From: Nitrospirota bacterium
Lineage (GTDB): Bacteria; Nitrospirota; Thermodesulfovibrionia; UBA6902
DNA: 64,000 nucleotides
Direction: 5' to 3'
Assembly (NCBI GenBank): GCA_016234115.1
Contig: JACRHD010000025.1
Span: forward strand, 62,001 to 126,000
Shown: piece by piece, positions 1 to 64,000 of the stretch
How the letters are laid out: every line of letters begins with the position of its first letter
Numbering within the stretch: position 1 is the first letter of the stretch
The notes under the pieces: model-generated
What the model was told of the DNA's origin: nothing
The model's input: only the letters and a program-made list of their open reading frames with translations
Database searches by the model: none
Translations under genes and position numbers: made by a program

Positions 1-1
1 C

Positions 2-100
2 GGAGACGGCAGGGCCGCGGAAAGAATAGTGGAGACCCTGATCGGATCCTTCGAATGTCGGAAGTGCCCGTCCGGCGGAGCGCATGGAGGGCCTTTTTAG
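2..100 (+). CDS. C-terminal end of a probable UDP-GlcNAc 2-epimerase-like protein (5' cut by window edge)
   Basis: An open frame enters the window and ends at TAG 98-100, overlapping the next gene by 17 bp. The visible 32 residues begin GDGRAAERIVETL, which resembles the conserved C-terminal helix of non-hydrolysing UDP-N-acetylglucosamine 2-epimerases (typically YGDGxAAxRIV). Such enzymes feed ManNAc-type sugars into surface glycans, which fits the polysaccharide genes downstream. Only the tail is visible, so the identification rests on one short motif. Confidence 0.5.
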   Translation, partial: GDGRAAERIVETLIGSFECRKCPSGGAHGGPF

Positions 101-974
101 ACAGCGGATGACTCAGGCCTTACAAGTCCATTCCTTCCCGGAGAGGATCGTTATTGAATTGACCCCACGGTGCAATCTCTCCTGCCCAATGTGTCCCGGC
201 CGTCACATGCAGCCTCAGGACGGCAATATCAGCGGGGAGTTATGGGAGAAGCTCATCGATGAAATCGCCCGGACAAATCCGGGGTCGATAGTTATCCCTT
301 TCTGGCGCGGTGAATCGTTGCTGCATCCGGACTTTGAAGGTCTCCTGAAATATGCCTTGAGCAGGTCGGTCAGAATCCACATATCTACCAACGGACATTC
401 CATGACGGAGAGTCAAAGCAGGACACTGACGCGCTGCGAATTCGTCACTTTCAGCGTGCATACGCTTAAAGGATATTCCAACGCAAAACAATTCCTGTCC
501 CTCAGGGAAGGGGCTTGTCCGCTGGTACAACTGTCGTTTGTCCGGGGAGAGGAGACAGCAGCAAGGCTTCTTGAAACCGTGCTCGCTTCCCCTGATTTGG
601 AAGGCTTCGACAGTATCAGGCTCTATGAAGAGCATACGAAAGAAGGCGTATTCGGGAGGGCGGACGTGTCCAAAGACCCGCAGAGACGCTTTTGCAATAA
701 ATTGCAAGACACGCTGGTCATTGCGTACGACGGCTCATTTTCCCGCTGCAACCATATCTGGGTGACAGAAAATGGAATTAATCTCAACGGCTCCAGTATT
801 GCGGAGGTATGGACTTCCGCCATGCTGGAGCGCATACGCGGCGCTTATCCTGACGACAGGTGCGGCAAATGCGACCAATGGATAGGACATACTCTGGGCG
901 AGTCATGGCGAATGGAAGCCGGCAGACTCGATCATCGTATATTTGCGGCCGGTAATCGGAATGAGAAAAATTAA
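84..974 (+). CDS. Radical SAM/SPASM domain protein
   Basis: A 296-residue radical SAM enzyme. The CxxxCxxC motif that binds the SAM-cleaving 4Fe-4S cluster is at C30, C34 and C37. A C-terminal SPASM-like set of cysteines (about C204, C222, C260, C263) would bind an auxiliary cluster. The substrate is unknown; SPASM enzymes modify peptides, proteins or sugars. It overlaps both neighbours, so it is part of the polysaccharide operon. The ATG at 84 lies inside the upstream frame, which suggests translational coupling. No precursor peptide gene is visible nearby. Confidence 0.85.
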   Translation: MEGLFRQRMTQALQVHSFPERIVIELTPRCNLSCPMCPGRHMQPQDGNISGELWEKLIDEIARTNPGSIVIPFWRGESLLHPDFEGLLKYALSRSVRIHISTNGHSMTESQSRTLTRCEFVTFSVHTLKGYSNAKQFLSLREGACPLVQLSFVRGEETAARLLETVLASPDLEGFDSIRLYEEHTKEGVFGRADVSKDPQRRFCNKLQDTLVIAYDGSFSRCNHIWVTENGINLNGSSIAEVWTSAMLERIRGAYPDDRCGKCDQWIGHTLGESWRMEAGRLDHRIFAAGNRNEKN

Positions 975-2103
975 TATCTCCACGCCATCTCTGGGTAAGG
1001 ACGAGTGGGACGCCTTAAAGGGACCTCTGTTTAACGGGTGGGTGACCCAGGGGCCCAGGGTCGCGGAATTCGAAAGGTCTTTTGCGGAGAAACACGATGT
1101 TGCATATGCCATAGCAACAACAAGCTGCACCACTGCCCTGCATCTTGCCCTCGCTGCGTTAGGCATCGGCGCCGGCGATGAGGTAATTGTTCCTGCCTTT
1201 ACCTGGATAGCAACTGCCAATGTCGTTGAATATACCGGGGCGAGACCCGTGTTTTGCGATATTGACCGGACAAGCTATAATATCGACCCCTCCCAGGCGG
1301 AAAAATTAATTACCTCAAAGACACGCGCAATAATACCTGTGCATCTTTTCGGTCTGTGCGCGGACATGGAGCGGCTGTCAGCGACCTGCAGGGCAAGGGG
1401 GATCAGAATCATCGAGGACGCAGCCTGTGCCGCAGGGGCCTCATATATGAAGCGAATGGCCGGGTCCTTCGGCGATATCGGATGTTTTTCCTTTCATCCA
1501 AGGAAGATCATAACTACGGGGGAAGGCGGCATGTGCACTACAAATGATAAGGAGCTGGCAGACCGCATGATATGCCTGAGAAACCACGGCGCCTCCGTGT
1601 CCGAGGAAGAGCGGCATGGGGGGCCAAGACCTTATTTAATGCCGGACTTCAATATGCTCGGCTTTAATTACCGGATGACGGACATACAGGGCGCAGTCGG
1701 TTCAGTCCAGCTCGGCAAGTTGTCTTCTCTTATAAAGGAACGGCAGCACTGGGCCGGCTGGTACAGGGAGCAGCTTGCTGATTTGCCGTGGCTCAGGACG
1801 CCGGTCGTCCCGGAAGGTTTTGAGCATGTATATCAGTCCTATGTCTGTTATGTCGACGAAGACAGGGCCCTTCTGTCACGCAACGCCATAATGGAAAGAC
1901 TGCATGCAAAAGGGATCTCAACGAGGCCGGGGACACACGCGGTGCATATGTTGAATTACTATGCAATAAAATACGGATTGCGCCCGGAAGACTATCCCGC
2001 GGCCCGCGATTGCGACAGGAACACGCTCGCGATTCCCTTACACAACAAGATGGAAAAACAGGATTACGAGTATATCATTCAGGTCCTGAAAGGTTTGCGG
2101 TAA
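961..2103 (+). CDS. DegT/DnrJ/EryC1/StrS family sugar aminotransferase
   Basis: A PLP-dependent aminotransferase of 380 residues that converts a nucleotide-linked keto-sugar into an amino sugar. K182, in the segment SFHPRKIITTGEGG, is the expected internal-aldimine lysine, and IEDAACA near residue 152 supplies the PLP-contacting Asp. The ATG at 961 was chosen over a TTG at 943 because family members begin close to RKINIS. The start overlaps the upstream stop by 14 bp. An amino sugar from this step would be a natural substrate for the two formyltransferases in the locus. The exact sugar cannot be told from sequence alone. Confidence 0.88.
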   Translation: MRKINISTPSLGKDEWDALKGPLFNGWVTQGPRVAEFERSFAEKHDVAYAIATTSCTTALHLALAALGIGAGDEVIVPAFTWIATANVVEYTGARPVFCDIDRTSYNIDPSQAEKLITSKTRAIIPVHLFGLCADMERLSATCRARGIRIIEDAACAAGASYMKRMAGSFGDIGCFSFHPRKIITTGEGGMCTTNDKELADRMICLRNHGASVSEEERHGGPRPYLMPDFNMLGFNYRMTDIQGAVGSVQLGKLSSLIKERQHWAGWYREQLADLPWLRTPVVPEGFEHVYQSYVCYVDEDRALLSRNAIMERLHAKGISTRPGTHAVHMLNYYAIKYGLRPEDYPAARDCDRNTLAIPLHNKMEKQDYEYIIQVLKGLR

Positions 2104-2107
2104 CGGC

Positions 2108-3988
2108 ATGTGCGGCGTGGCCGGGATATTCAATTTAAACGAAGAGGCGGCGTCACCGGACCTGCTGCGGAAAATGACCGATGCGATGGCCCATCGCGGC
2201 CCGGACGGCGAAGGGTTCTATACGGACAACGTCATCGGACTCGGCCATCGCAGGCTCGCCGTCATCGATCTTTCGCCGGCCGGCCGTCAGCCTATGCTGA
2301 CCGACGACAAACGGTACGCGCTTACTTATAACGGCGAAATCTATAATTTCCGGGAATTGAGAGCGGAGCTTGAGAAACTGGGGTATGGTTTTCATTCGAG
2401 GACGGATTCGGAAGTAGTGTTGAACGCCTACGCGGAATGGGGTGAAAACTGCATAATGCGATTCAACGGCATGTTTGCCTTTGCCGTATGGGACAGGGAG
2501 AAACGGGTGCTTTTTTTAGCAAGAGACCGCTATGGCATCAAACCGTTATACTATGCCTTTCTTGGGAACACCTTCATTTTTGCTTCTGAACAAAAGGCGA
2601 TATTGGCCCATCAGGATTTCAGAAAGACGGTTGATAAAGAGGCGTTACTGGAGTATTTCACATTTCAGAACATATTTACGGACAGGACTTTTTTTAAGGA
2701 CATAAAACTCTTCCCCGCGGGGCATTACGGCATAGTCAGGTCCGGCGGCGGAAGCGGGCGGCTTGAGAAGGTCATGTACTGGGACTTTGATTTCGGGGAG
2801 CCCGAAGAGGCCGCCGATGACAGGGAGTACGAGGAAGAGCTTGACAGGCTCTTTATACAGGCGGTGAGAAGACAGCTCGTTTCGGACGTCGATCTGGGAA
2901 CGTATCTGAGCGGCGGGATCGATTCCGGCTCCATTACGGCCATTGCCGCGACCGAGCTCCCCTACATAAAGACATTCACCTGCGGATTCGACCTCCATTC
3001 AGCTTCCGGACTTGAGCTCGGTTTCGACGAAAGAGAGAAATCCGAATTCATGTCGTATCTGTTCAGGACCGAGCATTATGAAATGGTGCTGAAGTCCGGC
3101 GACATGGAGAGGATACTCCCCATATTCGCATGGCACCTTGAAGAGCCCCGTGTGGGACAGAGCTATCCGAATTTTTACACCGCTCAACTGGCCTCCAAAT
3201 TCGTCAAGGTCGTCCTTTCAGGCGCGGGAGGAGATGAGTTGTTCGGGGGTTACCCCTGGCGTTACTACCGCGCAGTCGTAAATGATGATTTTGAACACTA
3301 TATAGACAAATACTACAATTACTGGCAGAGGCTTATTCCGAACGAGACCATCCGGGAAATTTTCAGTCCCATGTGGAACGAAGTCAGGCACGTGTGGACA
3401 AGGGACATTTTCAAAGACGTCTTCAAAAAGCATGAGCACAATTTAAGACAGCCCGGCGATTACGTAAACCACTCCCTGTACTTCGAGTCCAAGACGTTTC
3501 TTCACGGCTTGCTCATAGTCGAAGACAAACTCAGCATGGCCCATTCGTTGGAGACCAGGGTGCCGTTTCTCGATAACGACCTCGTCGATTTCTCCATGCG
3601 CGTCCCGGTGCGTCTGAAATTAAAGAATTTAACGGACGTGATACGGTTAAACGAAAATGAACCCGGGCCCAAGACGGCCAAATATTTTGAAAAAACGAAC
3701 GACGGCAAACTCCTCCTGCGCCGTGTCATGGAACGCTATATCCCCCCGGAGGTCACAACCGCCGTCAAACAGGGCTTTTCGGCCCCCGACTCTTCCTGGT
3801 TTAAAGGTGAAAGCATGGATTATGTTCAACGGGAATTGTTCAATAAGAAAGCCCGGATATACGAATATCTGGATTATGAAACCGTACGGAATTTGGTAAA
3901 AGAACACCTCGAAGGCAGACAGAACCGGAGATTGTTCATATGGTCGCTGCTGAATTTTGAGTGGTGGTTGAGGAAGTTTTTGCTTTAA
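2108..3988 (+). CDS. asnB: Asparagine synthase (glutamine-hydrolysing) family amidotransferase, copy 1
   Basis: A 626-residue two-domain enzyme. The N-terminal Ntn glutaminase starts MCGVAG, so Cys2 is the nucleophile after Met removal, and the YNGEIYN segment contributes the glutamine site. The synthase domain has the PP-loop SGGIDS near residue 266. It adenylates a carboxylate and transfers ammonia to it. Within glycan loci such enzymes commonly amidate uronic acids rather than making free asparagine, which is the inferred role here. It starts 4 bp after the aminotransferase. It is the first of three divergent copies in the locus. Confidence 0.85.
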   Translation: MCGVAGIFNLNEEAASPDLLRKMTDAMAHRGPDGEGFYTDNVIGLGHRRLAVIDLSPAGRQPMLTDDKRYALTYNGEIYNFRELRAELEKLGYGFHSRTDSEVVLNAYAEWGENCIMRFNGMFAFAVWDREKRVLFLARDRYGIKPLYYAFLGNTFIFASEQKAILAHQDFRKTVDKEALLEYFTFQNIFTDRTFFKDIKLFPAGHYGIVRSGGGSGRLEKVMYWDFDFGEPEEAADDREYEEELDRLFIQAVRRQLVSDVDLGTYLSGGIDSGSITAIAATELPYIKTFTCGFDLHSASGLELGFDEREKSEFMSYLFRTEHYEMVLKSGDMERILPIFAWHLEEPRVGQSYPNFYTAQLASKFVKVVLSGAGGDELFGGYPWRYYRAVVNDDFEHYIDKYYNYWQRLIPNETIREIFSPMWNEVRHVWTRDIFKDVFKKHEHNLRQPGDYVNHSLYFESKTFLHGLLIVEDKLSMAHSLETRVPFLDNDLVDFSMRVPVRLKLKNLTDVIRLNENEPGPKTAKYFEKTNDGKLLLRRVMERYIPPEVTTAVKQGFSAPDSSWFKGESMDYVQRELFNKKARIYEYLDYETVRNLVKEHLEGRQNRRLFIWSLLNFEWWLRKFLL

Positions 3989-3989
3989 T

Positions 3990-4877
3990 ATGAGCGATAG
4001 GAAGCAACAGCAGACGAGCGAGTGTTTTGCCTATAAATGGGCAAAAAGAGAGACCTATGAAAGCGAGGCGGTAAAACAAAAAATTTACAAATGGCTCGTT
4101 GAAAGGTATTTCGGCTCAGAAGACGCGAGGGCCGTCTTCTTAGCCGGAAATAAGGGCAAAAAGATACTGGATGCCGGCTGTGGAAGCGGTTTTTCCGCGT
4201 CACTCCTGTTTGGAAGACATTTAAATGAAATGGAATATACCGGTGTGGATATTTCCGATTCAGTCGATACCGCGCGGGCAAGATTTCGGGAACAGGGTAT
4301 CCGCGGGGACTTTATCAAAGACTCTATTGCGGACATGAGGCTCGGCGACAGGTTCGACGTCATAATCTCCGAAGGGGTCCTTCACCACACGTCAGTCCCC
4401 TTTGATTCATTCAGGAACCTTGTTTCTCATCTGAATAACAAGGGCGTCATTATGTTTTATGTTTACAGGAAGAAAGCCCCTGCAAGGGAGTTCGCCGATG
4501 ATTTTATCAGAGAAAGGCTCAAATCACTGTCGGACGAAGAGGCGTGGGAAAAATTGCTGCCTTTGACCAAACTGGGAAAAATTATCGGGGACCTTAATAT
4601 TGAGATGGAAATCGACGAAGACATCGACATGCTGGAAATTCCGAAGGGCCGGTACAACATACAGAGATTTTTTTACTGGTTCTTTCTGAAAATGTATTAC
4701 GATGAGAAGTTCTCTCTTGAAGAAATGAACCATATAAACTTCGACTGGTATCGGCCGTTAAACTGCCACCGCCATACGCCCGAGGAAGTGCGGCAATGGT
4801 GCGCCGAGGCGGGAGTCGTCATAGAGCGAATGGACGTGCAGGAAGCGGGGATAACGGTCGTGGCGTCAAAAAAGTGA
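3990..4877 (+). CDS. Class I SAM-dependent methyltransferase
   Basis: A 295-residue methyltransferase. Motif I, ILDAGCGSGFSAS, lies near residues 59-70 and motif II, YTGVDIS, follows at the expected distance. A segment DVIISEGVLHHT matches the post-II region of small-molecule methyltransferases. The C-terminal 100 residues are family-variable and probably fix the substrate. It begins one base after the upstream stop and abuts the next gene, so it is in the operon. Methylation of a sugar or of the growing chain end is inferred from context only. Confidence 0.82.
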   Translation: MSDRKQQQTSECFAYKWAKRETYESEAVKQKIYKWLVERYFGSEDARAVFLAGNKGKKILDAGCGSGFSASLLFGRHLNEMEYTGVDISDSVDTARARFREQGIRGDFIKDSIADMRLGDRFDVIISEGVLHHTSVPFDSFRNLVSHLNNKGVIMFYVYRKKAPAREFADDFIRERLKSLSDEEAWEKLLPLTKLGKIIGDLNIEMEIDEDIDMLEIPKGRYNIQRFFYWFFLKMYYDEKFSLEEMNHINFDWYRPLNCHRHTPEEVRQWCAEAGVVIERMDVQEAGITVVASKK

Positions 4878-4878
4878 T

Positions 4879-5973
4879 ATGCGGCCCGACCCGGGAACAG
4901 ACATAAGCGTTCCCCCGGATATCCATGTGGACACTCTGGATGATACGCGTTCAGACGCTTATACTGAATTTCTGCTTTCGATGCCGACAACGCTGTTGTA
5001 CGCCTCTGACCGGTACCGCCGGCTGCTCAAAGCGTATCTGGGCGCAGAAGACCGGTACCTGCTCGCCCTGGACGGGCATGATCGCATTGTCGGCGCATTG
5101 CCGGTTTTCCTGAAAAGGAACAGGAGGCTCGGCAACGTTCTGAACTCGCTTCCCTTCTTCGGCAGCAATGGAGGAATCATAACCCATGCGAACCCGGAGG
5201 CAAAACGCCGCCTGATCGATGCGTGGCATGCCCTGACTGAAAAAGAACAATGTATCTCAGCCACCCTCATCACGTCTCCGTTTGAGCCGGACATGGACTT
5301 TTACAAACAGCATACGCATTACTCATACCTTGACCGGCGTATAGGACAATTGACGCGATTGCCGGAACTCCCGGCAGCGGAGGACCTGGAACGGCGGCTC
5401 ATGGGAATTTTTCAGGACCCCCGTCCACGCAATATCCGGAAGGCATTGAAAAACGGGATTGCGGTGACCGCGGAATGCGGAAAAGACAATCTGGATTTCC
5501 TGATGGCTACCCATAAGGAAAATATGAAGGTAATCGGCGGCACTCCCAAGGACGAAAGTTTTTTCCGGCTCATACCCGAGATTTTTCGCTACGGCGAGGA
5601 TTTCCTGGTTTACACGGCATATAGGGGCAGTGAACCTGTTGCGGCGTTATTGCTTTTTTATTTCAATAAAACCGTCGAATATTTCACGCCCGTCATCAAA
5701 GAGAATTATCGGACGTTCCAGCCTCTCAGCCTTATCATATTCGAGGCCATGAAAGACGCGGTGGCAAGAGGGTATCAGTGGTGGAACTGGGGCGGGACCT
5801 GGCTTTCCCAGGATGGAGTTTATGATTTCAAGAAAAAATGGGGGGCCGAAGACATGCCTTATTTTTATTATACGCGCGCAGATGAAGAGTGGCTCCTGCA
5901 TCGCACGCAAGAGGAACTGAAGGAGGAATATCCATGCTTCTTCACTGTTCCTTTCAGGGCCCTACAGCCATGA
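4879..5973 (+). CDS. FemAB/GNAT-like transferase
   Basis: A 364-residue protein with two GNAT-like halves as in FemAB-type and BioF2-like acyl/aminoacyl transferases. The N-terminal half contains LLALDGHDRIVGALPVF, and the C-terminal half has VAALLLFYFNKTVEYFTP followed by a WWNWGGT segment typical of these folds. Members attach amino acids or acyl groups to amino groups on glycans or peptidoglycan. An N-acylation of the amino sugar made in this locus is an inference. It starts one base after the methyltransferase stop and ends in an ATGA overlap with the next gene. Confidence 0.65.
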   Translation: MRPDPGTDISVPPDIHVDTLDDTRSDAYTEFLLSMPTTLLYASDRYRRLLKAYLGAEDRYLLALDGHDRIVGALPVFLKRNRRLGNVLNSLPFFGSNGGIITHANPEAKRRLIDAWHALTEKEQCISATLITSPFEPDMDFYKQHTHYSYLDRRIGQLTRLPELPAAEDLERRLMGIFQDPRPRNIRKALKNGIAVTAECGKDNLDFLMATHKENMKVIGGTPKDESFFRLIPEIFRYGEDFLVYTAYRGSEPVAALLLFYFNKTVEYFTPVIKENYRTFQPLSLIIFEAMKDAVARGYQWWNWGGTWLSQDGVYDFKKKWGAEDMPYFYYTRADEEWLLHRTQEELKEEYPCFFTVPFRALQP

Positions 5974-6728
5974 GGATCGTCTTCATGAGCGGAGGCGCCC
6001 GTGAAGCGGCGCTGCGCTGTCTCTTGGAGCATGGAGAGAACGTCGCAGCGGTGATTACGCCTCTTCTTTCAAAAAGAAACAACCGGTTCGAAGGGGTGAT
6101 CAAGACCGCTGCCGAGTTCGGCGTGGCAGTGTTTCCGGTGACGCCTGAATCGGTGACCGACACCCTCAAGAAAATCAGTTATGAAATATTGCTTTCCTGC
6201 GGGTTCCCATATATTCTTACCGGCGATTCCCTTGCCACCGCGCGTCATGCAATTAATGTTCACCCTACTCTTCTGCCCAAGTATCGGGGCTATCGGAGCG
6301 GACCTTATGTCATTCTGAACGGGGAGAAGGAATCCGGCGTCACGGTCCACCGGCTTACCGTGGAAATGGACAAAGGCCCCATATTGGCGCAGCGCGGCTT
6401 TGTTCTCAGCAGCTTCGATACGACAAAAAGCGTATACCGGAAGTGCCGGGAACTGGAGCCGGAATTGGTGCTCGAAACCATCCGGCAGTTGAAGAGCGGC
6501 GAGTGCCGGGAGACGCCCCAGGACGAGAGGCGCGCGACAACGTATACCCGCATCCGCACACCGGATGATTCGGAGATTAATCCTGAAAAGTCTCTCAAAG
6601 ACCTGTATAACGAGATACGCGCCTGCGATCCTGATGATTATCCTGCTTTTTTTTACGTCGACGGGCAGAAAGTTTGCATAAAATTGTGGAGGCCCGCAAA
6701 GCCCCGGGCAGAGGAGGACATGATCTGA
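5970..6728 (+). CDS. Methionyl-tRNA formyltransferase-like sugar N-formyltransferase, copy 1
   Basis: A 252-residue formyl transferase fold. The catalytic triad of the family is visible as N96 and H98 in INVHPTLLPKYRG and D134 in EMDKGPILA. The donor is 10-formyltetrahydrofolate. It lacks the full C-terminal tRNA-binding domain of Fmt, and its position in a glycan operon suggests N-formylation of a nucleotide amino sugar. The ATG at 5970 forms an ATGA overlap with the upstream stop; a longer frame begins at 5889 but would lie inside the previous gene. Confidence 0.8.
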   Translation: MRIVFMSGGAREAALRCLLEHGENVAAVITPLLSKRNNRFEGVIKTAAEFGVAVFPVTPESVTDTLKKISYEILLSCGFPYILTGDSLATARHAINVHPTLLPKYRGYRSGPYVILNGEKESGVTVHRLTVEMDKGPILAQRGFVLSSFDTTKSVYRKCRELEPELVLETIRQLKSGECRETPQDERRATTYTRIRTPDDSEINPEKSLKDLYNEIRACDPDDYPAFFYVDGQKVCIKLWRPAKPRAEEDMI

Positions 6729-6730
6729 AG

Positions 6731-7927
6731 ATGCAGCCTACCGACGTCCTTTCCTGCAAACGGTGCCGGAACTTTCTTTTCCTGAATGTGCTCGCCGAAA
6801 GAAACGGCGCAGCAGTCGACGGAGTCCTGTTTTGCAAAGACTGCGGAGCGCAGTGGGCCCTTGCGGATTCCGTGATAATAGATTCATATAGCGCGACAAA
6901 TGAGCGCCGCGTAGAGGAGTTCAATCGTCAATACGGCACCAAAATAGTTCTCGACGGCCGGATCGGTCCTTACAGTAAGTTTGTCAACGAAACACAAATT
7001 CCGAAAACACAAAGATGGTTCACCGCGCCCCGAAAGACCGCGGCCTTTCTTTACTACTGCACGGCCCTGCTCTTTGTGTGGTGTTATTTATTGCTCAAAG
7101 GACGGCGAAAGACGGGCGACCGGTTGCCATGCTCCATCATTAATCAACTCGTTGAATATTATTGGTATGTCCCGGAAATGGCCCTTTTCAAAGGACTGGA
7201 ATTAAGCGCCATTCTCGGTCGGCCTTTCGGCCGCAAGCCCGGCGTCGTCTGCGACATAGGAGGAGGAAACGGTTATGTCACGGACATGCTTTTAAGGGAA
7301 CGGCCTGCGTCTTACAGAATAAATATCGACCTCTTTGCCGCGCCGTCAACATCTTACGATCTCATCCTGAACCAGGACATAAAGGCGTGTTTGCTGCGTG
7401 ATGAAGTATGCGATACCGTCCTGAGCATTTGCGTAATGGAACATATTCCCGGGGCCTTGTCGCTTTTTCCTTCTATATATGCAAAACTCAGGAAGGGAGG
7501 CTCATTCTTCTTCACCATGCCGCGGACAGACTACACGCACGGACTTTTTCTCTATACGCTCCTGGCGCCTTTCAGCCGCCGTCTCGCGGAAAGATATGCG
7601 GCCTTCGACCTTAAAAAGGCATTCCACGTCTCACTCCACACCGGAGATGACATAAAGGCCGCGCTGCGCGGCGCGGGATTTAAAAATATTAAGGCCTGTC
7701 CCTTTTTTTCAAAAAAACTGCTGCGCCTCTACGATATGATAAACCTTCCGACAAAACTCTCTTCTCACTGGTATTTCTGGAATGAGCTCAAAAGCAAGGG
7801 GGATGCGTTTCCTGCGGTAAGGAGGGTCTTCAGCCGTTTGCTGCGTTCGGTCCTTGAGGGAATAAGCGCATTGGACGGATGTGATAATGAGGGGTGTACG
7901 CATACCCTGTATATATGCGAAAAATGA
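6731..7927 (+). CDS. Zinc-ribbon SAM methyltransferase with a membrane segment
   Basis: A 398-residue protein. It starts with a Trm112-like zinc ribbon (CKRC at residues 9-12, CKDC near 35-38). A hydrophobic stretch near 103-122 (FLYYCTALLFVWCYLLL) may be a membrane anchor. A class I methyltransferase domain follows, with VVCDIGGGNGYV as motif I and a SICVMEHIPG segment. The start at 6731 sits 2 bp after the upstream stop, with GAGGA about 10 bases upstream. An acceptor at the inner membrane, such as a lipid-linked glycan, is possible but not shown by sequence. Confidence 0.75.
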   Translation: MQPTDVLSCKRCRNFLFLNVLAERNGAAVDGVLFCKDCGAQWALADSVIIDSYSATNERRVEEFNRQYGTKIVLDGRIGPYSKFVNETQIPKTQRWFTAPRKTAAFLYYCTALLFVWCYLLLKGRRKTGDRLPCSIINQLVEYYWYVPEMALFKGLELSAILGRPFGRKPGVVCDIGGGNGYVTDMLLRERPASYRINIDLFAAPSTSYDLILNQDIKACLLRDEVCDTVLSICVMEHIPGALSLFPSIYAKLRKGGSFFFTMPRTDYTHGLFLYTLLAPFSRRLAERYAAFDLKKAFHVSLHTGDDIKAALRGAGFKNIKACPFFSKKLLRLYDMINLPTKLSSHWYFWNELKSKGDAFPAVRRVFSRLLRSVLEGISALDGCDNEGCTHTLYICEK

Positions 7928-7972
7928 GACGCTTCGAGACAGTTTCATAATTTAAAAAGGTGGGGCCGGACC

Positions 7973-9121
7973 GTGACCAATAAATTAAAATCCCTTGCCG
8001 CGCGCCTCCTCCGGAACTGGAGGGGGCCGAAATCCGACGTAGGTACGGAGAAGCCTGCCGCTTCACAGGTTGTTCAGCCCGCGCAGGACGACGAGGACGT
8101 TAAAAAGATCTCTCTCCAGAAGGCATATCTTCAGCGCGGGGTTTTTCCCGCCCAGTTTTCAGTAGTTCTCGGATCGGCGCCCTGCAATCATTCGTGTTTG
8201 TTCTGCCCGCAGTCGGTAGTGAAACCCGGGAAGGCCCAATGGCTTGATATGAAAGTCCTGGAGAAGTCGCTCAACGAGATGCCGGAGGAGAATATTTCGC
8301 TGAACATGTCGAGTTATTCGGAGACCATGCAGTGCCCTGTCCTTTTTCCCGCTATAGAAATGATGAAGCGCATCCGTCCGAATCTTCCCATCGTAATGGC
8401 GACAAACGGTTCGCAAATGACGGTCCGGAAGGTAGAGAAGCTGATAGAATTGGGGCTCGATAAACTGAGCTTCAGCTTTGACGCCGCCGACAGGGAAAGT
8501 TATAAGCAATTGATGCAAAAGGACGACTTTGAACAGGTGGAGCGTAATCTCGAAATGATATGCCGGGTGCGCAATGAGCATAAGAGCAACATGCAGATAC
8601 TTACTCACATAATGGGGTTTGAAAACCAGAGGGAACTTTACGAGACATTCAAACAGCGGTGGGACGGCATTGTCGATGTAGTCAGCTTTCGCTCAGTCGG
8701 GAATTGGGGTGATGAGGGCCTCGGACTGAAAAAGCGCCTTGAAGAAAGCGGCTTTGTCGCGATTTATAAAAAGCCCGAAAGAAGATTCCCCTGTACGTCG
8801 GTATTCATGCATTTCAAGCTTGCGCCTGACGGTCACTACTACCCCTGCGTTGCTTACGTCCCCCAGGATAATTACGCTGAACTCCAGTTATTGTCTTTGG
8901 GTGATGCGAGGGAGACCACCTTCAATGAAGCATGGGACCGTCTTGAAGTGATGCGTCAAAAGCACGTGGAAGGGAAATGGGATGAATGCCCCTACTGCGC
9001 AAAGTGCGACGTATGGGGGCTGTGGGAAGACATGTGGTTTGAGCGGAACGGTCTTTTTGATTTGGACGAATCAATAAAAAAGCTGAATTATTGGGAAAAG
9101 CAGGGTCCATCCGATAAATGA
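7973..9121 (+). CDS. Radical SAM/SPASM domain protein, copy 2
   Basis: A 382-residue radical SAM protein starting at GTG, with AAGGTGG about 10 bp upstream. C71, C75 and C78 form the CxxxCxxC motif. SPASM-type cysteines lie near C274, C292, C339, C342 and C345. The first 55 residues are basic and low in motifs, a possible adaptor region. The pattern matches radical SAM enzymes scattered in polysaccharide loci, whose chemistry is mostly unknown. It overlaps the next gene by ATGA, so the two products are probably made together. Confidence 0.85.
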   Translation: MTNKLKSLAARLLRNWRGPKSDVGTEKPAASQVVQPAQDDEDVKKISLQKAYLQRGVFPAQFSVVLGSAPCNHSCLFCPQSVVKPGKAQWLDMKVLEKSLNEMPEENISLNMSSYSETMQCPVLFPAIEMMKRIRPNLPIVMATNGSQMTVRKVEKLIELGLDKLSFSFDAADRESYKQLMQKDDFEQVERNLEMICRVRNEHKSNMQILTHIMGFENQRELYETFKQRWDGIVDVVSFRSVGNWGDEGLGLKKRLEESGFVAIYKKPERRFPCTSVFMHFKLAPDGHYYPCVAYVPQDNYAELQLLSLGDARETTFNEAWDRLEVMRQKHVEGKWDECPYCAKCDVWGLWEDMWFERNGLFDLDESIKKLNYWEKQGPSDK

Positions 9122-9870
9122 ACAATTCCGAGCGTTATAATTTTGAAGATTTTACCCGTGAGAACTACCGCCGCCTCCTGATACTGGCAAAGAACAATTA
9201 CATTTTCAGAACTTTTACGGATTTCTCACGTGATGAGAGATTTATTCTATGGCGACATGATGTGGATTTTTCTCTAAATGCTTCACTGAAGTTGGCGCAA
9301 ATTGAATCCGATGAAGGCATGCCCGCTACATATTTCCTGCATCTGCATAATATCTTTTATAATCTGCTGGAGCATGATAATGCCGATATCGTTCGGCGAA
9401 TTCTCTCCTGCGGGCATCACATCGGACTGCATTTCGACTCTGACTTCTACTCTATCGAAAGCGAAAACGAACTTGAGAAATATCTGCGCATAGAGAAGAA
9501 GCTCCTTGAAGATACATTCGGACAGGAAATAAAGGTGTTCTCGTTTCACAATCCCCTGCCGTTCACGATGCGATGTAATAAATGGAATTATGCCGGGATG
9601 ATCAATACTTATGCCGAATATTTCCAGAAAGAAGTAGGGTATTGTTCCGATTCCAACGGATATTGGAGGCACCGGCGACTTGAAAATGTTCTCAGTGAAG
9701 CACGTGATGAAAGGCTTCAGGTTCTCACTCATCCCGCGTGGTGGCAGGATACCGTCATGTCTCCGAAAGGAAAAACCTTGTGGTGCATGACCGATCGAGA
9801 GGAAAGAACAAGACGGCGTTACGAGGAAATGCTTAAGACAGCCGGACGGGAAAATATCGATTGGGAATAA
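9118..9870 (+). CDS. Polysaccharide deacetylase-fold (NodB-like) protein
   Basis: A 250-residue protein with the NodB-type metal motif: WRHDVDFS (H47, D48, D50) and GHHIGLHFD (residues 99-107) provide the expected Asp and His residues. Related proteins sit in surface-glycan loci and are usually annotated as polysaccharide deacetylase family without a tested substrate. No signal peptide is visible, so it probably acts in the cytoplasm on a nucleotide- or lipid-linked sugar. It lies between a radical SAM enzyme and a formyltransferase, in line with a deacetylate-then-formylate sequence, which is inferred. Confidence 0.62.
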   Translation: MNNSERYNFEDFTRENYRRLLILAKNNYIFRTFTDFSRDERFILWRHDVDFSLNASLKLAQIESDEGMPATYFLHLHNIFYNLLEHDNADIVRRILSCGHHIGLHFDSDFYSIESENELEKYLRIEKKLLEDTFGQEIKVFSFHNPLPFTMRCNKWNYAGMINTYAEYFQKEVGYCSDSNGYWRHRRLENVLSEARDERLQVLTHPAWWQDTVMSPKGKTLWCMTDREERTRRRYEEMLKTAGRENIDWE

Positions 9871-9874
9871 GTCA

Positions 9875-10663
9875 ATGCGGATAGTCGTCTTTGGAGATAC
9901 TCACGGCGTTCCGCAACTGCAAAGACATCTGCCGCAAGGCTTTATGGTCGCGGTAATCGCTGCCGAGATAAGACCTCAGTATTTTGAACCTCTACAAATC
10001 ATTTCTGATTCCAATGAAATTCCACTCATTATACAACCCAGGCATGCATCAACAAATTATCCTGCTTTCGTAGAGGCGTTAACCGACTTGGCCCCTGATT
10101 TCATTATGGTTAACAGCTATTCCATGAAACTGCACCCTGACATTCTTGTCCTGCCTAAACACGGAGCCGTGAACATACATGGTGCGCTTTTGCCTCAGTA
10201 TCGGGGAGCAAATCCCATCCAATGGGCGATCCTTAACGATGATAAAGAAACCGGCGTGACGATGCATTACATGGATGATGATTTTGACACGGGAGATCTT
10301 ATTGCCCAAAAAAAAGTGCCAATCAATGTATCTGACACATGGCTTGACGTTCAAAAACGCATAACACGGGCTACAGAAGAGATGCTGAGAGCAAAAATTC
10401 CAGACTTGCTTAACGGAACAAGTGGACGTTTGCCGCAGAATGAAAACAAGGCACGACATTGGCCCCGAAGAAAACCCGAAGACGGCCTCATAGACTGGCG
10501 CAACGATGTTCATTATATTTACAACTTAATCCGATCGCTGGTGAAACCCCTTCCCGGGGCATTTTACTTTGATGAAGAGGGGCGGAAAATTGTTATTGAT
10601 TACTTTCTTTCGATAGAAGATGTAAGGAGACTTCAGAATAAGCAAAATAGGGCGCGTCATTGA
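9875..10663 (+). CDS. Formyltransferase family protein, copy 2
   Basis: A 262-residue formyltransferase fold with the family's catalytic residues N100 and H102 in VNIHGALLPQYRG and D138 in FDTGDLIAQ. It is more canonical than copy 1 and keeps a short C-terminal region with IDWRND, typical of Fmt-like sugar formyltransferases. The likely reaction is transfer of a formyl group from 10-formyl-THF to an amino sugar nucleotide. It follows the deacetylase-fold gene by 4 bp and overlaps the WbqC-like gene by 4 bp. Confidence 0.83.
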   Translation: MRIVVFGDTHGVPQLQRHLPQGFMVAVIAAEIRPQYFEPLQIISDSNEIPLIIQPRHASTNYPAFVEALTDLAPDFIMVNSYSMKLHPDILVLPKHGAVNIHGALLPQYRGANPIQWAILNDDKETGVTMHYMDDDFDTGDLIAQKKVPINVSDTWLDVQKRITRATEEMLRAKIPDLLNGTSGRLPQNENKARHWPRRKPEDGLIDWRNDVHYIYNLIRSLVKPLPGAFYFDEEGRKIVIDYFLSIEDVRRLQNKQNRARH

Positions 10664-11367
10664 AGCCAAATAGAATTGTCGCCATTCATCAGCCGAATTT
10701 TTTTCCGTGGCTTGGGTACTTCAACAAAATCAACAAAGCTGATATTTTTATTCTTATGGACAATGTCCAATTCCCCAAGAAAGGCGGGATATGGACTAAT
10801 CGGGTCAAAATATCAATCAACGGCTGTGCACAATGGATTACCGTTCCCGTTGTCAGAAACTATCACGGCTTCAGGTCAATAAAAGAAATGGAGATTAACG
10901 ACTCAACAGGGTGGCGTGGAAAAATTCTTAAAACAATAGAACAGAATTATAAAAAATGTCCTTTCTTTGAAGAAGAATGGGAATACATAGCCGCTCTAAT
11001 AAAGTTCAATACCGCTAACCTGTGTGATTTTAATATTTATTCCGTCAAGTCCCTAACAGAGCATCTTGGATTCGACTCATCAAAACTGGTTATCGGCTCT
11101 TCTTTAAAGACCGGAGGCAGCGCCACTGAACTATTAATTTCAATGACAAAGGCCGCGGGAGGCGACGCATACATGTGCGGCGGAGGCGCTGACGGTTACC
11201 AGGAAAACAGTAAGTTTGCAGAGGCAGGGCTTAAGCTGCAATATCAGAATTTTCAGCACCCTGTGTACCCCCAATTGTCAAAAGAATTCATCCCCGGACT
11301 TTCAATAATTGACGCGCTTTTCAATATAGGGGCGAAGAAATGCTCAGAAATTTTAAGAACCCGGTGA
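10660..11367 (+). CDS. WbqC-like family protein
   Basis: A 235-residue protein of the WbqC-like family, recognised by IHQPNFFPWLGYF at the N-terminus and the IFLMDNVQFPKKGG-like segment that follows (here IFILMDNVQFPKKG). WbqC family members recur in O-antigen clusters; their reaction is poorly defined, and an acyl or aminoacyl transfer onto an amino sugar has been suggested. The start is TTG at 10660, overlapping the upstream stop as TTGA; no ATG gives a full-length product. Confidence 0.8.
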   Translation: MKPNRIVAIHQPNFFPWLGYFNKINKADIFILMDNVQFPKKGGIWTNRVKISINGCAQWITVPVVRNYHGFRSIKEMEINDSTGWRGKILKTIEQNYKKCPFFEEEWEYIAALIKFNTANLCDFNIYSVKSLTEHLGFDSSKLVIGSSLKTGGSATELLISMTKAAGGDAYMCGGGADGYQENSKFAEAGLKLQYQNFQHPVYPQLSKEFIPGLSIIDALFNIGAKKCSEILRTR

Positions 11368-11388
11368 ATAATTCTTCTGTTTTTTGTC

Positions 11389-12552
11389 ATGATCACAAAA
11401 ACTAATTGCGACATTACTTTTTCATCGGTTAATAAGGACTTTCTGCTTGGGAAATTCAGCGATGTTATCAAAAACATCTTCGGCTTCAACAACGGATGTC
11501 CCAAGGTAAAGGCGCTTCAGGACATCACCTTCAATATTCCGCAAGGCGAGCTGCTTGGCGTGTTAGGCCGAAACGGGGCCGGCAAAAGCACTCTTTTACG
11601 GGTTGCCGGAGGCATTTATAATCCGGACGAAGGGGAAATATATGTGCGGAAAAATCCGACTGCCATATTTGAGATGGGGCTTTTCGGGAACCAGCACCTT
11701 ACCGGACGGGAATTTTGTAAGATATATTTTTCTTTCAGGAATATCCCGCGCAGCGAACAAAAAGCATTAACAGAAGACGTCCGGGAATTCTCGGAGCTTG
11801 AGGAATACTTTGAAGAGCCGATGCGGAATTATTCGAGCGGAATGCTGGCCAGGCTGCTTTTCGGCGTCATCACGGCGATACCGGCTGAAATTGTCCTTCT
11901 CGATGAGATCCTTTCCGTAGGCGACCAGCATTTTCAGGGGAAATCATATAAACGTCTGATAAAGATGATCTCTAAGGGGGCGTCAGGCATCTTTGCCACT
12001 CATGACTGGTTCAGCGCCGTGCGCCTTTGCAGCAAAATCATTGTCCTCAATAAGGGTAAAGTGGAATTCGAGGGCACGTCTCAGCAGGCTGCCAGGAAAT
12101 ATCTCAATATAGGATCAACGATAACCAAACGTGTCGTATTCCGGGACATAGAAAGATTGCGGGAATCGGCGTTTACATATACAAACGGCGAACCCTTCTC
12201 AATGACGTTTGATGTGGAAAGCGCCTTTGAAGGGCCCTTTTGCGCAGGTCTTGCAATTGAAATACCTAAACACGCGGTGGTGGTCATAATAGACAATAGT
12301 CATGTTGTGACGGGAGGGACAGGGACATTCCGCATATCCTTCAAATTCCCTTTGTTCCCCATCGTCTTTAATGATTGTTACCTTTCGCTCTTCCTGTCTA
12401 AACCTCGTGTCTCAGGTCAAACCGCTTCACCGGAAGTATATGATCAGATTTCCTGGACATCAGGCGACAGTATCAGACTGGTAAACAAAGCGCCTCAGCA
12501 CGCGTCTGAGGCGATCATAGGACGTAAATTAGGCTGGAAAAGAATACGATAG
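11389..12552 (+). CDS. Polysaccharide ABC exporter ATPase 1 (Wzt-like)
   Basis: A 387-residue ATPase. Walker A is GRNGAGKST (60-68), the signature is YSSGM (148-152), Walker B is IVLLDE with E173 as the catalytic base, and the switch His is H205 in ATHDW. After about residue 240 comes a beta-rich Wzt_C-like domain that in related systems recognises the glycan terminus. The D-loop reads SVGD. It is followed 4 bp later by a second, different ATPase and then one permease, so the two may form a heterodimeric motor. Confidence 0.85.
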   Translation: MITKTNCDITFSSVNKDFLLGKFSDVIKNIFGFNNGCPKVKALQDITFNIPQGELLGVLGRNGAGKSTLLRVAGGIYNPDEGEIYVRKNPTAIFEMGLFGNQHLTGREFCKIYFSFRNIPRSEQKALTEDVREFSELEEYFEEPMRNYSSGMLARLLFGVITAIPAEIVLLDEILSVGDQHFQGKSYKRLIKMISKGASGIFATHDWFSAVRLCSKIIVLNKGKVEFEGTSQQAARKYLNIGSTITKRVVFRDIERLRESAFTYTNGEPFSMTFDVESAFEGPFCAGLAIEIPKHAVVVIIDNSHVVTGGTGTFRISFKFPLFPIVFNDCYLSLFLSKPRVSGQTASPEVYDQISWTSGDSIRLVNKAPQHASEAIIGRKLGWKRIR

Positions 12553-12556
12553 GCTT

Positions 12557-13720
12557 ATGAATATCTCTTTGAAAAATGTATATAAGAAATTCCCCGTCAC
12601 AGGCGGCTGGAAAATTGCGGTTGACAATGTTTCACTCGATATAGACCTGGGCGAGCGTTTAGGCATTATCGGACGCAACGGGGCCGGAAAGACAACGCTC
12701 CTTCAGATAATTGCAGGGCTTGCGGAGGCAACGTCCGGGGAGGTAAACGTCGACGGGCACGTCAACTGCATTATGACCTTGGGGGTCGGCTTGAGGGAAG
12801 AGCTTTCAGGCAGAGACAACATCTATATAGACGGAGAGATTAACGGTAAGGCGCGCAAAGAGGTCGACCGGGTCATTGACGACATTATTGCCTTTGCCGA
12901 CATAGGCGAATTCATAGATTATCCGGTGCGCACTTATTCGACCGGCATGAAGGCAAGGCTCGCGTTCTCCATGATCATATTCATCGAGCCGGGCGTCCTT
13001 ATCATCGACGAGGCGCTTTCAGCCGGCGACGCTGAATTCGGGGCAAAGGCCGCGCAGAAAATGAAAGAGATTTGCGGCAAAGGCAAGATACTGATTCTTG
13101 TGAGCCATTCGATGAAGGCGATTACGGACATGTGCGGACGGTGCATCTGGATGGACCAGGGACGCGTTGTTATGGATGGGGACTCCGAGTCTGTCACAAA
13201 GGCATATCAGCAGGCCGTACGTGAAGCCGATGAGAGAGAGATGCAGGAGTTGTTCCATAAAAGAATCGGCCCAAAGTCTTTTGACCCGAGATACTCTATC
13301 GACAGGATTGAATTTCTTGATAAGAATAATATCGCCCGGCGCATCTGGCAATCCGACGAGGAAATGACAATACGTCTGTTCATTAAGGCAATGGAAAAAC
13401 TGGAATGCCCTGATTTGAAAATTTCCATTGAACGGACCGACGGCAACGTTCTGATGGAAAACTACGCAAGCAGGGACGGCTTCCGGCTTCCCGCCATTGA
13501 AGACGAGGCTGTTTTTGAAATTGACTTCGGCGCAATATCGTTCGGGCAGAACACGTATGAGGTACACGTTGAATTGCTGGACATGGGCCGGGGACCCCAA
13601 GCGGTATTGACGGCCTGCGATGACGTAATAAAGGTCGAAAAGCCCCTGAATATTATTGACTCTCCGTCATATTTCTGTCCGATAGAATGGTCCTCGGAAC
13701 GCATGAGAGGCACGGATTAG
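12557..13720 (+). CDS. Polysaccharide ABC exporter ATPase 2 (Wzt-like)
   Basis: Also 387 residues but clearly divergent from its upstream neighbour. Walker A is GRNGAGKTT (39-47), the signature YSTGM (127-131), Walker B VLIIDE with E152, and the switch His H184 in VSHSM. A C-terminal Wzt_C-like beta domain spans roughly residues 230-387. All nucleotide-site residues look intact in both ATPases. Its stop codon directly abuts the GTG start of the permease, so this one is the more conventional Wzt partner by position. Confidence 0.87.
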   Translation: MNISLKNVYKKFPVTGGWKIAVDNVSLDIDLGERLGIIGRNGAGKTTLLQIIAGLAEATSGEVNVDGHVNCIMTLGVGLREELSGRDNIYIDGEINGKARKEVDRVIDDIIAFADIGEFIDYPVRTYSTGMKARLAFSMIIFIEPGVLIIDEALSAGDAEFGAKAAQKMKEICGKGKILILVSHSMKAITDMCGRCIWMDQGRVVMDGDSESVTKAYQQAVREADEREMQELFHKRIGPKSFDPRYSIDRIEFLDKNNIARRIWQSDEEMTIRLFIKAMEKLECPDLKISIERTDGNVLMENYASRDGFRLPAIEDEAVFEIDFGAISFGQNTYEVHVELLDMGRGPQAVLTACDDVIKVEKPLNIIDSPSYFCPIEWSSERMRGTD

Positions 13721-14512
13721 GTGGACTTGCTCGGATTCAGAAAAGACGATATTCGTCTGATCATCAATCTCTTCAAGATGAATATACGCGACCGCTATCT
13801 CGGCTCCGCCCTGGGATTGTTCTGGGCTGTTTTGCATCCGCTGCTGCTTCTTGGAATTTATACCTTTGTTTTCGGGTTTGTCCTTAAATCCAAACTCCCT
13901 GGCGCTGAGACCACCTTTGCCTATTCTATATGGATGATAAGCGGCTTTGTTCCGTACATGGCTTTTTCAGATGCGATCAACGTTTCGACCAGTTCTGTTA
14001 TAGGTGGAAGCGGTCTTGTAAAAAATATTGTCTTTAAATCTGAGACACTGCCGATAGCCGCAACCCTTACAGCGGGAGTGCCGTTCACCGTCGGCATGAT
14101 ATTCCTCATGTTTCTTCTTTTTGCCGACGGCAACTATCCGACGTGGCATATCGTCGCGCTCGTTCCGGTAATTATCCTTCAGTTCGCGTTCTTAACAGGA
14201 GCAGCGTTCTTCCTCAGCGCCACCACTGTTTTTATCCGAGATATTGCGCAGGCTCTTCCGACATTAATTATGTTTCTACTGTTCTTCACCCCGATATTTT
14301 ACCCGGTTGAAAGCATGCCTCAATTAATTGAAAAACTGACTTTCTTTAATCCGTTATACCAAATGACCCGTCCGTACCGCGATATTCTGTTTCAGCATCA
14401 ACTGCCTGACTGGCGGGGGATGGCATACCTTGGATTTCTCGCGACGGTCCTGATCCTGTCGGGGCTGAAATATTTTCGCCGCCTCAAGGGATATTTCGAG
14501 ATGAAATTATGA
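13721..14512 (+). CDS. ABC-2 polysaccharide export permease (Wzm-like)
   Basis: A 263-residue integral membrane protein of the ABC-2 type with about six hydrophobic segments and the N-terminal FKMNIRDRYLGSALGLFWAV region typical of Wzm/TagG permeases. It would move the finished lipid-linked glycan across the inner membrane, driven by the two ATPases encoded just upstream. The start is GTG immediately after the upstream TAG. The 3' end overlaps a glycosyltransferase by ATGA. One permease for two ATPases is unusual. Confidence 0.88.
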   Translation: MDLLGFRKDDIRLIINLFKMNIRDRYLGSALGLFWAVLHPLLLLGIYTFVFGFVLKSKLPGAETTFAYSIWMISGFVPYMAFSDAINVSTSSVIGGSGLVKNIVFKSETLPIAATLTAGVPFTVGMIFLMFLLFADGNYPTWHIVALVPVIILQFAFLTGAAFFLSATTVFIRDIAQALPTLIMFLLFFTPIFYPVESMPQLIEKLTFFNPLYQMTRPYRDILFQHQLPDWRGMAYLGFLATVLILSGLKYFRRLKGYFEMKL

Positions 14513-15609
14513 ATAAACCGCTGCGAGTTTTACATGCGCCGATTGTCGCGCTATATCAGCCCTGGTTGTATGTCGAAGGCTTGCGCAGAGCGGGGTGTAA
14601 TGCGGATTATATGTGTTTTTACATGTCCGATCAGGAACAATGGCTGTCGCACGATTATGACTTCAATCTGGAAATAGACTATAATCCTGTAAACAGGCCG
14701 GTCAATCTCGAAAAGGGCGTTGATTTTTTTCTTTATGCCGTAGAGAACTACGATATTTTTCATTTCCATTCCGGATTCAGCCTGTTTCGGGGGTGCGACA
14801 ATTTTCTTGCCGGCAACTGCAGTGAACTGCATTTTCTCAAAAAATTGGGCAAGAAAATAATTATGCACTGGTGGGGATGCGATAGAAGGACATATGAAAT
14901 TGACGCCCATTACCGGTATTCGGCCTGTCTGGAATGCGTAGATTCCAACAGACAATGGTGCGCGTCCAAGGATGAAGAAATATTCAGGAAGATCGAGCGT
15001 TATGCGGATGTGCAATTGTCCAACGGCGATATATGCTCGTCGCTTCCATATATCAAATGGTTCAACAACGCCATAGATACCGACTTATGGCGGCCTATGA
15101 CAATTGATGAAATCCCGGACCGGTACAGGCTTCCACATACGGAAAATATACGCATCTTTCATTCTTTCGGAAACAGTAAAATCAGGGGGGATGTAAAAGG
15201 CACGCGCGAAGTTACGGCCGCGGTTGAAAGACTAAGGTCGGAAGGTCATCCCGTCGAATTCGTCTTCTTCGATAAAATTCCCAATAAGGAACTTCGATAT
15301 TATCAGGTCCAGGCGGATATCGTGGTCGATCAGCTGCGGGCGGGGTCGCACGGAAGCACTGCAGTGGAATGCATGGCCTGCGGGAAACCCGTCATAACCT
15401 ATATTCGCCCCGAAGTCGCCGCAATCGCTCCGAATGATCATCCGCTGATCCATGCCACCTTGGAAACAATTTATGAAGTCCTTAAAGAGTTGATAGAAAA
15501 TGCCGAGAGGCGGAGAGCCATAGGTCAGTCCTCGCGAGAGTATGCGTTAAGGGAACATTCCTGTAAGGTCATTGGAGAGAGGCTTCTCGAATTGTACGGA
15601 TCTCTTTGA
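14509..15609 (+). CDS. GT-B fold glycosyltransferase
   Basis: A 366-residue protein with a GT4/GT1-like C-terminal nucleotide-sugar region: DQLRAGSHGSTAVECMACG followed by KPVI gives the acidic donor-binding pattern. The N-terminal half lacks a signal peptide. A small cysteine cluster, SACLECVDSNRQWC near residue 140, may be structural. It overlaps the permease gene by ATGA. The role is addition of one sugar to the exported chain; donor and linkage cannot be told. Confidence 0.75.
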   Translation: MNKPLRVLHAPIVALYQPWLYVEGLRRAGCNADYMCFYMSDQEQWLSHDYDFNLEIDYNPVNRPVNLEKGVDFFLYAVENYDIFHFHSGFSLFRGCDNFLAGNCSELHFLKKLGKKIIMHWWGCDRRTYEIDAHYRYSACLECVDSNRQWCASKDEEIFRKIERYADVQLSNGDICSSLPYIKWFNNAIDTDLWRPMTIDEIPDRYRLPHTENIRIFHSFGNSKIRGDVKGTREVTAAVERLRSEGHPVEFVFFDKIPNKELRYYQVQADIVVDQLRAGSHGSTAVECMACGKPVITYIRPEVAAIAPNDHPLIHATLETIYEVLKELIENAERRRAIGQSSREYALREHSCKVIGERLLELYGSL

Positions 15610-15615
15610 TCGCAT

Positions 15616-16155
15616 ATGCGGATAGATACCGTTATTGATGCCGTCGTAAAAATATTCAGGGCCGTTCTTTCGTTTATTGTCCGCGCTAATATATATTTGT
15701 GCAGGAAGATATCGGTCAGATTCAAATTAAACAACCGGATAACTATGTTTGAGGAACTGCTCCAGGACACACAGGGCAGGCTCCGCGACGCGCAGGACAC
15801 GCTCCAGGACACGCGGGGCAGGCTCCAGTTTATAAGTGAACAGTATCAAAATGAAGTTAAGCGCCTAACAGATTATATTCTTGTTTCCCTTTTTGATTTT
15901 AGCGATGCTGATAAGTATGACCCGAAAGCTTGTAAGGCCGAATTTTTTTGGGACAAGCAACGCCTTTACGAAATTAAATATGTTTTTTGTGAGGTAGAAT
16001 ATGTGATTTTCCTGCCTCGACAACCGAGGTCAGGCAAATATTTCGGTTGTGAACGCGTTCCTGAAAATGCTAAATTGGTAATAGTCCGTTTTGTCGACCG
16101 TGAGCTTGACAGGATGTGGGTCCAGCGCGATGGTAAAATCAGTTCTTTCGGGTAA
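15616..16155 (+). CDS. Hypothetical protein with hydrophobic N-terminus and short coiled coil
   Basis: A 179-residue protein with no recognised family. Residues 8-30 form a hydrophobic segment (VVKIFRAVLSFIVRANIYL). A heptad-like region follows around residues 48-75 (LLQDTQGRLRDAQDTLQD), encoded by a 42-bp direct repeat (15759-15784 and 15801-15826 share a 26-bp core). The C-terminal half has mixed beta-type sequence. It may be a membrane-tethered scaffold for the glycosyltransferases around it, but that is conjecture. It starts 6 bp after the upstream stop and is followed by a 130-bp gap. Confidence 0.6.
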   Translation: MRIDTVIDAVVKIFRAVLSFIVRANIYLCRKISVRFKLNNRITMFEELLQDTQGRLRDAQDTLQDTRGRLQFISEQYQNEVKRLTDYILVSLFDFSDADKYDPKACKAEFFWDKQRLYEIKYVFCEVEYVIFLPRQPRSGKYFGCERVPENAKLVIVRFVDRELDRMWVQRDGKISSFG

Positions 16156-16288
16156 GGTATAAATTGATCATTCAATTTCTGTAACGGTAACAGTCTGTGG
16201 TCTTCCATCTCTTTTAAAACAGAGGAAATAATGAATCAGGGTTATACTCATGAAATTATAACGAATTGCAGCGTATAAATATAAGGGA

Positions 16289-17719
16289 ATGTCAAACAAT
16301 ATAAAGAAAATACTCATGTTGGCGGCTCACGAACCCAATTTGGACCCTCGTATCAACTGGGAGGCGGAGTCTGCGTCGGAAAAATACGATGTCACGGTCA
16401 TGGGTCTTCAAAATTTAAGCGAATTGAAGCCTCAGGAAGAGACCATAAACAACTACAAGGTGTTCCGGTTCAATCGTAATGAGCTGGACAAGAAATCCAA
16501 CTTCTGCCTGATGATCATGCAGCACCTTATTCCGAGACGGCTGCAGATTGCCGGCTCTGTCGCGACGGCGCTCCTTTTGCCGTTTTATTTCATTTTAGAA
16601 ATTATATTTAATTTGATACGCGTTTTGTTATTTACGTCGGCGCGCCTTTTATTTGCCGATTTAAGGAGCTTTAAACTGATCAAATATTCGGTAAAATATA
16701 TCCTGAGCAAAACAGGAATATTAAATTCCATCAGGCGATATTACGATTTTATCTGGATAACCAAACACTTCTTTGCCACTTCAATGGTTTTCTGGCGTGA
16801 GCTGTGCAGGATGAGGTCCAAACCGCATATTATTCACTGCAACGATCTGGATACATTGCTGGTAGGCGTATTGGCCAAAAAGGTCTATAACTGCGGACTG
16901 GTTTACGATGCTCATGAGTTTTGGCCCTACTCGGATGTTAATGCCCCCTGGTACCAGGTTGCTATCTCCAAATTCTATGAAAAATGGCTGATACGCCACG
17001 TCGACTATGCAATAACAGTAAATCCGATGCTTGCCCGGTTGATCGGAGAGACATACGGGCTGCCGAAGGTATATTCTCTTCCCAATTGTGAGCCCTGGCG
17101 TAAACCTTCCTCCGCTGTCGTCAGAGGCAAAATGAGCGAGCTTGCCGACGGCAGAGTCAAATTTCTTTATCAGGGGAATTTTGCCCCCAAAAGAGGCCTT
17201 GAAGAAATTATACAGGCATGGAAGCATGTTGACGGCTCGAAGGCCGTCCTTTTTTTGCGCGGCCCCGACAATATCTATAAAGAGGAGTGTTTTAAAGTCG
17301 CAAACGCGACCGGCCGGTTGGGAGAAAGCATTTTTTTTCTTGAGGCCGTCGCCGAGAAGGATTTGATCGATGCCGCTATGGAGGCGGACGTCGGAATTAT
17401 CCCGTACAAGCCGGTGTGCATAAATTACACTTACTGCTGCCCCAATAAACTGTCTCAATACATGCACGCAGGATTAATAATAATGGCAAACAGGCTACCG
17501 TATGTAGAGGAAGTTCTCAATAAATATTCTTGCGGGGTCCTGTATGATTCGGACGATATCAATTCTATTGTTGACGCAATTGCTGATATCATTAATAAGC
17601 CGGGATATCGGGCCGGGAAAAAGGAAAATTCCTTAAAATTTGCCGGCGAGGAATTCAACTGGCAGGTGCAGAGTTCAATTTTATTTGAGATTTACGGCAA
17701 ATTGACCTCGTGTTCGTAA
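16289..17719 (+). CDS. Glycosyltransferase family 4 protein
   Basis: A 476-residue GT-B protein. The N-terminus reads ILMLAAHEPNLDPRINWEA, matching the DPR-type GT4 group also seen at 25476-26603. LVYDAHEFWPYS is the family acceptor-side motif, and FLYQGNFAPKRGLEE marks the C-terminal nucleotide domain. Two hydrophobic segments around residues 88-125 probably associate it with the inner membrane. AAGGG lies just before the ATG. The 130 bp upstream hold no gene and may hold a promoter. Confidence 0.82.
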   Translation: MSNNIKKILMLAAHEPNLDPRINWEAESASEKYDVTVMGLQNLSELKPQEETINNYKVFRFNRNELDKKSNFCLMIMQHLIPRRLQIAGSVATALLLPFYFILEIIFNLIRVLLFTSARLLFADLRSFKLIKYSVKYILSKTGILNSIRRYYDFIWITKHFFATSMVFWRELCRMRSKPHIIHCNDLDTLLVGVLAKKVYNCGLVYDAHEFWPYSDVNAPWYQVAISKFYEKWLIRHVDYAITVNPMLARLIGETYGLPKVYSLPNCEPWRKPSSAVVRGKMSELADGRVKFLYQGNFAPKRGLEEIIQAWKHVDGSKAVLFLRGPDNIYKEECFKVANATGRLGESIFFLEAVAEKDLIDAAMEADVGIIPYKPVCINYTYCCPNKLSQYMHAGLIIMANRLPYVEEVLNKYSCGVLYDSDDINSIVDAIADIINKPGYRAGKKENSLKFAGEEFNWQVQSSILFEIYGKLTSCS

Positions 17720-17737
17720 ATCTGCACAACCTCATAT

Positions 17738-18934
17738 ATGAGATTAGCGACCTTTAAAAGCACGGGTAAGTTAATTATACTTCTACTGATCGCCGTCTTT
17801 GCGGCCTGTAAAGACGCCCCTACCGTTTCTTTACAAACAGGACAAAAACAGCCGTTTGAAATTACATTTGATAAATATTCACCTGAAGAGAAAAAAGTCA
17901 TAACAACGCATGTTGACAAGGCATTATCTTTAATACCTCCGCGGTCCGGCGAATTGGAAACCGCGGCAGCCATAAATGATTACGTATTTCAATACTTCGT
18001 CAACAAAGACAATCTCGGCAACGCCGTTAAATTGTTAAATGAAGGCCATGCGATTTGCGGAGGGGCCGCTGTTACCATGGCCGAGATGCTTTACTCGGTC
18101 GATATCAAAAGCAGACTTGCGTTCCTTATAGGGATTCCGACCCAGGGGGCGCATTCTTTGGTCGAAGTGTATTTCAGAGATGGGACGCGAGGATTGTTTG
18201 ATCCCTCATTTGGGATCTTTTGGTACGATTATGAAAATAAAAAGCCTGTCTCAATAGTAGATCTCCTGGCAGAGCCCGAACTGAGCGATATTTTTTTATA
18301 CAAGACCATTAATGCAAAGAGAAAGAAAACGGACGAAGCGGTAAAACCATACATCGGGCTTTCTCAAACATATCAAAACAGGAAAAAATATAAAGAAGAA
18401 TACTACGATCCCTATCAATGCTTTTCGAAACGCAGCGGGGGGGGGGTTTCAGGGGAGGAATATACAACATACGTAAAGATTCCCTTGGGACCGGGCAGTT
18501 CATACGGGGATAAGAAAGGAAGCAGCGAAACAACCCCCTGGAACAAATTGGCCGTACTCCAGAACAAAGAGGGAGAATATATTTCATGGGCATACATGCT
18601 TGGAAAAACAGGCGATTACAATATAACTCACGTTTACCGGTTTGCCGGCCTGCAACCCGGTGATTCATATAATCTGTCGCTCTATTACGCAAAGGCCTAT
18701 AATGCCGTGTTGTCGGTTCAAATATTGAACGGACACAGGCCCAACCAGGGGAACAGCTCTACTTTTTATTATGAAGTAGAGAACTTAACGTATAAAAAAA
18801 GCGGCTCTGCGATTGAAAAGGTCCATATCCCGTTTACTGCCGATTCGCCGAATGTCGAAATAATAACATCTACTGAGGGATATCTGATTTTGACCGCTAT
18901 CGAGTCGGCCCCGATGAAGACTTACAAAAATTGA
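17738..18934 (+). CDS. Transglutaminase-fold lipoprotein, paralogue 1
   Basis: A 398-residue lipoprotein: hydrophobic signal peptide with lipobox FAAC (Cys24). A transglutaminase-like (papain-fold) core carries a putative triad C107 (ICGGAA), H139 (GAHSLVEV) and D155 (LFDPSFG). The C-terminal 160 residues look beta-rich, like a carbohydrate-binding module. It may act in the periplasm or on the outer membrane as a protease or transamidase acting on glycan-linked amino groups or amides. A run of ten G (18437-18446) lies in the coding sequence near codon 234. A tandem paralogue follows. Confidence 0.72.
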   Translation: MRLATFKSTGKLIILLLIAVFAACKDAPTVSLQTGQKQPFEITFDKYSPEEKKVITTHVDKALSLIPPRSGELETAAAINDYVFQYFVNKDNLGNAVKLLNEGHAICGGAAVTMAEMLYSVDIKSRLAFLIGIPTQGAHSLVEVYFRDGTRGLFDPSFGIFWYDYENKKPVSIVDLLAEPELSDIFLYKTINAKRKKTDEAVKPYIGLSQTYQNRKKYKEEYYDPYQCFSKRSGGGVSGEEYTTYVKIPLGPGSSYGDKKGSSETTPWNKLAVLQNKEGEYISWAYMLGKTGDYNITHVYRFAGLQPGDSYNLSLYYAKAYNAVLSVQILNGHRPNQGNSSTFYYEVENLTYKKSGSAIEKVHIPFTADSPNVEIITSTEGYLILTAIESAPMKTYKN

Positions 18935-19010
18935 GCGGCGGTAAATTCCATTGCAAACAACAGGCTGCGCCGGCCGGCAATCATCGAAGAATAGAAAAGA
19001 GGTCTGATTA

Positions 19011-20198
19011 ATGGGTGTCAGAATTGCGCGCAGCGTCCTTATGCTCCTTTTTGTTATTGTCGCTTCAGGCTGCAAAGACGCCGGAACATTCTTTTCAAAG
19101 TGCGAAAAAAAAGAGTCCTTTGAAAGACAATATGATGATCTTACTTCGAAGGAGAAAAAGGTTGTAAACTCGCATGTCGATAGGGCGTTGTCTTTACTGC
19201 CTCCGAAGCCCGGCGAACTGGAAATTGCGGCAGCCATAAATGATTACGTATATCAGTATTATATTCGCAAAGACAACAACGGCACCACGGCAAAAATGCT
19301 GACCGAAGGCCACGCGAGCTGCGGAGGGGCCGCTGTTACCATGGCCGAAATGCTCTACTCGGTCAATATCAAAAGCAGACTCGCATATCTTGTCGGCATA
19401 CCGAACCAGGGGTCCCATTCATTGGTCGAGGTCTATTTCACAAATGGGACAAGCGGGCTGTTTGATCCTACATATGGAATATTGTGGTATGACAAAGAAA
19501 ACAACAGACCCGTTTCAATATTGAAACTCCTGTCGGACCCTCAATTAAGCAACCTTTTTTTATATAAGAGCATCAATAAAAAAAGGCAGGAATTAAAGGA
19601 TGCCGTCAACCCGTCGCAAGGGTTTTTGCAGACATATCAAAACAAAAGGTCCTATAAAGAACAATATTATGATCCCTATTTATGTTTCCGGCAGCGCTCG
19701 GGCGGCGGGGTCGCCGGCGATGATTATAAAACGTTTGTAAAGATTCCCATGGAGCCGGGCGTTTTATACGGCGACAAGGACGGAAGCAGTAACGTCGTTA
19801 CCCCGTGGAACAAGCTGGCTTTACTCCAGAATAAAGAAGGCAAATATATTTCCTGGGCGTACATGCTCGGCGAAGTCGCGGATTACAGCGTGTCCCATAT
19901 TTATCAGTTCAGCAAGTTGATTACCGGCAATTCATATAACCTGTCATTATATTATGCGGAGGCAAATGCCTCCATATTATCGATTCAAATACTGAACGGG
20001 CACAGACGCGGACAGGAGAACGACTCGACTTTTTATCATCAGATAGAGAAGCTGGATTATAAAAAGGACATCCGTGAAATCAGAAAAATCGACATTCCGT
20101 TTACTGCCGAATCTCAGGACGTCCGGATTATCATAGCCACTGAAGGAAATATAATGTTGACGGCCATCGAGTCGAATCTCTTAGCGGGCGGGCCGTAA
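19011..20198 (+). CDS. Transglutaminase-fold lipoprotein, paralogue 2
   Basis: A 395-residue tandem paralogue of the preceding gene, similar along its whole length. Lipobox VASGC gives Cys21; the triad is C104, H136 and D152. The C-terminal beta-rich region is conserved, with the shared segment NKEGKYISWAYMLG. The glycine stretch that is a G10 run in paralogue 1 is here coded with mixed GGC/GGG codons, so no homopolymer exists. The gene starts 76 bp downstream with AGAGG before the ATG. The pair probably arose by duplication within the locus. Confidence 0.72.
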   Translation: MGVRIARSVLMLLFVIVASGCKDAGTFFSKCEKKESFERQYDDLTSKEKKVVNSHVDRALSLLPPKPGELEIAAAINDYVYQYYIRKDNNGTTAKMLTEGHASCGGAAVTMAEMLYSVNIKSRLAYLVGIPNQGSHSLVEVYFTNGTSGLFDPTYGILWYDKENNRPVSILKLLSDPQLSNLFLYKSINKKRQELKDAVNPSQGFLQTYQNKRSYKEQYYDPYLCFRQRSGGGVAGDDYKTFVKIPMEPGVLYGDKDGSSNVVTPWNKLALLQNKEGKYISWAYMLGEVADYSVSHIYQFSKLITGNSYNLSLYYAEANASILSIQILNGHRRGQENDSTFYHQIEKLDYKKDIREIRKIDIPFTAESQDVRIIIATEGNIMLTAIESNLLAGGP

Positions 20199-20235
20199 TG
20201 TTTCGTCCCGACTGATACAGGCGGGCATATACGGA

Positions 20236-21456
20236 ATGGATTTGCTCACAAAAAAAATTCAGATGTTGCTGAAAAACGGATTGAAGGCCGGGGTCCGGCA
20301 TATGTTTCCGGGAAGAGGCCCGGGCCCGGTCACGTTCCATATGTCGCCCAAAAAATCAAGGCTGAAAATATTGTTTTTGGCGTGGTATGATCCTCAGGGC
20401 CTTGGCACAATCCTGGAAAATGTAAAAGAAGTATGCCGTCTGTCCAGATTTCATTTTGAAGTCCTGAACCTGTATGACGAGGCAATGGAAATCCCTTCCG
20501 GCCTGAATTATTACAAGTATGATGCGTTGATGATACACTGCACACTGTCCTACAATATCGACAACCTGAGAGCGCTCGACGGAAACCATCCCCGGAAGAT
20601 AAAAGACTTCCCCGGCCTGAAAGTCATGATGAAGCAGGATGAACATTACAGGACCGACGGCATCGTTCAATATCTTCAGGATAATGCATTCGATTTGCTG
20701 TTCACATGCGTCCCCTCATCCGAGATAGAGAAAGTATATCCGAAGGAAAAATTTCCAAGGCTGAAATTTCATCAGATGCTTACCGGATACGTGACTGATG
20801 AGATGCGGAAATTCACCTTTTCCCAGGATGAGGACCGTCCTTTAGATATAGGCTATCGGGGCTCTTTGCAACCATGGTCTTTCGGAAGACTTAGCTATGA
20901 AAAACAGCAGATCGGGGACGTCTTTCTAAAGATTTGCCGCGAACGGAATCTGACGTGCGATATTTCAAGCCGGTGGGAGGACCGCTTTTTCGGCAATGAA
21001 TGGTTCCGGTTTCTCGGCGGATGCAAGGCCACTCTCGGGGTCGAATCCGGGGCGAGCATTTTTGATTTTACCGGACAGGTGGAACGGGAATCCGCAGAGT
21101 ACCTTAAACAAAACCCAAAGGCGGACTTTGAGGAGGTCTTCCGGAAAATATTGGAGCCGTATGAAGGAAATGTATATTACAATCAAATTTCCCCGCGTCA
21201 CTTCGAAGCGGCCGCCTGCCGCACGGTCCAAATCCTGTACGAAGGACAATATTCGGACATCTTTCAGCCCTTCCGGCATTATCTGCCCCTGAAAAGGGAC
21301 CTGTCAAATCTTGATGATATATTGGCGCGCCTTCAAAACGCTGAAGAGCGTAAGAGTATCGCGCAAACGGCCTTTCAGGAAATCATAATGAATGATAAAT
21401 ATAAATATTCAACTTTCGTCACCCGGCTTGATGAAGAAATCGATGCGTTGATTTAA
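20236..21456 (+). CDS. CgeB-like glycosyltransferase
   Basis: A 406-residue protein with the layout of CgeB/GT1-like glycosyltransferases: an N-terminal Rossmann-like half (LKILFLAWYDPQGLG) and a C-terminal half ending in YYNQISPRHFEAAACRTVQ, where the E in HFEAAAC is the donor-site acid. It carries no signal peptide. A likely role is sugar addition to the exported glycan. It lies 38 bp after the second lipoprotein gene and 63 bp before a second asparagine-synthase-like gene. Confidence 0.72.
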   Translation: MDLLTKKIQMLLKNGLKAGVRHMFPGRGPGPVTFHMSPKKSRLKILFLAWYDPQGLGTILENVKEVCRLSRFHFEVLNLYDEAMEIPSGLNYYKYDALMIHCTLSYNIDNLRALDGNHPRKIKDFPGLKVMMKQDEHYRTDGIVQYLQDNAFDLLFTCVPSSEIEKVYPKEKFPRLKFHQMLTGYVTDEMRKFTFSQDEDRPLDIGYRGSLQPWSFGRLSYEKQQIGDVFLKICRERNLTCDISSRWEDRFFGNEWFRFLGGCKATLGVESGASIFDFTGQVERESAEYLKQNPKADFEEVFRKILEPYEGNVYYNQISPRHFEAAACRTVQILYEGQYSDIFQPFRHYLPLKRDLSNLDDILARLQNAEERKSIAQTAFQEIIMNDKYKYSTFVTRLDEEIDALI

Positions 21457-21519
21457 ATTCTGAATTGTAAGATAATAGCGGTCTAATTCCATTCTTTTTT
21501 TGCAATAGTTAAAAATAAA

Positions 21520-23445
21520 ATGTGCGGCATAGCGGGAATTCTTAGTTTCAAATCGGAACGTTACAACAACCTGGAGGCCCATCTCCGGGTGATGAACAGG
21601 ATTCAGGCCCATCGCGGCCCTGACGGAGAGGGCCTATGGACCCACAAGGGCGGACGTCTCGGTTTCGCCCATCGTCGCCTCAGCATCATTGACCTGACGA
21701 CCGGGGCGCAGCCGATGAGCGCGGCTTCAGGCGATACGATCTGCTACAACGGGGAAATATACAACTATATGGAACTGAGGCAGGAATTGGGGAATGAGTT
21801 CGACTTCAGGACTACGTCCGATACCGAGGTAATCCTTGCGGCTTACCGGAAATGGGGTACGGATTGCGTCAATCATCTCAGAGGCATGTTCGCCTTTGCC
21901 GTTTGGGACGAGTCCGAGGGGGTTCTTTTCTGCGCAAGAGACCGGTTCGGGATTAAACCTTTTTACTACACAGTCATAAATGACGTATTTTATTTTGCCT
22001 CCGAGCCGAAGACGCTGCTGCCTTTTTTACCGGCAATTGAAACCGATATAGCTGCCTTGAAGGATTATCTTGTATTTCAGTTTTGTCTGGACGGCAAGAC
22101 GCTTTTTCAGGGTATCAATGAGCTGCAGCCGGCGCACAGGCTCATAATAAGAGGCGGGAATATGCGGGTCGAGCGATACTGGGAAGTCTATTACAATCTC
22201 GACTTTTATCATACGCCCAGATATTTTGAGGACAAATTAAGGGCATTGATCGAAGATTCGGTAAAATATCACATCGTCAGCGACGTCCCTGTCGGGGCCT
22301 ACGTCAGCGGAGGCACGGACTCAAGCATAGTCGCCTCAGTCGCTTCCCGATTGAAGCCTGATGAAGAATTTATGGCCTTCACCGGCAAGTTTTTATACGG
22401 GGAGCTGTATGATGAGAGCGCGTATGCCCGCGCCCTCACTGAAATGAGAGGCATGACGCTCCATGAAACGGCCATAACCAGCAGGGACTTTGCCGACAGC
22501 ATAAGAAAGGTCATCCATCATCTGGACTATCCCGTTGCCGGCCCGGGGTCGTTCCCGCAATATCACGTTTCAAAGCTTGCCGCGCAACATCGCAAGGTGG
22601 TCCTTGGAGGGCAGGGCGGGGACGAGACATTCGGGGGCTATACGAGGTATCTTGTCGCGTACTTCGAGCAGTGCATAAAAGCCGCGGTCAACGGGACCAC
22701 GCACAGCGGCAGATTTGTTGTCACCTATGAATCAATAATCCCCAATCTTGTGGCCCTGAAGAACTATAAGCCCATGCTTCAGGAATTCTGGAAGGAAGGC
22801 CTGTTTGAAGATATGGACAAGCGATATTATCGCCTGATAAACCGCGCCCCTACGCTTCACAATGAGATCAACCTGCATGAGCTCGGCGAGTATTCTCCCT
22901 TTGAAACCTTCAAGGGGATATTCAATGGGCACAATGTCAATAAGGAATCCTATTTCGACAGGATGACCCATTTTGACTTTAAGACGCTCCTGCCCGCCCT
23001 TTTGCAGGTTGAAGACCGTATGAGTATGGCGCACGGGCTTGAATCCCGCGTGCCTTTTCTGGACCATCCCCTTGTTGAATTTGCCGCCACCATGCCGGCA
23101 GACGTCAAATTCAAGGATGGCACCCTGAAGATGGCATTGACCAATGCGATGAGGCAGGAACTGCCTGACATCATCGCAAACCGAAAAAACAAGATGGGTT
23201 TCCCGGTGCCGTTAAACGAGTGGATAAAAGGCGAGCTGAAAGAATTTGTCTTTGACGTCTTTAACGCGCAGCCGGCAAGGAACAGGGCATATTTCAATCA
23301 TAAAGAGATACTCAACAATCTTACATCCGAATCGAATTTCGGCAGGAAAATATGGGGCCTGCTTTCCCTTGAATTGTGGCATCAGGAATTCCACGATAAA
23401 GCGCACAAGTATAAACAATATCTAAACAAGGAGGTCTTGGTTTAA
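21520..23445 (+). CDS. asnB: Asparagine synthase family amidotransferase, copy 2
   Basis: A 641-residue two-domain amidotransferase. MCGIAG places the glutaminase Cys at position 2, and CYNGEIYNY supplies the glutamine pocket. The PP-loop reads SGGTDSS near residue 262, with Thr where the other two copies have Ile. The C-terminal domain carries QGGDETFGGYTRY. It is distinct from copies 1 and 3, so it probably amidates another carboxylate. Its TAA overlaps the ATG of the next gene by one base. Confidence 0.85.
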   Translation: MCGIAGILSFKSERYNNLEAHLRVMNRIQAHRGPDGEGLWTHKGGRLGFAHRRLSIIDLTTGAQPMSAASGDTICYNGEIYNYMELRQELGNEFDFRTTSDTEVILAAYRKWGTDCVNHLRGMFAFAVWDESEGVLFCARDRFGIKPFYYTVINDVFYFASEPKTLLPFLPAIETDIAALKDYLVFQFCLDGKTLFQGINELQPAHRLIIRGGNMRVERYWEVYYNLDFYHTPRYFEDKLRALIEDSVKYHIVSDVPVGAYVSGGTDSSIVASVASRLKPDEEFMAFTGKFLYGELYDESAYARALTEMRGMTLHETAITSRDFADSIRKVIHHLDYPVAGPGSFPQYHVSKLAAQHRKVVLGGQGGDETFGGYTRYLVAYFEQCIKAAVNGTTHSGRFVVTYESIIPNLVALKNYKPMLQEFWKEGLFEDMDKRYYRLINRAPTLHNEINLHELGEYSPFETFKGIFNGHNVNKESYFDRMTHFDFKTLLPALLQVEDRMSMAHGLESRVPFLDHPLVEFAATMPADVKFKDGTLKMALTNAMRQELPDIIANRKNKMGFPVPLNEWIKGELKEFVFDVFNAQPARNRAYFNHKEILNNLTSESNFGRKIWGLLSLELWHQEFHDKAHKYKQYLNKEVLV

Positions 23446-24401
23446 TGAAAGTTCTAATAACAGGCGGGGCCGGGTTTATCGGCTCAACCCTGACTGACAA
23501 ACTCTTAGAAAGGGGTGACAATGTACTTGTCATTGATAATTATGCGACAGGCAGGCGGGACAATTTGACCCCGCACAAAAACCTCACGGTCATCGAAGGC
23601 ACAATAGCGGACAGGGACCTGGTGGAGAAAACCTTTAACGATTTTTCCCCTGACAAGGTTGTCCATGCCGCCGCATCATATAAAGACCCTGAAAACTGGT
23701 TTGACGATACGCTGACGAATGTTCTCGGCACTGTAAATATAGTAAAGGCGTCGAAGAAAAATAATATCAAAAGACTTATTTATTTCCAGACGTCCCTGTG
23801 TTACGGCCTGCACCCGCTTGAGCAGCCTATCACACTGAAACACCCGCTGTTTTCCGCAGGATATTCAGGCGGCAGCAGTTATGCCATAAGCAAGACCGGC
23901 GGCGAGCAGTATATTGAATTAGGCGGTTTCGATTTCATATCGTTCAGACTTGCCAATGCTTACGGGCCGAGAAACCTGAGCGGCCCGCTTCCGACATTCT
24001 ACCATCGGCTTACAAATAACAAACCGTGTTTTGTAATGGACACGCGCAGGGATTTTATTTATATAGACGACCTTGTGGAAGTGGTAATAAAAGCGTTGGA
24101 CGGCAGAGGCGAGAAAGGGTATTATCATATTTCTTCGGGTTCCGATTATTCAATCAAGGAATTATTTGATGCAACAATAAAGGCCCTCGACATTAAGCTC
24201 GACAAACCCGTGGAAGAGAGACAGCGGAGCGCGGATGACGTATTCACCATTCTGCTTGATCCGTCAAAGATAAATAAGGACTTTGACTGGAGGGTCTCCA
24301 CCCCCCTTGAGGAGGGTATCAGAAGGACCATTGAGTGGTATAAAAAATACGGAATTACCCAGACGTATACCCACTTAAAACCTGTCGAGGGGAAAAAATG
24401 A
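23445..24401 (+). CDS. NAD-dependent epimerase/dehydratase (extended SDR), copy 1
   Basis: A 318-residue extended SDR enzyme. GGAGFIGS near residue 7 binds NAD(P). The catalytic Tyr-Lys pair is in SYAISKTGGEQ (YxxxK), and the upstream TSLCYG supplies the Ser/Thr. It acts on a nucleotide sugar as a 4-epimerase, dehydratase or reductase; sequence alone does not choose. Neighbouring SDR copy 2 overlaps it by ATGA, suggesting consecutive steps. Products would feed the glycosyltransferases here. Confidence 0.85.
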   Translation: MKVLITGGAGFIGSTLTDKLLERGDNVLVIDNYATGRRDNLTPHKNLTVIEGTIADRDLVEKTFNDFSPDKVVHAAASYKDPENWFDDTLTNVLGTVNIVKASKKNNIKRLIYFQTSLCYGLHPLEQPITLKHPLFSAGYSGGSSYAISKTGGEQYIELGGFDFISFRLANAYGPRNLSGPLPTFYHRLTNNKPCFVMDTRRDFIYIDDLVEVVIKALDGRGEKGYYHISSGSDYSIKELFDATIKALDIKLDKPVEERQRSADDVFTILLDPSKINKDFDWRVSTPLEEGIRRTIEWYKKYGITQTYTHLKPVEGKK

Positions 24402-25465
24402 GTCTTGACCAAAGGCATTCATTTGACGGATCACGGGTCCTTGTTGTCGGCGGCGCAGGCTTTGTCGGGAGCAATCTCGTAAAGATGGTTCTCGCATCAT
24501 CTCCTCAGGTCCGGATCACTGTTGTGGACAATCTCTTGTCCTCCGAGCGTGTGAATGTGCCTGAAGACCGGAGGGTCGATTTCATCGAAGGCTCCATTAC
24601 CGGCGACGGCATTTTAGGCCGCTTAGACGACGGTTACGATTATATCTTCCACCTGGCCACCTATCACGGCAATCAAAGCTCCATCCATGACCCGCTTGCA
24701 GACCATGAAAACAATACGCTGACAACGCTGAAGCTGATGAACCACGTCAGGGATTTTAGAAATATCAAAAAGCTTGTCTACTCGTCCGCCGGGTGTTCCG
24801 CTGCGGAAAAGACCTTTGATGATGCTAAGCCTACAACTGAAGAAGCGCCGATCTCCCTGATTCAGGACAGTCCATATTCCATATCGAAAATCATCGGGGA
24901 GTTCTATTCAGTGTATTTCCACAGGCAGTACAAGCTCCCTACGGTTCGCGCAAGGTTTCAGAACGTATATGGCCCTGGAGAGATATTGGGAGCAGGTAAA
25001 TGGAGGGGAACTCCTGCAACGATATGGCGCAACGTCACTCCGACGTTCATATATAAGGCATTAAAAGGCACGCCGCTTCCCGTGGAAAACAACGGTATGG
25101 CCACGAGGGATTTTATTTATGTGGATGACATATGCAGAGGCTTGATCGCTTGTGCCCTCAACGGAAACCCCGGCGATGTTTACAACATCGCAAGCGGCAA
25201 AGAGACTTCAATCATGGAGCTTGCGACCGTGATTAATGAAATTGTCGGCAACAGGGCCGGGATTGAATATCTTCCCAAACGCGCGTGGGACAATTCCGGC
25301 AAAAGATTCGGCAGCACGGAAAAGGCAAAAAGAGAACTTGGATTCGAAGCTTCCACGTCAGCAAGAGATGGTTTGTCGAAAACAACTGAATGGACAAGAC
25401 AAAATATGCCTTTGATTGAACGTTGCATTTCTAAGCATAAAGAGCATCTTCCGCCTGTCGCTTAA
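24398..25465 (+). CDS. NAD-dependent epimerase/dehydratase (extended SDR), copy 2
   Basis: A 355-residue extended SDR enzyme with VGGAGFVGSNL near residue 17, a YSSAGCSA serine segment, and SPYSISKIIGEFY containing the YxxxK pair. It is similar in architecture to UDP-glucose/GalNAc 4-epimerases and GDP-sugar epimerases. A conserved RDFIYVDD segment is typical of this class. It overlaps SDR copy 1 by four bases. The sugar product is undetermined. Confidence 0.85.
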   Translation: MSLDQRHSFDGSRVLVVGGAGFVGSNLVKMVLASSPQVRITVVDNLLSSERVNVPEDRRVDFIEGSITGDGILGRLDDGYDYIFHLATYHGNQSSIHDPLADHENNTLTTLKLMNHVRDFRNIKKLVYSSAGCSAAEKTFDDAKPTTEEAPISLIQDSPYSISKIIGEFYSVYFHRQYKLPTVRARFQNVYGPGEILGAGKWRGTPATIWRNVTPTFIYKALKGTPLPVENNGMATRDFIYVDDICRGLIACALNGNPGDVYNIASGKETSIMELATVINEIVGNRAGIEYLPKRAWDNSGKRFGSTEKAKRELGFEASTSARDGLSKTTEWTRQNMPLIERCISKHKEHLPPVA

Positions 25466-25475
25466 TCATTAAGTT

Positions 25476-26603
25476 GTGAAGACCATCCTTGTTATTTCAT
25501 TTACCGACCTCAATTCCGATCCCCGTGTCAACCGGCAGATACGTTTCCTGAGAGAAAAATTCAATGTCGTCGCCGCCGGAGCGGCGGACCCGGGACTGCC
25601 CGGCGTGAAGTTTATCAGGCTCGGTATGACCCCCAAGGGCCTTGCCGGCAAATTAAAGGGAGCGTTCAATCTGCTTTCCCGTCGTTTTGGAAGCTATTAT
25701 CGGACAAGAAATCTCGTTATCGAGGGAATGCGTCAATTGTCCGGGACGAGGGCCGACCTCATTATAGCGAATGATATCGAAACCCTGCCGCTTGCCCTGA
25801 ATCTTGCGGGCAGCGCCAAAGTACTTTTTGATGCCCATGAATACGCCCCCCGGGAATTTGAGGACAGGCTGATCTGGAAGCTCTTCAGGCAAAAATATTA
25901 CGACTACCTCTGTAAGACATATCTTAAAAGGGCGGACTCCATGATAACCGTATGTGAAGGCATTGCCGGCGAATATCATAGAAACTATCAGGTCAGACCT
26001 GAGGTAATCACGAATGCCGCGCAATATCACGAGCTCACTCCGTCGCAGGTTGATGAAGAGACCATAAAAATGGTCCATCACGGCGGCGCGATTTCATCGC
26101 GAAAAATAGAGCTTATGATAAAGATGATGGACCTCCTGGATGAGAGATTCAGGCTCGATCTGATACTGGTCCCGACGGACGGAAGGTACTACGAACGCCT
26201 GAAGGCCCTGAACAGGAACAATAAGAAAATAAGGTTTATGCCTCCTCTTCCAATGCGGGAAATAATCAGTACCATTAATTCGTATGACGTGGGTCTATAC
26301 CTGCTCCCCCCCAACAGCTTCAACAACAGATTCGCCCTGCCTAATAAATTCTTCGAATTCATCCAGGCAAGGCTTGCGCTCGCCGTCGCTCCATCGCCCG
26401 AGATGGCAAGGATTGTCAAAAAATATGATTGCGGCATTGTCTCCGAAAGCTTCGCCCCTGAAGATTTAGCGCGGGAGCTCAATAAACTGACAAAGGGAAA
26501 GATTGAATATTATAAAAATCAATCCCACAGGGCCGCTCGTGAATTGACACAGGAGACCAACTGCGTCAAATTTTCAAATATCGCGTCGGCGCTTCTGCAA
26601 TAA
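25476..26603 (+). CDS. Glycosyltransferase family 4 protein
   Basis: A 375-residue GT-B enzyme starting at GTG 25476. The N-terminus ISFTDLNSDPRVNRQ and the LFDAHEYAP segment place it in the same GT4 group as 16289-17719. The C-terminal half, with LPNKFFEFIQARLA, carries the donor-site acid. No membrane segment is obvious. It is followed 3 bp later by asparagine-synthase-like copy 3, so the two are co-translated. Confidence 0.8.
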   Translation: MKTILVISFTDLNSDPRVNRQIRFLREKFNVVAAGAADPGLPGVKFIRLGMTPKGLAGKLKGAFNLLSRRFGSYYRTRNLVIEGMRQLSGTRADLIIANDIETLPLALNLAGSAKVLFDAHEYAPREFEDRLIWKLFRQKYYDYLCKTYLKRADSMITVCEGIAGEYHRNYQVRPEVITNAAQYHELTPSQVDEETIKMVHHGGAISSRKIELMIKMMDLLDERFRLDLILVPTDGRYYERLKALNRNNKKIRFMPPLPMREIISTINSYDVGLYLLPPNSFNNRFALPNKFFEFIQARLALAVAPSPEMARIVKKYDCGIVSESFAPEDLARELNKLTKGKIEYYKNQSHRAARELTQETNCVKFSNIASALLQ

Positions 26604-26606
26604 ACC

Positions 26607-28592
26607 ATGTGCGGCATAGCCGGAATATTTTCTCCAGATAATTTCCCCGGCAATCCCCATATTCGCAGGATGGCCGACACGCTAAGGCATCGCGGTCCCG
26701 ATGACGAAGGCTATCTCGCGGCGGATTTGAAGGCAGGGTCAGTCCATCATCTCACCGGAGATGACAGCAAGGTGGAAGACGCTCATATCGACAGCTTCAG
26801 AAGACCCGCCAATCTTTTCCTTTCCCACAGAAGACTCTCAATCATCGACCCCTCCCCCGCAGGCCATCAGCCTATGTGTAACAGTGATAAAACCTTATGG
26901 ATTGTCTACAACGGTGAGATTTATAACTACCTTGAGTTGAAAGCGGAATTGAAAACGGCCGGCTATGACTTCAAGACCCATTCCGACACCGAGGTCCTTC
27001 TTGCCGCCTATGAAATGTGGGGCAAAGACTGCCTCAACAGATTCAACGGCATGTGGTCTTTTGTTATTTATGACAGGAGAAAAAACATCCTCTTCGGGGC
27101 AAGGGACAGGTTCGGCGTCAAGCCCTTTTATTACTATAAGGACAGGGATTACTTTGTTTTTGCTTCCGAGATAAAGGCCCTGGTTTCACTCCCTTTTATA
27201 GAGAAGAAGATCAACGGAAACGCCGTATTCGATTACCTCGTCCTCGGTCTGCAGGAAAATGAGGAGGAGGGTTTTTTCAGGGGCGTCTTTGAGCTGCCGC
27301 CGGCCTTTGCGTTTGAGCTCGATCTGTCAAAAAATGATTTCAGGAAATGGCGATATTACACCCTTGATTACGTCGATGCGTGGAGATCTTTTGATGAAGC
27401 CGGCTTCAATGAATATTCCGCCGGCTGCAGGGACCTAATCTTCAACGCGGTCAGGCTCCGGCTCCGTTCCGACGTCCCTGTCGGCTCGTGTCTCAGCGGC
27501 GGGATAGACAGCTCAAGCATTGTGTGCGTCATCAACAGCCTCCTTGAAAGAGAAAAATTCGAGCAGGTCGGGGAGAGACAGAAGGTATTTACCGCAAGCT
27601 ATGACGACAAGGCCATCGATGAGAGCGATTGGGCAAAGACAGTGGTGGACAAAACCAGGACCGCCTGGTTTCAGGTGTTCCCGAAGTCCTCTGAGCTGAT
27701 GGATGACCTTGAAGACCTGGCCTATTCGCAGGACATACCTTTCGGGACGACGAGCATCTACGCGCAATACAGGGTCATGAAACTCGCGCGTGAAAACGGC
27801 GTGACCGTCCTGCTGGACGGTCAGGGCGGCGACGAGTTGTTCACGGGATACACGGGATACTACGCGGCCTTCTTTTTCGAAATGCTGAGGAACCTCGACG
27901 TCGCGTCTTTTTTAAGGGAGAAAGAGGGGCTGAAGAATTCTCCGGTCACCATGAAATTCATTCTCGCGTCTTTATTGAAACGCTCTGCAAAATCCGTCAT
28001 GCCTCCGGTAATCAGGGAAAAGCTGAAGTCAGCATATCACGGAATGAAAAACGGCAGCAAATATCTCAATGATGATTTCCGGCAGGCGAACAAAGACAGG
28101 CCGGCTTCATCCGGCGACAGACCGGCGTCGCTCAACGCCGAGCTCCATGAATTGATGTGCAGGACCAATCTCAAGAACCTCCTGCGGTACGAAGACAGGA
28201 ATTCGATGCGCTTTTCCATTGAATCAAGGACGCCCTTTGCCGACGACATTAATCTGATCGAGTACCTTTTCAGGGTCCCCTCCGTTTACAAGATACACAA
28301 CGGCTGGAGCAAGTATATCCTGCGCGAATCCATGAAGGGCATAATACCCGACAGGACCAGATTGAGAAAAGACAAACTCGGCTTCTCCACGCCGGAGCAC
28401 CGCTGGCTGAACGATAATAAGGACGAGCTCTCAGGTTATATCGGTGCGGACCTGGACGGATTTATAGACACAAAACAGCTTTGCCGGGACTGGGACGTAA
28501 TCCTGCAAAACCACACCGGCTTCGACGCGACCAATATCTGGAAGATTATAAATCTCGGCGTCTGGAAGAAGGCATTCGGGCTGCAGCGATGA
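26607..28592 (+). CDS. asnB: Asparagine synthase family amidotransferase, copy 3
   Basis: A 661-residue amidotransferase, the longest of the three. Cys2 is the nucleophile (MCGIAGIFS) and the PP-loop is SGGIDSSS near residue 295. Compared with the others it has an insertion of about 30 residues around residues 45-75 in the glutaminase domain (a GSVHHLTGDDSKVED region). LDGQGGDELFTGY marks the second half of the synthase site. It ends in an ATGA overlap with a glycosyltransferase. Confidence 0.85.
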   Translation: MCGIAGIFSPDNFPGNPHIRRMADTLRHRGPDDEGYLAADLKAGSVHHLTGDDSKVEDAHIDSFRRPANLFLSHRRLSIIDPSPAGHQPMCNSDKTLWIVYNGEIYNYLELKAELKTAGYDFKTHSDTEVLLAAYEMWGKDCLNRFNGMWSFVIYDRRKNILFGARDRFGVKPFYYYKDRDYFVFASEIKALVSLPFIEKKINGNAVFDYLVLGLQENEEEGFFRGVFELPPAFAFELDLSKNDFRKWRYYTLDYVDAWRSFDEAGFNEYSAGCRDLIFNAVRLRLRSDVPVGSCLSGGIDSSSIVCVINSLLEREKFEQVGERQKVFTASYDDKAIDESDWAKTVVDKTRTAWFQVFPKSSELMDDLEDLAYSQDIPFGTTSIYAQYRVMKLARENGVTVLLDGQGGDELFTGYTGYYAAFFFEMLRNLDVASFLREKEGLKNSPVTMKFILASLLKRSAKSVMPPVIREKLKSAYHGMKNGSKYLNDDFRQANKDRPASSGDRPASLNAELHELMCRTNLKNLLRYEDRNSMRFSIESRTPFADDINLIEYLFRVPSVYKIHNGWSKYILRESMKGIIPDRTRLRKDKLGFSTPEHRWLNDNKDELSGYIGADLDGFIDTKQLCRDWDVILQNHTGFDATNIWKIINLGVWKKAFGLQR

Positions 28593-29791
28593 AAAACATC
28601 CTGATGATCTCCTATCACTTCCCTCCTGAAAACAGCGGGGGCGTCGGCAGGCCGTATTCCCTTTACAAGTACCTGCCGGGCAGCGGATACAGGGTCATCG
28701 TTATTACCCAATCTCTTTACGGCAGGCTGCCTGATGAAAGCCATATCTACAGATTTGACGCGGAGTGGAGAAAATCAGCGCTCTTCACCGGGAAGGGGAT
28801 TTCCAAGGTCTTTTCAAAGCTTCTTTACGTCGCGGGCCTCGTCCCCGTCAATAATAATTTCTGGACGGAGAATGTGCTTAGAGGCGCCGATGATATTTTA
28901 ATGAAGCATAAGCCCGCCCTGATTTACGCCACTTATCCTCCCGTTCACGGGCTTGCCCTGGGCCTGAGGCTGAGCAGGGAAAATAATGTCCCCATGATTT
29001 CCGAATTCCGTGACGGGTTCCTTTTTGAGCCGGTGCTCAACCTCAATCCCCGTCAGAAGCGCCTGATGACAAGGTTCGAGGAAGATACCGTTAAACAGTC
29101 CTCCGCCGTCATAACCATCGGGGAAAACCTCTCGGAGTATTTCAGTCGTAAATACAAAAAAAAAGACGTTTACACGGTCCACAACGGCTTTGACAGGGAT
29201 GATTTCGCTCTCTCAGCCGGAGACGGCAGGGTGTCGAAATGCAGGATCGTCCATTTCGGGGCCATCAATTTTTCAAGGAAAAGAAGCATCACGAATCTCC
29301 TGAAGGCAGTCAGGAGATTGAAGGATGAAAATAAAATCTCCGGGGATAATTTTGAATTGTCTTTCATAGGGCGCTATACATCGGAAGAAAGGGATTTGAT
29401 TGACGGTCTGGCGCTGGGCGACGTCATAAACCTCCATGGGCCGATGGACAAGTCCGCCGGCTTTAAAAAAATATCATCGGAATACAAATACCTGCTGTTT
29501 TTCGGGGTCGAGGGAGAGACCTCGGTAATATCAAGCAAACTCCCTGAATATCTGAACCTGCAAAAACCCATCATGGGTATTTGCAGGGGGAATGAAGCCG
29601 AGCGGATAATCAAACGGACCGGGACCGGGGAAGTCTTTGATTTTGATGAAGGGTCGATCTACAGCGCGTTTCTCAAATGTCTTGACGGCAATCTGTTTTT
29701 CCGTCCCAACAGCAATGAAATCGAAAAGTTCGACAGGCAGCGCCAGTCCCGCCGGATAGCGGAGATAATCGACAGGACGCTGAAGTCATGA
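28589..29791 (+). CDS. Glycosyltransferase family 4 protein
   Basis: A 400-residue GT-B protein. It begins MKNILMISYHFPPENSGGVG, a GT4 N-terminal signature, and contains an EFRDGFLFEP segment and a VEGETSVISSKLPEYL donor-site region. The ATG at 28589 forms an ATGA overlap with copy 3 of the asparagine-synthase-like genes; the frame is open further upstream but only inside that gene. It adds one sugar to the glycan; specificity is unknown. Confidence 0.8.
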   Translation: MKNILMISYHFPPENSGGVGRPYSLYKYLPGSGYRVIVITQSLYGRLPDESHIYRFDAEWRKSALFTGKGISKVFSKLLYVAGLVPVNNNFWTENVLRGADDILMKHKPALIYATYPPVHGLALGLRLSRENNVPMISEFRDGFLFEPVLNLNPRQKRLMTRFEEDTVKQSSAVITIGENLSEYFSRKYKKKDVYTVHNGFDRDDFALSAGDGRVSKCRIVHFGAINFSRKRSITNLLKAVRRLKDENKISGDNFELSFIGRYTSEERDLIDGLALGDVINLHGPMDKSAGFKKISSEYKYLLFFGVEGETSVISSKLPEYLNLQKPIMGICRGNEAERIIKRTGTGEVFDFDEGSIYSAFLKCLDGNLFFRPNSNEIEKFDRQRQSRRIAEIIDRTLKS

Positions 29792-29821
29792 AGGCATGAA
29801 GATATTTCACGGCAAGGCCGC

Positions 29822-30721
29822 ATGAGGACCTCTACCCTGCCATTAGACGGTCCCCCTGTTCAAAGGGCCGCGGTATTCGCCCATTTCGACGTCGACGGCA
29901 GGATAGACGATTATGTCGTTTATCTCCTGAAGAATATCAGGGAGGCCTGCGTGAGCGTCGTCTTTGTTACGACCTCCGACCCCGGCAAACAGGAAATCTC
30001 AAGAATCGAAGGCTTATGTGAAAAGGTCATTGTCAGAAAAAATGAAGGACATGATTTCATGAGCTACAAACATGGATTGTCCGTACTGGACAAAGATAAA
30101 TATGATGAGATCGTCCTGTGCAACGACAGCGTCTACGGACCGCTCTTTCCCCTCGGGGACGTATTCAATAAGATGAGGGACAGCGAGTGCGATTTCTGGG
30201 GAATAACGGAAAACACCGATCTGGCCTACCATATCCAGAGCTATTTTATCGCCTTTAAAAGGAAGGTCATCCGGTCGGCGTCGTTCGGGGATTTCTGGCG
30301 GAATGTCTCTGTTGAAAACGACAAATCCTCTGTCATAGAAAAATATGAAGTAGGGTTGACCCGCTTTCTGGTCGAAGCAGGATTCGTCCCTGACGCGTAT
30401 ATCAGGATCAGGAACTCCCTGTTTAAAACCCTTCAGATAAAAATGGCCCATATGTCGATTGAAAACTATACCGATATATTTAAAATACTTGCGCGCCGTC
30501 TGAAAAACAGGTCGGCCCTGGGCGTCAACCCCACCCGTTTTTACTGGAAGAAACTGATAGCAGAATATAACATGCCTTTCATAAAGATAGACATCCTGCG
30601 CGACGGCTTCAGGAATATAGACACCGGGGACCACCTTAGCGTCCTAAGCAAAACAGATTACAATACCGGCCTCATATATAAGCACCTGGAGAGAGTAAGG
30701 GGTCGTTATACGGCAAAATGA
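29822..30721 (+). CDS. Rhamnan synthesis protein F (RgpF)-like glycosyltransferase
   Basis: A 299-residue protein matching the RgpF family: AVFAHFDVDGRIDDYVVYLLK at the N-terminus, then FVTTSDPGK, RKNEGHDFMSYKHGL, VLCNDSVYGPLFPL and FWGITEN, all typical of the family. RgpF members take part in rhamnose-rich chain assembly in cell-wall and O-antigen polymers. Its presence together with a WbbL-like GT2 suggests that rhamnose is in the chain. It overlaps the next gene by ATGA. Confidence 0.8.
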   Translation: MRTSTLPLDGPPVQRAAVFAHFDVDGRIDDYVVYLLKNIREACVSVVFVTTSDPGKQEISRIEGLCEKVIVRKNEGHDFMSYKHGLSVLDKDKYDEIVLCNDSVYGPLFPLGDVFNKMRDSECDFWGITENTDLAYHIQSYFIAFKRKVIRSASFGDFWRNVSVENDKSSVIEKYEVGLTRFLVEAGFVPDAYIRIRNSLFKTLQIKMAHMSIENYTDIFKILARRLKNRSALGVNPTRFYWKKLIAEYNMPFIKIDILRDGFRNIDTGDHLSVLSKTDYNTGLIYKHLERVRGRYTAK

Positions 30722-31689
30722 CCGGAATGGATTTTTCCATAGTAATAGTAAACTACAACACCAGGGAGTTGCTGAAGGATTGTCTGCGCTCCATCTACCG
30801 GTCAGGGGAGGATGAGATATACGAGGTCGTCGTAGTGGACAACAATTCGTCGGACGGAAGCGCGGAGATGGTACGCGACGAGTTCCCCCGTACAAGGCTC
30901 ATCATCAATGAGTCGAATCTTGGATTTGCGGGCGGTTGCAATAAGGGCATAACACTCAGCCGGGGAAGATATATCATACTTCTTAACAGCGATACGGAGA
31001 TGCTCCCCCGTTCTCTTGAGAGATTGAAAGTGTTCCTCGACAGCGAGCGCGCCGGACCTGAAACCGGGATCATAGGGTGCAGGATCCTGAATCCCGACGG
31101 GTCGCTTCAATTTTCCGTCGGCAAATTCCCTTCTTTATGGTCCACCGTCACGGACATGTTAAGACCTTGCCATAAAAGAAAATATTGTCTCGCGGGATAT
31201 GATACGGCGCATGAGGCCGACTGGGTCACGGGGGCCTTTATCGCCATTGACAGGCGTGTCGTTGAGGATGTAGGGGGCTTCGACGAGCGGTTTTTTATGT
31301 ATTATGAAGAAGTAGACTGGTGTCTGCGCGCAAAAAAAAGGGGCTGGAAGGTCTTTTATTTCCCGCACGTCTCCATCATTCACAAGACCCCGCATGCGGC
31401 AAAAAAGCACAATATAAGCCTTAAGGTGGCGCAGGAAGTGCGCCGCAGTCATCTTTACTATTTCAGAAAAAACCATCGCACCCTCAGCTTTATCTCGCTC
31501 TCGGCGGCAACGCTGGTCCTCTTGTCCATTGACGTGCTGAAGTGGTACACGGCTTTTTACATCGACAAAAAAGTCCGGCAGGACCGGCTGGCAAGATGCA
31601 GGTCGCTTCTTGCAAACGTCTGGCGCACCTTCCTGGAGCTGAGCCGATGTCGGATGGGCCCTGTAAAGACGGGGAACATCCCTAAATGA
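30718..31689 (+). CDS. Glycosyltransferase family 2 protein (rhamnosyltransferase-like)
   Basis: A 323-residue GT-A enzyme. FSIVIVNYNTRELLKDCLRS opens the nucleotide-binding domain; VVVDNNSSDGS and NSDTEM carry the metal-binding Asp residues, and DWVTGAFIAIDR with DERFFMYYEEVDWC forms the catalytic region. The pattern is that of WbbL-like dTDP-rhamnosyltransferases. A C-terminal hydrophobic segment (residues 255-280) may attach it to the membrane. Confidence 0.83.
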   Translation: MTGMDFSIVIVNYNTRELLKDCLRSIYRSGEDEIYEVVVVDNNSSDGSAEMVRDEFPRTRLIINESNLGFAGGCNKGITLSRGRYIILLNSDTEMLPRSLERLKVFLDSERAGPETGIIGCRILNPDGSLQFSVGKFPSLWSTVTDMLRPCHKRKYCLAGYDTAHEADWVTGAFIAIDRRVVEDVGGFDERFFMYYEEVDWCLRAKKRGWKVFYFPHVSIIHKTPHAAKKHNISLKVAQEVRRSHLYYFRKNHRTLSFISLSAATLVLLSIDVLKWYTAFYIDKKVRQDRLARCRSLLANVWRTFLELSRCRMGPVKTGNIPK

Positions 31690-31723
31690 CATTCACCCGC
31701 CGAAAAACCCTGAAGGCCCTTTT

Positions 31724-32896
31724 TTGAAGACCGCCGTAATCCATGAATGGCTCGTAAATTACGCGGGCTCCGAGCGCGTCCTTGAGCAGATCATTAATTT
31801 GTTTCCGGACGCGGAGCTCTTCTGCCAGGTCGACTTTCTGACTGAAGATGAACGATGGTTCATATTGAACAAGAAGGCGAGGACGTCTTTTATCCAGAAG
31901 CTGCCCTTCGCGAAAACCGCATACCGCAATTACCTGCCGCTGATGCCTCTCGCCGTCGGAAGGTTTGACCTTGCGGGTCATGACCTGATCATCTCGAACT
32001 CCCATTCCGTGGCAAAGGGCGTAAAGAAGAGGCCCGGGCAACTGCATATCTGTTACTGCCATACGCCCATGCGCTACGCCTGGGACTTGCGCGACCAGTA
32101 CCTGAGGGAGACGGGTCTGGACTCCGGCCTCAAGGGCGCTTTTGTGAAATTCACGCTTGACCGCATCAGAAAATGGGATTTCAGTGTCGCGCAAAGGGTC
32201 GATCACTTCGTTGCCAATTCACACTACATCAGGGACAGGATAAAACGCGCGTACGGCAGGGACGCGACGGTCATCTATCCGCCCGTCGATATCGACAGTT
32301 TTAAATTGGGCGGCGGAAAAGAAGACTACTTTCTTGCCGTGTCCAGGATGGTCCCCTACAAAAAGATGGACCTGATTGTCGACGCCTTTTCACAATTGGG
32401 CCTCCCCCTTGTCGTCATAGGCGATGGCCCCGATTTCGGGAAAGTCAGGAGCGCGGCAAAAAAGAATATCGAGTTTTTAGGCCATCAGGAAGGCGGCGAA
32501 CTGGTGAAATACATGCAGAAGGCGCGGGCGCTTATTTTTGCGGCAGAAGAGGATTTCGGGATTGTCCCGGTCGAGGCCCAGGCCTGCGGGACGCCTGTTA
32601 TCGCGTATGGAAAAGGCGGTGTATTGGAAACGGTAGCACCGTTTGCAGGGGCGAACGGCCGTTCGCCCCTACAGAGTCGGCGGTCAGCGATTTCGGCAAA
32701 GCCTACCGGCGTCTTTTTCCATGAACAAACACCGGAAGCATTAATTAATGCCGTAGCCACATTCATAAAATTAGAAGATAAGTTTAATCCTCATGAAATA
32801 AGAAAAAATGCGGAGAGGTTCAGCATAGAAAGGTTCAGAAGGGAATTCAGAGACTTCACGGAAAAGGTCTGGAGACGATCTTTGACAAGACCCTGA
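31724..32896 (+). CDS. Glycosyltransferase family 4 protein carrying an in-frame palindromic insert
   Basis: A 390-residue GT4 enzyme with the AVIHEWLVNYAGSERVLEQ start and the PYKKMDLIVDAF and FGIVPVEAQACGTPVIAY motifs. The start is TTG at 31724. Between LETV and the normal GVFFHEQTPEALI segment lies an unusual stretch of about 20 residues encoded partly by a 30-bp near-perfect palindrome (32644-32673). The frame is kept. It is the last gene of the polysaccharide locus and is followed by a terminator at 32973. Confidence 0.82.
   Translation: MKTAVIHEWLVNYAGSERVLEQIINLFPDAELFCQVDFLTEDERWFILNKKARTSFIQKLPFAKTAYRNYLPLMPLAVGRFDLAGHDLIISNSHSVAKGVKKRPGQLHICYCHTPMRYAWDLRDQYLRETGLDSGLKGAFVKFTLDRIRKWDFSVAQRVDHFVANSHYIRDRIKRAYGRDATVIYPPVDIDSFKLGGGKEDYFLAVSRMVPYKKMDLIVDAFSQLGLPLVVIGDGPDFGKVRSAAKKNIEFLGHQEGGELVKYMQKARALIFAAEEDFGIVPVEAQACGTPVIAYGKGGVLETVAPFAGANGRSPLQSRRSAISAKPTGVFFHEQTPEALINAVATFIKLEDKFNPHEIRKNAERFSIERFRREFRDFTEKVWRRSLTRP
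32644..32673. repeat. TAGGGGCG-type palindrome, copy 1 (inside a glycosyltransferase gene)
   Basis: A 24-bp perfect palindrome (32647-32670, half-site AGGGGCGAACGG), extended to 30 bp with one mismatched pair. It resembles two other elements in the window at 34624 and 45152 that share the GGGGCG/CGCCCC ends with different centres. It sits in frame in the C-terminal half of a GT4 gene. Confidence 0.75.
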
Positions 32897-32972
32897 AAAG
32901 TTTCTCCCGTGAAATCAGGAAATTTTGTGACTTCATTGAAGGCAAGGCCGGATAAGTCGACTATGCTATAAC

Positions 32973-33003
32973 AAAAAAGGGGCCGTTTCCGGCCCCTTTT
33001 TTT
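32973..33003. terminator. Bidirectional rho-independent terminator
   Basis: A GGGGCC-GTTTCC-GGCCCC hairpin is flanked by six A on the left and seven T on the right. It can end transcription of the plus-strand polysaccharide operon and of the minus-strand DUF5666 gene that converge here. Confidence 0.9.
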
Positions 33004-33031
33004 ATTTATGTGACTGATACCCCGTCAATCG

Positions 33032-34438
33032 TTAATCCTCGATTTCAGCCTCTGTTATTGCCATTGAATTTGTCGCGGGGTCGAACTTCCCTCTGACCTT
33101 CACGATTGTGCCGCCGGTTGCCGCCGGCGTAACAGTTGAAAAGAAGGCCTGCGAAGAGACGGCCGCGTCATCGTCACCCATCATCCCGGCCCCGGCCATG
33201 TTGCAGTTGATGCCCATGATCGTGAGGCTGGTCCCTGTCTCCGCCTCAACTCCGGACTGAAGGACATCGTCGCCGCCCTGGCTGTTTCCTGCGTTCCGGA
33301 CCTCATCGGCGATTATTGTTCCCGACTTGTCCACGAACCCGCGCACCTCTACCCGCAATGCGCCTGCAACATCGGCGTCAATTTCGGTCAGGTCGTCGAT
33401 TTTAACGTCCTTTCCCATCATCGTGATCTTCCTGTTCGCAAGGTCCATGGTCATATCATCGGTGATCATGCGGACCGCGTCACGCTTGAACTTGATCTCC
33501 CTCGCCTGGATCACGCCCCCGACCATGTTGCCCTCGGCTTCAACGGCCACTCCGTTTGCGAGGTCGATAGACGAGCCGCCCTTGAAATCGGCGCCCGAGG
33601 CGTCCACATCGACTGCTCCGACTTTAAATGTATCTCCCCCGGCGAATCCGATGACCAACCCCTCTACCTCCGCTTCCTCATTCTCGGCTGGCTCGAATTC
33701 GACATCTTCGATGTCCTCAAGCTCGACCTTGGTCGCGACGAGGACGCCGCCCGCGTCCAGGCCACCTTCAACCTCGACAAAATCGCCGTCTTTAAGGGCC
33801 GTTCCCGCAGGATCAATAGTTGCTCCGGCAAAATTTACCTGCTGACCGCCGACTGAAAACGTATCGCCGGCCAGGCCGGATATCGTTCCCTTCATCTCAG
33901 CCTCGTTCGGCACGCCGGCTTCGATGCGTGTCGCGTGCACGCCGTTAACGTCCTCCTGACCGTGCACTTCCACTACGTCTCCCGGGTTGATGGCGGCAAG
34001 ACTTGCTCCGTTGGCAAAAACGGTGAGATCATCCACGATCACCTTATGGGCAAGGACCGTCAACGTCGGCGGATCGGCAAGCGTATCTTTCGCGCTGACG
34101 ACCCCCTGAAGCGAGTCCTCGGCCTCTACCAGCTCAGCCGTGCCTGTAACTCCGTCATCATTAATTTGCCCTTTTACGTGCACCTGCATTCCGTCGTGAA
34201 GCCCGGCCTCGGCTCCGGGGTTGTCATCGATTGTAATTGAAGCGCCTGCTGCGTTGAACCTCACGCCATTAACAATTACGCTTCCCTTTGTCATCGTGCC
34301 CGTGCTTACGACAGCCTTGGGTCCCGCGCCGCCTGCTCCTGCGTCGTTGCCCCCGCCGCCGCCTCCTCCGCAGGACAGCGTCACAAGCGGAAGCGCCAGC
34401 AACAGGACCAGTATCCTTTCAAATATTTTTCCCTTCAT
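33032..34438 (-). CDS. DUF5666 repeat lipoprotein
   Basis: A 468-residue lipoprotein. A signal peptide ends in a VTLSC lipobox followed by seven Gly. The body is a series of about 60-80-residue beta-rich repeats of the DUF5666 type, each with a V-x-V-x-G-x hallmark (VEVHGQEDVNG, VEVEGGLDAGG, VEAEGNMVGG). It is strongly acidic. The function is unknown; surface exposure is likely. The ATG at 34438 has AGGAGG 6 bp upstream; an 18-residue upstream extension is open but lacks a site. A GC-rich inverted repeat (34453-34470) lies just upstream of that ribosome-binding site. Confidence 0.8.
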   Translation of the reverse strand: MKGKIFERILVLLLALPLVTLSCGGGGGGGNDAGAGGAGPKAVVSTGTMTKGSVIVNGVRFNAAGASITIDDNPGAEAGLHDGMQVHVKGQINDDGVTGTAELVEAEDSLQGVVSAKDTLADPPTLTVLAHKVIVDDLTVFANGASLAAINPGDVVEVHGQEDVNGVHATRIEAGVPNEAEMKGTISGLAGDTFSVGGQQVNFAGATIDPAGTALKDGDFVEVEGGLDAGGVLVATKVELEDIEDVEFEPAENEEAEVEGLVIGFAGGDTFKVGAVDVDASGADFKGGSSIDLANGVAVEAEGNMVGGVIQAREIKFKRDAVRMITDDMTMDLANRKITMMGKDVKIDDLTEIDADVAGALRVEVRGFVDKSGTIIADEVRNAGNSQGGDDVLQSGVEAETGTSLTIMGINCNMAGAGMMGDDDAAVSSQAFFSTVTPAATGGTIVKVRGKFDPATNSMAITEAEIED

Positions 34439-34623
34439 GATAATCCTCCTTTGCTCCCCGTGCGGAGAGCTCTTTGATTTGTTTTTTATCATTAGATACC
34501 CATCTCTCTTTCAACTTTCTCAGGGTAAGAGAAACGGACATCCATGATTTCTTAATTTAAATTGTATCGCAAAAAAACGGGTTGTCAACCAGGCACGTGG
34601 AGAGTCCGGAGGTTAAGGCAGGG

Positions 34624-34651
34624 CAGGGGCGGATTTCAAACCCGCCCTACT
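34624..34651. repeat. TAGGGGCG-type palindrome, copy 2 (intergenic)
   Basis: GGGCGGATTT pairs with AAACCCGCCC with one mismatch, and the element keeps the AGGGGCG left end and GCCCTAC right end of the family. It lies in the 233-bp gap between the DUF5666 gene and the K+ channel gene, just downstream of the latter's stop, where it may act as a transcript end. Confidence 0.6.
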
Positions 34652-34671
34652 GAAAACACTGACAGGAAAGG

Positions 34672-35667
34672 TCAGACGCCCACCAGTTCCTCGAGCGCCT
34701 TCAAATGTCTCGTCTCGCCCATGGCCACAAGGGTATCGCCCTTTCTTATCACGCTGGTAGACTTCGGATTGAATTCCATCTCCCCTGTTTCCCTCTTTAT
34801 GGCCACTACGATAATACCGAGGTCCTTTCTTATCCCGCATTCGTCGAGGGTCTTGTCCACAATGCAGGAGTCCCCCTTTACCCTGACCTCCTCCATCTGC
34901 AATTCGATATTTCCGCTCTTTGTGGCGAACTCGATGAAATCGACGACAGCGGGCTTCAGAATCGTATGGGCTATCCTCAGTCCTCCGATGAAATAAGGAG
35001 AAACGACATTGTCCGCCCCAGCCCTGAAGAGTTTCTGTTCCGCCCCCTCATCGCTGGCCCTCGCCACGATCCGGAGCTTTGGATTGAGCCCCCTTGCGGA
35101 CAACACGACATACAGATTGTCCGCGTCGGTGGAAAGCACGGAGATCAGCCCTCTCGCCTTCTCAATACCGGCTTCCTTCAGTACAATGTCCTGAGTCGCG
35201 TCTCCCTGCACCGACAGGACGTCTTTATCAAGGGAAGAGAAGACCTCCGGTCCTTTTTCAATAATAACGAAGGGGGCATTGTACTGCGACAGTTCCCTGC
35301 ATATTATCCTCCCCATCCTGCCGTAGCCGCATACGATGTAATGATTATCCAGCTTCTCAATTTTCTTGCTCAATTTTCTCCTCCCTAAAATTTCTCTTAT
35401 CTCGCCCTCAAGGAGTATCTTCGCGCCAACACTCAGCGAATATAACATTGTCCCTACCCCGGTCAATATCAGGACGGTGGTAAATGCCCTTCCGGTCTTT
35501 GACAGCGCATGCACCTCCATGTACCCGACGGTCGTAAGGGTAATGACGGTCATGTAGAAAGAATCAAACAGGTCCCATCCTTCCACAAGCGAATATCCAA
35601 AGGTCCCGAACGATATGACCCCGAGGATAAGGGCGGTCAAAAGTATTATCTCCTGTTTCTTTATCAT
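34672..35667 (-). CDS. Potassium channel with RCK/TrkA regulatory domains
   Basis: A 331-residue two-helix K+ channel. TM1 covers residues 7-26, the pore helix and filter TTVGYME residues 45-51, and TM2 about 60-84. A TrkA-N domain begins at YIVCGYGRMGR (about 111) and a TrkA-C domain fills the last 80 residues. The filter has Met-Glu where most K+ channels have Gly-Asp. The ATG at 35667 starts 2 bp after the stop of the upstream cca-like gene, so the two are co-transcribed. Confidence 0.85.
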   Translation of the reverse strand: MIKKQEIILLTALILGVISFGTFGYSLVEGWDLFDSFYMTVITLTTVGYMEVHALSKTGRAFTTVLILTGVGTMLYSLSVGAKILLEGEIREILGRRKLSKKIEKLDNHYIVCGYGRMGRIICRELSQYNAPFVIIEKGPEVFSSLDKDVLSVQGDATQDIVLKEAGIEKARGLISVLSTDADNLYVVLSARGLNPKLRIVARASDEGAEQKLFRAGADNVVSPYFIGGLRIAHTILKPAVVDFIEFATKSGNIELQMEEVRVKGDSCIVDKTLDECGIRKDLGIIVVAIKRETGEMEFNPKSTSVIRKGDTLVAMGETRHLKALEELVGV

Positions 35668-35669
35668 GG

Positions 35670-37088
35670 TCAATTATAGAAAATCAGCAGCTTCTTCGCC
35701 AGCTCCAGCGCCTCTTCCCGGCTGCCGACTTCTCCCGCATCCTGGGCGTCCCTTATCTCCTTGAGGATACGTCCCATCTCAGGTCCCGGCTCCATGCCCA
35801 TTGCGATCAGGTCATTGCCGGTGACAAGGTTAGGGCCCTCGACCCTCGCCTTGACGGTTTCGAAATATTCCTTTACGCCCCTTTTTGCCCAGTCGATATG
35901 TCGCTCCCTGATGAAGTCGCTCGAATCGGGACCAAGGCTGCTCATCGTGTCCGCCATACTCAGGATGATCGCCGGGACCGCATCGTCCCCGAGTTTGCGG
36001 AACCATTTCGTCACGGTGTTTGCTTTGACATCCCCGGAGGCGAGCTGGAACGCGCGCAGGTGTTCCGCTGTCAGAAGGACCATAAAGTCCCTGTTCCGTC
36101 CCGACAGTTTCAGCCTTTCCGAAATAAGTCCGACGGTCCTTGCGCCCTCTTCATTGTGTCCGTAAAAAGTAATACGGCCCGTATCCGGATTTGTCCCGCG
36201 GGTTGCGGGCTTGCCCGTGTCATGAAGCAGGGCCGTCAGCTTCAAAAGAGGAAGGCGGTTTTCACTGTCGAGCACGTCTGCGACCTTGCCGCTCCATTGC
36301 CCGAAATAGTCATCGGGACGGTTGATTATGCGCTCGGTATTTTCCATAACGAGCATGGAATGGCCCCATACATTGAGGTGGTGAAATCCGTTTTGAGCGC
36401 AGCCTTTCAAGGCCCTTATTTCCGGGAAGATGACCTCGACAACGCCGAGCCCGTCCATCTGTCTGAAAAAGTCCGCGCTCCGCACGGTATTAAGTATGAG
36501 CAGCAGCTCCGCTGTTATGCGCTCTGAAGACACCTTCGTCAGCAGGGCGGCCCTCTGTGCCATCTCTTTCAGGGTCGCCTCTTCTATCGAAAAGCCGAGG
36601 GCGGCGGCAATGCGGACGGCGCGTAAAATCCTGAGCGGGTCGGAAACTATGGCCCTGTCACCCGCTTGCCTGATAATCCCGTCCCTTATATCCTCAGCGC
36701 CATTCAGGGGATCAAGGACCGGCCCGGGGGAGCCGTCCCCCTTCACTTCAACGGCGATTGCGTTGATCGTGAAATCCCTGTGACTGAGGTCCTCGAATAT
36801 CGTCATGCCCCTCATCTCCGCGATATCCAGGAAATTATTGCCGTCCGTCCTGTCAACTACGCGATAGCAGGGCTCGTCCGGCTTTTTTTCCATAGAAATC
36901 AGTGCCGCGTCTTTGCACCGCGCAAGGGCGCCGGCGAATACCTTTGCCCCCTTGCAGACAAGGTCGATATCTTTGGCCGGCTTGCCGAGCAACATATCGC
37001 GGACTGTCCCGCCGACAAGATATAACCGGGGGATTTCAATGCCTTTACAGGCCAGCCAGTTTTTCAGTGAGACGGCGTGCATGTTCAT
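35670..37088 (-). CDS. cca: CCA tRNA nucleotidyltransferase / poly(A) polymerase family with HD domain
   Basis: A 472-residue class II nucleotidyltransferase. LVGGTVRDMLLGKPAKDIDLV (residues 23-43) is the catalytic motif with the DxD metal ligands, and HRDFTINAIA follows. An HD domain begins at LLHDTGKPATRG near residue 290. It may add CCA to tRNA 3' ends or tails to RNA; the two are hard to separate by eye. The start codon region, including the first ten codons, is copied in a tandem repeat upstream (37061-37361). A weak second start exists at 37082. Confidence 0.85.
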   Translation of the reverse strand: MNMHAVSLKNWLACKGIEIPRLYLVGGTVRDMLLGKPAKDIDLVCKGAKVFAGALARCKDAALISMEKKPDEPCYRVVDRTDGNNFLDIAEMRGMTIFEDLSHRDFTINAIAVEVKGDGSPGPVLDPLNGAEDIRDGIIRQAGDRAIVSDPLRILRAVRIAAALGFSIEEATLKEMAQRAALLTKVSSERITAELLLILNTVRSADFFRQMDGLGVVEVIFPEIRALKGCAQNGFHHLNVWGHSMLVMENTERIINRPDDYFGQWSGKVADVLDSENRLPLLKLTALLHDTGKPATRGTNPDTGRITFYGHNEEGARTVGLISERLKLSGRNRDFMVLLTAEHLRAFQLASGDVKANTVTKWFRKLGDDAVPAIILSMADTMSSLGPDSSDFIRERHIDWAKRGVKEYFETVKARVEGPNLVTGNDLIAMGMEPGPEMGRILKEIRDAQDAGEVGSREEALELAKKLLIFYN

Positions 37089-37361
37089 TTGGACAATAGT
37101 TTAGTTAAATAAATAGTTAGTAGCAAGTAGTCAGTAGTTAAGGGATACACTTCAGGAACGTTTCCCCCTTAACTACTTACTACCAACTACTTGCTGCTTA
37201 ATTATGGAGGTGACTCAACTTTTCAATGAGTCGGCTTGCATGTTCATTTGGACAATAGTTTAGTTAAAGTAGTTAGTAGTTAAGGGATACACTTCAGGAA
37301 TGTTTCCCCCTTAACTACTTACTACCAACTACTTGCTACTTAATTATGGGGGTGACTCAAC
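37061..37361. repeat. Tandem duplication with heptanucleotide hairpins, overlapping the cca start
   Basis: Unit 1 (37061-37219, 159 bp) and unit 2 (37220-37361, 142 bp) are nearly identical apart from a few substitutions and a 17-bp shortening in the left hairpin arm. Each holds an inverted repeat whose arms are built from 7-bp units such as AGTAGTT and AACTACT. Unit 1 contains the first ten codons of the cca-like gene; unit 2 contains a copy that reads ten codons and then stops. This accounts for the whole 321-bp gap before the next gene; no other gene was seen. Confidence 0.88.
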
Positions 37362-37409
37362 TTTCATGCCTGATTATCCGATAATTATACAGACTCGAAC
37401 TGGTGGGTT

Positions 37410-38246
37410 ATGAAAGCAGGATTCTTGACTGTAATTCTATTATTTATTTTTTTTACCGTATTCAGCGCTGGCATGCCCGCCGCGCATTCGGAGACCCTTA
37501 CGGGAAGCGGCTGTTCTGTCAGCAACATGGGGTACCTGACGGAACTCGCTGAAGATTATGAGAAACTTACAGGGGTGAAGATGTTCGTGCGCAGCGGAGG
37601 CAGTGTCGTAGGTATAGAAGACCTGCGGAGCGGTAAAGTGGATTTCGCGGCTTCCTGCAGACACAGGATGGACGCCGACCCCGGAGACATCGACTTTATT
37701 CAGGTTGCCTGGGACGCCCTGGTATTTATCGTCCATAAATCAAATCCTGTCGACAATATATCTCTTGAGGAGGTAAGGGGTATATATGAAGGCAGAATAA
37801 CCAACTGGGGCCAACTCAAAGGCCGTGACTTGCCCGTCATGGTCTTTATTTCAAGACCTCAAAAAGGACATGGTCTCAGCGGCGTCGAGACATCTACCAA
37901 GGAAATGATTTTAAAAGGTAAAGAGCCCGTCAAAACACAAAACGCCACATTCCTGGCGTCAACAGGCATTGTTGATCAGATGGTTGAAAAGACCGCAGGG
38001 GGCTTCGCGACGTCCGGCTTCTCCAGCGCGATCAAACGGGACGTCAAGATATTAAAGGTGAACGGAGTTTATCCCGACAAAGGGAAAATCTCAGAGCATA
38101 AATATCCTCTGAAACGGCCCCTCTTTCTGCTTTTGCCAAAAAACCCCAAACCGGAGGCCAGGAAATTTCTTGACTTTGCGTTGAGCAGGAAAGGACAGGA
38201 GCTTATCAGCTCTTACGGCGCCATATCCCTTTCGGACGTCAGATGA
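37410..38246 (+). CDS. PstS-like periplasmic substrate-binding protein
   Basis: A 278-residue protein with a signal peptide ending near AHS-E24 and the PstS/PBP2 pattern: LTGSGCSVSNMGYLTELAEDY, a SGKVDFAASCR segment and VRGIYEGRITNWGQLKG, the last a hallmark of phosphate-binding-protein-like domains. No Pst transporter genes are present. It overlaps an HD-GYP gene by ATGA, so it may deliver a ligand signal to that membrane enzyme rather than feed a transporter. Confidence 0.8.
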   Translation: MKAGFLTVILLFIFFTVFSAGMPAAHSETLTGSGCSVSNMGYLTELAEDYEKLTGVKMFVRSGGSVVGIEDLRSGKVDFAASCRHRMDADPGDIDFIQVAWDALVFIVHKSNPVDNISLEEVRGIYEGRITNWGQLKGRDLPVMVFISRPQKGHGLSGVETSTKEMILKGKEPVKTQNATFLASTGIVDQMVEKTAGGFATSGFSSAIKRDVKILKVNGVYPDKGKISEHKYPLKRPLFLLLPKNPKPEARKFLDFALSRKGQELISSYGAISLSDVR

Positions 38247-40480
38247 AACAACATACGCGCTACAGGAAGACTTCATTAAAAACAAAAGTGTCCTTCTCTG
38301 TCGCGCTGGCAATTATCCTTACCAGCGCCGTCGGGACATATTTCATCATAGCCGACCGTCACCTCGGCATCGAAAAAGGGCTGATTGCCAGAGGAGAGGC
38401 CCTGAGTCATTCTCTTGCGCGCGCCACTGAAGAAGGACTTATCGCAGAAAATCTGGATCTCATAAAGAAGGCTGAATATGTCGTGCGCGCGGAAGATGTT
38501 ACATTGGCGCAGGTATACTCAACCATATGGGACTCAATCGACTCCTATCCCATCGAAGGCCTGAAAGTACCACCCGACAATGAAGCAGTAAACCACTTCA
38601 GAGTTTCAGTCAAGCCCTTTTATAAAGAAATTTCCGGCGGATTTGACTTTTACTCGCCCATCCTCTTCAACCCCGGGGGAAGTCCGGAGATACCCATAGG
38701 CTTTATCAGACTGACCCTGTCGTCTACGGCCATAAATGAAGAACTGCTCAGGGACATGATTAACGCACTGGCAAGCTCTGCGGCCCTTACCCTCATAATC
38801 ATCATTGCCGTCAATATGCTTGTCAACCGCCTCGTAATCGATCCCGTAACTGCGCTTCAGCAATCCATGACAAAGTTCAAAAACAGCGGTCAGCCTGAGC
38901 CCGTTCCTGTGCGCTCCGGAGATGAAATCGGCAAACTGATCACGGAATTCAACCTGATGGCTGAAACCATACACAGGAATTCCGCCGAGTTGAAAGCTGC
39001 GGACAAAAAGATCCGCGAGGCGATGGAGGACTGGAGAGATACCTTTGACACTATTACCGATATGATAACGATCCATGACAGCGACTACAATATCATCCGC
39101 TCAAACAAGGCCGCGGAAAAGATCCTCGGCCTGCCCTTCCTTGACGCCCCAGGTACAAAATGCTTTAAACATTACCACGGCACTGACGCGCCGCCGCAGG
39201 GCTGTCCGAGCTGCAATTGTCTCAAGACGGGGAAATCTGCCGCCTTCGAGGTCTTCGAACCCCATCTGGGAAGATATATCGAAATAAGGGCGATGCCCCG
39301 CCTGGACGGCAACAACCGGGTCACAGGTATGATCCATGTCGTCAGGGACATATCCGACAAGAAAAAGAGCGAAGAGAAGATCAGAAAACAGTTTAATTAT
39401 ATAAATTCACTCCATACCATCGATAAGGCCATCTCTTCAAACCTGGACCTGAGCATAACCCTGAACGTCCTGCTTGAGCAGGTCCTCACGCAGCTCCGCG
39501 TCGACGCGGCGAGCGTGCTCCTTCTGAATGCGGATTCACAACATCTCGAATACGCGGCGGCAAAAGGCTTCAGGACCGAGATAATCAAGAGCTCATCGCT
39601 GCGGCTTGGTCAGGGCTTTGCGGGCCGCGCCGCCATAGAGCGCATGCCTTTTGTCATTGAGGACTTCGCCAATCCTCCTGAAGGGGTCGCCGCCACTTCG
39701 CTTATCCGGGCGGAAGGATTCAGGGTCTATCTGGCCGTGCCCCTCGTCGCCAGGGGAAGCGTCAAGGGCGTACTCGAAATCTACCACCGCTCCGCCATGG
39801 AGCTGGACGGGGAATGGATGGATTTCCTCAATACCCTCGCGGGGCAGGCGGCCGTCGCAATAGACAATGCCGGAATGGTAGTGGACCTTCACCGAACGTA
39901 TGAGAAACTTGTAATGGCTTATGACTCCACCATTGAGGGCTGGTCGCGCGCCCTTGATTATCGCGATAAAGAGACCGAGGGCCACTCCGAGCGCGTTACC
40001 GAATTGACCCTGGAGATAGCCCGCGAGATGGGGATAAGAGATGAAGAGCTGGTGCACATCCGCCGGGGGGCGCTGCTGCACGACATAGGGAAATTAGGCG
40101 TGCCCGACAGCATCCTCATGAAGGCCGACAAATTGACCGACGAAGAATGGAAAATCATGAAGCGCCACCCTGTTATCGCGTATGAGATCATATCCCCCAT
40201 TTCATTTCTCAGGCCCGCTATTTCCATCCCGTTCTACCACCATGAGAAATGGGACGGGACCGGATATCCTACCGGGCTGAAAGGTAAGCAGATACCCATA
40301 CCGGCGCGCATATTCGCGCCTGTTGATATATTTGACGCCCTGACGCATGCCAGGCCCTACAGACCCGCCTGGCCGGAAGACAAAGTGATCGAGTATCTCC
40401 GCTCGATTTCCGGCGCCCACCTGGACCCTGAAGTTGTCGAGGTCCTGATCAGGATGAGGGCCGGGACCCTGACACACTGA
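38243..40480 (+). CDS. HAMP-PAS-GAF-HD-GYP cyclic-di-GMP phosphodiesterase
   Basis: A 745-residue sensor. TM1 is near residues 17-35 and TM2 near 171-195, bracketing a periplasmic domain. HAMP follows (VIDPVTALQQ), then a PAS domain with a Cys-rich insert (CFKH...CPSCNC near residues 308-330), a GAF domain (about 390-540) and an HD-GYP domain with LLHDIGKLGVPD and HHEKWDGTGYP. It is expected to hydrolyse c-di-GMP. The upstream PstS-like protein is translationally coupled and is a plausible periplasmic partner. Confidence 0.88.
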   Translation: MKQHTRYRKTSLKTKVSFSVALAIILTSAVGTYFIIADRHLGIEKGLIARGEALSHSLARATEEGLIAENLDLIKKAEYVVRAEDVTLAQVYSTIWDSIDSYPIEGLKVPPDNEAVNHFRVSVKPFYKEISGGFDFYSPILFNPGGSPEIPIGFIRLTLSSTAINEELLRDMINALASSAALTLIIIIAVNMLVNRLVIDPVTALQQSMTKFKNSGQPEPVPVRSGDEIGKLITEFNLMAETIHRNSAELKAADKKIREAMEDWRDTFDTITDMITIHDSDYNIIRSNKAAEKILGLPFLDAPGTKCFKHYHGTDAPPQGCPSCNCLKTGKSAAFEVFEPHLGRYIEIRAMPRLDGNNRVTGMIHVVRDISDKKKSEEKIRKQFNYINSLHTIDKAISSNLDLSITLNVLLEQVLTQLRVDAASVLLLNADSQHLEYAAAKGFRTEIIKSSSLRLGQGFAGRAAIERMPFVIEDFANPPEGVAATSLIRAEGFRVYLAVPLVARGSVKGVLEIYHRSAMELDGEWMDFLNTLAGQAAVAIDNAGMVVDLHRTYEKLVMAYDSTIEGWSRALDYRDKETEGHSERVTELTLEIAREMGIRDEELVHIRRGALLHDIGKLGVPDSILMKADKLTDEEWKIMKRHPVIAYEIISPISFLRPAISIPFYHHEKWDGTGYPTGLKGKQIPIPARIFAPVDIFDALTHARPYRPAWPEDKVIEYLRSISGAHLDPEVVEVLIRMRAGTLTH

Positions 40481-40562
40481 AGGGCCGAAAGCCGCCAGGC
40501 CGGGGCCGAATTGCCCTGTTCTGATAGCTTGACTATTCCTATCCTTCACGTTATATTCATGC

Positions 40563-41507
40563 ATGCCGGGGAAAAGCTATAAACCCATATCTCTGGACAG
40601 GGTAAGGACCTGTAAATTAAAGACGAGGAAGAGCAAAGTCCGGCTCGATAAGGTCGGCAGGCCATTCAGCGGAGGGAGTTTCAGGGATTTTCTCGGAGGA
40701 CTTCCCGATATCCTCGCCGCGAGAGATTTTAAGTCCGTGGTAAGCGCAATAGTAAATGCCCGGAATAAGCAACGCCCCGTGGTCCTCGGCATGGGCGCGC
40801 ATCCGGTAAAGGTCGGCCTCTCTCCCATAATCATCAACCTGATGGAAACCGGAGTCATCACTGCCGTGGCCATGAACGGCGCATGCATAGTGCATGACTT
40901 TGAGCTCAGCCTGATGGGGCATACGTCCGAAGACGTTGATACCGAATTGTGCAAGGGCACATTCGGCATGGCAGAGGAGACGGGCAGGGAATTGAACATG
41001 GCGATAAGGGACGGGGTAAGGAGAGGGTACGGCATCGGCAGGGCGGTCGGCAGGCATATTCTCAAAGGCGCGTCTTCCTTTAAACAGTTGAGCATCCTGG
41101 CTGCTGCCGCAAGGTTAAATATACCGGCAACCGTACATGTCGCCGTAGGCACCGATATCATACACATGCACCCCGAGGCTGACGGCGCTGCCATAGGGAA
41201 GGGCAGCCTTGAGGATTTCAGACTCCTGTCCTCAGTCGTCTCGGACCTCAAAGGCGGCGTTTATATTAACCTCGGCTCCGCGGTAATATTGCCGGAGGTA
41301 TTTTTAAAGGCGATAGCGGTTACGAGGAACCTGAAGTACGATGTCAGGAATTTCACGACCGTGAACATGGACTTCATCCAGCACTACCGGGCGCGTGAAA
41401 ATGTTCTCAGGCGCCCCGTCCTTTCAGGAGGCAATTCATATGCCCTTACAGGCCATCATGAAATAATGTTCCCCCTTCTGGCGGCGGCTGTTATGGAGAA
41501 GGTTTGA
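40563..41507 (+). CDS. Conserved protein, possible deoxyhypusine-synthase-like fold
   Basis: A 314-residue cytoplasmic protein without signal peptide. Segments PVVLGMGAHPVKVGLSPII, TAVAMNGACIVHDFELSLMG and GVYINLGSAVILPEVF have the alternating beta and Gly-rich look of an NAD-binding fold of the deoxyhypusine-synthase type. The catalytic Lys region of true DHS could not be identified, and bacteria usually lack a matching eIF5A, so another reaction is likely. Function is unknown; the fold assignment is a weak impression. Confidence 0.5.
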   Translation: MPGKSYKPISLDRVRTCKLKTRKSKVRLDKVGRPFSGGSFRDFLGGLPDILAARDFKSVVSAIVNARNKQRPVVLGMGAHPVKVGLSPIIINLMETGVITAVAMNGACIVHDFELSLMGHTSEDVDTELCKGTFGMAEETGRELNMAIRDGVRRGYGIGRAVGRHILKGASSFKQLSILAAAARLNIPATVHVAVGTDIIHMHPEADGAAIGKGSLEDFRLLSSVVSDLKGGVYINLGSAVILPEVFLKAIAVTRNLKYDVRNFTTVNMDFIQHYRARENVLRRPVLSGGNSYALTGHHEIMFPLLAAAVMEKV

Positions 41508-41619
41508 CCCGCTCCGGTTATTCAAACCTGATCTGAAATCCCTTCATGCCGTGTCTTTCCGGCGCATTTCCCTTTCGGCCCGACAAGTTTTTCCTTGCCG
41601 GGATACCTGAAAACGAGCC

Positions 41620-41647
41620 TTGACAACTCCAGTCAACGTGATATTAT
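41620..41647 (+). promoter_or_regulatory. Sigma-70-type promoter for the small gene at 41718
   Basis: TTGACA (41620-41625) and TATTAT (41642-41647) are separated by 16 bp. Transcription would begin near 41654, leaving a leader of about 64 bases before the ATG at 41718. Confidence 0.6.
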
Positions 41648-41717
41648 TTAAGTAGAGAAATATACACAATCCAGACCTCTTTGTAGAGGGGACCGGCGGG
41701 GAGGGAAGGAGGCAAGT

Positions 41718-41894
41718 ATGGTGGTATTAGAGATGAACGAAGCGGAAAAAGAGATGTTAAAACGCGCCCTTGAGAGCTTTGAAGGGGAATTGAGGAACGA
41801 GATAGTCAGGACTGACGACCGCGAACTGAAGAAGCTTCTCCATGAGGATGAAGACGTCATAAAGAAGATCCTTGACAAGGTATCGTTTTCCTGA
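41718..41894 (+). CDS. Small charged protein, 58 residues
   Basis: A short gene bounded by a promoter (41620-41647), a strong Shine-Dalgarno (GGAAGGAGG, 41704-41712), and a rho-independent terminator (41922-41955). The product starts MVVLEMNEAEKEMLKRALE and is rich in Glu and Lys, almost surely helical. No family is recognised. The complete transcription unit makes it a real gene despite its size. Confidence 0.75.
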   Translation: MVVLEMNEAEKEMLKRALESFEGELRNEIVRTDDRELKKLLHEDEDVIKKILDKVSFS

Positions 41895-41921
41895 AAACAT
41901 CAAGGGGAGGACACGCCTTGG

Positions 41922-41955
41922 GTCTCCGGTTATTCTAAAAATCGGAGACTTTTTT
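41922..41955 (+). terminator. Rho-independent terminator
   Basis: GTCTCCG (41922-41928) pairs with CGGAGAC (41943-41949), followed by six T. It ends the transcript of the small gene at 41718. Confidence 0.85.
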
Positions 41956-42026
41956 GTGGTCTCTACAGGTCGATTATACTGAAGCTTGACCGACTAATCT
42001 CACATCGTGCCACACGGGCATACAAT

Positions 42027-42413
42027 TTACAACATTCTGTAAATGTAAGCGTCTTCAACAAGGGTATTATTAAAAACGTTCTTTGTAACACGAATACCGG
42101 ATATATCCTGGCCTGTTTTAATTGTGGACCTGATAATCTTAATCAGGTCATTAGAGGGACTCAAAACGGAAATCTCCTGTAAAGTGATCCCGGCAGGTTG
42201 CGAAATACTTGCCAGCACTGACTGAATAAAGGTATATGCTTTTTTCGGCCCTTCCTTTTCCACAAAAGGAGAGACAATATAAAGTCTCCATTCGTCGGAT
42301 TCGGCCATGTAGAACCATAGAGCGGCCCGGACCTTAAATTTCGTTTTGTCCAGCTCTTCTATTAATCTTTTACCTTCTTCTATGTCTTTTTCTACCAACG
42401 CTGTTTTAACCAT
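42027..42413 (-). CDS. Hypothetical partner of the HEPN protein
   Basis: A 128-residue protein with no recognised family. It starts with a helical, charged region (ALVEKDIEEGKRLIEELDKT) and continues into beta-type sequence with AALWFYMAESDEWRLYIVSPFV. Its start lies inside the upstream HEPN gene (22-bp overlap), so the two are made together. Such two-gene pairs are typical of toxin-antitoxin or RNA-cleaving modules; this would be the antitoxin or accessory half by position, which is inference. Confidence 0.65.
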   Translation of the reverse strand: MVKTALVEKDIEEGKRLIEELDKTKFKVRAALWFYMAESDEWRLYIVSPFVEKEGPKKAYTFIQSVLASISQPAGITLQEISVLSPSNDLIKIIRSTIKTGQDISGIRVTKNVFNNTLVEDAYIYRML

Positions 42414-42805
42414 CGTAAAACCCCCTGCTTTACGTCTGCGACTGCGTAAAAGAGGTCATGCGCTTCTTTTTTGGAGTGCTTCTCATACCGGCTGGTTTCT
42501 GCCCAGTCTTTGACAATGTTCCAGTTTGTAGCAAACGCCGCATTATCGCGCACCTCTTTATCCAATTCTAAGCTAAGCCCTGCTGTCTTGACAAGGCTCG
42601 AAAGATCATGGGTATAACTTTCAATGACAGTTTTCTTGTCAGGGAAGTCAAATCTCTTGGTTTTTCCTGAAATACAGGCCTTCAGCCCGCACTCGATGAC
42701 ATATCCGCAAAGGTAATACGCCCCTTCATAGTTCTTATTTTTCAACAATACCCTTGCTTCTTTGAGCCTGATAAGAGAAAGCTGCTTCAAATCATTTCTG
42801 TTCAT
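42392..42805 (-). CDS. HEPN domain protein
   Basis: A 137-residue all-helical protein. The segment EARVLLKNKNYEGAYYLCGYVIECGLKACI is the characteristic first half of HEPN domains. In the C-terminal helix a SRYEKHSKKEAH segment has Arg and His residues, though the spacing does not cleanly match the catalytic Rx4-6H motif. HEPN proteins are commonly RNases in toxin-antitoxin pairs. It is the upstream gene of the pair with 42027-42413. Confidence 0.75.
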   Translation of the reverse strand: MNRNDLKQLSLIRLKEARVLLKNKNYEGAYYLCGYVIECGLKACISGKTKRFDFPDKKTVIESYTHDLSSLVKTAGLSLELDKEVRDNAAFATNWNIVKDWAETSRYEKHSKKEAHDLFYAVADVKQGVLRWLKQRW

Positions 42806-42907
42806 GATCCCCCGCCATGTCCCAATTGATAGAGGGAAGAAGTTGTAATAGATTACAATTGGAGAAAGAATATTTCAAGCAGATAAATGAGCGGTCCCTC
42901 TTTGAAT

Positions 42908-43489
42908 TCACGACTCCTGTTTAAGCCGATCACGGATTGAAATCCCTTCATGCCATGCCTTACCGATGGATTCCCCTATCGACCAATACCTGTTGTCGGG
43001 CATGGTGAGCACAAAAGGGTTAATCTTCTTTACGTCGGGTTTGCCGTCGGTAAGGAACCTGTCTTCGGTGTAAATGTTCATGATCCCGGCTATGAAGAAA
43101 TAGTTGGTCGGCAGCTCAACGCGCTGTGACACTTTGCATTCCATATTCACCGGGCAGTTTACAATCATGGGCGCTGACTTCAGCTCTCCGTAAAAGACAT
43201 CAAAGAGCTTCGCCTTGTCAACCTTCTTCCCGGAAACAATTCCCGTATAATCCGTGATCGCCACCATTGCCGAAGAAGGGACATTGATGCTGAATTCACC
43301 TGTTGAGAGAATGGCTGAAGCAGACGCGTGCGCCCTGTTGACGCAAATGCCGATCATCGCCGGGTCATAATTGACCCTCGTCAACCAGTCAAGAGCCATG
43401 AAGTTGGCTTTGCCTTCAAGGTGAGTGCCGAGAATGGTCTGCGTCCAGGGGAGGCAGAAGAGGTTTTTTTCGATGGTTATTTTTGGCAT
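42908..43489 (-). CDS. Flavin reductase family protein
   Basis: A 193-residue FMN-binding split-barrel protein of the flavin reductase-like family. PAMIGICVNRAHASASAILSTGEFSIN carries the characteristic middle segment, and the C-terminal part has FFIAGIMNIYTED. It may reduce flavin or bind FMN in a redox chain. The ATG at 43489 has AAGGAGG about 7 bp upstream; the longer frame from 43516 lacks a site. Confidence 0.82.
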   Translation of the reverse strand: MPKITIEKNLFCLPWTQTILGTHLEGKANFMALDWLTRVNYDPAMIGICVNRAHASASAILSTGEFSINVPSSAMVAITDYTGIVSGKKVDKAKLFDVFYGELKSAPMIVNCPVNMECKVSQRVELPTNYFFIAGIMNIYTEDRFLTDGKPDVKKINPFVLTMPDNRYWSIGESIGKAWHEGISIRDRLKQES

Positions 43490-43546
43490 GATGCCCTCCT
43501 TTTTTTTGTGATTCAAAATCAGGTGATGTTCCCAGTCCGCGCTTAT

Positions 43547-43777
43547 TTAGAATCGATTCCATTCATCAGCATTAATTTCGCGTCCTAATATATCTTCAAC
43601 CTCTCGAATCATCATGCGAAGCTGTGGAGTGGAATATTCCGCATTTGAAGGGATTGTCAAACGGTGTTGCTTGTACACCATGAACTGATGTCTTGTTCCG
43701 GAGAACGGTCCGTCAAAGCCAAGCGCTCGTAACTTTTTAACGAAGTCCCGACGCTTACACGGCGTCCACTGGCTCAC
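43547..43777 (-). CDS. hicA: HicA/YcfA-type toxin
   Basis: A 76-residue double-stranded RNA-binding-fold toxin. DFVKKLRALGFDG and GTRHQFMVYKQHRLTIP match HicA, with the His in GTRHQF as the catalytic residue. HicA cleaves mRNA. It overlaps the upstream HicB gene by 23 bp. Here the antitoxin gene comes first, the reverse of the usual hicA-hicB order. Confidence 0.78.
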   Translation of the reverse strand: MSQWTPCKRRDFVKKLRALGFDGPFSGTRHQFMVYKQHRLTIPSNAEYSTPQLRMMIREVEDILGREINADEWNRF

Positions 43778-44030
43778 GAGACGGCTCCTTGTTTAAATCA
43801 ATGCCTGCAATTATCGGCAAAGGATGTCCAAGTTTTAATCCTACGAGTATCCAGTCTTCAAGCGTCGAGCGCAATTCATCCTCGCACTCACGCAATGTGG
43901 TCCCGAAAGCCACCACACCTTTACATGAAGGGATCTTACCGGAAAAGGACCCGTCCTCAAGCTTATCATACGCAGCCTGAGCCATAGCTTGCTGTACATA
44001 CTCACTCAAAATATATCGAATTGCAGGCAT
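43755..44030 (-). CDS. hicB: HicB family antitoxin
   Basis: A 91-residue HicB-type protein: SFSGKIPSCKGVVAFGTTLRECEDELRSTLEDWI is the partial RNase-H-like fold of HicB. It neutralises the adjacent HicA and would bind its own promoter. The ATG at 44030 has GAGGAGG upstream. A TATAAT hexamer on the minus strand at 44065-44070 is a candidate -10 element. Confidence 0.82.
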   Translation of the reverse strand: MPAIRYILSEYVQQAMAQAAYDKLEDGSFSGKIPSCKGVVAFGTTLRECEDELRSTLEDWILVGLKLGHPLPIIAGIDLNKEPSREPVDAV

Positions 44031-44247
44031 CGCACACCTCCTCTTTGGCCGAATCCCTAACAAAATTATAGCAAATTAAAGTCGTTAAAAGGGAATGATT
44101 TTATGACTCGTTAAGCGTCAGGAAATGTTGATAGAAGCGTATGTCCGGGAGAAAATAGAAATTCAGGGATGTCTCCCTCTGGACCAAAAACTAACGCACT
44201 GGATTTCAGGAATATATTTTTTGAAGCAGGGAAGCTTTAAGAATCTT

Positions 44248-44460
44248 TCAAGGCACTGCTATATATTCGGCAAATGAAGTGGATTCGGGGATAGGGAGAT
44301 TGTCTTCGATGAGTCCCTGGATATGCATTTTAACTGCCTCATGCATATTGAGTTCTGTCTCCTCCCGTGTTGCGCCAGTCGCAATACATCCCGGCAGGTC
44401 CGGGGAATATGCTGAATAGTTGCCGTTGGCTTTTTCGATGACCACAAGAAAACGGTGCAT
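44248..44460 (-). CDS. hicB: HicB family antitoxin, second module
   Basis: A 70-residue HicB: NGNYSAYSPDLPGCIATGATREETELNMHEAVKMHI is the full family signature. It lacks an added DNA-binding domain. It starts 2 bp after the HicA stop, in the usual hicA-hicB order, opposite to the module next door. Confidence 0.87.
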   Translation of the reverse strand: MHRFLVVIEKANGNYSAYSPDLPGCIATGATREETELNMHEAVKMHIQGLIEDNLPIPESTSFAEYIAVP

Positions 44461-44462
44461 AT

Positions 44463-44657
44463 CTACTTTGCCTCCTTTAATTTCGCCTGTTTTAAAATAC
44501 TGTTTAGAGTTCCAGGCGCTAAATCATCATTCGGATGACCCGCAATTGTTACCCTACCTGACTTTATCAAGTGCTTGTATTGTCTGTGACTCCCTTTCGT
44601 AGCAACAATATACCAGCCATCCAATTCAAGTAGTTTTATAATATCACGCACCTTCAT
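44463..44657 (-). CDS. hicA: HicA family toxin, second module
   Basis: A 64-residue HicA mRNA interferase. KVRDIIKLLELDGWYIVATKGSHRQYKH contains the catalytic His in GSHRQ; GRVTIAGHPNDDLAPGTLNSILKQ completes the fold. The ATG at 44657 has GAGGGG with 9-bp spacing, whereas the ATG at 44666 sits one base from that site, so the inner start is preferred. Confidence 0.87.
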   Translation of the reverse strand: MKVRDIIKLLELDGWYIVATKGSHRQYKHLIKSGRVTIAGHPNDDLAPGTLNSILKQAKLKEAK

Positions 44658-44781
44658 ATAATTCATCCCCTCAGATTAAAAAGCCCTTCTATCATAAGCA
44701 ACGCATGGCGGGGAATTCAAGCATAAAAACGTGGCCTGTCGAAAGCGCAACCTGGTGAGTAACCATTCAGTGAAACAAGCG

Positions 44782-44818
44782 AACCCACCCCCTGCCCCCT
44801 CCCGAGAGGGGAATATAA
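44782..44818. repeat. C-rich intergenic hairpin repeat
   Basis: CCCCCTCCC-GAGAGGGG forms a short imperfect hairpin in the gap between hicA and the nitroreductase remnant. A related sequence lies at 62360-62398. It looks like a dispersed repeat rather than coding DNA. Confidence 0.45.
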
Positions 44819-44822
44819 ACCC

Positions 44823-45167
44823 CTACCATTTCTCCCAATGAATATTCTCTTCCTTAAACTTGTCCTTCGGGGCTTCGTCTTTTTTCACGGGAACGCCGAC
44901 GGGTATGACATTCAATGGGATAATATTTTCCGGAATGGAGAGGATATCCCTGACGGAATTCATCCTGTCCTTCTCCGGGAATACGGCTGTCCATAGCGCG
45001 CCGCAGCCGAGGGCGTGGGCGGCGAGCAGGATATTTTCAGACGCAAGAGAGCAATCCATGACCCAGTATTTCTTTGCGTATGTGTTGTCCTTATCGGGAA
45101 TAACGGAAGGGCGGTTCGTGAAACGTTCCTGCGACGTGGAAATAAAGAAACAAAAAGGGCGATCCAC
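44823..45167 (-). pseudogene. Nitroreductase family protein, C-terminal remnant
   Basis: The last 92 or so residues match the C-terminal half of nitroreductase-like FMN proteins (KYWVMDCSLASENILLAAHALGCGALWTAVFP and IPLNVIPVGVP). The N-terminal half with the FMN-binding RRSIR region is absent. The open frame instead begins at GTG within the atp terminator hairpin (45152-45178), so 5' sequence has been lost. It is probably non-functional. Confidence 0.75.
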
Positions 45168-45178
45168 CGGATCGCCCC
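45152..45178 (-). terminator. Terminator of the atp operon; also a TAGGGGCG-type palindrome, copy 3
   Basis: On the minus strand GGGCGATCC, a three-base loop and GGATCGCCC are followed by TTTTT. It lies about 23 bp after the atpC stop. With the flanking bases it has the same AGGGGCG end as the palindromes at 32644 and 34624. Confidence 0.85.
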
Positions 45179-45200
45179 TATATGATAAAAAATGAACGCC

Positions 45201-45602
45201 CTATTTTTTCTCAGCTACGTGTATTCTTGTGATGGCGCGTTCGAGGGCCGACGTTGCGCGGGCCTGGTCGAACTTCTCGGCCTGTTTGAGTCTTTCCTCC
45301 GCCCTTTTCATCGCGGCCTTCGCCCTCTCAACATCGATGGAATCAGATCTCTCAGCGCTGTCGGCAAGTATCGTAACTCTGTCAGGGCCGACTTCAGAAT
45401 AGCCTCCTCCGACAAAAAAGTATCCGGTCTGGCCGCCTTTTTTATAGGTCAGCATCCCGATCTTGAGGGTGGTAAGAAACGGCACATGGTCCGGCAGTAC
45501 CCCGAACTCCCCCTCGCTGCCGGCTGCGACTATCTCGTCTACGTCATCAGTAAAGACGTGACCATAAGGTGTAACAATATCCAATTTCAGTTTTTCTGCC
45601 AT
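45201..45602 (-). CDS. atpC: ATP synthase F1 epsilon subunit
   Basis: A 133-residue epsilon subunit: LDIVTPYGHVFTDDVDEIVAAGSEGEFGVLPDHVPFLT is the N-terminal beta barrel, and a helical C-terminal hairpin (about residues 88-133) follows. It couples F1 to the c ring and inhibits ATP hydrolysis. The ATG at 45602 has AGAGGA upstream; a longer open frame from 45662 is encoded by a heptanucleotide repeat and is not used. Last gene of the operon. Confidence 0.95.
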   Translation of the reverse strand: MAEKLKLDIVTPYGHVFTDDVDEIVAAGSEGEFGVLPDHVPFLTTLKIGMLTYKKGGQTGYFFVGGGYSEVGPDRVTILADSAERSDSIDVERAKAAMKRAEERLKQAEKFDQARATSALERAITRIHVAEKK

Positions 45603-45621
45603 ATATAATCCTCTTCCTATC

Positions 45622-45710
45622 AGCAAGTAAGAAGTAGGAAGTGGGAAGTAAGAAGTGAACAATCTTTTTCTTTACTTCTCACTTCTGACTTTTAACTTCT
45701 CACTTGTCTT
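45622..45710. repeat. Heptanucleotide inverted repeat, atpD-atpC gap
   Basis: The left arm is five 7-bp units, AAGTAAG, AAGTAGG, AAGTGGG, AAGTAAG, AAGTGAA (45625-45659). The right arm is five matching units of the type ACTTCTC (45674-45708). The arms are complementary with scattered mismatches and fill most of the gap between the atpD stop and the atpC start. Confidence 0.88.
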
Positions 45711-45713
45711 TTA

Positions 45714-47141
<1,428 letters not shown>

Positions 47142-47145
47142 TTAT

Positions 47146-47232
47146 AAGTAGCAAGTAGTTAGTAGTTAGTAGTTAAGGGGAACAGGAAAAGCCGACCTCC
47201 CTTAACTACTAACTACTCGCTACTGACTACTA
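47146..47232. repeat. Heptanucleotide inverted repeat, atpG-atpD gap
   Basis: Left arm 47146-47180 with units AAGTAGC, AAGTAGT, TAGTAGT, TAGTAGT; right arm 47199-47232 with units ACTACTA, ACTACTC, GCTACTG, ACTACTA. The TAG stop codon of atpG (47230-47232) lies within the right arm, so the arm reaches into the coding sequence. Confidence 0.9.
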
Positions 47233-48105
47233 TCCTTTCAGCGCCTCAACGCCGCCTACGATGTCCATGAGCTCGCCTGTGATCGAGGCCTGCCTGGCCT
47301 TGTTGAACTGGAGCGTGAGTTTGCCTACCATTTCACTGCAGCTCTTTGTCGCGTTCTCCATAGCAGACATCCTTGCGGCCTCTTCAGCAGCGGAGCTCTC
47401 AAGCAGCGCCCTGTATATCTGGATATCGACATTCCTTGGAATAAGCCTGTCGAAGATCGCCTCCATGGAAGGTTCATAAATAAAGTCGGCGGTTTCGGGA
47501 GCGGCCCCTTCTTTCCCCTCTTCTATCGGGGCCAACGGGAGAAGCTGCGCCACTGTCACTGTCTGCGCCACCATGGATTTGAACGCGTTATATACGACTA
47601 CCACTTCATCAATTGTCTCATTCATAAAATTTTCTTTGACGTCATCGGCAATCTCCTGGGCGTTTGTAAAGCTTACGTTCCCTGAAATGCCGATCCATGA
47701 GTTTCGCGCGGCGACCCCTCTTCTTTTGAAGTAATCCCTTGCCTTCTTGCCGACCGTGCTGATGCTAACATGGAACCCGTCTTTTGTGTAACCGTCTATA
47801 GTTTTTTGCGCGGCCTTAAGGATATTTGTATTAAAGGCGCCGCAAAGCCCCCTGTCGGAAGTGACCACTACGACTTCCACGGTCTTCCTGGGCCTGAATG
47901 CGAGCAATGGATGCGATTCCCTGTCAGCGCCTTTGGCGAGGCTCATGAGGACATCATGCATCTTGTCCGCATAAGGCCTCAGGTCCAGCATCCTGTTCTG
48001 CACCTTTCTCAGCTTTGCAGCGGACACCATCTTCATGGCCTTGGTGATCTTCTGGGTATTCTGAACTGCCTTTATTCTTTTTTTAATGTCTCTTAAGGTA
48101 GCCAT
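47230..48105 (-). CDS. atpG: ATP synthase F1 gamma subunit
   Basis: A 291-residue central stalk subunit: MATLRDIKKRIKAVQNTQKITKAMKMVSAAKLRK is the N-terminal helix, VTSDRGLCGAFNTNI the conserved Rossmann part, and a C-terminal helix with NKARQASITGELMDIVGGVEAL completes the rotor shaft. The stop codon lies in a heptanucleotide hairpin arm. Confidence 0.97.
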   Translation of the reverse strand: MATLRDIKKRIKAVQNTQKITKAMKMVSAAKLRKVQNRMLDLRPYADKMHDVLMSLAKGADRESHPLLAFRPRKTVEVVVVTSDRGLCGAFNTNILKAAQKTIDGYTKDGFHVSISTVGKKARDYFKRRGVAARNSWIGISGNVSFTNAQEIADDVKENFMNETIDEVVVVYNAFKSMVAQTVTVAQLLPLAPIEEGKEGAAPETADFIYEPSMEAIFDRLIPRNVDIQIYRALLESSAAEEAARMSAMENATKSCSEMVGKLTLQFNKARQASITGELMDIVGGVEALKG

Positions 48106-48118
48106 AATTTTTAAGTAT

Positions 48119-48211
48119 CGGTAGTTAGTAGCTGGTAGTTAGTAGTTAGGGGGGAAAAGTAGACTTCCTGGTAGTTCCCTTAATTACTTAGCTACTAACT
48201 ACTTGCTACTG
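48119..48211. repeat. Heptanucleotide inverted repeat, atpA-atpG gap
   Basis: Left arm 48119-48152 (TAGTTAG-type units with one TAGCTGG variant), right arm 48177-48211 (CTACTAA, CTACTTG, CTACTG). It fills nearly all of the 110 bp between the atpA stop and the atpG start. Confidence 0.87.
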
Positions 48212-48215
48212 TTCT

Positions 48216-49733
48216 TTATGCTTGAAATCCTTTCTTGAATTCCTCAATAGCCTGGACCAATTTGGCCTTCAGGCTGTCGTCGATCGCCTTTTTCTCCCCA
48301 AGCTCCGAACGGAGATCATCTTTTGTTCCGCGCATGAATTTCACGAATTCCTCTTCGAACTTCTTAATGGCCTCGACCGGGACATCATCGAGGTAACCCT
48401 GTGTGCCGGCGAACAGGACGATGACCTGGTCCTGCATGGTCATCGGGACATACTGTCCCTGCTTCAGGAGCTCAACCATTCTCTTGCCTCTCTCTATCTG
48501 TTTGAGGGTCGCTTTATCGAGGTCTGAACCGAACTGGGCGAATGCCGCCATTTCCCGGAACTGCGCGAGGTCAAGTCTCAGGGTCCCGGCAACCTGTTTC
48601 ATCGCCTTTGTCTGTGCAGCGCCGCCGACGCGGCTGACAGAAAGACCGACGTTGACTGCAGGTCTGACGCCGGCGTAAAAAAGCTCCGGCTCAAGGTATA
48701 TCTGACCGTCGGTGATTGAAATAACATTTGTCGGAATATAACCGGAAACGTCGCCGGCCTGTGTCTCGATGATCGGGAGCGCTGTAAGGGAGCCGCCGCC
48801 CAATTTGTCGGAGAGCTTTGCGGCCCTTTCAAGGAGCCTCGAATGTAAATAGAAAACGTCTCCGGGGAAGGCCTCACGTCCCGGCGGACGCCTGAGCAGG
48901 AGCGAGAGCTGCCTGTATGCAGTCGCCTGTTTACTGAGGTCGTCATATATTATCAGCGCGTGTTTGCCCTTGTCCCTGAAATATTCTCCCATTGCGCAGC
49001 CTGTATAGGGAGCGATATACTGCAAAGGAGAGGGTTCACTCGCTGTCGCGGAAACAATGATTGTATGCGCCAGTGCGCCTTCTTCTTCGAGTTTCTTGGC
49101 AACGCGGACAACGTTGGAGCGCTTCTGCCCGACTGCGACATATATACATAAAACGTCTCCGCCTTTCTGGTTGATAATGGCGTCGATGCCTATCGCTGTT
49201 TTACCTGTCTGACGGTCGCCGATGATAAGCTCTCTCTGCCCTCTTCCAACCGGGATCATCGCGTCAACCGCCATAAGACCTGTCTGAAGGGGCTGGCGGA
49301 CCGGCTGTCTGTCGATGATACCGGGGGCCACGACGTCGACTATCCTGCTCTCCGTCGAGTTGATCGGTCCTTTTCCATCAATAGGCTGTCCGATGGCGTT
49401 GACAACTCTTCCGAGCAGGGCTTCGCCGACGGGCACCGACATGATCTTGCCTGTGCGCTTTACTATGTCGCCTTCCTTGATAAGCGTGTCCTCGCCGAAT
49501 AAAACGGCGCCGACGGAATCCGTCTCAAGGTTGAGCGCCATCCCGAACACATTATTGGGAAATTCGAGAAGCTCGGAAGCCATGCACTTGTCAAGGCCGT
49601 ATATCTTTGCGATACCGTCGCCGACCTTGATGACCGTGCCTACTTCACTGACATCGACGCGCTTCTCAAAATCGCTGATCTGTTTTTTAATCAGCTCGCT
49701 TATTTCTTCAGCTTTAAGCTCCGTAATTGCCAT
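48216..49733 (-). CDS. atpA: ATP synthase F1 alpha subunit
   Basis: A 505-residue alpha subunit with the P-loop [11 protein letters not shown] near residue 170, [11 protein letters not shown], and [22 protein letters not shown] with the conserved arginine finger ([10 protein letters not shown]). It forms the hexamer with beta and binds non-catalytic nucleotide. The ATG at 49733 was preferred to an adjacent TTG. Confidence 0.98.
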
Positions 49734-49750
49734 CAAACACCCCCGTATTT

Positions 49751-49820
49751 TAGAGTTAAGAGTAAAGAGTTATGACTTAAGAAAATTACCTGACTCTTAA
49801 CTCTTTACTCATGACTCTAA
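49751..49820. repeat. Heptanucleotide inverted repeat, atpH-atpA gap
   Basis: Left arm 49751-49781 with units GAGTTAA, GAGTAAA, GAGTTAT, GACTTAA; right arm 49791-49820 with GACTCTT, AACTCTT, TACTCAT, GACTCTA. The base heptamer differs from those in the other atp gaps. Confidence 0.88.
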
Positions 49821-49822
49821 TG

Positions 49823-50359
49823 TTATTTAATCAATTCCGCTCTCAGGAGGCGGATCTGTCCTTTAACGCTGTTATCGTAAATGGTGCTGCCGACTTTCAC
49901 AACAAAACCGCCTAACAACGACGGGTCCACCTGGCTCTCGATATCGATCTCTTTCTGTGTCATTGACTTGAGGGCGGCCTTAAGCCTCTCGGTGTAATTC
50001 CTGTCAAGAGGCACGGAAGATATCACTACCGCCGTGGCCTTCTTCTGCCTTTCGTTGTACGCGGTGAGCGACGCTGAAATGATCTCCCTGATCGCCGCAA
50101 GGTGGCCCTGCATGACGATGAGCTTCAGAAATTTCTCCGCCTGGGGAGAAAATTTCATGCCCGGCAGCAGCGCGCCCAGCGCCTTGCCTTTTTCATCGTC
50201 GGAGAATATCTGCCCCGCAAACAGCAGTTTGAGCTTTCTGTTCGCGTCAATGATTTTTGAGAAGGCCTTAAATTCCCCGATGACCGAAGGTATAGTGGAG
50301 AGTTCGACGCTGGTGACCAATGCCCTGCTGTATTTTTTTCCTATTTGATGTTTATTCAT
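49823..50359 (-). CDS. atpH: ATP synthase F1 delta subunit
   Basis: A 178-residue delta subunit that ties the peripheral b/b' stalk to F1. It has an N-terminal helical bundle (KKYSRALVTS) and the conserved C-terminal DPSLLGGFVVKVGSTIYDNSVKGQIRLLR. It lies between atpF and atpA as in most operons. Confidence 0.95.
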   Translation of the reverse strand: MNKHQIGKKYSRALVTSVELSTIPSVIGEFKAFSKIIDANRKLKLLFAGQIFSDDEKGKALGALLPGMKFSPQAEKFLKLIVMQGHLAAIREIISASLTAYNERQKKATAVVISSVPLDRNYTERLKAALKSMTQKEIDIESQVDPSLLGGFVVKVGSTIYDNSVKGQIRLLRAELIK

Positions 50360-50368
50360 AATCTTAAA

Positions 50369-50428
50369 CCACAGAGACCACAGAGTTAAGTAGAAAAAGT
50401 ATTATTTTTTTCTCTGCGCCCTCTGTGG
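50369..50428. repeat. CCACAGAG-type inverted repeat, atpF-atpH gap
   Basis: Left arm CCACAGAGACCACAGAG (50369-50385) has a 9-bp period; right arm CTCTGCGCCCTCTGTGG (50412-50428) pairs with it. A related fragment lies near 63880. It fills most of the gap and differs in sequence and period from the heptamer elements. Confidence 0.82.
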
Positions 50429-50443
50429 CAAATCTGTTCCTTT

Positions 50444-51052
50444 TCAATTTTTGGCCTCGAGTCTTTTTATATAACCGTCTATCAATGCTTCCTGTTCCTT
50501 CTGTCCCAGTTTTTCCTTTATCTGCTTTTCGGCGAGTTCAAGCGCCATCATGGCCGCCTCGGTCTTGATCTGGTCTTTTGCCTTCTGCAGCTCGAAATCG
50601 ATGTTCGCCTTCGCCTGCTCCAATATCTTCTCCTTCAACTGCTCGCCCTCTGCTATAATAGTCTCTTTTTCTTTTTCCCCGGCCTTTCTTGCCGACGCGA
50701 GAATTTCCTCTATTTCAGGGTCCGTGTTCCCGACCCGGGCCTTTACTTCGTTAAGGGCCTTCAGCGCCAGTTCTTTTGCCTCGGTCGCTTCCTTGAGGGA
50801 TTTCTCGATGAGCGCCGTCCTGTTTTTGAAGAACTCCGCAAAGGGTTTGCGCGCTGCAAAGACAAGGACAGCTACGAGGACCAGGAAATTTACTACAGGC
50901 CAGAGCCAGTCCTTCCAGGTGAACCCGGCGTGTTCTGCGCCGTGCCCCCCGCCTTCCTCTGCTGCAAAGACCAGGGCGACAAACGCAAAATTCAGAATCG
51001 CCGCTGCAAGAATTTGAAATTTGAAATTTGAAATTTGAAATTTTCTTTTCAC
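50444..51052 (-). CDS. atpF: ATP synthase F0 b subunit
   Basis: A 202-residue b subunit. The N-terminal 14 residues (MKRKFQISNFKFQI) are encoded by an ATTTGAA heptanucleotide array, then come a hydrophobic segment ending VFAAEEGG, a membrane helix WPVVNFLVLVAVLVFAA and a long charged helix to the C-terminus. The N-terminal part looks like an added signal-peptide-like extension. The start is GTG 51052, overlapping the b' stop. Confidence 0.92.
   Translation of the reverse strand: MKRKFQISNFKFQILAAAILNFAFVALVFAAEEGGGHGAEHAGFTWKDWLWPVVNFLVLVAVLVFAARKPFAEFFKNRTALIEKSLKEATEAKELALKALNEVKARVGNTDPEIEEILASARKAGEKEKETIIAEGEQLKEKILEQAKANIDFELQKAKDQIKTEAAMMALELAEKQIKEKLGQKEQEALIDGYIKRLEAKN
51011..51044. 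repeat. ATTTGAA heptanucleotide array within atpF
   Basis: Four consecutive copies of ATTTGAA (plus strand) lie within the first codons of atpF, giving the peptide repeat KFQISNF-KFQI. There is no complementary arm nearby. Confidence 0.88.
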
Positions 51053-51468
51053 GCCTTCACCAGCTTTTCCACGATCTGTCTTGAAAAATTCTCGACGTCC
51101 GATCTCAATGACATTCTTGCCTTCTCCATCGCGGACTCAAGCTCCGCCTTCGCCTTTTTGTTTAACTCCGCGGCTTCGTTGCGGGCAGAGTCAAGCGACT
51201 GTTTTTGCGCCTCCGCGCCTTCTTTGCTCAGACCCTCGAACACCGCCTTCGCCTTCGCCCGTCCCTCCACCAGTTTTGCTTCAATGCCGGTGATCAGATT
51301 GTCCTTTTCCTGACCCAGGGCCTTAGCGGTATTGAGGGCCCCGTTGATTCCGGTGTCCCTCTCTTTAAAGAGGCGGAGGAGGGGCCTGAACAGGATTACA
51401 TTCAGAAATATCAGCAGCAGCAGGAAATTGGCGAGCTGCGCAAAAAACCACTTATTCAGTTCTAACAT
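51049..51468 (-). CDS. ATP synthase F0 b' subunit
   Basis: A 139-residue b-type subunit: a membrane helix (FFAQLANFLLLLIFLNVILF) followed by a charged coiled-coil helix. With atpF it would form a b/b' heterodimeric peripheral stalk, as found in photosynthetic bacteria and several other phyla. AGGAGA lies 6 bp before its ATG. It is the first gene of the operon; the a (atpB) and c (atpE) genes are not in the window. Confidence 0.9.
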   Translation of the reverse strand: MLELNKWFFAQLANFLLLLIFLNVILFRPLLRLFKERDTGINGALNTAKALGQEKDNLITGIEAKLVEGRAKAKAVFEGLSKEGAEAQKQSLDSARNEAAELNKKAKAELESAMEKARMSLRSDVENFSRQIVEKLVKA

Positions 51469-51524
51469 TTTATCTCCTACTTATTAAATAAAGTGAAGAA
51501 TCGTCGAAAGACAAAGTGCGGGTA

Positions 51525-51553
51525 AAATTACCACAGGAGGGATTTTTTGTCAA
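51525..51553 (-). promoter_or_regulatory. Sigma-70-type promoter of the atp operon
   Basis: On the minus strand TTGACA (51548-51553) and TAATTT (51525-51530) are separated by 17 bp. The start would be near 51518, about 50 bases before the b' ATG. The 462-bp region 51469-51930 otherwise holds a MITE-like relic (51713-51836) and no gene. Confidence 0.65.
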
Positions 51554-51712
51554 TAACTGAATAAATATATTTGTGGAATTTATAAATCACGGGGAAATCG
51601 CAGCGGAAAATGACTGATTCCAAGGCTTTACTTTTTGGAGACTTTCTTTTAAACTTCAACTAAATTATATAACCTAAAAAACGTTAACCTTAATGAGCCG
51701 CACTGTTTGTCA

Positions 51713-51836
51713 TTCCCAACCCGATGAATCGGGATAAGCGGGAATCCACCCTTCGACAGGCTCAGGGCGACACGGCTTGTCATGGCGAGCTTGTCGAACC
51801 ATGGATGCCCGATTGAAGACTTCGGGCATGACGGGC
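51713..51836. repeat. MITE-like dispersed repeat relic
   Basis: A TGTCATTCCC-like left end and a GGGCATGACG right end enclose partly palindromic sequences (CCCGATGAATCGGG; CCTTCGACAGGCTCAGGGCGA-type). No transposase is present. It is probably a decayed miniature element in the region between the divergent atp and tol operons. Confidence 0.65.
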
Positions 51837-51930
51837 AAAGTTTACGCGGCTTTACAAATGACCTGCAACTTATTATGAAGAGCGGTTTAATACTTTCTGC
51901 GTAATCTGTGGATACCGGAAGTATTTTAAT

Positions 51931-52581
51931 ATGAGCGGCGACACGGTCTTGACATTAATTTTCAAGGCGGGACTGGTTGTAAAATTTGTCCTCCTGATAC
52001 TGCTTGCCTTTTCCGTATTTTCGTGGGCGATCATATTCTTTAAATTCAGGCTGCTCTCAAAGGCCGAAAAGGAGTCCCATGAATTTTACGAGTCCTTTAT
52101 AAAGGGAAAGAAGTGGGACGCCCTTTATCAGTCCACAAAGAGATTGACGGTCAGTCCCCTGGCCAGCCTGTTCAGGGCGGCATACTCAATAGAGGACGCA
52201 AGTATGGATGAAATAAAGACTACGCTGAGAAAGGTCGCGACCATGGAGGCGGCCCGTCTCGAAAAATATCTCGTCTTTCTTGCGACGACCGGCTCTACCG
52301 CGCCCTTTATCGGGCTGTTCGGGACCGTCTGGGGGATAATGAATTCATTCATGGGCATCGGCCGGATAGGCGCCGCCTCGCTTGCCGTGGTGGCTCCCGG
52401 CATCGCCGAGGCCCTTATAGCGACCGCAGCCGGGCTGGCCGCTGCAATCCCTGCCGTAGTGGCGTATAATTATTTCCTGAACAGGACGCGCAGGAACACG
52501 GACATGATAGATGATTTTTCCAGGGAGCTGGTCGATTATCTCGCGAGGAAACATGGAGAGACGCAGGCGGGCCCTTTCTGA
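51931..52581 (+). CDS. tolQ: TolQ, proton-channel subunit of Tol-Pal
   Basis: A 216-residue MotA/ExbB family inner-membrane protein with three membrane segments (LVVKFVLLILLAFSVFSWAIIFFKF; TGSTAPFIGLFGTVWGIMNSF; AALIATAAGLAAAIPAV-like near residue 165). With TolR it uses the proton gradient to energise TolA. GGAAG lies upstream of the ATG. It begins the six-gene tol-pal operon. Confidence 0.93.
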   Translation: MSGDTVLTLIFKAGLVVKFVLLILLAFSVFSWAIIFFKFRLLSKAEKESHEFYESFIKGKKWDALYQSTKRLTVSPLASLFRAAYSIEDASMDEIKTTLRKVATMEAARLEKYLVFLATTGSTAPFIGLFGTVWGIMNSFMGIGRIGAASLAVVAPGIAEALIATAAGLAAAIPAVVAYNYFLNRTRRNTDMIDDFSRELVDYLARKHGETQAGPF

Positions 52582-52942
52582 AATCAACGTAACGCCTTTT
52601 GTGGACGTGATGCTCGTCCTTCTCATCATATTCATGGTGACCGCGCCCTTATTGCAGCAGGGCATAGATGTCAATCTCCCCCAGGCAAAGGGCAAGGAGA
52701 TGGCCCCGTCAGAGAGGGTCGTCATCACCATTAAAAGAGACGGCAAACTGTACGTGGACAAGGCGGCTGTGACCATCGAGAAGCTCAGGTCCGATCTGGT
52801 GAAGACGCCGAACAGGGAGGTCTTCCTCAAGGCCGACAAGGACGTCCCTTACGGACTTGTCGTAGCGGTCATGGGTGAACTGCGTGAGATCGGCATAGAA
52901 AAATTAGGGATGGTGACGGAGCCGAAAGCTCGTATCAAATGA
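52553..52942 (+). CDS. tolR: TolR, ExbD family
   Basis: A 129-residue ExbD/TolR protein: SEINVTPFVDVMLVLLIIFMVTAP carries the membrane helix with the proton-handling Asp, followed by a periplasmic domain. The ATG at 52553 overlaps the tolQ 3' end by 29 bp. It is the second gene of the tol operon. Confidence 0.93.
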   Translation: MERRRRALSEINVTPFVDVMLVLLIIFMVTAPLLQQGIDVNLPQAKGKEMAPSERVVITIKRDGKLYVDKAAVTIEKLRSDLVKTPNREVFLKADKDVPYGLVVAVMGELREIGIEKLGMVTEPKARIK

Positions 52943-53643
52943 AGTATGCCCCGCATATCGGCAGAGAACCGAATTTTCAGACAGTCGTAATCGCTTCCGC
53001 TGTAATTCATCTTGTCCTGGTTACGCTCATAGTCGTCCCCCTGAAGACAAGGGAGAATGAATACAAGAGCTATTTCGTCGACCTTGTCGGGCCTGTTGAA
53101 GCGCCCGCAAGGCATACTCCTTCCTCTGCTGCCGCGGCCAAAGTAAAAGAAGAAGGGGCGGTCGCATCAGAAGGGCCGGGAAGCATTGTGGGACCAAAAG
53201 CAGATATGTCCATTGAGACTGCTGAAAGGGTATCAAACGAAATAGAGAGGATACGTTCAATCGCAGCCTTGTCGAAACTGAAAACCATAAAAGAAGAAAA
53301 GAAGTCCCGGGATATAGAAGTAATAAAACAGAAGATACTGGGAAGGTCCCCTGGGGGCGCGGGCAAATCTGCCGGGGCGCAGCCATTGGCTCCTGATTCA
53401 TATTATGCCATGATTTACCGGAAGATATGGAGTGAATGGGTCTATCCCGACTCCGGTTCCTCGGGGCTTGAGACGGTCATAAGCATAAAAATCGACAGGG
53501 ACGGCAGGATCATTTCTCAGGAAATCGAAAAGGCCTCGGGCAACGCCCTCTTTGACCGCTCGGCTGTAAAGGCGGTAACAAAAGCCGGTCCGCTGCCGCC
53601 CCCTCCTTATGAAATGGAAATAGGGGTGAGGTTTTATTTATGA
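52939..53643 (+). CDS. TolA/TonB-like energy-transducing protein
   Basis: A 234-residue protein with one N-terminal membrane helix (VIASAVIHLVLVTLIVV), a proline- and charge-poor linker, and a C-terminal TonB-like domain (AMIYRKIWSEWVYPDSG, LFDRSAVKAV, GVRFYL). Its position between tolR and tolB makes it the TolA equivalent. It is short compared with E. coli TolA, with a shorter periplasmic helix. ATGA overlaps at both ends. Confidence 0.85.
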   Translation: MKYAPHIGREPNFQTVVIASAVIHLVLVTLIVVPLKTRENEYKSYFVDLVGPVEAPARHTPSSAAAAKVKEEGAVASEGPGSIVGPKADMSIETAERVSNEIERIRSIAALSKLKTIKEEKKSRDIEVIKQKILGRSPGGAGKSAGAQPLAPDSYYAMIYRKIWSEWVYPDSGSSGLETVISIKIDRDGRIISQEIEKASGNALFDRSAVKAVTKAGPLPPPPYEMEIGVRFYL

Positions 53644-54878
53644 AAATGAAATTCAAGATTCAAAATTCAAAATTCAAGAAATTCTTTCCGTTACTCGTCG
53701 CTTGTCACTTGTTACTTGTCACTGTTTCAAACGCCAAGGTTTACATCGACATCACATCCCCTGCTGTTCGGAAACTCCCGATATCCATAACCTCTGAAGG
53801 GCCTTCAGCGGCAAAAGAGATAGAAGGAATCATTAGGAACGATCTCGAATCGACCGGCTTATTTTCCTTTGTGTCGCCGGACGTCCCCGGCGCAGAGATG
53901 ACCGTGCAGCTTAAGGTCGATGCAGTTGAAGAAATAAAGGCGCTCTGGTCGCTCAACGATTTGATTGAAAACAGGGAAATAATTATGAAGCAATATTCCG
54001 CCCCGCCAAAAAACATTCGTACAATAGCGCACCAGATATCAAACGACATCTATAAAATTGTAACGGAAAAAGAAGGCGTCTTCAGGACCAAGATAACATA
54101 CCTTTCATACGCCTCGCCGGACAACAAGGAACTGCACTTGACGGACTGGGACGGTCATAACGGAATCAAGGTAATCCCTCTCGGTCTGACCTCCAGCCAT
54201 TCGTGGCACCATGACAGCCGTTTTCTCATTTATTCCTCGGAGAGGTACAGGGGCTGGAAGATATATCTCTTCGATCTCGGGGAGTTCCGGGAGAAACTGC
54301 TGTTCTCCTCGAAGGGTCTGAACCTTGCGGGAAACGCCTCGCCGTCAGGAGACGTGACCTTCTCATCATCCCAGGACGGCAATTCCGAGATATACGTTAT
54401 GGATACAAGCGGGGGCAAGCCGAGGAAGCTGACCGCGTCTTTCGGCATCGACGTCTCGCCTTCCTTTTCTCCTGACGGGATGAATATCGCCTTTGTATCG
54501 GACAGGGGCGGCACTCCCCAGATCTATTTAATGGATTCAAATGGAAGGGGCATAAGAAGGCTGACCTTTGAAGGTTCATACAATACCTCCCCTGCGTGGT
54601 CTCCCGACGGAAAATGGCTTGCATACGTCGGTCAAAGGAGTGGTAAAAATCAGATTTTCGTGATACAATTTGACGGAACAGGGCAGAGGCAGATAACGTT
54701 CAGCGGAAACAATGAGGGTCCGTCGTTTTCTCCCGACGGCCTGTTCCTGGCCTTCGACTCCGACAGGGACGGCAGCCGTGGTATTTATATTATGCGCGTC
54801 AATGGGGAGGACCAGAGAAGGATTACGCCGAAAAATATAAAAGCGATGTCGCCGAAGTGGTCGCCGTTTTTTAAATAG
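53640..54878 (+). CDS. tolB: TolB periplasmic beta-propeller protein
   Basis: A 412-residue TolB. A signal peptide (residues 1-32) is encoded entirely by two heptanucleotide arrays (see repeat entry). An N-terminal domain of about 120 residues is followed by WD40-like beta-propeller repeats with the SPDG and SPSG motifs (FSPDGMNIAF, WSPDGKWLAY, FSPDGLFLAF). It links TolA to Pal. Confidence 0.95.
   Translation: MKMKFKIQNSKFKKFFPLLVACHLLLVTVSNAKVYIDITSPAVRKLPISITSEGPSAAKEIEGIIRNDLESTGLFSFVSPDVPGAEMTVQLKVDAVEEIKALWSLNDLIENREIIMKQYSAPPKNIRTIAHQISNDIYKIVTEKEGVFRTKITYLSYASPDNKELHLTDWDGHNGIKVIPLGLTSSHSWHHDSRFLIYSSERYRGWKIYLFDLGEFREKLLFSSKGLNLAGNASPSGDVTFSSSQDGNSEIYVMDTSGGKPRKLTASFGIDVSPSFSPDGMNIAFVSDRGGTPQIYLMDSNGRGIRRLTFEGSYNTSPAWSPDGKWLAYVGQRSGKNQIFVIQFDGTGQRQITFSGNNEGPSFSPDGLFLAFDSDRDGSRGIYIMRVNGEDQRRITPKNIKAMSPKWSPFFK
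53651..53724. repeat. Two heptanucleotide arrays encoding the TolB signal peptide
   Basis: Array 1 is ATTCAAG, ATTCAAA, ATTCAAA, ATTCAAG (53651-53678). Array 2 is GTTACTC, GTCGCTT, GTCACTT, GTTACTT, GTCACTG (53690-53724). They encode the basic n-region (MKMKFKIQNSKFKK) and the hydrophobic h-region (LLVACHLLLVTV). Confidence 0.9.
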
Positions 54879-54923
54879 AAATTAAATCAATCTTAATTTT
54901 TTATATAAGGAGGAGATGGTATC

Positions 54924-55487
54924 ATGAAAAAAATACTTATCGTACTTTTAATGGTATTGACTGTTGGCTGCGCGAAAAAATTGCCTCCGCCGGCCGGGAC
55001 TACCCCGGGAGAAACGAAAGAATCCGTGACGCCCGACAGCAGGGCGGCAAAAGAGACCGTGAAGGAATCTATTGAGCAGAGAGAGGCGAAACTGCACGAG
55101 GAGGCGAAATTGCGGGAAGAGGCCAAACGGCGGGAAGAGGCGACGGAAGCCGCGCGGTCCGTCCTCAAGGATGTGCTGTTCGATTATGACAAGTACGATA
55201 TACGTGAGGACGCCCGCCCCACACTGGATACCATCGCCGCTTATATGAAGAAAAATGAAGCGCTTAGCCTCGTTGTCGAAGGACACTGCGACGAAAGGGG
55301 TACGAATGAATATAACCTTGCCCTGGGAGAAAGAAGGGCCAAGGCTGTAAGGGATTATCTCTCTTCCCTCGGGGTCCCGTCTTCAAGGATGTCTACGGTA
55401 ACGTACGGGGAGGAAAAGCCCATTTGCACGGAGCAGGACGAGACCTGCCGGCAGAAAAACCGGCGCGCGCACTTCACTGTGCAATAA
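54924..55487 (+). CDS. pal: Pal peptidoglycan-associated lipoprotein
   Basis: A 187-residue OmpA-family lipoprotein. The lipobox is LTVGC (Cys15 or so), then a charged alpha-helical linker with AKLREEAKRREEA, then the OmpA domain with LVVEGHCDERGTNEYNLALGERRA, the peptidoglycan-binding motif. It anchors the outer membrane to the wall. AGGAGGAGA lies upstream of the ATG. Confidence 0.95.
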   Translation: MKKILIVLLMVLTVGCAKKLPPPAGTTPGETKESVTPDSRAAKETVKESIEQREAKLHEEAKLREEAKRREEATEAARSVLKDVLFDYDKYDIREDARPTLDTIAAYMKKNEALSLVVEGHCDERGTNEYNLALGERRAKAVRDYLSSLGVPSSRMSTVTYGEEKPICTEQDETCRQKNRRAHFTVQ

Positions 55488-55498
55488 ATTTTAAAAAC

Positions 55499-55585
55499 AG
55501 GGTTCGAGGGGCCAAGGGGCCGAGGGCAAGGGTATACTGACTTGCTCCCTCGAATCCTTGAACCCTTGAACCCTTGAATCCTTTT
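55499..55585. repeat. Octanucleotide inverted repeat, pal-cpoB gap
   Basis: Left arm units GGTTCGAG, GGGCCAAG, GGGCCGAG (55501-55524); right arm units CCTCGAAT, CCTTGAAC, CCTTGAAC, CCTTGAAT (55548-55579). The arms are broadly complementary. The period is 8, not 7. The cpoB start lies 4 bp after the right arm. Confidence 0.87.
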
Positions 55586-55588
55586 TGT

Positions 55589-56605
55589 ATGATTTTTAAA
55601 AGACCCATAAACATTTATTTCAATCTCCGTCCGCTGTTTTTCATCCTGCTTTCTTCCTTAATCCTCTCCGGCTGCGTCGCCACAACGGACGACATGGGCC
55701 GGATGCAGTGGCATATCAATGAACTGAGAACAGAGATAAAAAACATTAAAGAAAAAACACCCGAACAGCTCCAGCTCCAGCGTGAAAAGCTTGATAAGGA
55801 TATCAGGGAGATACAGAAGGCCCAGGAATCAGCGACGAAGTCCGTCTCCGACCTGCTGTTGCAGCTCCAGTCGCTCACTTCGGAATTCCGCACGCTTACA
55901 GGCCGATTTGAAGAGGCCCGTTACTATTCCGAAAAAAATTCAGCGGAAATGAAAGCTGAAAGAGAAGAACTGACCTCGAAGCTCAGGGACATGGAAACGG
56001 CCCTGGACGATTTAAAGAAGAAGATGTCCCAACTGGAGACGGCGGAGCCTTCCGCAAAGCAGGACGAAGCGAAACAGGAAGAAGGATTGAAAGGGCCTGA
56101 CGCCGGCAAGACCACTGAAGCCGATACAGCCTCCGGGGAAGGCAAGGCTGCCGAAGACATAAGCGCAACTCAGGGACCTGAAAAAGCAGAAGGCCCGGCT
56201 GAAACCCCGAAACCGGACGTGAAAGATATTTATATGACAGGCTACCAGGCATTTAAGGACGGCAAGACCGGCGAGGCGAGAGAAAAGTTAGCTTCAGTCC
56301 TGAAAGATTATCCTGACAATGAATATGCGGACAATGCGCGGTTCTGGATCGCGGAAAGCTACTTTAAAGATGGAAATTACGAAGACGCCATCCTTGCCTA
56401 CGAAGAGCTCCTTAAAAAGAACCCCAGGAGCGCCAAGGTCCCCGATGCCCTGCTGAAGCAGGGACTGTCTTTTTACTCTCTCAAAGACGAAAAGACCGGC
56501 AAAATAATCCTCGAAAAACTCATACAGGACTACCCCGATTCCGACCAGGCTGCCGCCGCGAAAAAGAAGATCGGCAAGCCCGCCCCCTCGAAAAAGAAGA
56601 AGTAA
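55589..56605 (+). CDS. cpoB: CpoB/YbgF-like coiled-coil TPR protein
   Basis: A 338-residue lipoprotein-like protein: signal region LLSSLILSGC, coiled-coil segment at about 35-145, a low-complexity linker (to about 205) and a C-terminal TPR domain (GYQAFKDGKTGEAREKLASVL, ESYFKDGNYEDAILAYEELL). It completes the tol-pal operon. The ATG at 55589 was chosen over a TTG at 55574 that lies in the repeat. Confidence 0.88.
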   Translation: MIFKRPINIYFNLRPLFFILLSSLILSGCVATTDDMGRMQWHINELRTEIKNIKEKTPEQLQLQREKLDKDIREIQKAQESATKSVSDLLLQLQSLTSEFRTLTGRFEEARYYSEKNSAEMKAEREELTSKLRDMETALDDLKKKMSQLETAEPSAKQDEAKQEEGLKGPDAGKTTEADTASGEGKAAEDISATQGPEKAEGPAETPKPDVKDIYMTGYQAFKDGKTGEAREKLASVLKDYPDNEYADNARFWIAESYFKDGNYEDAILAYEELLKKNPRSAKVPDALLKQGLSFYSLKDEKTGKIILEKLIQDYPDSDQAAAAKKKIGKPAPSKKKK

Positions 56606-56638
56606 TAACAAGCCTGGAAGGCAAAACCATAAGTTACA

Positions 56639-56748
56639 AAAATCCCCCTTTATCCCCCTTTTACAAAGGGGGAAATTTTCTTCCCCTCAATCAAGAGGGG
56701 TGAGGTGTGTGTTCCCCTCTTTGGCAAAGAGGAGTCAGGGGAGATTTT
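56639..56748. repeat. C/G-rich multi-hairpin repeat after cpoB
   Basis: Three hairpins in a row: CCCCCTTTT-ACAAAGGGGG (about 56654-56672), CCCCTC-AATCAA-GAGGGG (56683-56700), and CCTCTTT-GGC-AAAGAGG (56715-56732). They can end the tol-pal transcript and look like dispersed repeats. The minus-strand gene at 56775 converges on them. Confidence 0.7.
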
Positions 56749-56774
56749 ATAAACCTTCACTTTTGCGGCAGACC

Positions 56775-57710
56775 TTAAGGCTTGTCGATCCGGACGACTG
56801 AGTATCCGGCGGTGTCGGGATCAGCTATGCCGAAGCGGGCATTGACCAGGTAGAGGCTTCCGTCAGTGGCTGCCACTGTTGTCGGCACGTCAAAGGCGGG
56901 GTCGGCAACCTCCAGTATCACCGCGCCTGTTTCGAAGTCTCCGGAAAGCGCGATCACAGCGAGCCGGTTCAGCCGGTTCCGCACTACGAAAAGTTTCCGG
57001 TCCTGCAGGAGTATCCCGTCTCCGTTTACTAAGCTGTCTCCTCCCAAAGATATTTCCCGCGCCAATCCGCCTGGCGGGGTCACCTTGAAGAGTTTCCCCG
57101 TGTTGCTCTGGACAATGATAAGAACACCTCCGTCAGGAGTCGCAGCAATCCCGTTGGCGTTGGTCGCGCCCGCTACGTTCAGGAAGTCGCCGGTCAACGT
57201 CAGCGATGTGACCGTCTCCTGCGCTCCGAGAGAGCCGTCTCCTCCGATCGGCACACGGTAGAGTACCGGGTTACGTGAGTCCGTAAACCAGGCGGAATCG
57301 GGCGTAACGATTACGTCGTTTATGAACGTGGTCCCTGAAGCCAGATTGAACACCGCGATGTCGTTCCCCGTCTGTACGTCATATACATATGCCTGACCGG
57401 TCTGCCCCCCTGCCACAAAGAGCCGGTCCCTGCCGTCCACTTTCATGCCGATGGCGCTGCGTCCCGCTGCTCCCGGATCAATAATTACCTCCCCCAGACC
57501 TGTACTGATATCGGCGCGAAATATCCTGCCGGTTGGGATCGAACCCGTAAACAGCGACGTGCCGGAGATAGCCACCCCCTCAGGCCGGAACCCGTCAGGA
57601 AGCGTTATTGTATTTACAGAATTCTCCCCTTCATTGTCGTCATTGTTCCCGCAGGCAGTTAGGAGCACGATACTGAAAAGCGGTATGAGTAATAAAGACT
57701 TGCAATTCAT
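56775..57710 (-). CDS. SMP-30/NHL-like beta-propeller lipoprotein
   Basis: A 311-residue lipoprotein with lipobox LLTAC (Cys20), then beta-propeller repeats: VEGVAISGTSLFTGSIPTGRIF-like, FINDVIVTPDSAWFTDS, ANGIAATPDGGVLIIVQ, each with the NG(I/V) ... D pattern of SMP-30/gluconolactonase-type blades. The ligand is unknown. It converges with the tol-pal operon. Confidence 0.75.
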   Translation of the reverse strand: MNCKSLLLIPLFSIVLLTACGNNDDNEGENSVNTITLPDGFRPEGVAISGTSLFTGSIPTGRIFRADISTGLGEVIIDPGAAGRSAIGMKVDGRDRLFVAGGQTGQAYVYDVQTGNDIAVFNLASGTTFINDVIVTPDSAWFTDSRNPVLYRVPIGGDGSLGAQETVTSLTLTGDFLNVAGATNANGIAATPDGGVLIIVQSNTGKLFKVTPPGGLAREISLGGDSLVNGDGILLQDRKLFVVRNRLNRLAVIALSGDFETGAVILEVADPAFDVPTTVAATDGSLYLVNARFGIADPDTAGYSVVRIDKP

Positions 57711-57829
57711 GATTCCTCCCCTTCAACGCGAAACAGCGAGCGTCATGATTCAATTATATCGCTGTTTGGGGAGGCGGGGAAGGGAGGAGTTATGAAATCA
57801 AAAAGTACAAGGTCAAGCATGGACACCCT

Positions 57830-58375
57830 CTATCCCCCTCGCTTAACCTTCACCAGCCTCTTATCAACTCTGAGCCTCTTCGCCAGCGACTCGACCCTTG
57901 CCATATCGAGATCCTCGATTTGCAGCAGCTCATGCGCATCGAGCAGGTCCATGGGACCACCGGCCTTTAATTTAATGGCAATCAGGTATTCCGCGGAAAC
58001 GACTTGTATCTTTACCCCCTGGAAATCAATCGCAGCCGCATTTGATATCGCCTCGTCTTCCCACTTTCTGGTCGAGACGATTATGTCCACAGGTACTCCT
58101 TTGTGCGACAATTTTATGAGATAGGGAACCGGATCACCGACACCCCCTTTAAGGACCTCAGGATCAAGGCCTTCCGCTTCAAGGGCCTTGCAGAATTTAT
58201 TGATATGTTCAGGCGGGTCCAATGATACCAGAAGGTCTATGTCACGAGTGCCCCTCGGAGCTTTCCATACAGAAACCGACAGCCCTCCTATGAGGGCATA
58301 CCCCTTTATCTCCCCCCGGTCCGAAAACCTGTTCATGATAGCGGCAATTTTCTTAAGGCTTTCGTGCAGTCCCAT
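57830..58375 (-). CDS. Nucleotidyltransferase fold protein (toxin-like module)
   Basis: A 181-residue nucleotidyltransferase: LIGGLSVSVWKAPRGTRDIDLLVS contains the G(G/S) motif and the DxD metal ligands. Similar proteins lie next to small partners and are often the toxin-like half of two-gene modules. It overlaps the upstream small gene by 23 bp. The target is unknown. Confidence 0.78.
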   Translation of the reverse strand: MGLHESLKKIAAIMNRFSDRGEIKGYALIGGLSVSVWKAPRGTRDIDLLVSLDPPEHINKFCKALEAEGLDPEVLKGGVGDPVPYLIKLSHKGVPVDIIVSTRKWEDEAISNAAAIDFQGVKIQVVSAEYLIAIKLKAGGPMDLLDAHELLQIEDLDMARVESLAKRLRVDKRLVKVKRGG

Positions 58376-58553
58376 GCCTCACCTTTTTCCCTGCCTTCCC
58401 CAGATCACGGCAGAGATCGGAAAGCTCACACGCAATCCGGAGCCTCTCTGCCGGAGAGAGTTTCGCAACGGCTGCGGCCTCTCTTTTTTTATTTGATCGC
58501 ATGACCTTCGATTTTGCCAAAATGTCTCTCCTATGCTGAGACCGTTCTTTCAT
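58353..58553 (-). CDS. Small basic protein paired with the nucleotidyltransferase
   Basis: A 66-residue Lys/Arg-rich protein with LSPAERLRIACELSDLCRDLG, a helix often found upstream of such nucleotidyltransferases. A minus-strand TATAAT lies at 58568-58573, so the leader is short and no clear Shine-Dalgarno is seen. Possible antitoxin or cofactor; function unproven. Confidence 0.68.
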   Translation of the reverse strand: MKERSQHRRDILAKSKVMRSNKKREAAAVAKLSPAERLRIACELSDLCRDLGKAGKKVRHGTARKP

Positions 58554-58646
58554 AAAATCGTTGTTGAATTATAACACAGCAATGAAAGTAGGGGTGGGCG
58601 GTCCTGCCGAAAGAGGGATGTCCCTTACATGTGGTATCTGATACTC

Positions 58647-58937
58647 TTAAACGGCTTTCGAATATGCTCTTACTTCCAGCTCTAAACGGTTCCCAATCTC
58701 ATCGGCTGTAACATCTAAATCATACTGAGACTGTAATCCAAGCCAAAATTCCGCAGACATTTCGAAAAACTTTGCCAGTCTAAGAGCCGTATCTGCCGTA
58801 ATTCTTCGCTTCCCAAGAACAATTTCGTTAATACGTCGAGCTGGTACACCGATACTTAAAGCAAGCTTATTTTGAGACAGCCCCATCGGTTTGAGAAACT
58901 CTTCCATAAGCACTTCACCGGGATGTACTGGATGCAA
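58647..58937 (-). CDS. higA: HigA family antitoxin
   Basis: A 96-residue helix-turn-helix antitoxin: HPVHPGEVLMEEFLKPMGLSQNKLALSIGVPARRINEIVLGKRRITADTALRLAKFF is the whole HigA/VapI-type signature. The TTG at 58937 is the assigned start; an ATA codon 15 bases further upstream is the other option. The upstream higB toxin gene is only a fragment. Confidence 0.87.
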   Translation of the reverse strand: MHPVHPGEVLMEEFLKPMGLSQNKLALSIGVPARRINEIVLGKRRITADTALRLAKFFEMSAEFWLGLQSQYDLDVTADEIGNRLELEVRAYSKAV

Positions 58938-58965
58938 CTTATTATTTTTTATGTCCCTGTCACCT

Positions 58966-59088
58966 CTAATGATAATCTATTATTTCTAATTCATAAGCAT
59001 CTCTGTCTTTCCAGATAAAACAGATGCGCCATTGATCATTAATTCTAATACTATATTGCCCTTTTCTTTCACCGTCAAACTTTATATT
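58966..59088 (-). pseudogene. higB: HigB toxin, C-terminal fragment
   Basis: The last 40 codons of a RelE/HigB toxin are intact (QYSIRINDQWRICFIWKD ... EIIDYH, stop 58966-58968), ending 28 bp before higA. The N-terminal 50 or so residues are absent: upstream sequence is the 3' end of the helicase gene (59088). No start codon remains, so it is a beheaded pseudogene. Confidence 0.8.
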
Positions 59089-61064
59089 CAATACCCCTCA
59101 ATCTCCCACCTCTCATAAACCTTCTCCGGCAGCTCCTGCAGAAAGAGGGAAGGCCTTTTCACGATGGAGCCGTCGTGCCATCTGTCGTCCATGACGGGAT
59201 AGCAGAGATAAAGCTCGTCCTTGGCCCTTGTCACGGCGACATAGAACACCCTGCGCTCCTCTTCCTCGCCTTCAAGACTGCCCATGGATTTCGCGGAGGG
59301 AAAGCTGCCGTCGGTAAGTCCGATTATAAATACTCTCGACCATTCAAGCCCCTTGGCCCTGTGAATCGTGGAGAGCACGATTGCCTCGCTCTCCTCTGCC
59401 GGCTCGACCACGTCTTCGGCCTGCACGTTTGTCAGCAGGGCGAGGTCGCTCAGGAAGTCTTTTGTGGATTTGAAATGCTCGGAGTAATTTGAAAGCTGCT
59501 CGATGTCCTCAAGCCTGTCTTCGTAGTTTTCGTAATTGTTTTGCAGATAGGCGATATAACCCTTTTCGAGTATTTCCCTTATCGCCTCTGACGGGTGGGC
59601 CAGGACGGATTCGTCTTTCAGGGTCTCCATGCTGCTTCTGTATCTCTGCCAGTTGTCCCTCGCCCTCTTTGAAAAGAGCTTGGAGACCCCTTCGGACACC
59701 GCCGTCTCAAGCGGCTTATCAGAGGTCCTGATACATTCCCAGATTTTCTTCGCGGTTATATTGCCGATGCCGGGGTTGAGCTTGAGTATACGCGTCCAGG
59801 AAATCTCATCCATGGGGTTTAACGCGGCCCTCAGGTAGGAGATCACGTCCTTTATATGCGCCTGCTCAAAAAACCGCAAACCCGAGCGGACTTCATACGG
59901 TATCCGCCGCCTTGTCAGCTCCATCTGCAGGTCCATCGACTGGTAATGCGACCTGTACAGCGCCGCAAGCTCCCTCATGGGCACACCTTCATCGATCAGG
60001 TCGAGTATCCGCTGGGCGACAAACTCCGCCTCCTGCGAGCGGTTTTTCAGAGGGACAATCGCGGGCAGCGGGCCTCTTCGTTGAAGGGAATTCAATACCT
60101 TCGGGAACTGCCTTTTATTGCAGGCAATGCTCTCATTGGCCAGCGAGAGGATTTCTTCAGTGCTTCTGTAGTTGGTTGTGAGTTTATATATCTTCGCGTC
60201 GGGATATCTTTCGGGGAAGTTTATAATGTTGTCGAAGCAGGCCCCCCGGAACGAGTAAATCGATTGGGCGTCGTCACCGACCACCATGAGGTTCCTGTGC
60301 GCCGAGGCCATGAGATCGACTATCTCCGCCTGCATCCTGTTGGTGTCCTGGTACTCATCCACAAGGATGTGGAGGAATTTCTGAGATAGCTTCTCTTTGA
60401 CAGCCGGGACTTCGAGCAGGACCTTCCTCCAGAAATATAAAAGGTCATCAAAGTCGACGAGGTTCATCTCCCTCTTCTTTTTTGTATACAACTGATGGAC
60501 CTTCTCTATCTCTTCCGCAAACACGAGCAGGTAAGGGAAATCATTTCCAATTACGTCGATGATGCGCTTTTCGTTCGCGGTCGAGTGGTTAATGACTTCA
60601 AGGACGATCTTGCTTTTAGGAAACATGCTCTGCGTCCTCAGGTTGAGCTCTGCGATACACGAATCAATAAGGTCTTTCGTGTCCTCACTGTCGAGGATCG
60701 TGAAATTGGCGTTCAGCCCGACACTGGCTCCATGCTGCCGCAGAATAATATTCCCCGTGTGATGAAACGTCCCTCCCCATACCCTTCTGGCCTCACCCTT
60801 TATCAGGAGCTCCACACGATGCAACATCTCCCGCGCGGCCCTGTTGGTGAATGTCAGCAGCATTATCCTCGAAGGATATACTCCGCTTTCCATGAGATAG
60901 GCCACCCTGTAGGTCACGACCCTTGTCTTCCCTGAGCCGGCGCCCGCTATAACAAGTGAAGGGCCTTCCCCGGAGGTCACCGCTTCGATCTGTTCGGGAT
61001 TGAGATAGGAAGCGTAATCAATAGAGGGCTTAAAGTGCGGGGATGATTTAAGGTGGTATTTCAT
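59088..61064 (-). CDS. uvrD: UvrD/PcrA-type superfamily 1 DNA helicase
   Basis: A 658-residue 3'-5' helicase. Walker A AGAGSGKTRVV is near residue 42, motif II is VDEYQDTNRMQ, motif III VVGDDAQSIYSFRG, motif V LSTIHRAKGLEW, motif VI VAVTRAKDELYL. It removes RecA filaments or unwinds DNA in repair. The extreme 3' end abuts the higB remnant. Confidence 0.93.
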   Translation of the reverse strand: MKYHLKSSPHFKPSIDYASYLNPEQIEAVTSGEGPSLVIAGAGSGKTRVVTYRVAYLMESGVYPSRIMLLTFTNRAAREMLHRVELLIKGEARRVWGGTFHHTGNIILRQHGASVGLNANFTILDSEDTKDLIDSCIAELNLRTQSMFPKSKIVLEVINHSTANEKRIIDVIGNDFPYLLVFAEEIEKVHQLYTKKKREMNLVDFDDLLYFWRKVLLEVPAVKEKLSQKFLHILVDEYQDTNRMQAEIVDLMASAHRNLMVVGDDAQSIYSFRGACFDNIINFPERYPDAKIYKLTTNYRSTEEILSLANESIACNKRQFPKVLNSLQRRGPLPAIVPLKNRSQEAEFVAQRILDLIDEGVPMRELAALYRSHYQSMDLQMELTRRRIPYEVRSGLRFFEQAHIKDVISYLRAALNPMDEISWTRILKLNPGIGNITAKKIWECIRTSDKPLETAVSEGVSKLFSKRARDNWQRYRSSMETLKDESVLAHPSEAIREILEKGYIAYLQNNYENYEDRLEDIEQLSNYSEHFKSTKDFLSDLALLTNVQAEDVVEPAEESEAIVLSTIHRAKGLEWSRVFIIGLTDGSFPSAKSMGSLEGEEEERRVFYVAVTRAKDELYLCYPVMDDRWHDGSIVKRPSLFLQELPEKVYERWEIEGY

Positions 61065-61117
61065 GATCTAACTTATTTCAAATTAATTCATCAATGACAC
61101 GAAAGAAAATCTCAGCA

Positions 61118-61250
61118 CGTCATTCCCGAGGTCTTTATCGGGAATCCAGTTATTTAATATTCTGTTCCCCGCTTCATGCATGCCGTGACAGCCCCTGGAT
61201 TTCCGCTCAACAGACTGCCAACAGTAGGTGCTTTAGGCACGGGAATGACG
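61118..61250. repeat. MITE-like element with CGTCATTCCCG ends
   Basis: Perfect 11-bp inverted ends CGTCATTCCCG (61118-61128) and CGGGAATGACG (61240-61250) enclose inner arms GGAATCCAG (61141-61149) and CTGGATTTCC (61195-61204). No reading frame. It is of the widespread type of small non-autonomous palindromic repeat. Confidence 0.8.
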
Positions 61251-61290
61251 GCGCTGTCTTAACAACACTCTTCCCGGTAGAGCCATTTTA

Positions 61291-62262
61291 TTATAGTTCA
61301 TCCAACAAATTCTCAACGGCCTTCTTCATTTCAGGCGAGCTCACCTTTTCCAACAATACATCAAAACTCTTTATGTCCTTCAGATGCACGGTGATATCGA
61401 CATTCCTGTTCTCAAGGGTCCTGTCCCAGTCCAGGGATATTTCCCCCGGGAGCTTCAGGCCCTCAACCGTTTTATCCATCTTTGCCTGCACCCCTGATAA
61501 GATCGGGAACCTCTTGCTGCGGACCAGCTCCCGCAGCCTCTCTGTCTTGTCCCTTGGACTGAGCGCCGACTGAAAGATTTCCGCAAGGCCCTCCTCATTC
61601 ATAAAATCGCCTAAGGTTTCATTCTGCGCCCGCAGATGGTCTTTCAGGTTTGAAGCGATCTCGTCCATTATCGAAGCGGTCAACTGGATGTCCGCCCTCC
61701 ACGCCATCAACTGCGAAAGTATCTCCTCAGGATAATGGGTCAGATTAAGTATCTGCTTCAGGGAAAACTTCTTTTCATGGCAGAATAATTTCAATTCAAC
61801 TGACAAGGCGTCTATCCTCCGGCAATCCTTCAGAAAATCACTGTACGGTCTGAACCCAAAGGCGGCGCAGAGGTGGTCCAATATCCACGGCTCCGGCAGG
61901 CCCGCGTCCATTGCAAAACAGATGAACCGGACTTTAGTCATGATACTCTGTTCAATCCCGGTTTTCCTGTTGACGAGTATAAGGGTCACAATGTCCGTTA
62001 AGGGAGTTGATTCCGGAAGTATTACAGCGCTGATTTCTTTAAAATGATTGCCGAGCGCATATTGAATGCGCTTTCTCCCGTCAATCAGATGAAGCGGTCC
62101 GGTGTTTCCGTCATAGACTATGACCGGATGGATTATCCCGAGGTTCCTGAACGAAGCCTCAAGACCGGGCACATCATTGTCTGATTCATATAGAAACCCG
62201 CCCGGCGAGAAACGGCTCCCTTCGACGAGTATGCCGTCAATACTTATATTCCGAACAAACAT
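61291..62262 (-). CDS. ParB-like nuclease-domain protein
   Basis: A 323-residue protein with a ParB/Srx-type N-terminal domain: LGIIHPVIVYDGNTGPLHLIDGRKRIQYALGN contains the GRKR/RxxA box. The rest is helical, with no obvious HTH. It has no parA neighbour, so chromosome partition is doubtful; it may be a regulator. The ATG at 62262 overlaps a TATAAT and lacks a Shine-Dalgarno; a TTG at 62310 is the alternative start. Confidence 0.68.
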   Translation of the reverse strand: MFVRNISIDGILVEGSRFSPGGFLYESDNDVPGLEASFRNLGIIHPVIVYDGNTGPLHLIDGRKRIQYALGNHFKEISAVILPESTPLTDIVTLILVNRKTGIEQSIMTKVRFICFAMDAGLPEPWILDHLCAAFGFRPYSDFLKDCRRIDALSVELKLFCHEKKFSLKQILNLTHYPEEILSQLMAWRADIQLTASIMDEIASNLKDHLRAQNETLGDFMNEEGLAEIFQSALSPRDKTERLRELVRSKRFPILSGVQAKMDKTVEGLKLPGEISLDWDRTLENRNVDITVHLKDIKSFDVLLEKVSSPEMKKAVENLLDEL

Positions 62263-62359
62263 TATACGTGATATTTTACATGATACGGCGGTGTTTATGG
62301 CTGACTGCAAGGTATCTTCCCGGAGGGGATTAAGGGGAGGGTGATCATGCGCCCCAAAA

Positions 62360-62398
62360 CACCCCCACCCTAACCCTCCCCCGTCGAGTGGGAGGGAA
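62360..62398. repeat. C-rich hairpin repeat upstream of the PLDc_N gene
   Basis: CCCTCCCCC-GTCGAGT-GGGAGGG forms an imperfect hairpin. It resembles the element at 44782 in its composition and layout. Confidence 0.45.
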
Positions 62399-62430
62399 GA
62401 CGCTTCTGCCCTGTTGACTTTCGCAGGAAG

Positions 62431-62637
62431 ATGCGCTATTTTGATGTCATGTTCAGATTCGGCGGGTTTTTCGGACTGCTCATCATGATTGCCGACGTAT
62501 GGGCGATAGTCAATATCTCCCAGAGCCGCGTCTCCAAAGGCTCCAGGGTCTTCTGGATCGTGCTCGTCCTTGCCCTGCCGATAGTGGGGTTTATTATCTG
62601 GCTGTTTGCGGGTCCGCGGGGGGAAGAGGGAACCTGA
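62431..62637 (+). CDS. PLDc_N domain small membrane protein
   Basis: A 68-residue protein with two membrane helices. VWAIVNISQSRVSKGSRVFWIVLVLALPIVGFIIWLFAGPR matches the phospholipase D N-terminal (PLDc_N) domain found alone in many genomes. Function unknown. It is read towards the rubrerythrin-like gene with 3 bp between stops. Confidence 0.82.
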   Translation: MRYFDVMFRFGGFFGLLIMIADVWAIVNISQSRVSKGSRVFWIVLVLALPIVGFIIWLFAGPRGEEGT

Positions 62638-62640
62638 CCC

Positions 62641-63120
62641 CTAATACTCTTCCAGGTGATACCACTCCGGATTTTCGAGCCACATCTCAGGACGCGAGAC
62701 AAAGTCGATTATATTTTCAAGTATAAAGTAATGCTTTTTCTCTTCGTCGGCAATCCTGACGAATATCGCCTTCTTTGACGCCTCCACCTCATTCGCCTTT
62801 GCGAGATAAAAATCCCGGCTCTGTTTCTCGATACCCTGGGCCTTTCTGTAGAGCTCCGTCTGCGAGACGTCAACGGAAGTCTCTTTTTCCTCCCACATCT
62901 TTATAAAGACGTTTTTCACATTGGCCAATATCTCCGTGTCCGTGTCAGGAAGGCCCTCGTTCTTTTTCATGCTCTGAAACAGATTATAATGCTTCACCTC
63001 GGCGCCGGCCAGCATCGTGAGTATTCGTTTGAGCCCGGCGTTCGTCGTCTTTTGCGCAAGGTCCCGGTAATAATTTTCACCGTCTTTTTCCATCTTCATG
63101 GCGTAATCATATATGTCCAT
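62641..63120 (-). CDS. Rubrerythrin/ferritin-like di-iron protein
   Basis: A 159-residue four-helix protein. The Glu and ExxH motifs (KDGENYYRDLA, AGAEVKHYNLF, RDFYLAKANEVE, ADEEKKHYFIL) provide ligands for a di-iron site. It lacks the C-terminal rubredoxin domain. A role in peroxide stress is likely. The ATG at 63120 has GGGGGAG upstream and lies 10 bp after nth, so the two are co-transcribed. Confidence 0.85.
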   Translation of the reverse strand: MDIYDYAMKMEKDGENYYRDLAQKTTNAGLKRILTMLAGAEVKHYNLFQSMKKNEGLPDTDTEILANVKNVFIKMWEEKETSVDVSQTELYRKAQGIEKQSRDFYLAKANEVEASKKAIFVRIADEEKKHYFILENIIDFVSRPEMWLENPEWYHLEEY

Positions 63121-63130
63121 TGTGCTCCCC

Positions 63131-63793
63131 CTATATATTCCTCGACGGACAGATTTCATATAAAACGCACTCCCTGTGTTTCGGCTTCTTTGCCTGGCAA
63201 ATCCTCCTGCCGTGAAATATCAGAAGATGAGAAAGCGTCCCCCATTCGTCCTGGGGAGTTATGCTCACAAGGTCTTTTTCGATCTTGACCGGGTCTTCGT
63301 TTTTTGTGAGTCCGAGCCTGTACGCGACCCTTTTGACATGAGTATCGACGGCCACTCCCTCATTTATGCCGAAGGCGTTAAACAGGATTATATTGGCCGT
63401 CTTCCTTGCCACGCCGGGCAATTCCACGAGCTCCTCCATAGTGCGGGGGACTTCAGAGTTGAACTTCTCTAAAATCATCTTTGCGGAGCCCTGGATGTTC
63501 TTTGCCTTGTTCCTGTAGAAATTGACGGAGCTGATGTCCTTCTGAAGCTCCTCAAGCGGGGCTTCGGCGTAGTGCCTTACGGATTTATATTTACTGAACA
63601 GCTCCTTTGTGACCTTGTTGACGTGCGCATCAGTCGTTTGGGCGGACAGGATTGTAGCGGCAAGTAGCTCAAAAGGGGTCCTGAAAGTGAGCTCGGTGCC
63701 GACGTCCGAATATTCTCCCTTCAGTCGCTCAAGGACCTCCGATACTTTTTCCTGAATTTTCATATGGCTTATGCCGGTTACCGCGCTGTCCAT
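63131..63793 (-). CDS. nth: Endonuclease III
   Basis: A 220-residue base-excision DNA glycosylase. LPGVARKTANI places K131 as catalytic Lys, VDTHVKR gives D150. The 4Fe-4S motif is C199-X6-H206-X2-C209-X5-C215; the second ligand, Cys in E. coli Nth (C-X6-C-X2-C-X5-C), is His here. The ATG at 63793 has GGGGG at the right distance. Nothing coding is seen from 63794 to the window end. Confidence 0.94.
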   Translation of the reverse strand: MDSAVTGISHMKIQEKVSEVLERLKGEYSDVGTELTFRTPFELLAATILSAQTTDAHVNKVTKELFSKYKSVRHYAEAPLEELQKDISSVNFYRNKAKNIQGSAKMILEKFNSEVPRTMEELVELPGVARKTANIILFNAFGINEGVAVDTHVKRVAYRLGLTKNEDPVKIEKDLVSITPQDEWGTLSHLLIFHGRRICQAKKPKHRECVLYEICPSRNI

Positions 63794-64000
63794 CGGGCCC
63801 CCGATCAATAATAAAATAATGTTACCAGAATAATCATCCTTGTCAAGGAGAGGGGGGATCCCAAATCTACCACCTAACCACAGATGTCACAGAGAAAGTA
63901 ATTGTTATTCAGGAAAAATACCATAATAGCGCCTTTAACTCTGCACACACCGGTATTTATAAAAAATTGTTGCTCTTCGCAATAAGCCCCTGATATCCCG

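Follow-up and report, generated by a model that had tools for sequence, protein, structure and literature searches.

A tandem pair of probable lipoproteins with a rare transglutaminase-like core in a Nitrospirota polysaccharide locus suggests surface-glycan amide editing far from Bordetella

Introduction

A transglutaminase-domain protein that acts on a surface polysaccharide has been described in Bordetella bronchiseptica. According to the summary in PMC3507681 (citing King et al. 2009), WbmE is a periplasmic protein of the O-antigen locus that deamidates uronamide-rich O chains after they have been assembled. The Bordetella locus, to the extent that PMC3849452 sets it out, combines genes for the conversion of UDP-ManNAc3NAcA to UDP-GalNAc3NAcA with an ABC exporter, in the context of wbmF-H and wbmL-N. 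For uronamide sugars, the enzyme proposed to make them is WbpS, a protein of the AsnB type (PMC6025236).

Other members of the superfamily have different tasks and settings. A capsule export locus of Caulobacter crescentus encodes HvyA, a transglutaminase-like protein that blocks capsulation and depends on its Cys, His and Asp for this; LapG, a distant relative of HvyA, cleaves an adhesin (PMC4241560). The periplasmic PF01841 domain of TgpA has transglutaminase activity in vitro (PMC3507681), and a transglutaminase-like cluster of Burkholderia cenocepacia has been listed among nitrogen-metabolism genes (PMC5491218).

Here we describe two adjacent genes, TG1 and TG2, from a Nitrospirota genome. 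The initial annotation proposed that their products could cross-link an exported glycan to proteins or to itself, a kind of surface attachment system of which it knew no example. A precedent for the setting exists in WbmE, which PMC3507681 presents as an enzyme with a transglutaminase domain encoded in a comparable O-antigen locus.

Results

Gene content of the polysaccharide locus

The window is the whole 64,000-nucleotide stretch that was analysed (positions 62,001 to 126,000 of contig JACRHD010000025.1, assembly GCA_016234115.1). Coordinates below are those of the window; the genes listed with coordinates in this paragraph and the next, like all features of TG1 and TG2, are on the plus strand. 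Upstream of the window, the locus opens with a gene that fuses a sugar 3-dehydrogenase to a hexapeptide acyltransferase, along with genes for a DegT aminotransferase and a WecB-type 2-epimerase. There follow a radical-SAM protein, an AsnB-type glutamine amidotransferase (2108-3988; TIGR01536, 452 bits), a methyltransferase, a FemAB/GNAT-type acyltransferase (4879-5973), two formyltransferases (5889-6728 and 9875-10663), a WbqC protein and a polysaccharide ABC exporter. The exporter comprises two Wzt-like ATPases (11389-12552 and 12557-13720, the latter with a Wzt_C glycan-binding domain matched by PF14524 at 32.2 bits) and a Wzm-like ABC-2 permease (13721-14512; PF01061).

Beyond the exporter are glycosyltransferase genes, including a GT4-type gene directly upstream of TG1 (16289-17719; profile match), and then the TG pair. 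Directly downstream of TG2 is a glycosyltransferase-like gene (20236-21456; PF13524), followed by a second AsnB-type amidotransferase two genes from TG2 (21520-23445; TIGR01536, 515 bits), two tandem SDR genes of the sugar-nucleotide epimerase/dehydratase kind (23445-25465), another glycosyltransferase and a third AsnB-type gene (26607-28592; TIGR01536, 454 bits). The locus ends at about 32.9 kb with further glycosyltransferases and an RgpF-type protein. Nucleotide-sugar 6-dehydrogenases, a source of uronic acids, are encoded elsewhere in the same genome.

By its gene content the locus is of the ABC-transporter-dependent O-antigen or capsule type. Judged from the gene families, amino sugars, uronates, amides and N-acyl groups are likely to be abundant in the glycan. 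TG1 and TG2 lie centrally in the locus and share the orientation of the glycosyltransferases that flank them. The initial annotation had placed the pair among such genes, and the neighbours on both sides do match glycosyltransferase families. It had also expected neighbouring enzymes to create amides and amines, which agrees with the three AsnB-type amidotransferases, the aminotransferases and the formyltransferases.

Several other features of this stretch are worth recording. The exporter (11389-14512) has two Wzt-type ATPases of 387 amino acids each ahead of a single permease, and only the second clearly matches Wzt_C. Two radical SAM/SPASM proteins (84-974 and 7973-9121) are encoded inside the locus. 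A 179-amino-acid protein encoded between two glycosyltransferase genes (15616-16155) contains a heptad-like stretch (LLQDTQGRLRDAQDTLQDTRGRL) and gives only weak Pfam matches, of coiled-coil type; its DNA carries a short imperfect repeat. Directly beyond the locus, on the opposite strand, is a gene for an apparent lipoprotein (33032-34492, minus strand). Its lipobox is followed by a run of glycines (LSCGGGGGGG), and it has five DUF5666 repeats.

Core domain, lipid anchor and duplication

TG1 (17738-18934) and TG2 (19011-20198) were confirmed as tandem open reading frames on the plus strand, for apparent lipoproteins of 398 and 395 amino acids with a transglutaminase-like core. In a Pfam profile search, both exceed the gathering score of PF01841 (Transglut_core, 23 bits), TG1 with 31.4 bits (E = 2.4e-7) and TG2 with 28.4 bits (E = 2.2e-6). 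Cys, His and Asp occur in the order and spacing of that family. The alignment predicts the catalytic residues of TG1 as Cys107 (EGHAIC-GG; 18056-18058), His139 (18152-18154) and Asp155 (18200-18202), and those of TG2 as Cys104 (19320-19322), His136 (19416-19418) and Asp152 (19464-19466). This is the triad at matching positions that was apparent to the initial annotation; it is invariant in all nine proteins that we compared, from two phyla, and when the core profile is aligned with 3isr, a solved transglutaminase-like protein (E = 3e-4), the three triad columns fall in register.

Each protein begins with a hydrophobic stretch followed by a lipobox (FAAC24 in TG1, ASGC21 in TG2), as had been read from the sequence at the outset, with the cysteine codons at 17807-17809 and 19071-19073. 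The ends of these segments, LLIAVFAAC24KD and FVIVASGC21KD, are lipobox-like under the PROSITE PS51257 rule when read from the sequence, and lipid anchoring is likely from this motif. In both proteins a lysine directly follows the lipobox cysteine. Under the sorting rule of E. coli, a lysine at this position would not retain a protein in the inner membrane. TG1 and TG2 are probably envelope lipoproteins, either facing the periplasm or in the outer membrane.

The two proteins share 62% identity across 395 amino acids and are true tandem paralogues. Synonymous differences between them are near saturation (dS = 1.29), yet dN/dS is only 0.20 overall and reaches its lowest value, 0.15, in the core, which shows that both are maintained as proteins. 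As judged from these rates, this is an old duplication with both copies retained as working proteins under purifying selection. No other Transglut_core genes were found in the same genome (3.5 Mb, 97% complete). Because TG1 and TG2 are its sole Transglut_core matches, their triad aligns with that of 3isr and is invariant, and purifying selection has acted on both, the observation is not a matter of chance.

C-terminal domain and predicted structures

The remainder of each protein, from about residue 202 in TG1 (18341-18931) and at 19611-20195 in TG2, is a beta-rich domain of no known family. A search against Pfam, CBM families included, found no family at E up to 10, and a sequence search gave no convincing solved relative. 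AlphaFold models of TG2 and of a Gemmatimonadota homologue (see below) have low whole-model confidence (pLDDT 54 and 56), and fold matches that rest on them are used here as leads. The C-terminal third of the TG2 model is all beta, in keeping with the initial annotation, and includes blocks of locally moderate confidence after residue 300 (pLDDT about 61-84).

With Foldseek, the core of the TG2 model matches transglutaminase-like enzymes and LapG at E of about 1e-3, the match to the LapG structure 4u65 being weak. The predicted C-terminal sandwich of this low-confidence model has lectin- and CBM-like folds as its best structural matches, namely the EclA lectin domain (4.8e-4), a porphyran CBM, CBM4 and CBM61. 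Matches to pore-forming, binary and insecticidal toxins were set aside, as they reflect a widespread beta-sandwich binding fold in a low-confidence model. For the Gemmatimonadota model, the C-terminal domain instead resembles collagen-binding/PPC and CBM35 folds. Since the two models gave different best matches, we claim no specific CBM family for this domain. On the model, it may hold a glycan chain. The idea that the domain is a spreading module was also considered and dropped, as the domain was not found in 200 relatives or in phages.

Relatives and distribution

We found no close homologues of TG1 or TG2 in plasmids, viral contigs, about 150 relatives or 396 genomes of the phylum. The flanking glycosyltransferases are absent from sixty relatives except for one match at 29%, a pattern to be expected where a surface-glycan locus is variable. 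This distribution suggests that the TG region is a variable block that was probably transferred. Core-profile matches across the phylum were rejected as relatives, being ordinary Transglut_core proteins of other architecture. Such genes, of other families and in other settings, are common (85 of 101 related genomes). Around forty-three of these ordinary loci, no relative of the glycosyltransferases, AsnB or Wzt was detected within about 1.5 kb, in a comparison of limited sensitivity that gave only weak SDR matches.

A scan of 84,980 species produced one relative, in a Gemmatimonadota MAG, with 37% identity in the core. Six more Gemmatimonadota genomes carry homologues, making seven of 64 in all. 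Homology between the window pair and the Gemmatimonadota set covers about 118 columns of the core (hhalign probability 98.8, E = 8e-17), whereas the C-terminal halves do not align (hhalign probability 0.1). The Gemmatimonadota set does not detectably share the C-terminal domain, so any glycan binding by that domain is not conserved across the group. From these searches, the core of TG1 and TG2 is a rare subfamily otherwise found only in some Gemmatimonadota.

In six of the seven Gemmatimonadota homologues, a gene for a lyase-like protein of about 830-865 amino acids directly follows the TG-like gene in the same direction. Its profile matches are to oligo-alginate lyase (2e-7), a DUF4962 protein and a PL35 chondroitinase. 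Because this neighbour is related to alginate and chondroitin lyases, the core subfamily appears to be linked to polysaccharides, and the two genes could work together as a unit on a glycan that is acidic or N-acylated. No glycosyltransferase neighbours are present beside the Gemmatimonadota homologues. The initial annotation would have counted against its proposal a structure without a papain-like core, or homologues that act elsewhere as ordinary peptidases with no glycan link. The outcome is mixed: the core is papain/transglutaminase-like; the same glycosyltransferase context was not recovered outside the window, where the only homologues are these Gemmatimonadota proteins with, in six of seven cases, a lyase-like neighbour.

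Discussion

A WbmE-like activity

Given the precedent of WbmE, and since the window locus contains all the kinds of parts that such a system would use, we propose that TG1 and TG2 are WbmE-like, lipid-anchored glycan amidohydrolases, most likely acting on uronamides. We consider this reading about equally likely to be right or wrong. The expected context is present: a lipobox joined to a PF01841 domain, a Wzt/Wzm exporter, three AsnB-type genes, a diamino-sugar module and 6-dehydrogenases, with the uronates assigned from gene families. The upstream 3-dehydrogenase/acyltransferase, DegT and WecB genes, together with the 6-dehydrogenases elsewhere, resemble the ManNAc3NAcA route of the Bordetella O antigen (PMC3849452), and the 3-dehydrogenase module would also fit non-uronic diamino sugars. 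Uronamides are likewise predicted from gene families, and AsnB-type proteins can have other substrates. The invariant triad, the relation of the core to transglutaminase-like structures, the selection on both copies, the lectin- and CBM-like C-terminal model and the lyase-like neighbours in Gemmatimonadota also speak for this reading. Against it count the low confidence of the models behind the structural matches and the lack of a detectably shared C-terminal domain in the Gemmatimonadota set.

Under the proposed scheme, sugar nucleotides, including the predicted diamino-uronic acids, would be made in the cytoplasm, and some of their carboxyls would be converted to primary amides by the AsnB-type enzymes. 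Glycosyltransferases would then build the chain and Wzm/Wzt would export it. Outside, the chain would possibly be held by the C-terminal domain while the Cys-His-Asp site attacked glycan amides, forming a thioester to be released by water, so that uronamides would be turned back into charged uronates; alternatively, the site could trim another N-acyl amide. The lipid anchor would keep TG1 and TG2 in the envelope, where their substrate, once exported, would be the polysaccharide made by the locus itself. The duplication could provide for two positions, or for two sugars with different modifications.

Alternative explanations

Of the named activities, we rank deamidation first and peptidase action second, with transamidation least likely. 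A thiol peptidase similar to HvyA or LapG would cut either a surface protein or a component of the machinery for export or attachment, thereby controlling the amount of polysaccharide on display. The role of HvyA in a capsule locus, the adhesin cleavage by LapG and the weak match of the TG2 model to 4u65 would all fit, and we regard this possibility as unlikely. However, TG1 and TG2 match only PF01841, with no match to the BTLCP/LapG family PF06035 at E up to 1, no obvious gene for a protein substrate was recognised in the locus, and the capsule export proteins tested were unaltered by HvyA itself (PMC4241560). It is less probable still that the pair has nothing to do with the glycan and serves the envelope in another way, for instance by trimming peptides or the stems of peptidoglycan, its place in the locus being an accident of transfer. 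The many Transglut_core genes of other families and settings (85/101 related genomes) and the absence of the flanking glycosyltransferases from close relatives, which makes the block variable and probably transferred, are compatible with such an accident. Against it, both copies are central and co-directional with the flanking glycosyltransferases, and the forty-three ordinary Transglut_core loci, in that comparison of limited sensitivity, had none of the three kinds of relative (glycosyltransferase, AsnB, Wzt) within 1.5 kb.

Transamidation, in which the enzyme would form a thioester from glycan carboxamides and pass it on to amines of proteins or of other chains, leaving the glycan cross-linked or anchored, appears improbable. 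The core does belong to the transglutaminase superfamily, neighbouring enzymes would supply both amides and amines, and the lipid anchor could put the pair at the surface. But sequence does not separate transferases from hydrolases in this superfamily. A lipid normally anchors O-type chains that ABC transporters export, so a covalent link to protein is not required. Although the PF01841 domain of TgpA is an active transglutaminase in vitro (PMC3507681), the closest functional precedent, WbmE, is reported there to hydrolyse. Nothing that we found favours the cross-linking originally suggested over hydrolysis. The specific form of that suggestion, a lipid-anchored transamidase that uses AsnB-made glycan carboxamides as acyl donors and joins the glycan to itself or to envelope proteins, seems to us very improbable. 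We give least credence of all to TG1 and TG2 being inactive glycan-binding scaffolds: the modelled beta-sandwich domain with its CBM-like matches would suit that role, but the triad is invariant in nine of nine proteins and dN/dS is lowest (0.15) in the core.

If the deamidase reading is true, post-assembly editing of glycan charge by transglutaminase-fold enzymes extends beyond Bordetella to a distant phylum, whose enzyme is duplicated and anchored differently. The puzzling pairing of amide-adding enzymes with apparent amide removers would then have a use as well. For finding enzymes that act on glycan amides, the rare core subfamily offers a compact set of candidates.

Comparison with known systems

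The duplicated, probably lipid-anchored pair and its setting suggest surface-glycan amide editing far from Bordetella, and the comparison with WbmE is one of gene context and described activity, not of sequence; we do not file the pair as WbmE. By the description of WbmE in PMC3507681 and PMC3849452, each system places an exported, triad-bearing transglutaminase domain in an ABC-transporter locus of the O-antigen type, together with genes for diamino-uronates, which in the window locus are predicted. The TG pair differs from WbmE as described there in its two tandem copies, its lipid anchor (by motif) and a C-terminal domain that matches no Pfam family. HvyA is likewise a periplasmic protein of a capsule export locus whose function needs the triad, but it has 272 amino acids, lacks a lipidation signal and belongs to the BTLCP family (PMC4241560), which the pair does not match. 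TgpA and 3isr share with the pair a PF01841 match above the cut-off, and the triad columns align with 3isr; the pair has no DUF3488/TgpA_N membrane region, differs in architecture and carries an extra beta domain. The secreted Gemmatimonadota proteins have the same succession of signal peptide, core and beta C-terminal domain as TG1 and TG2. Unlike the pair, they are without a lipobox, their C-terminal domain is not detectably related, and six of seven adjoin a lyase-like gene in place of a glycosyltransferase locus.
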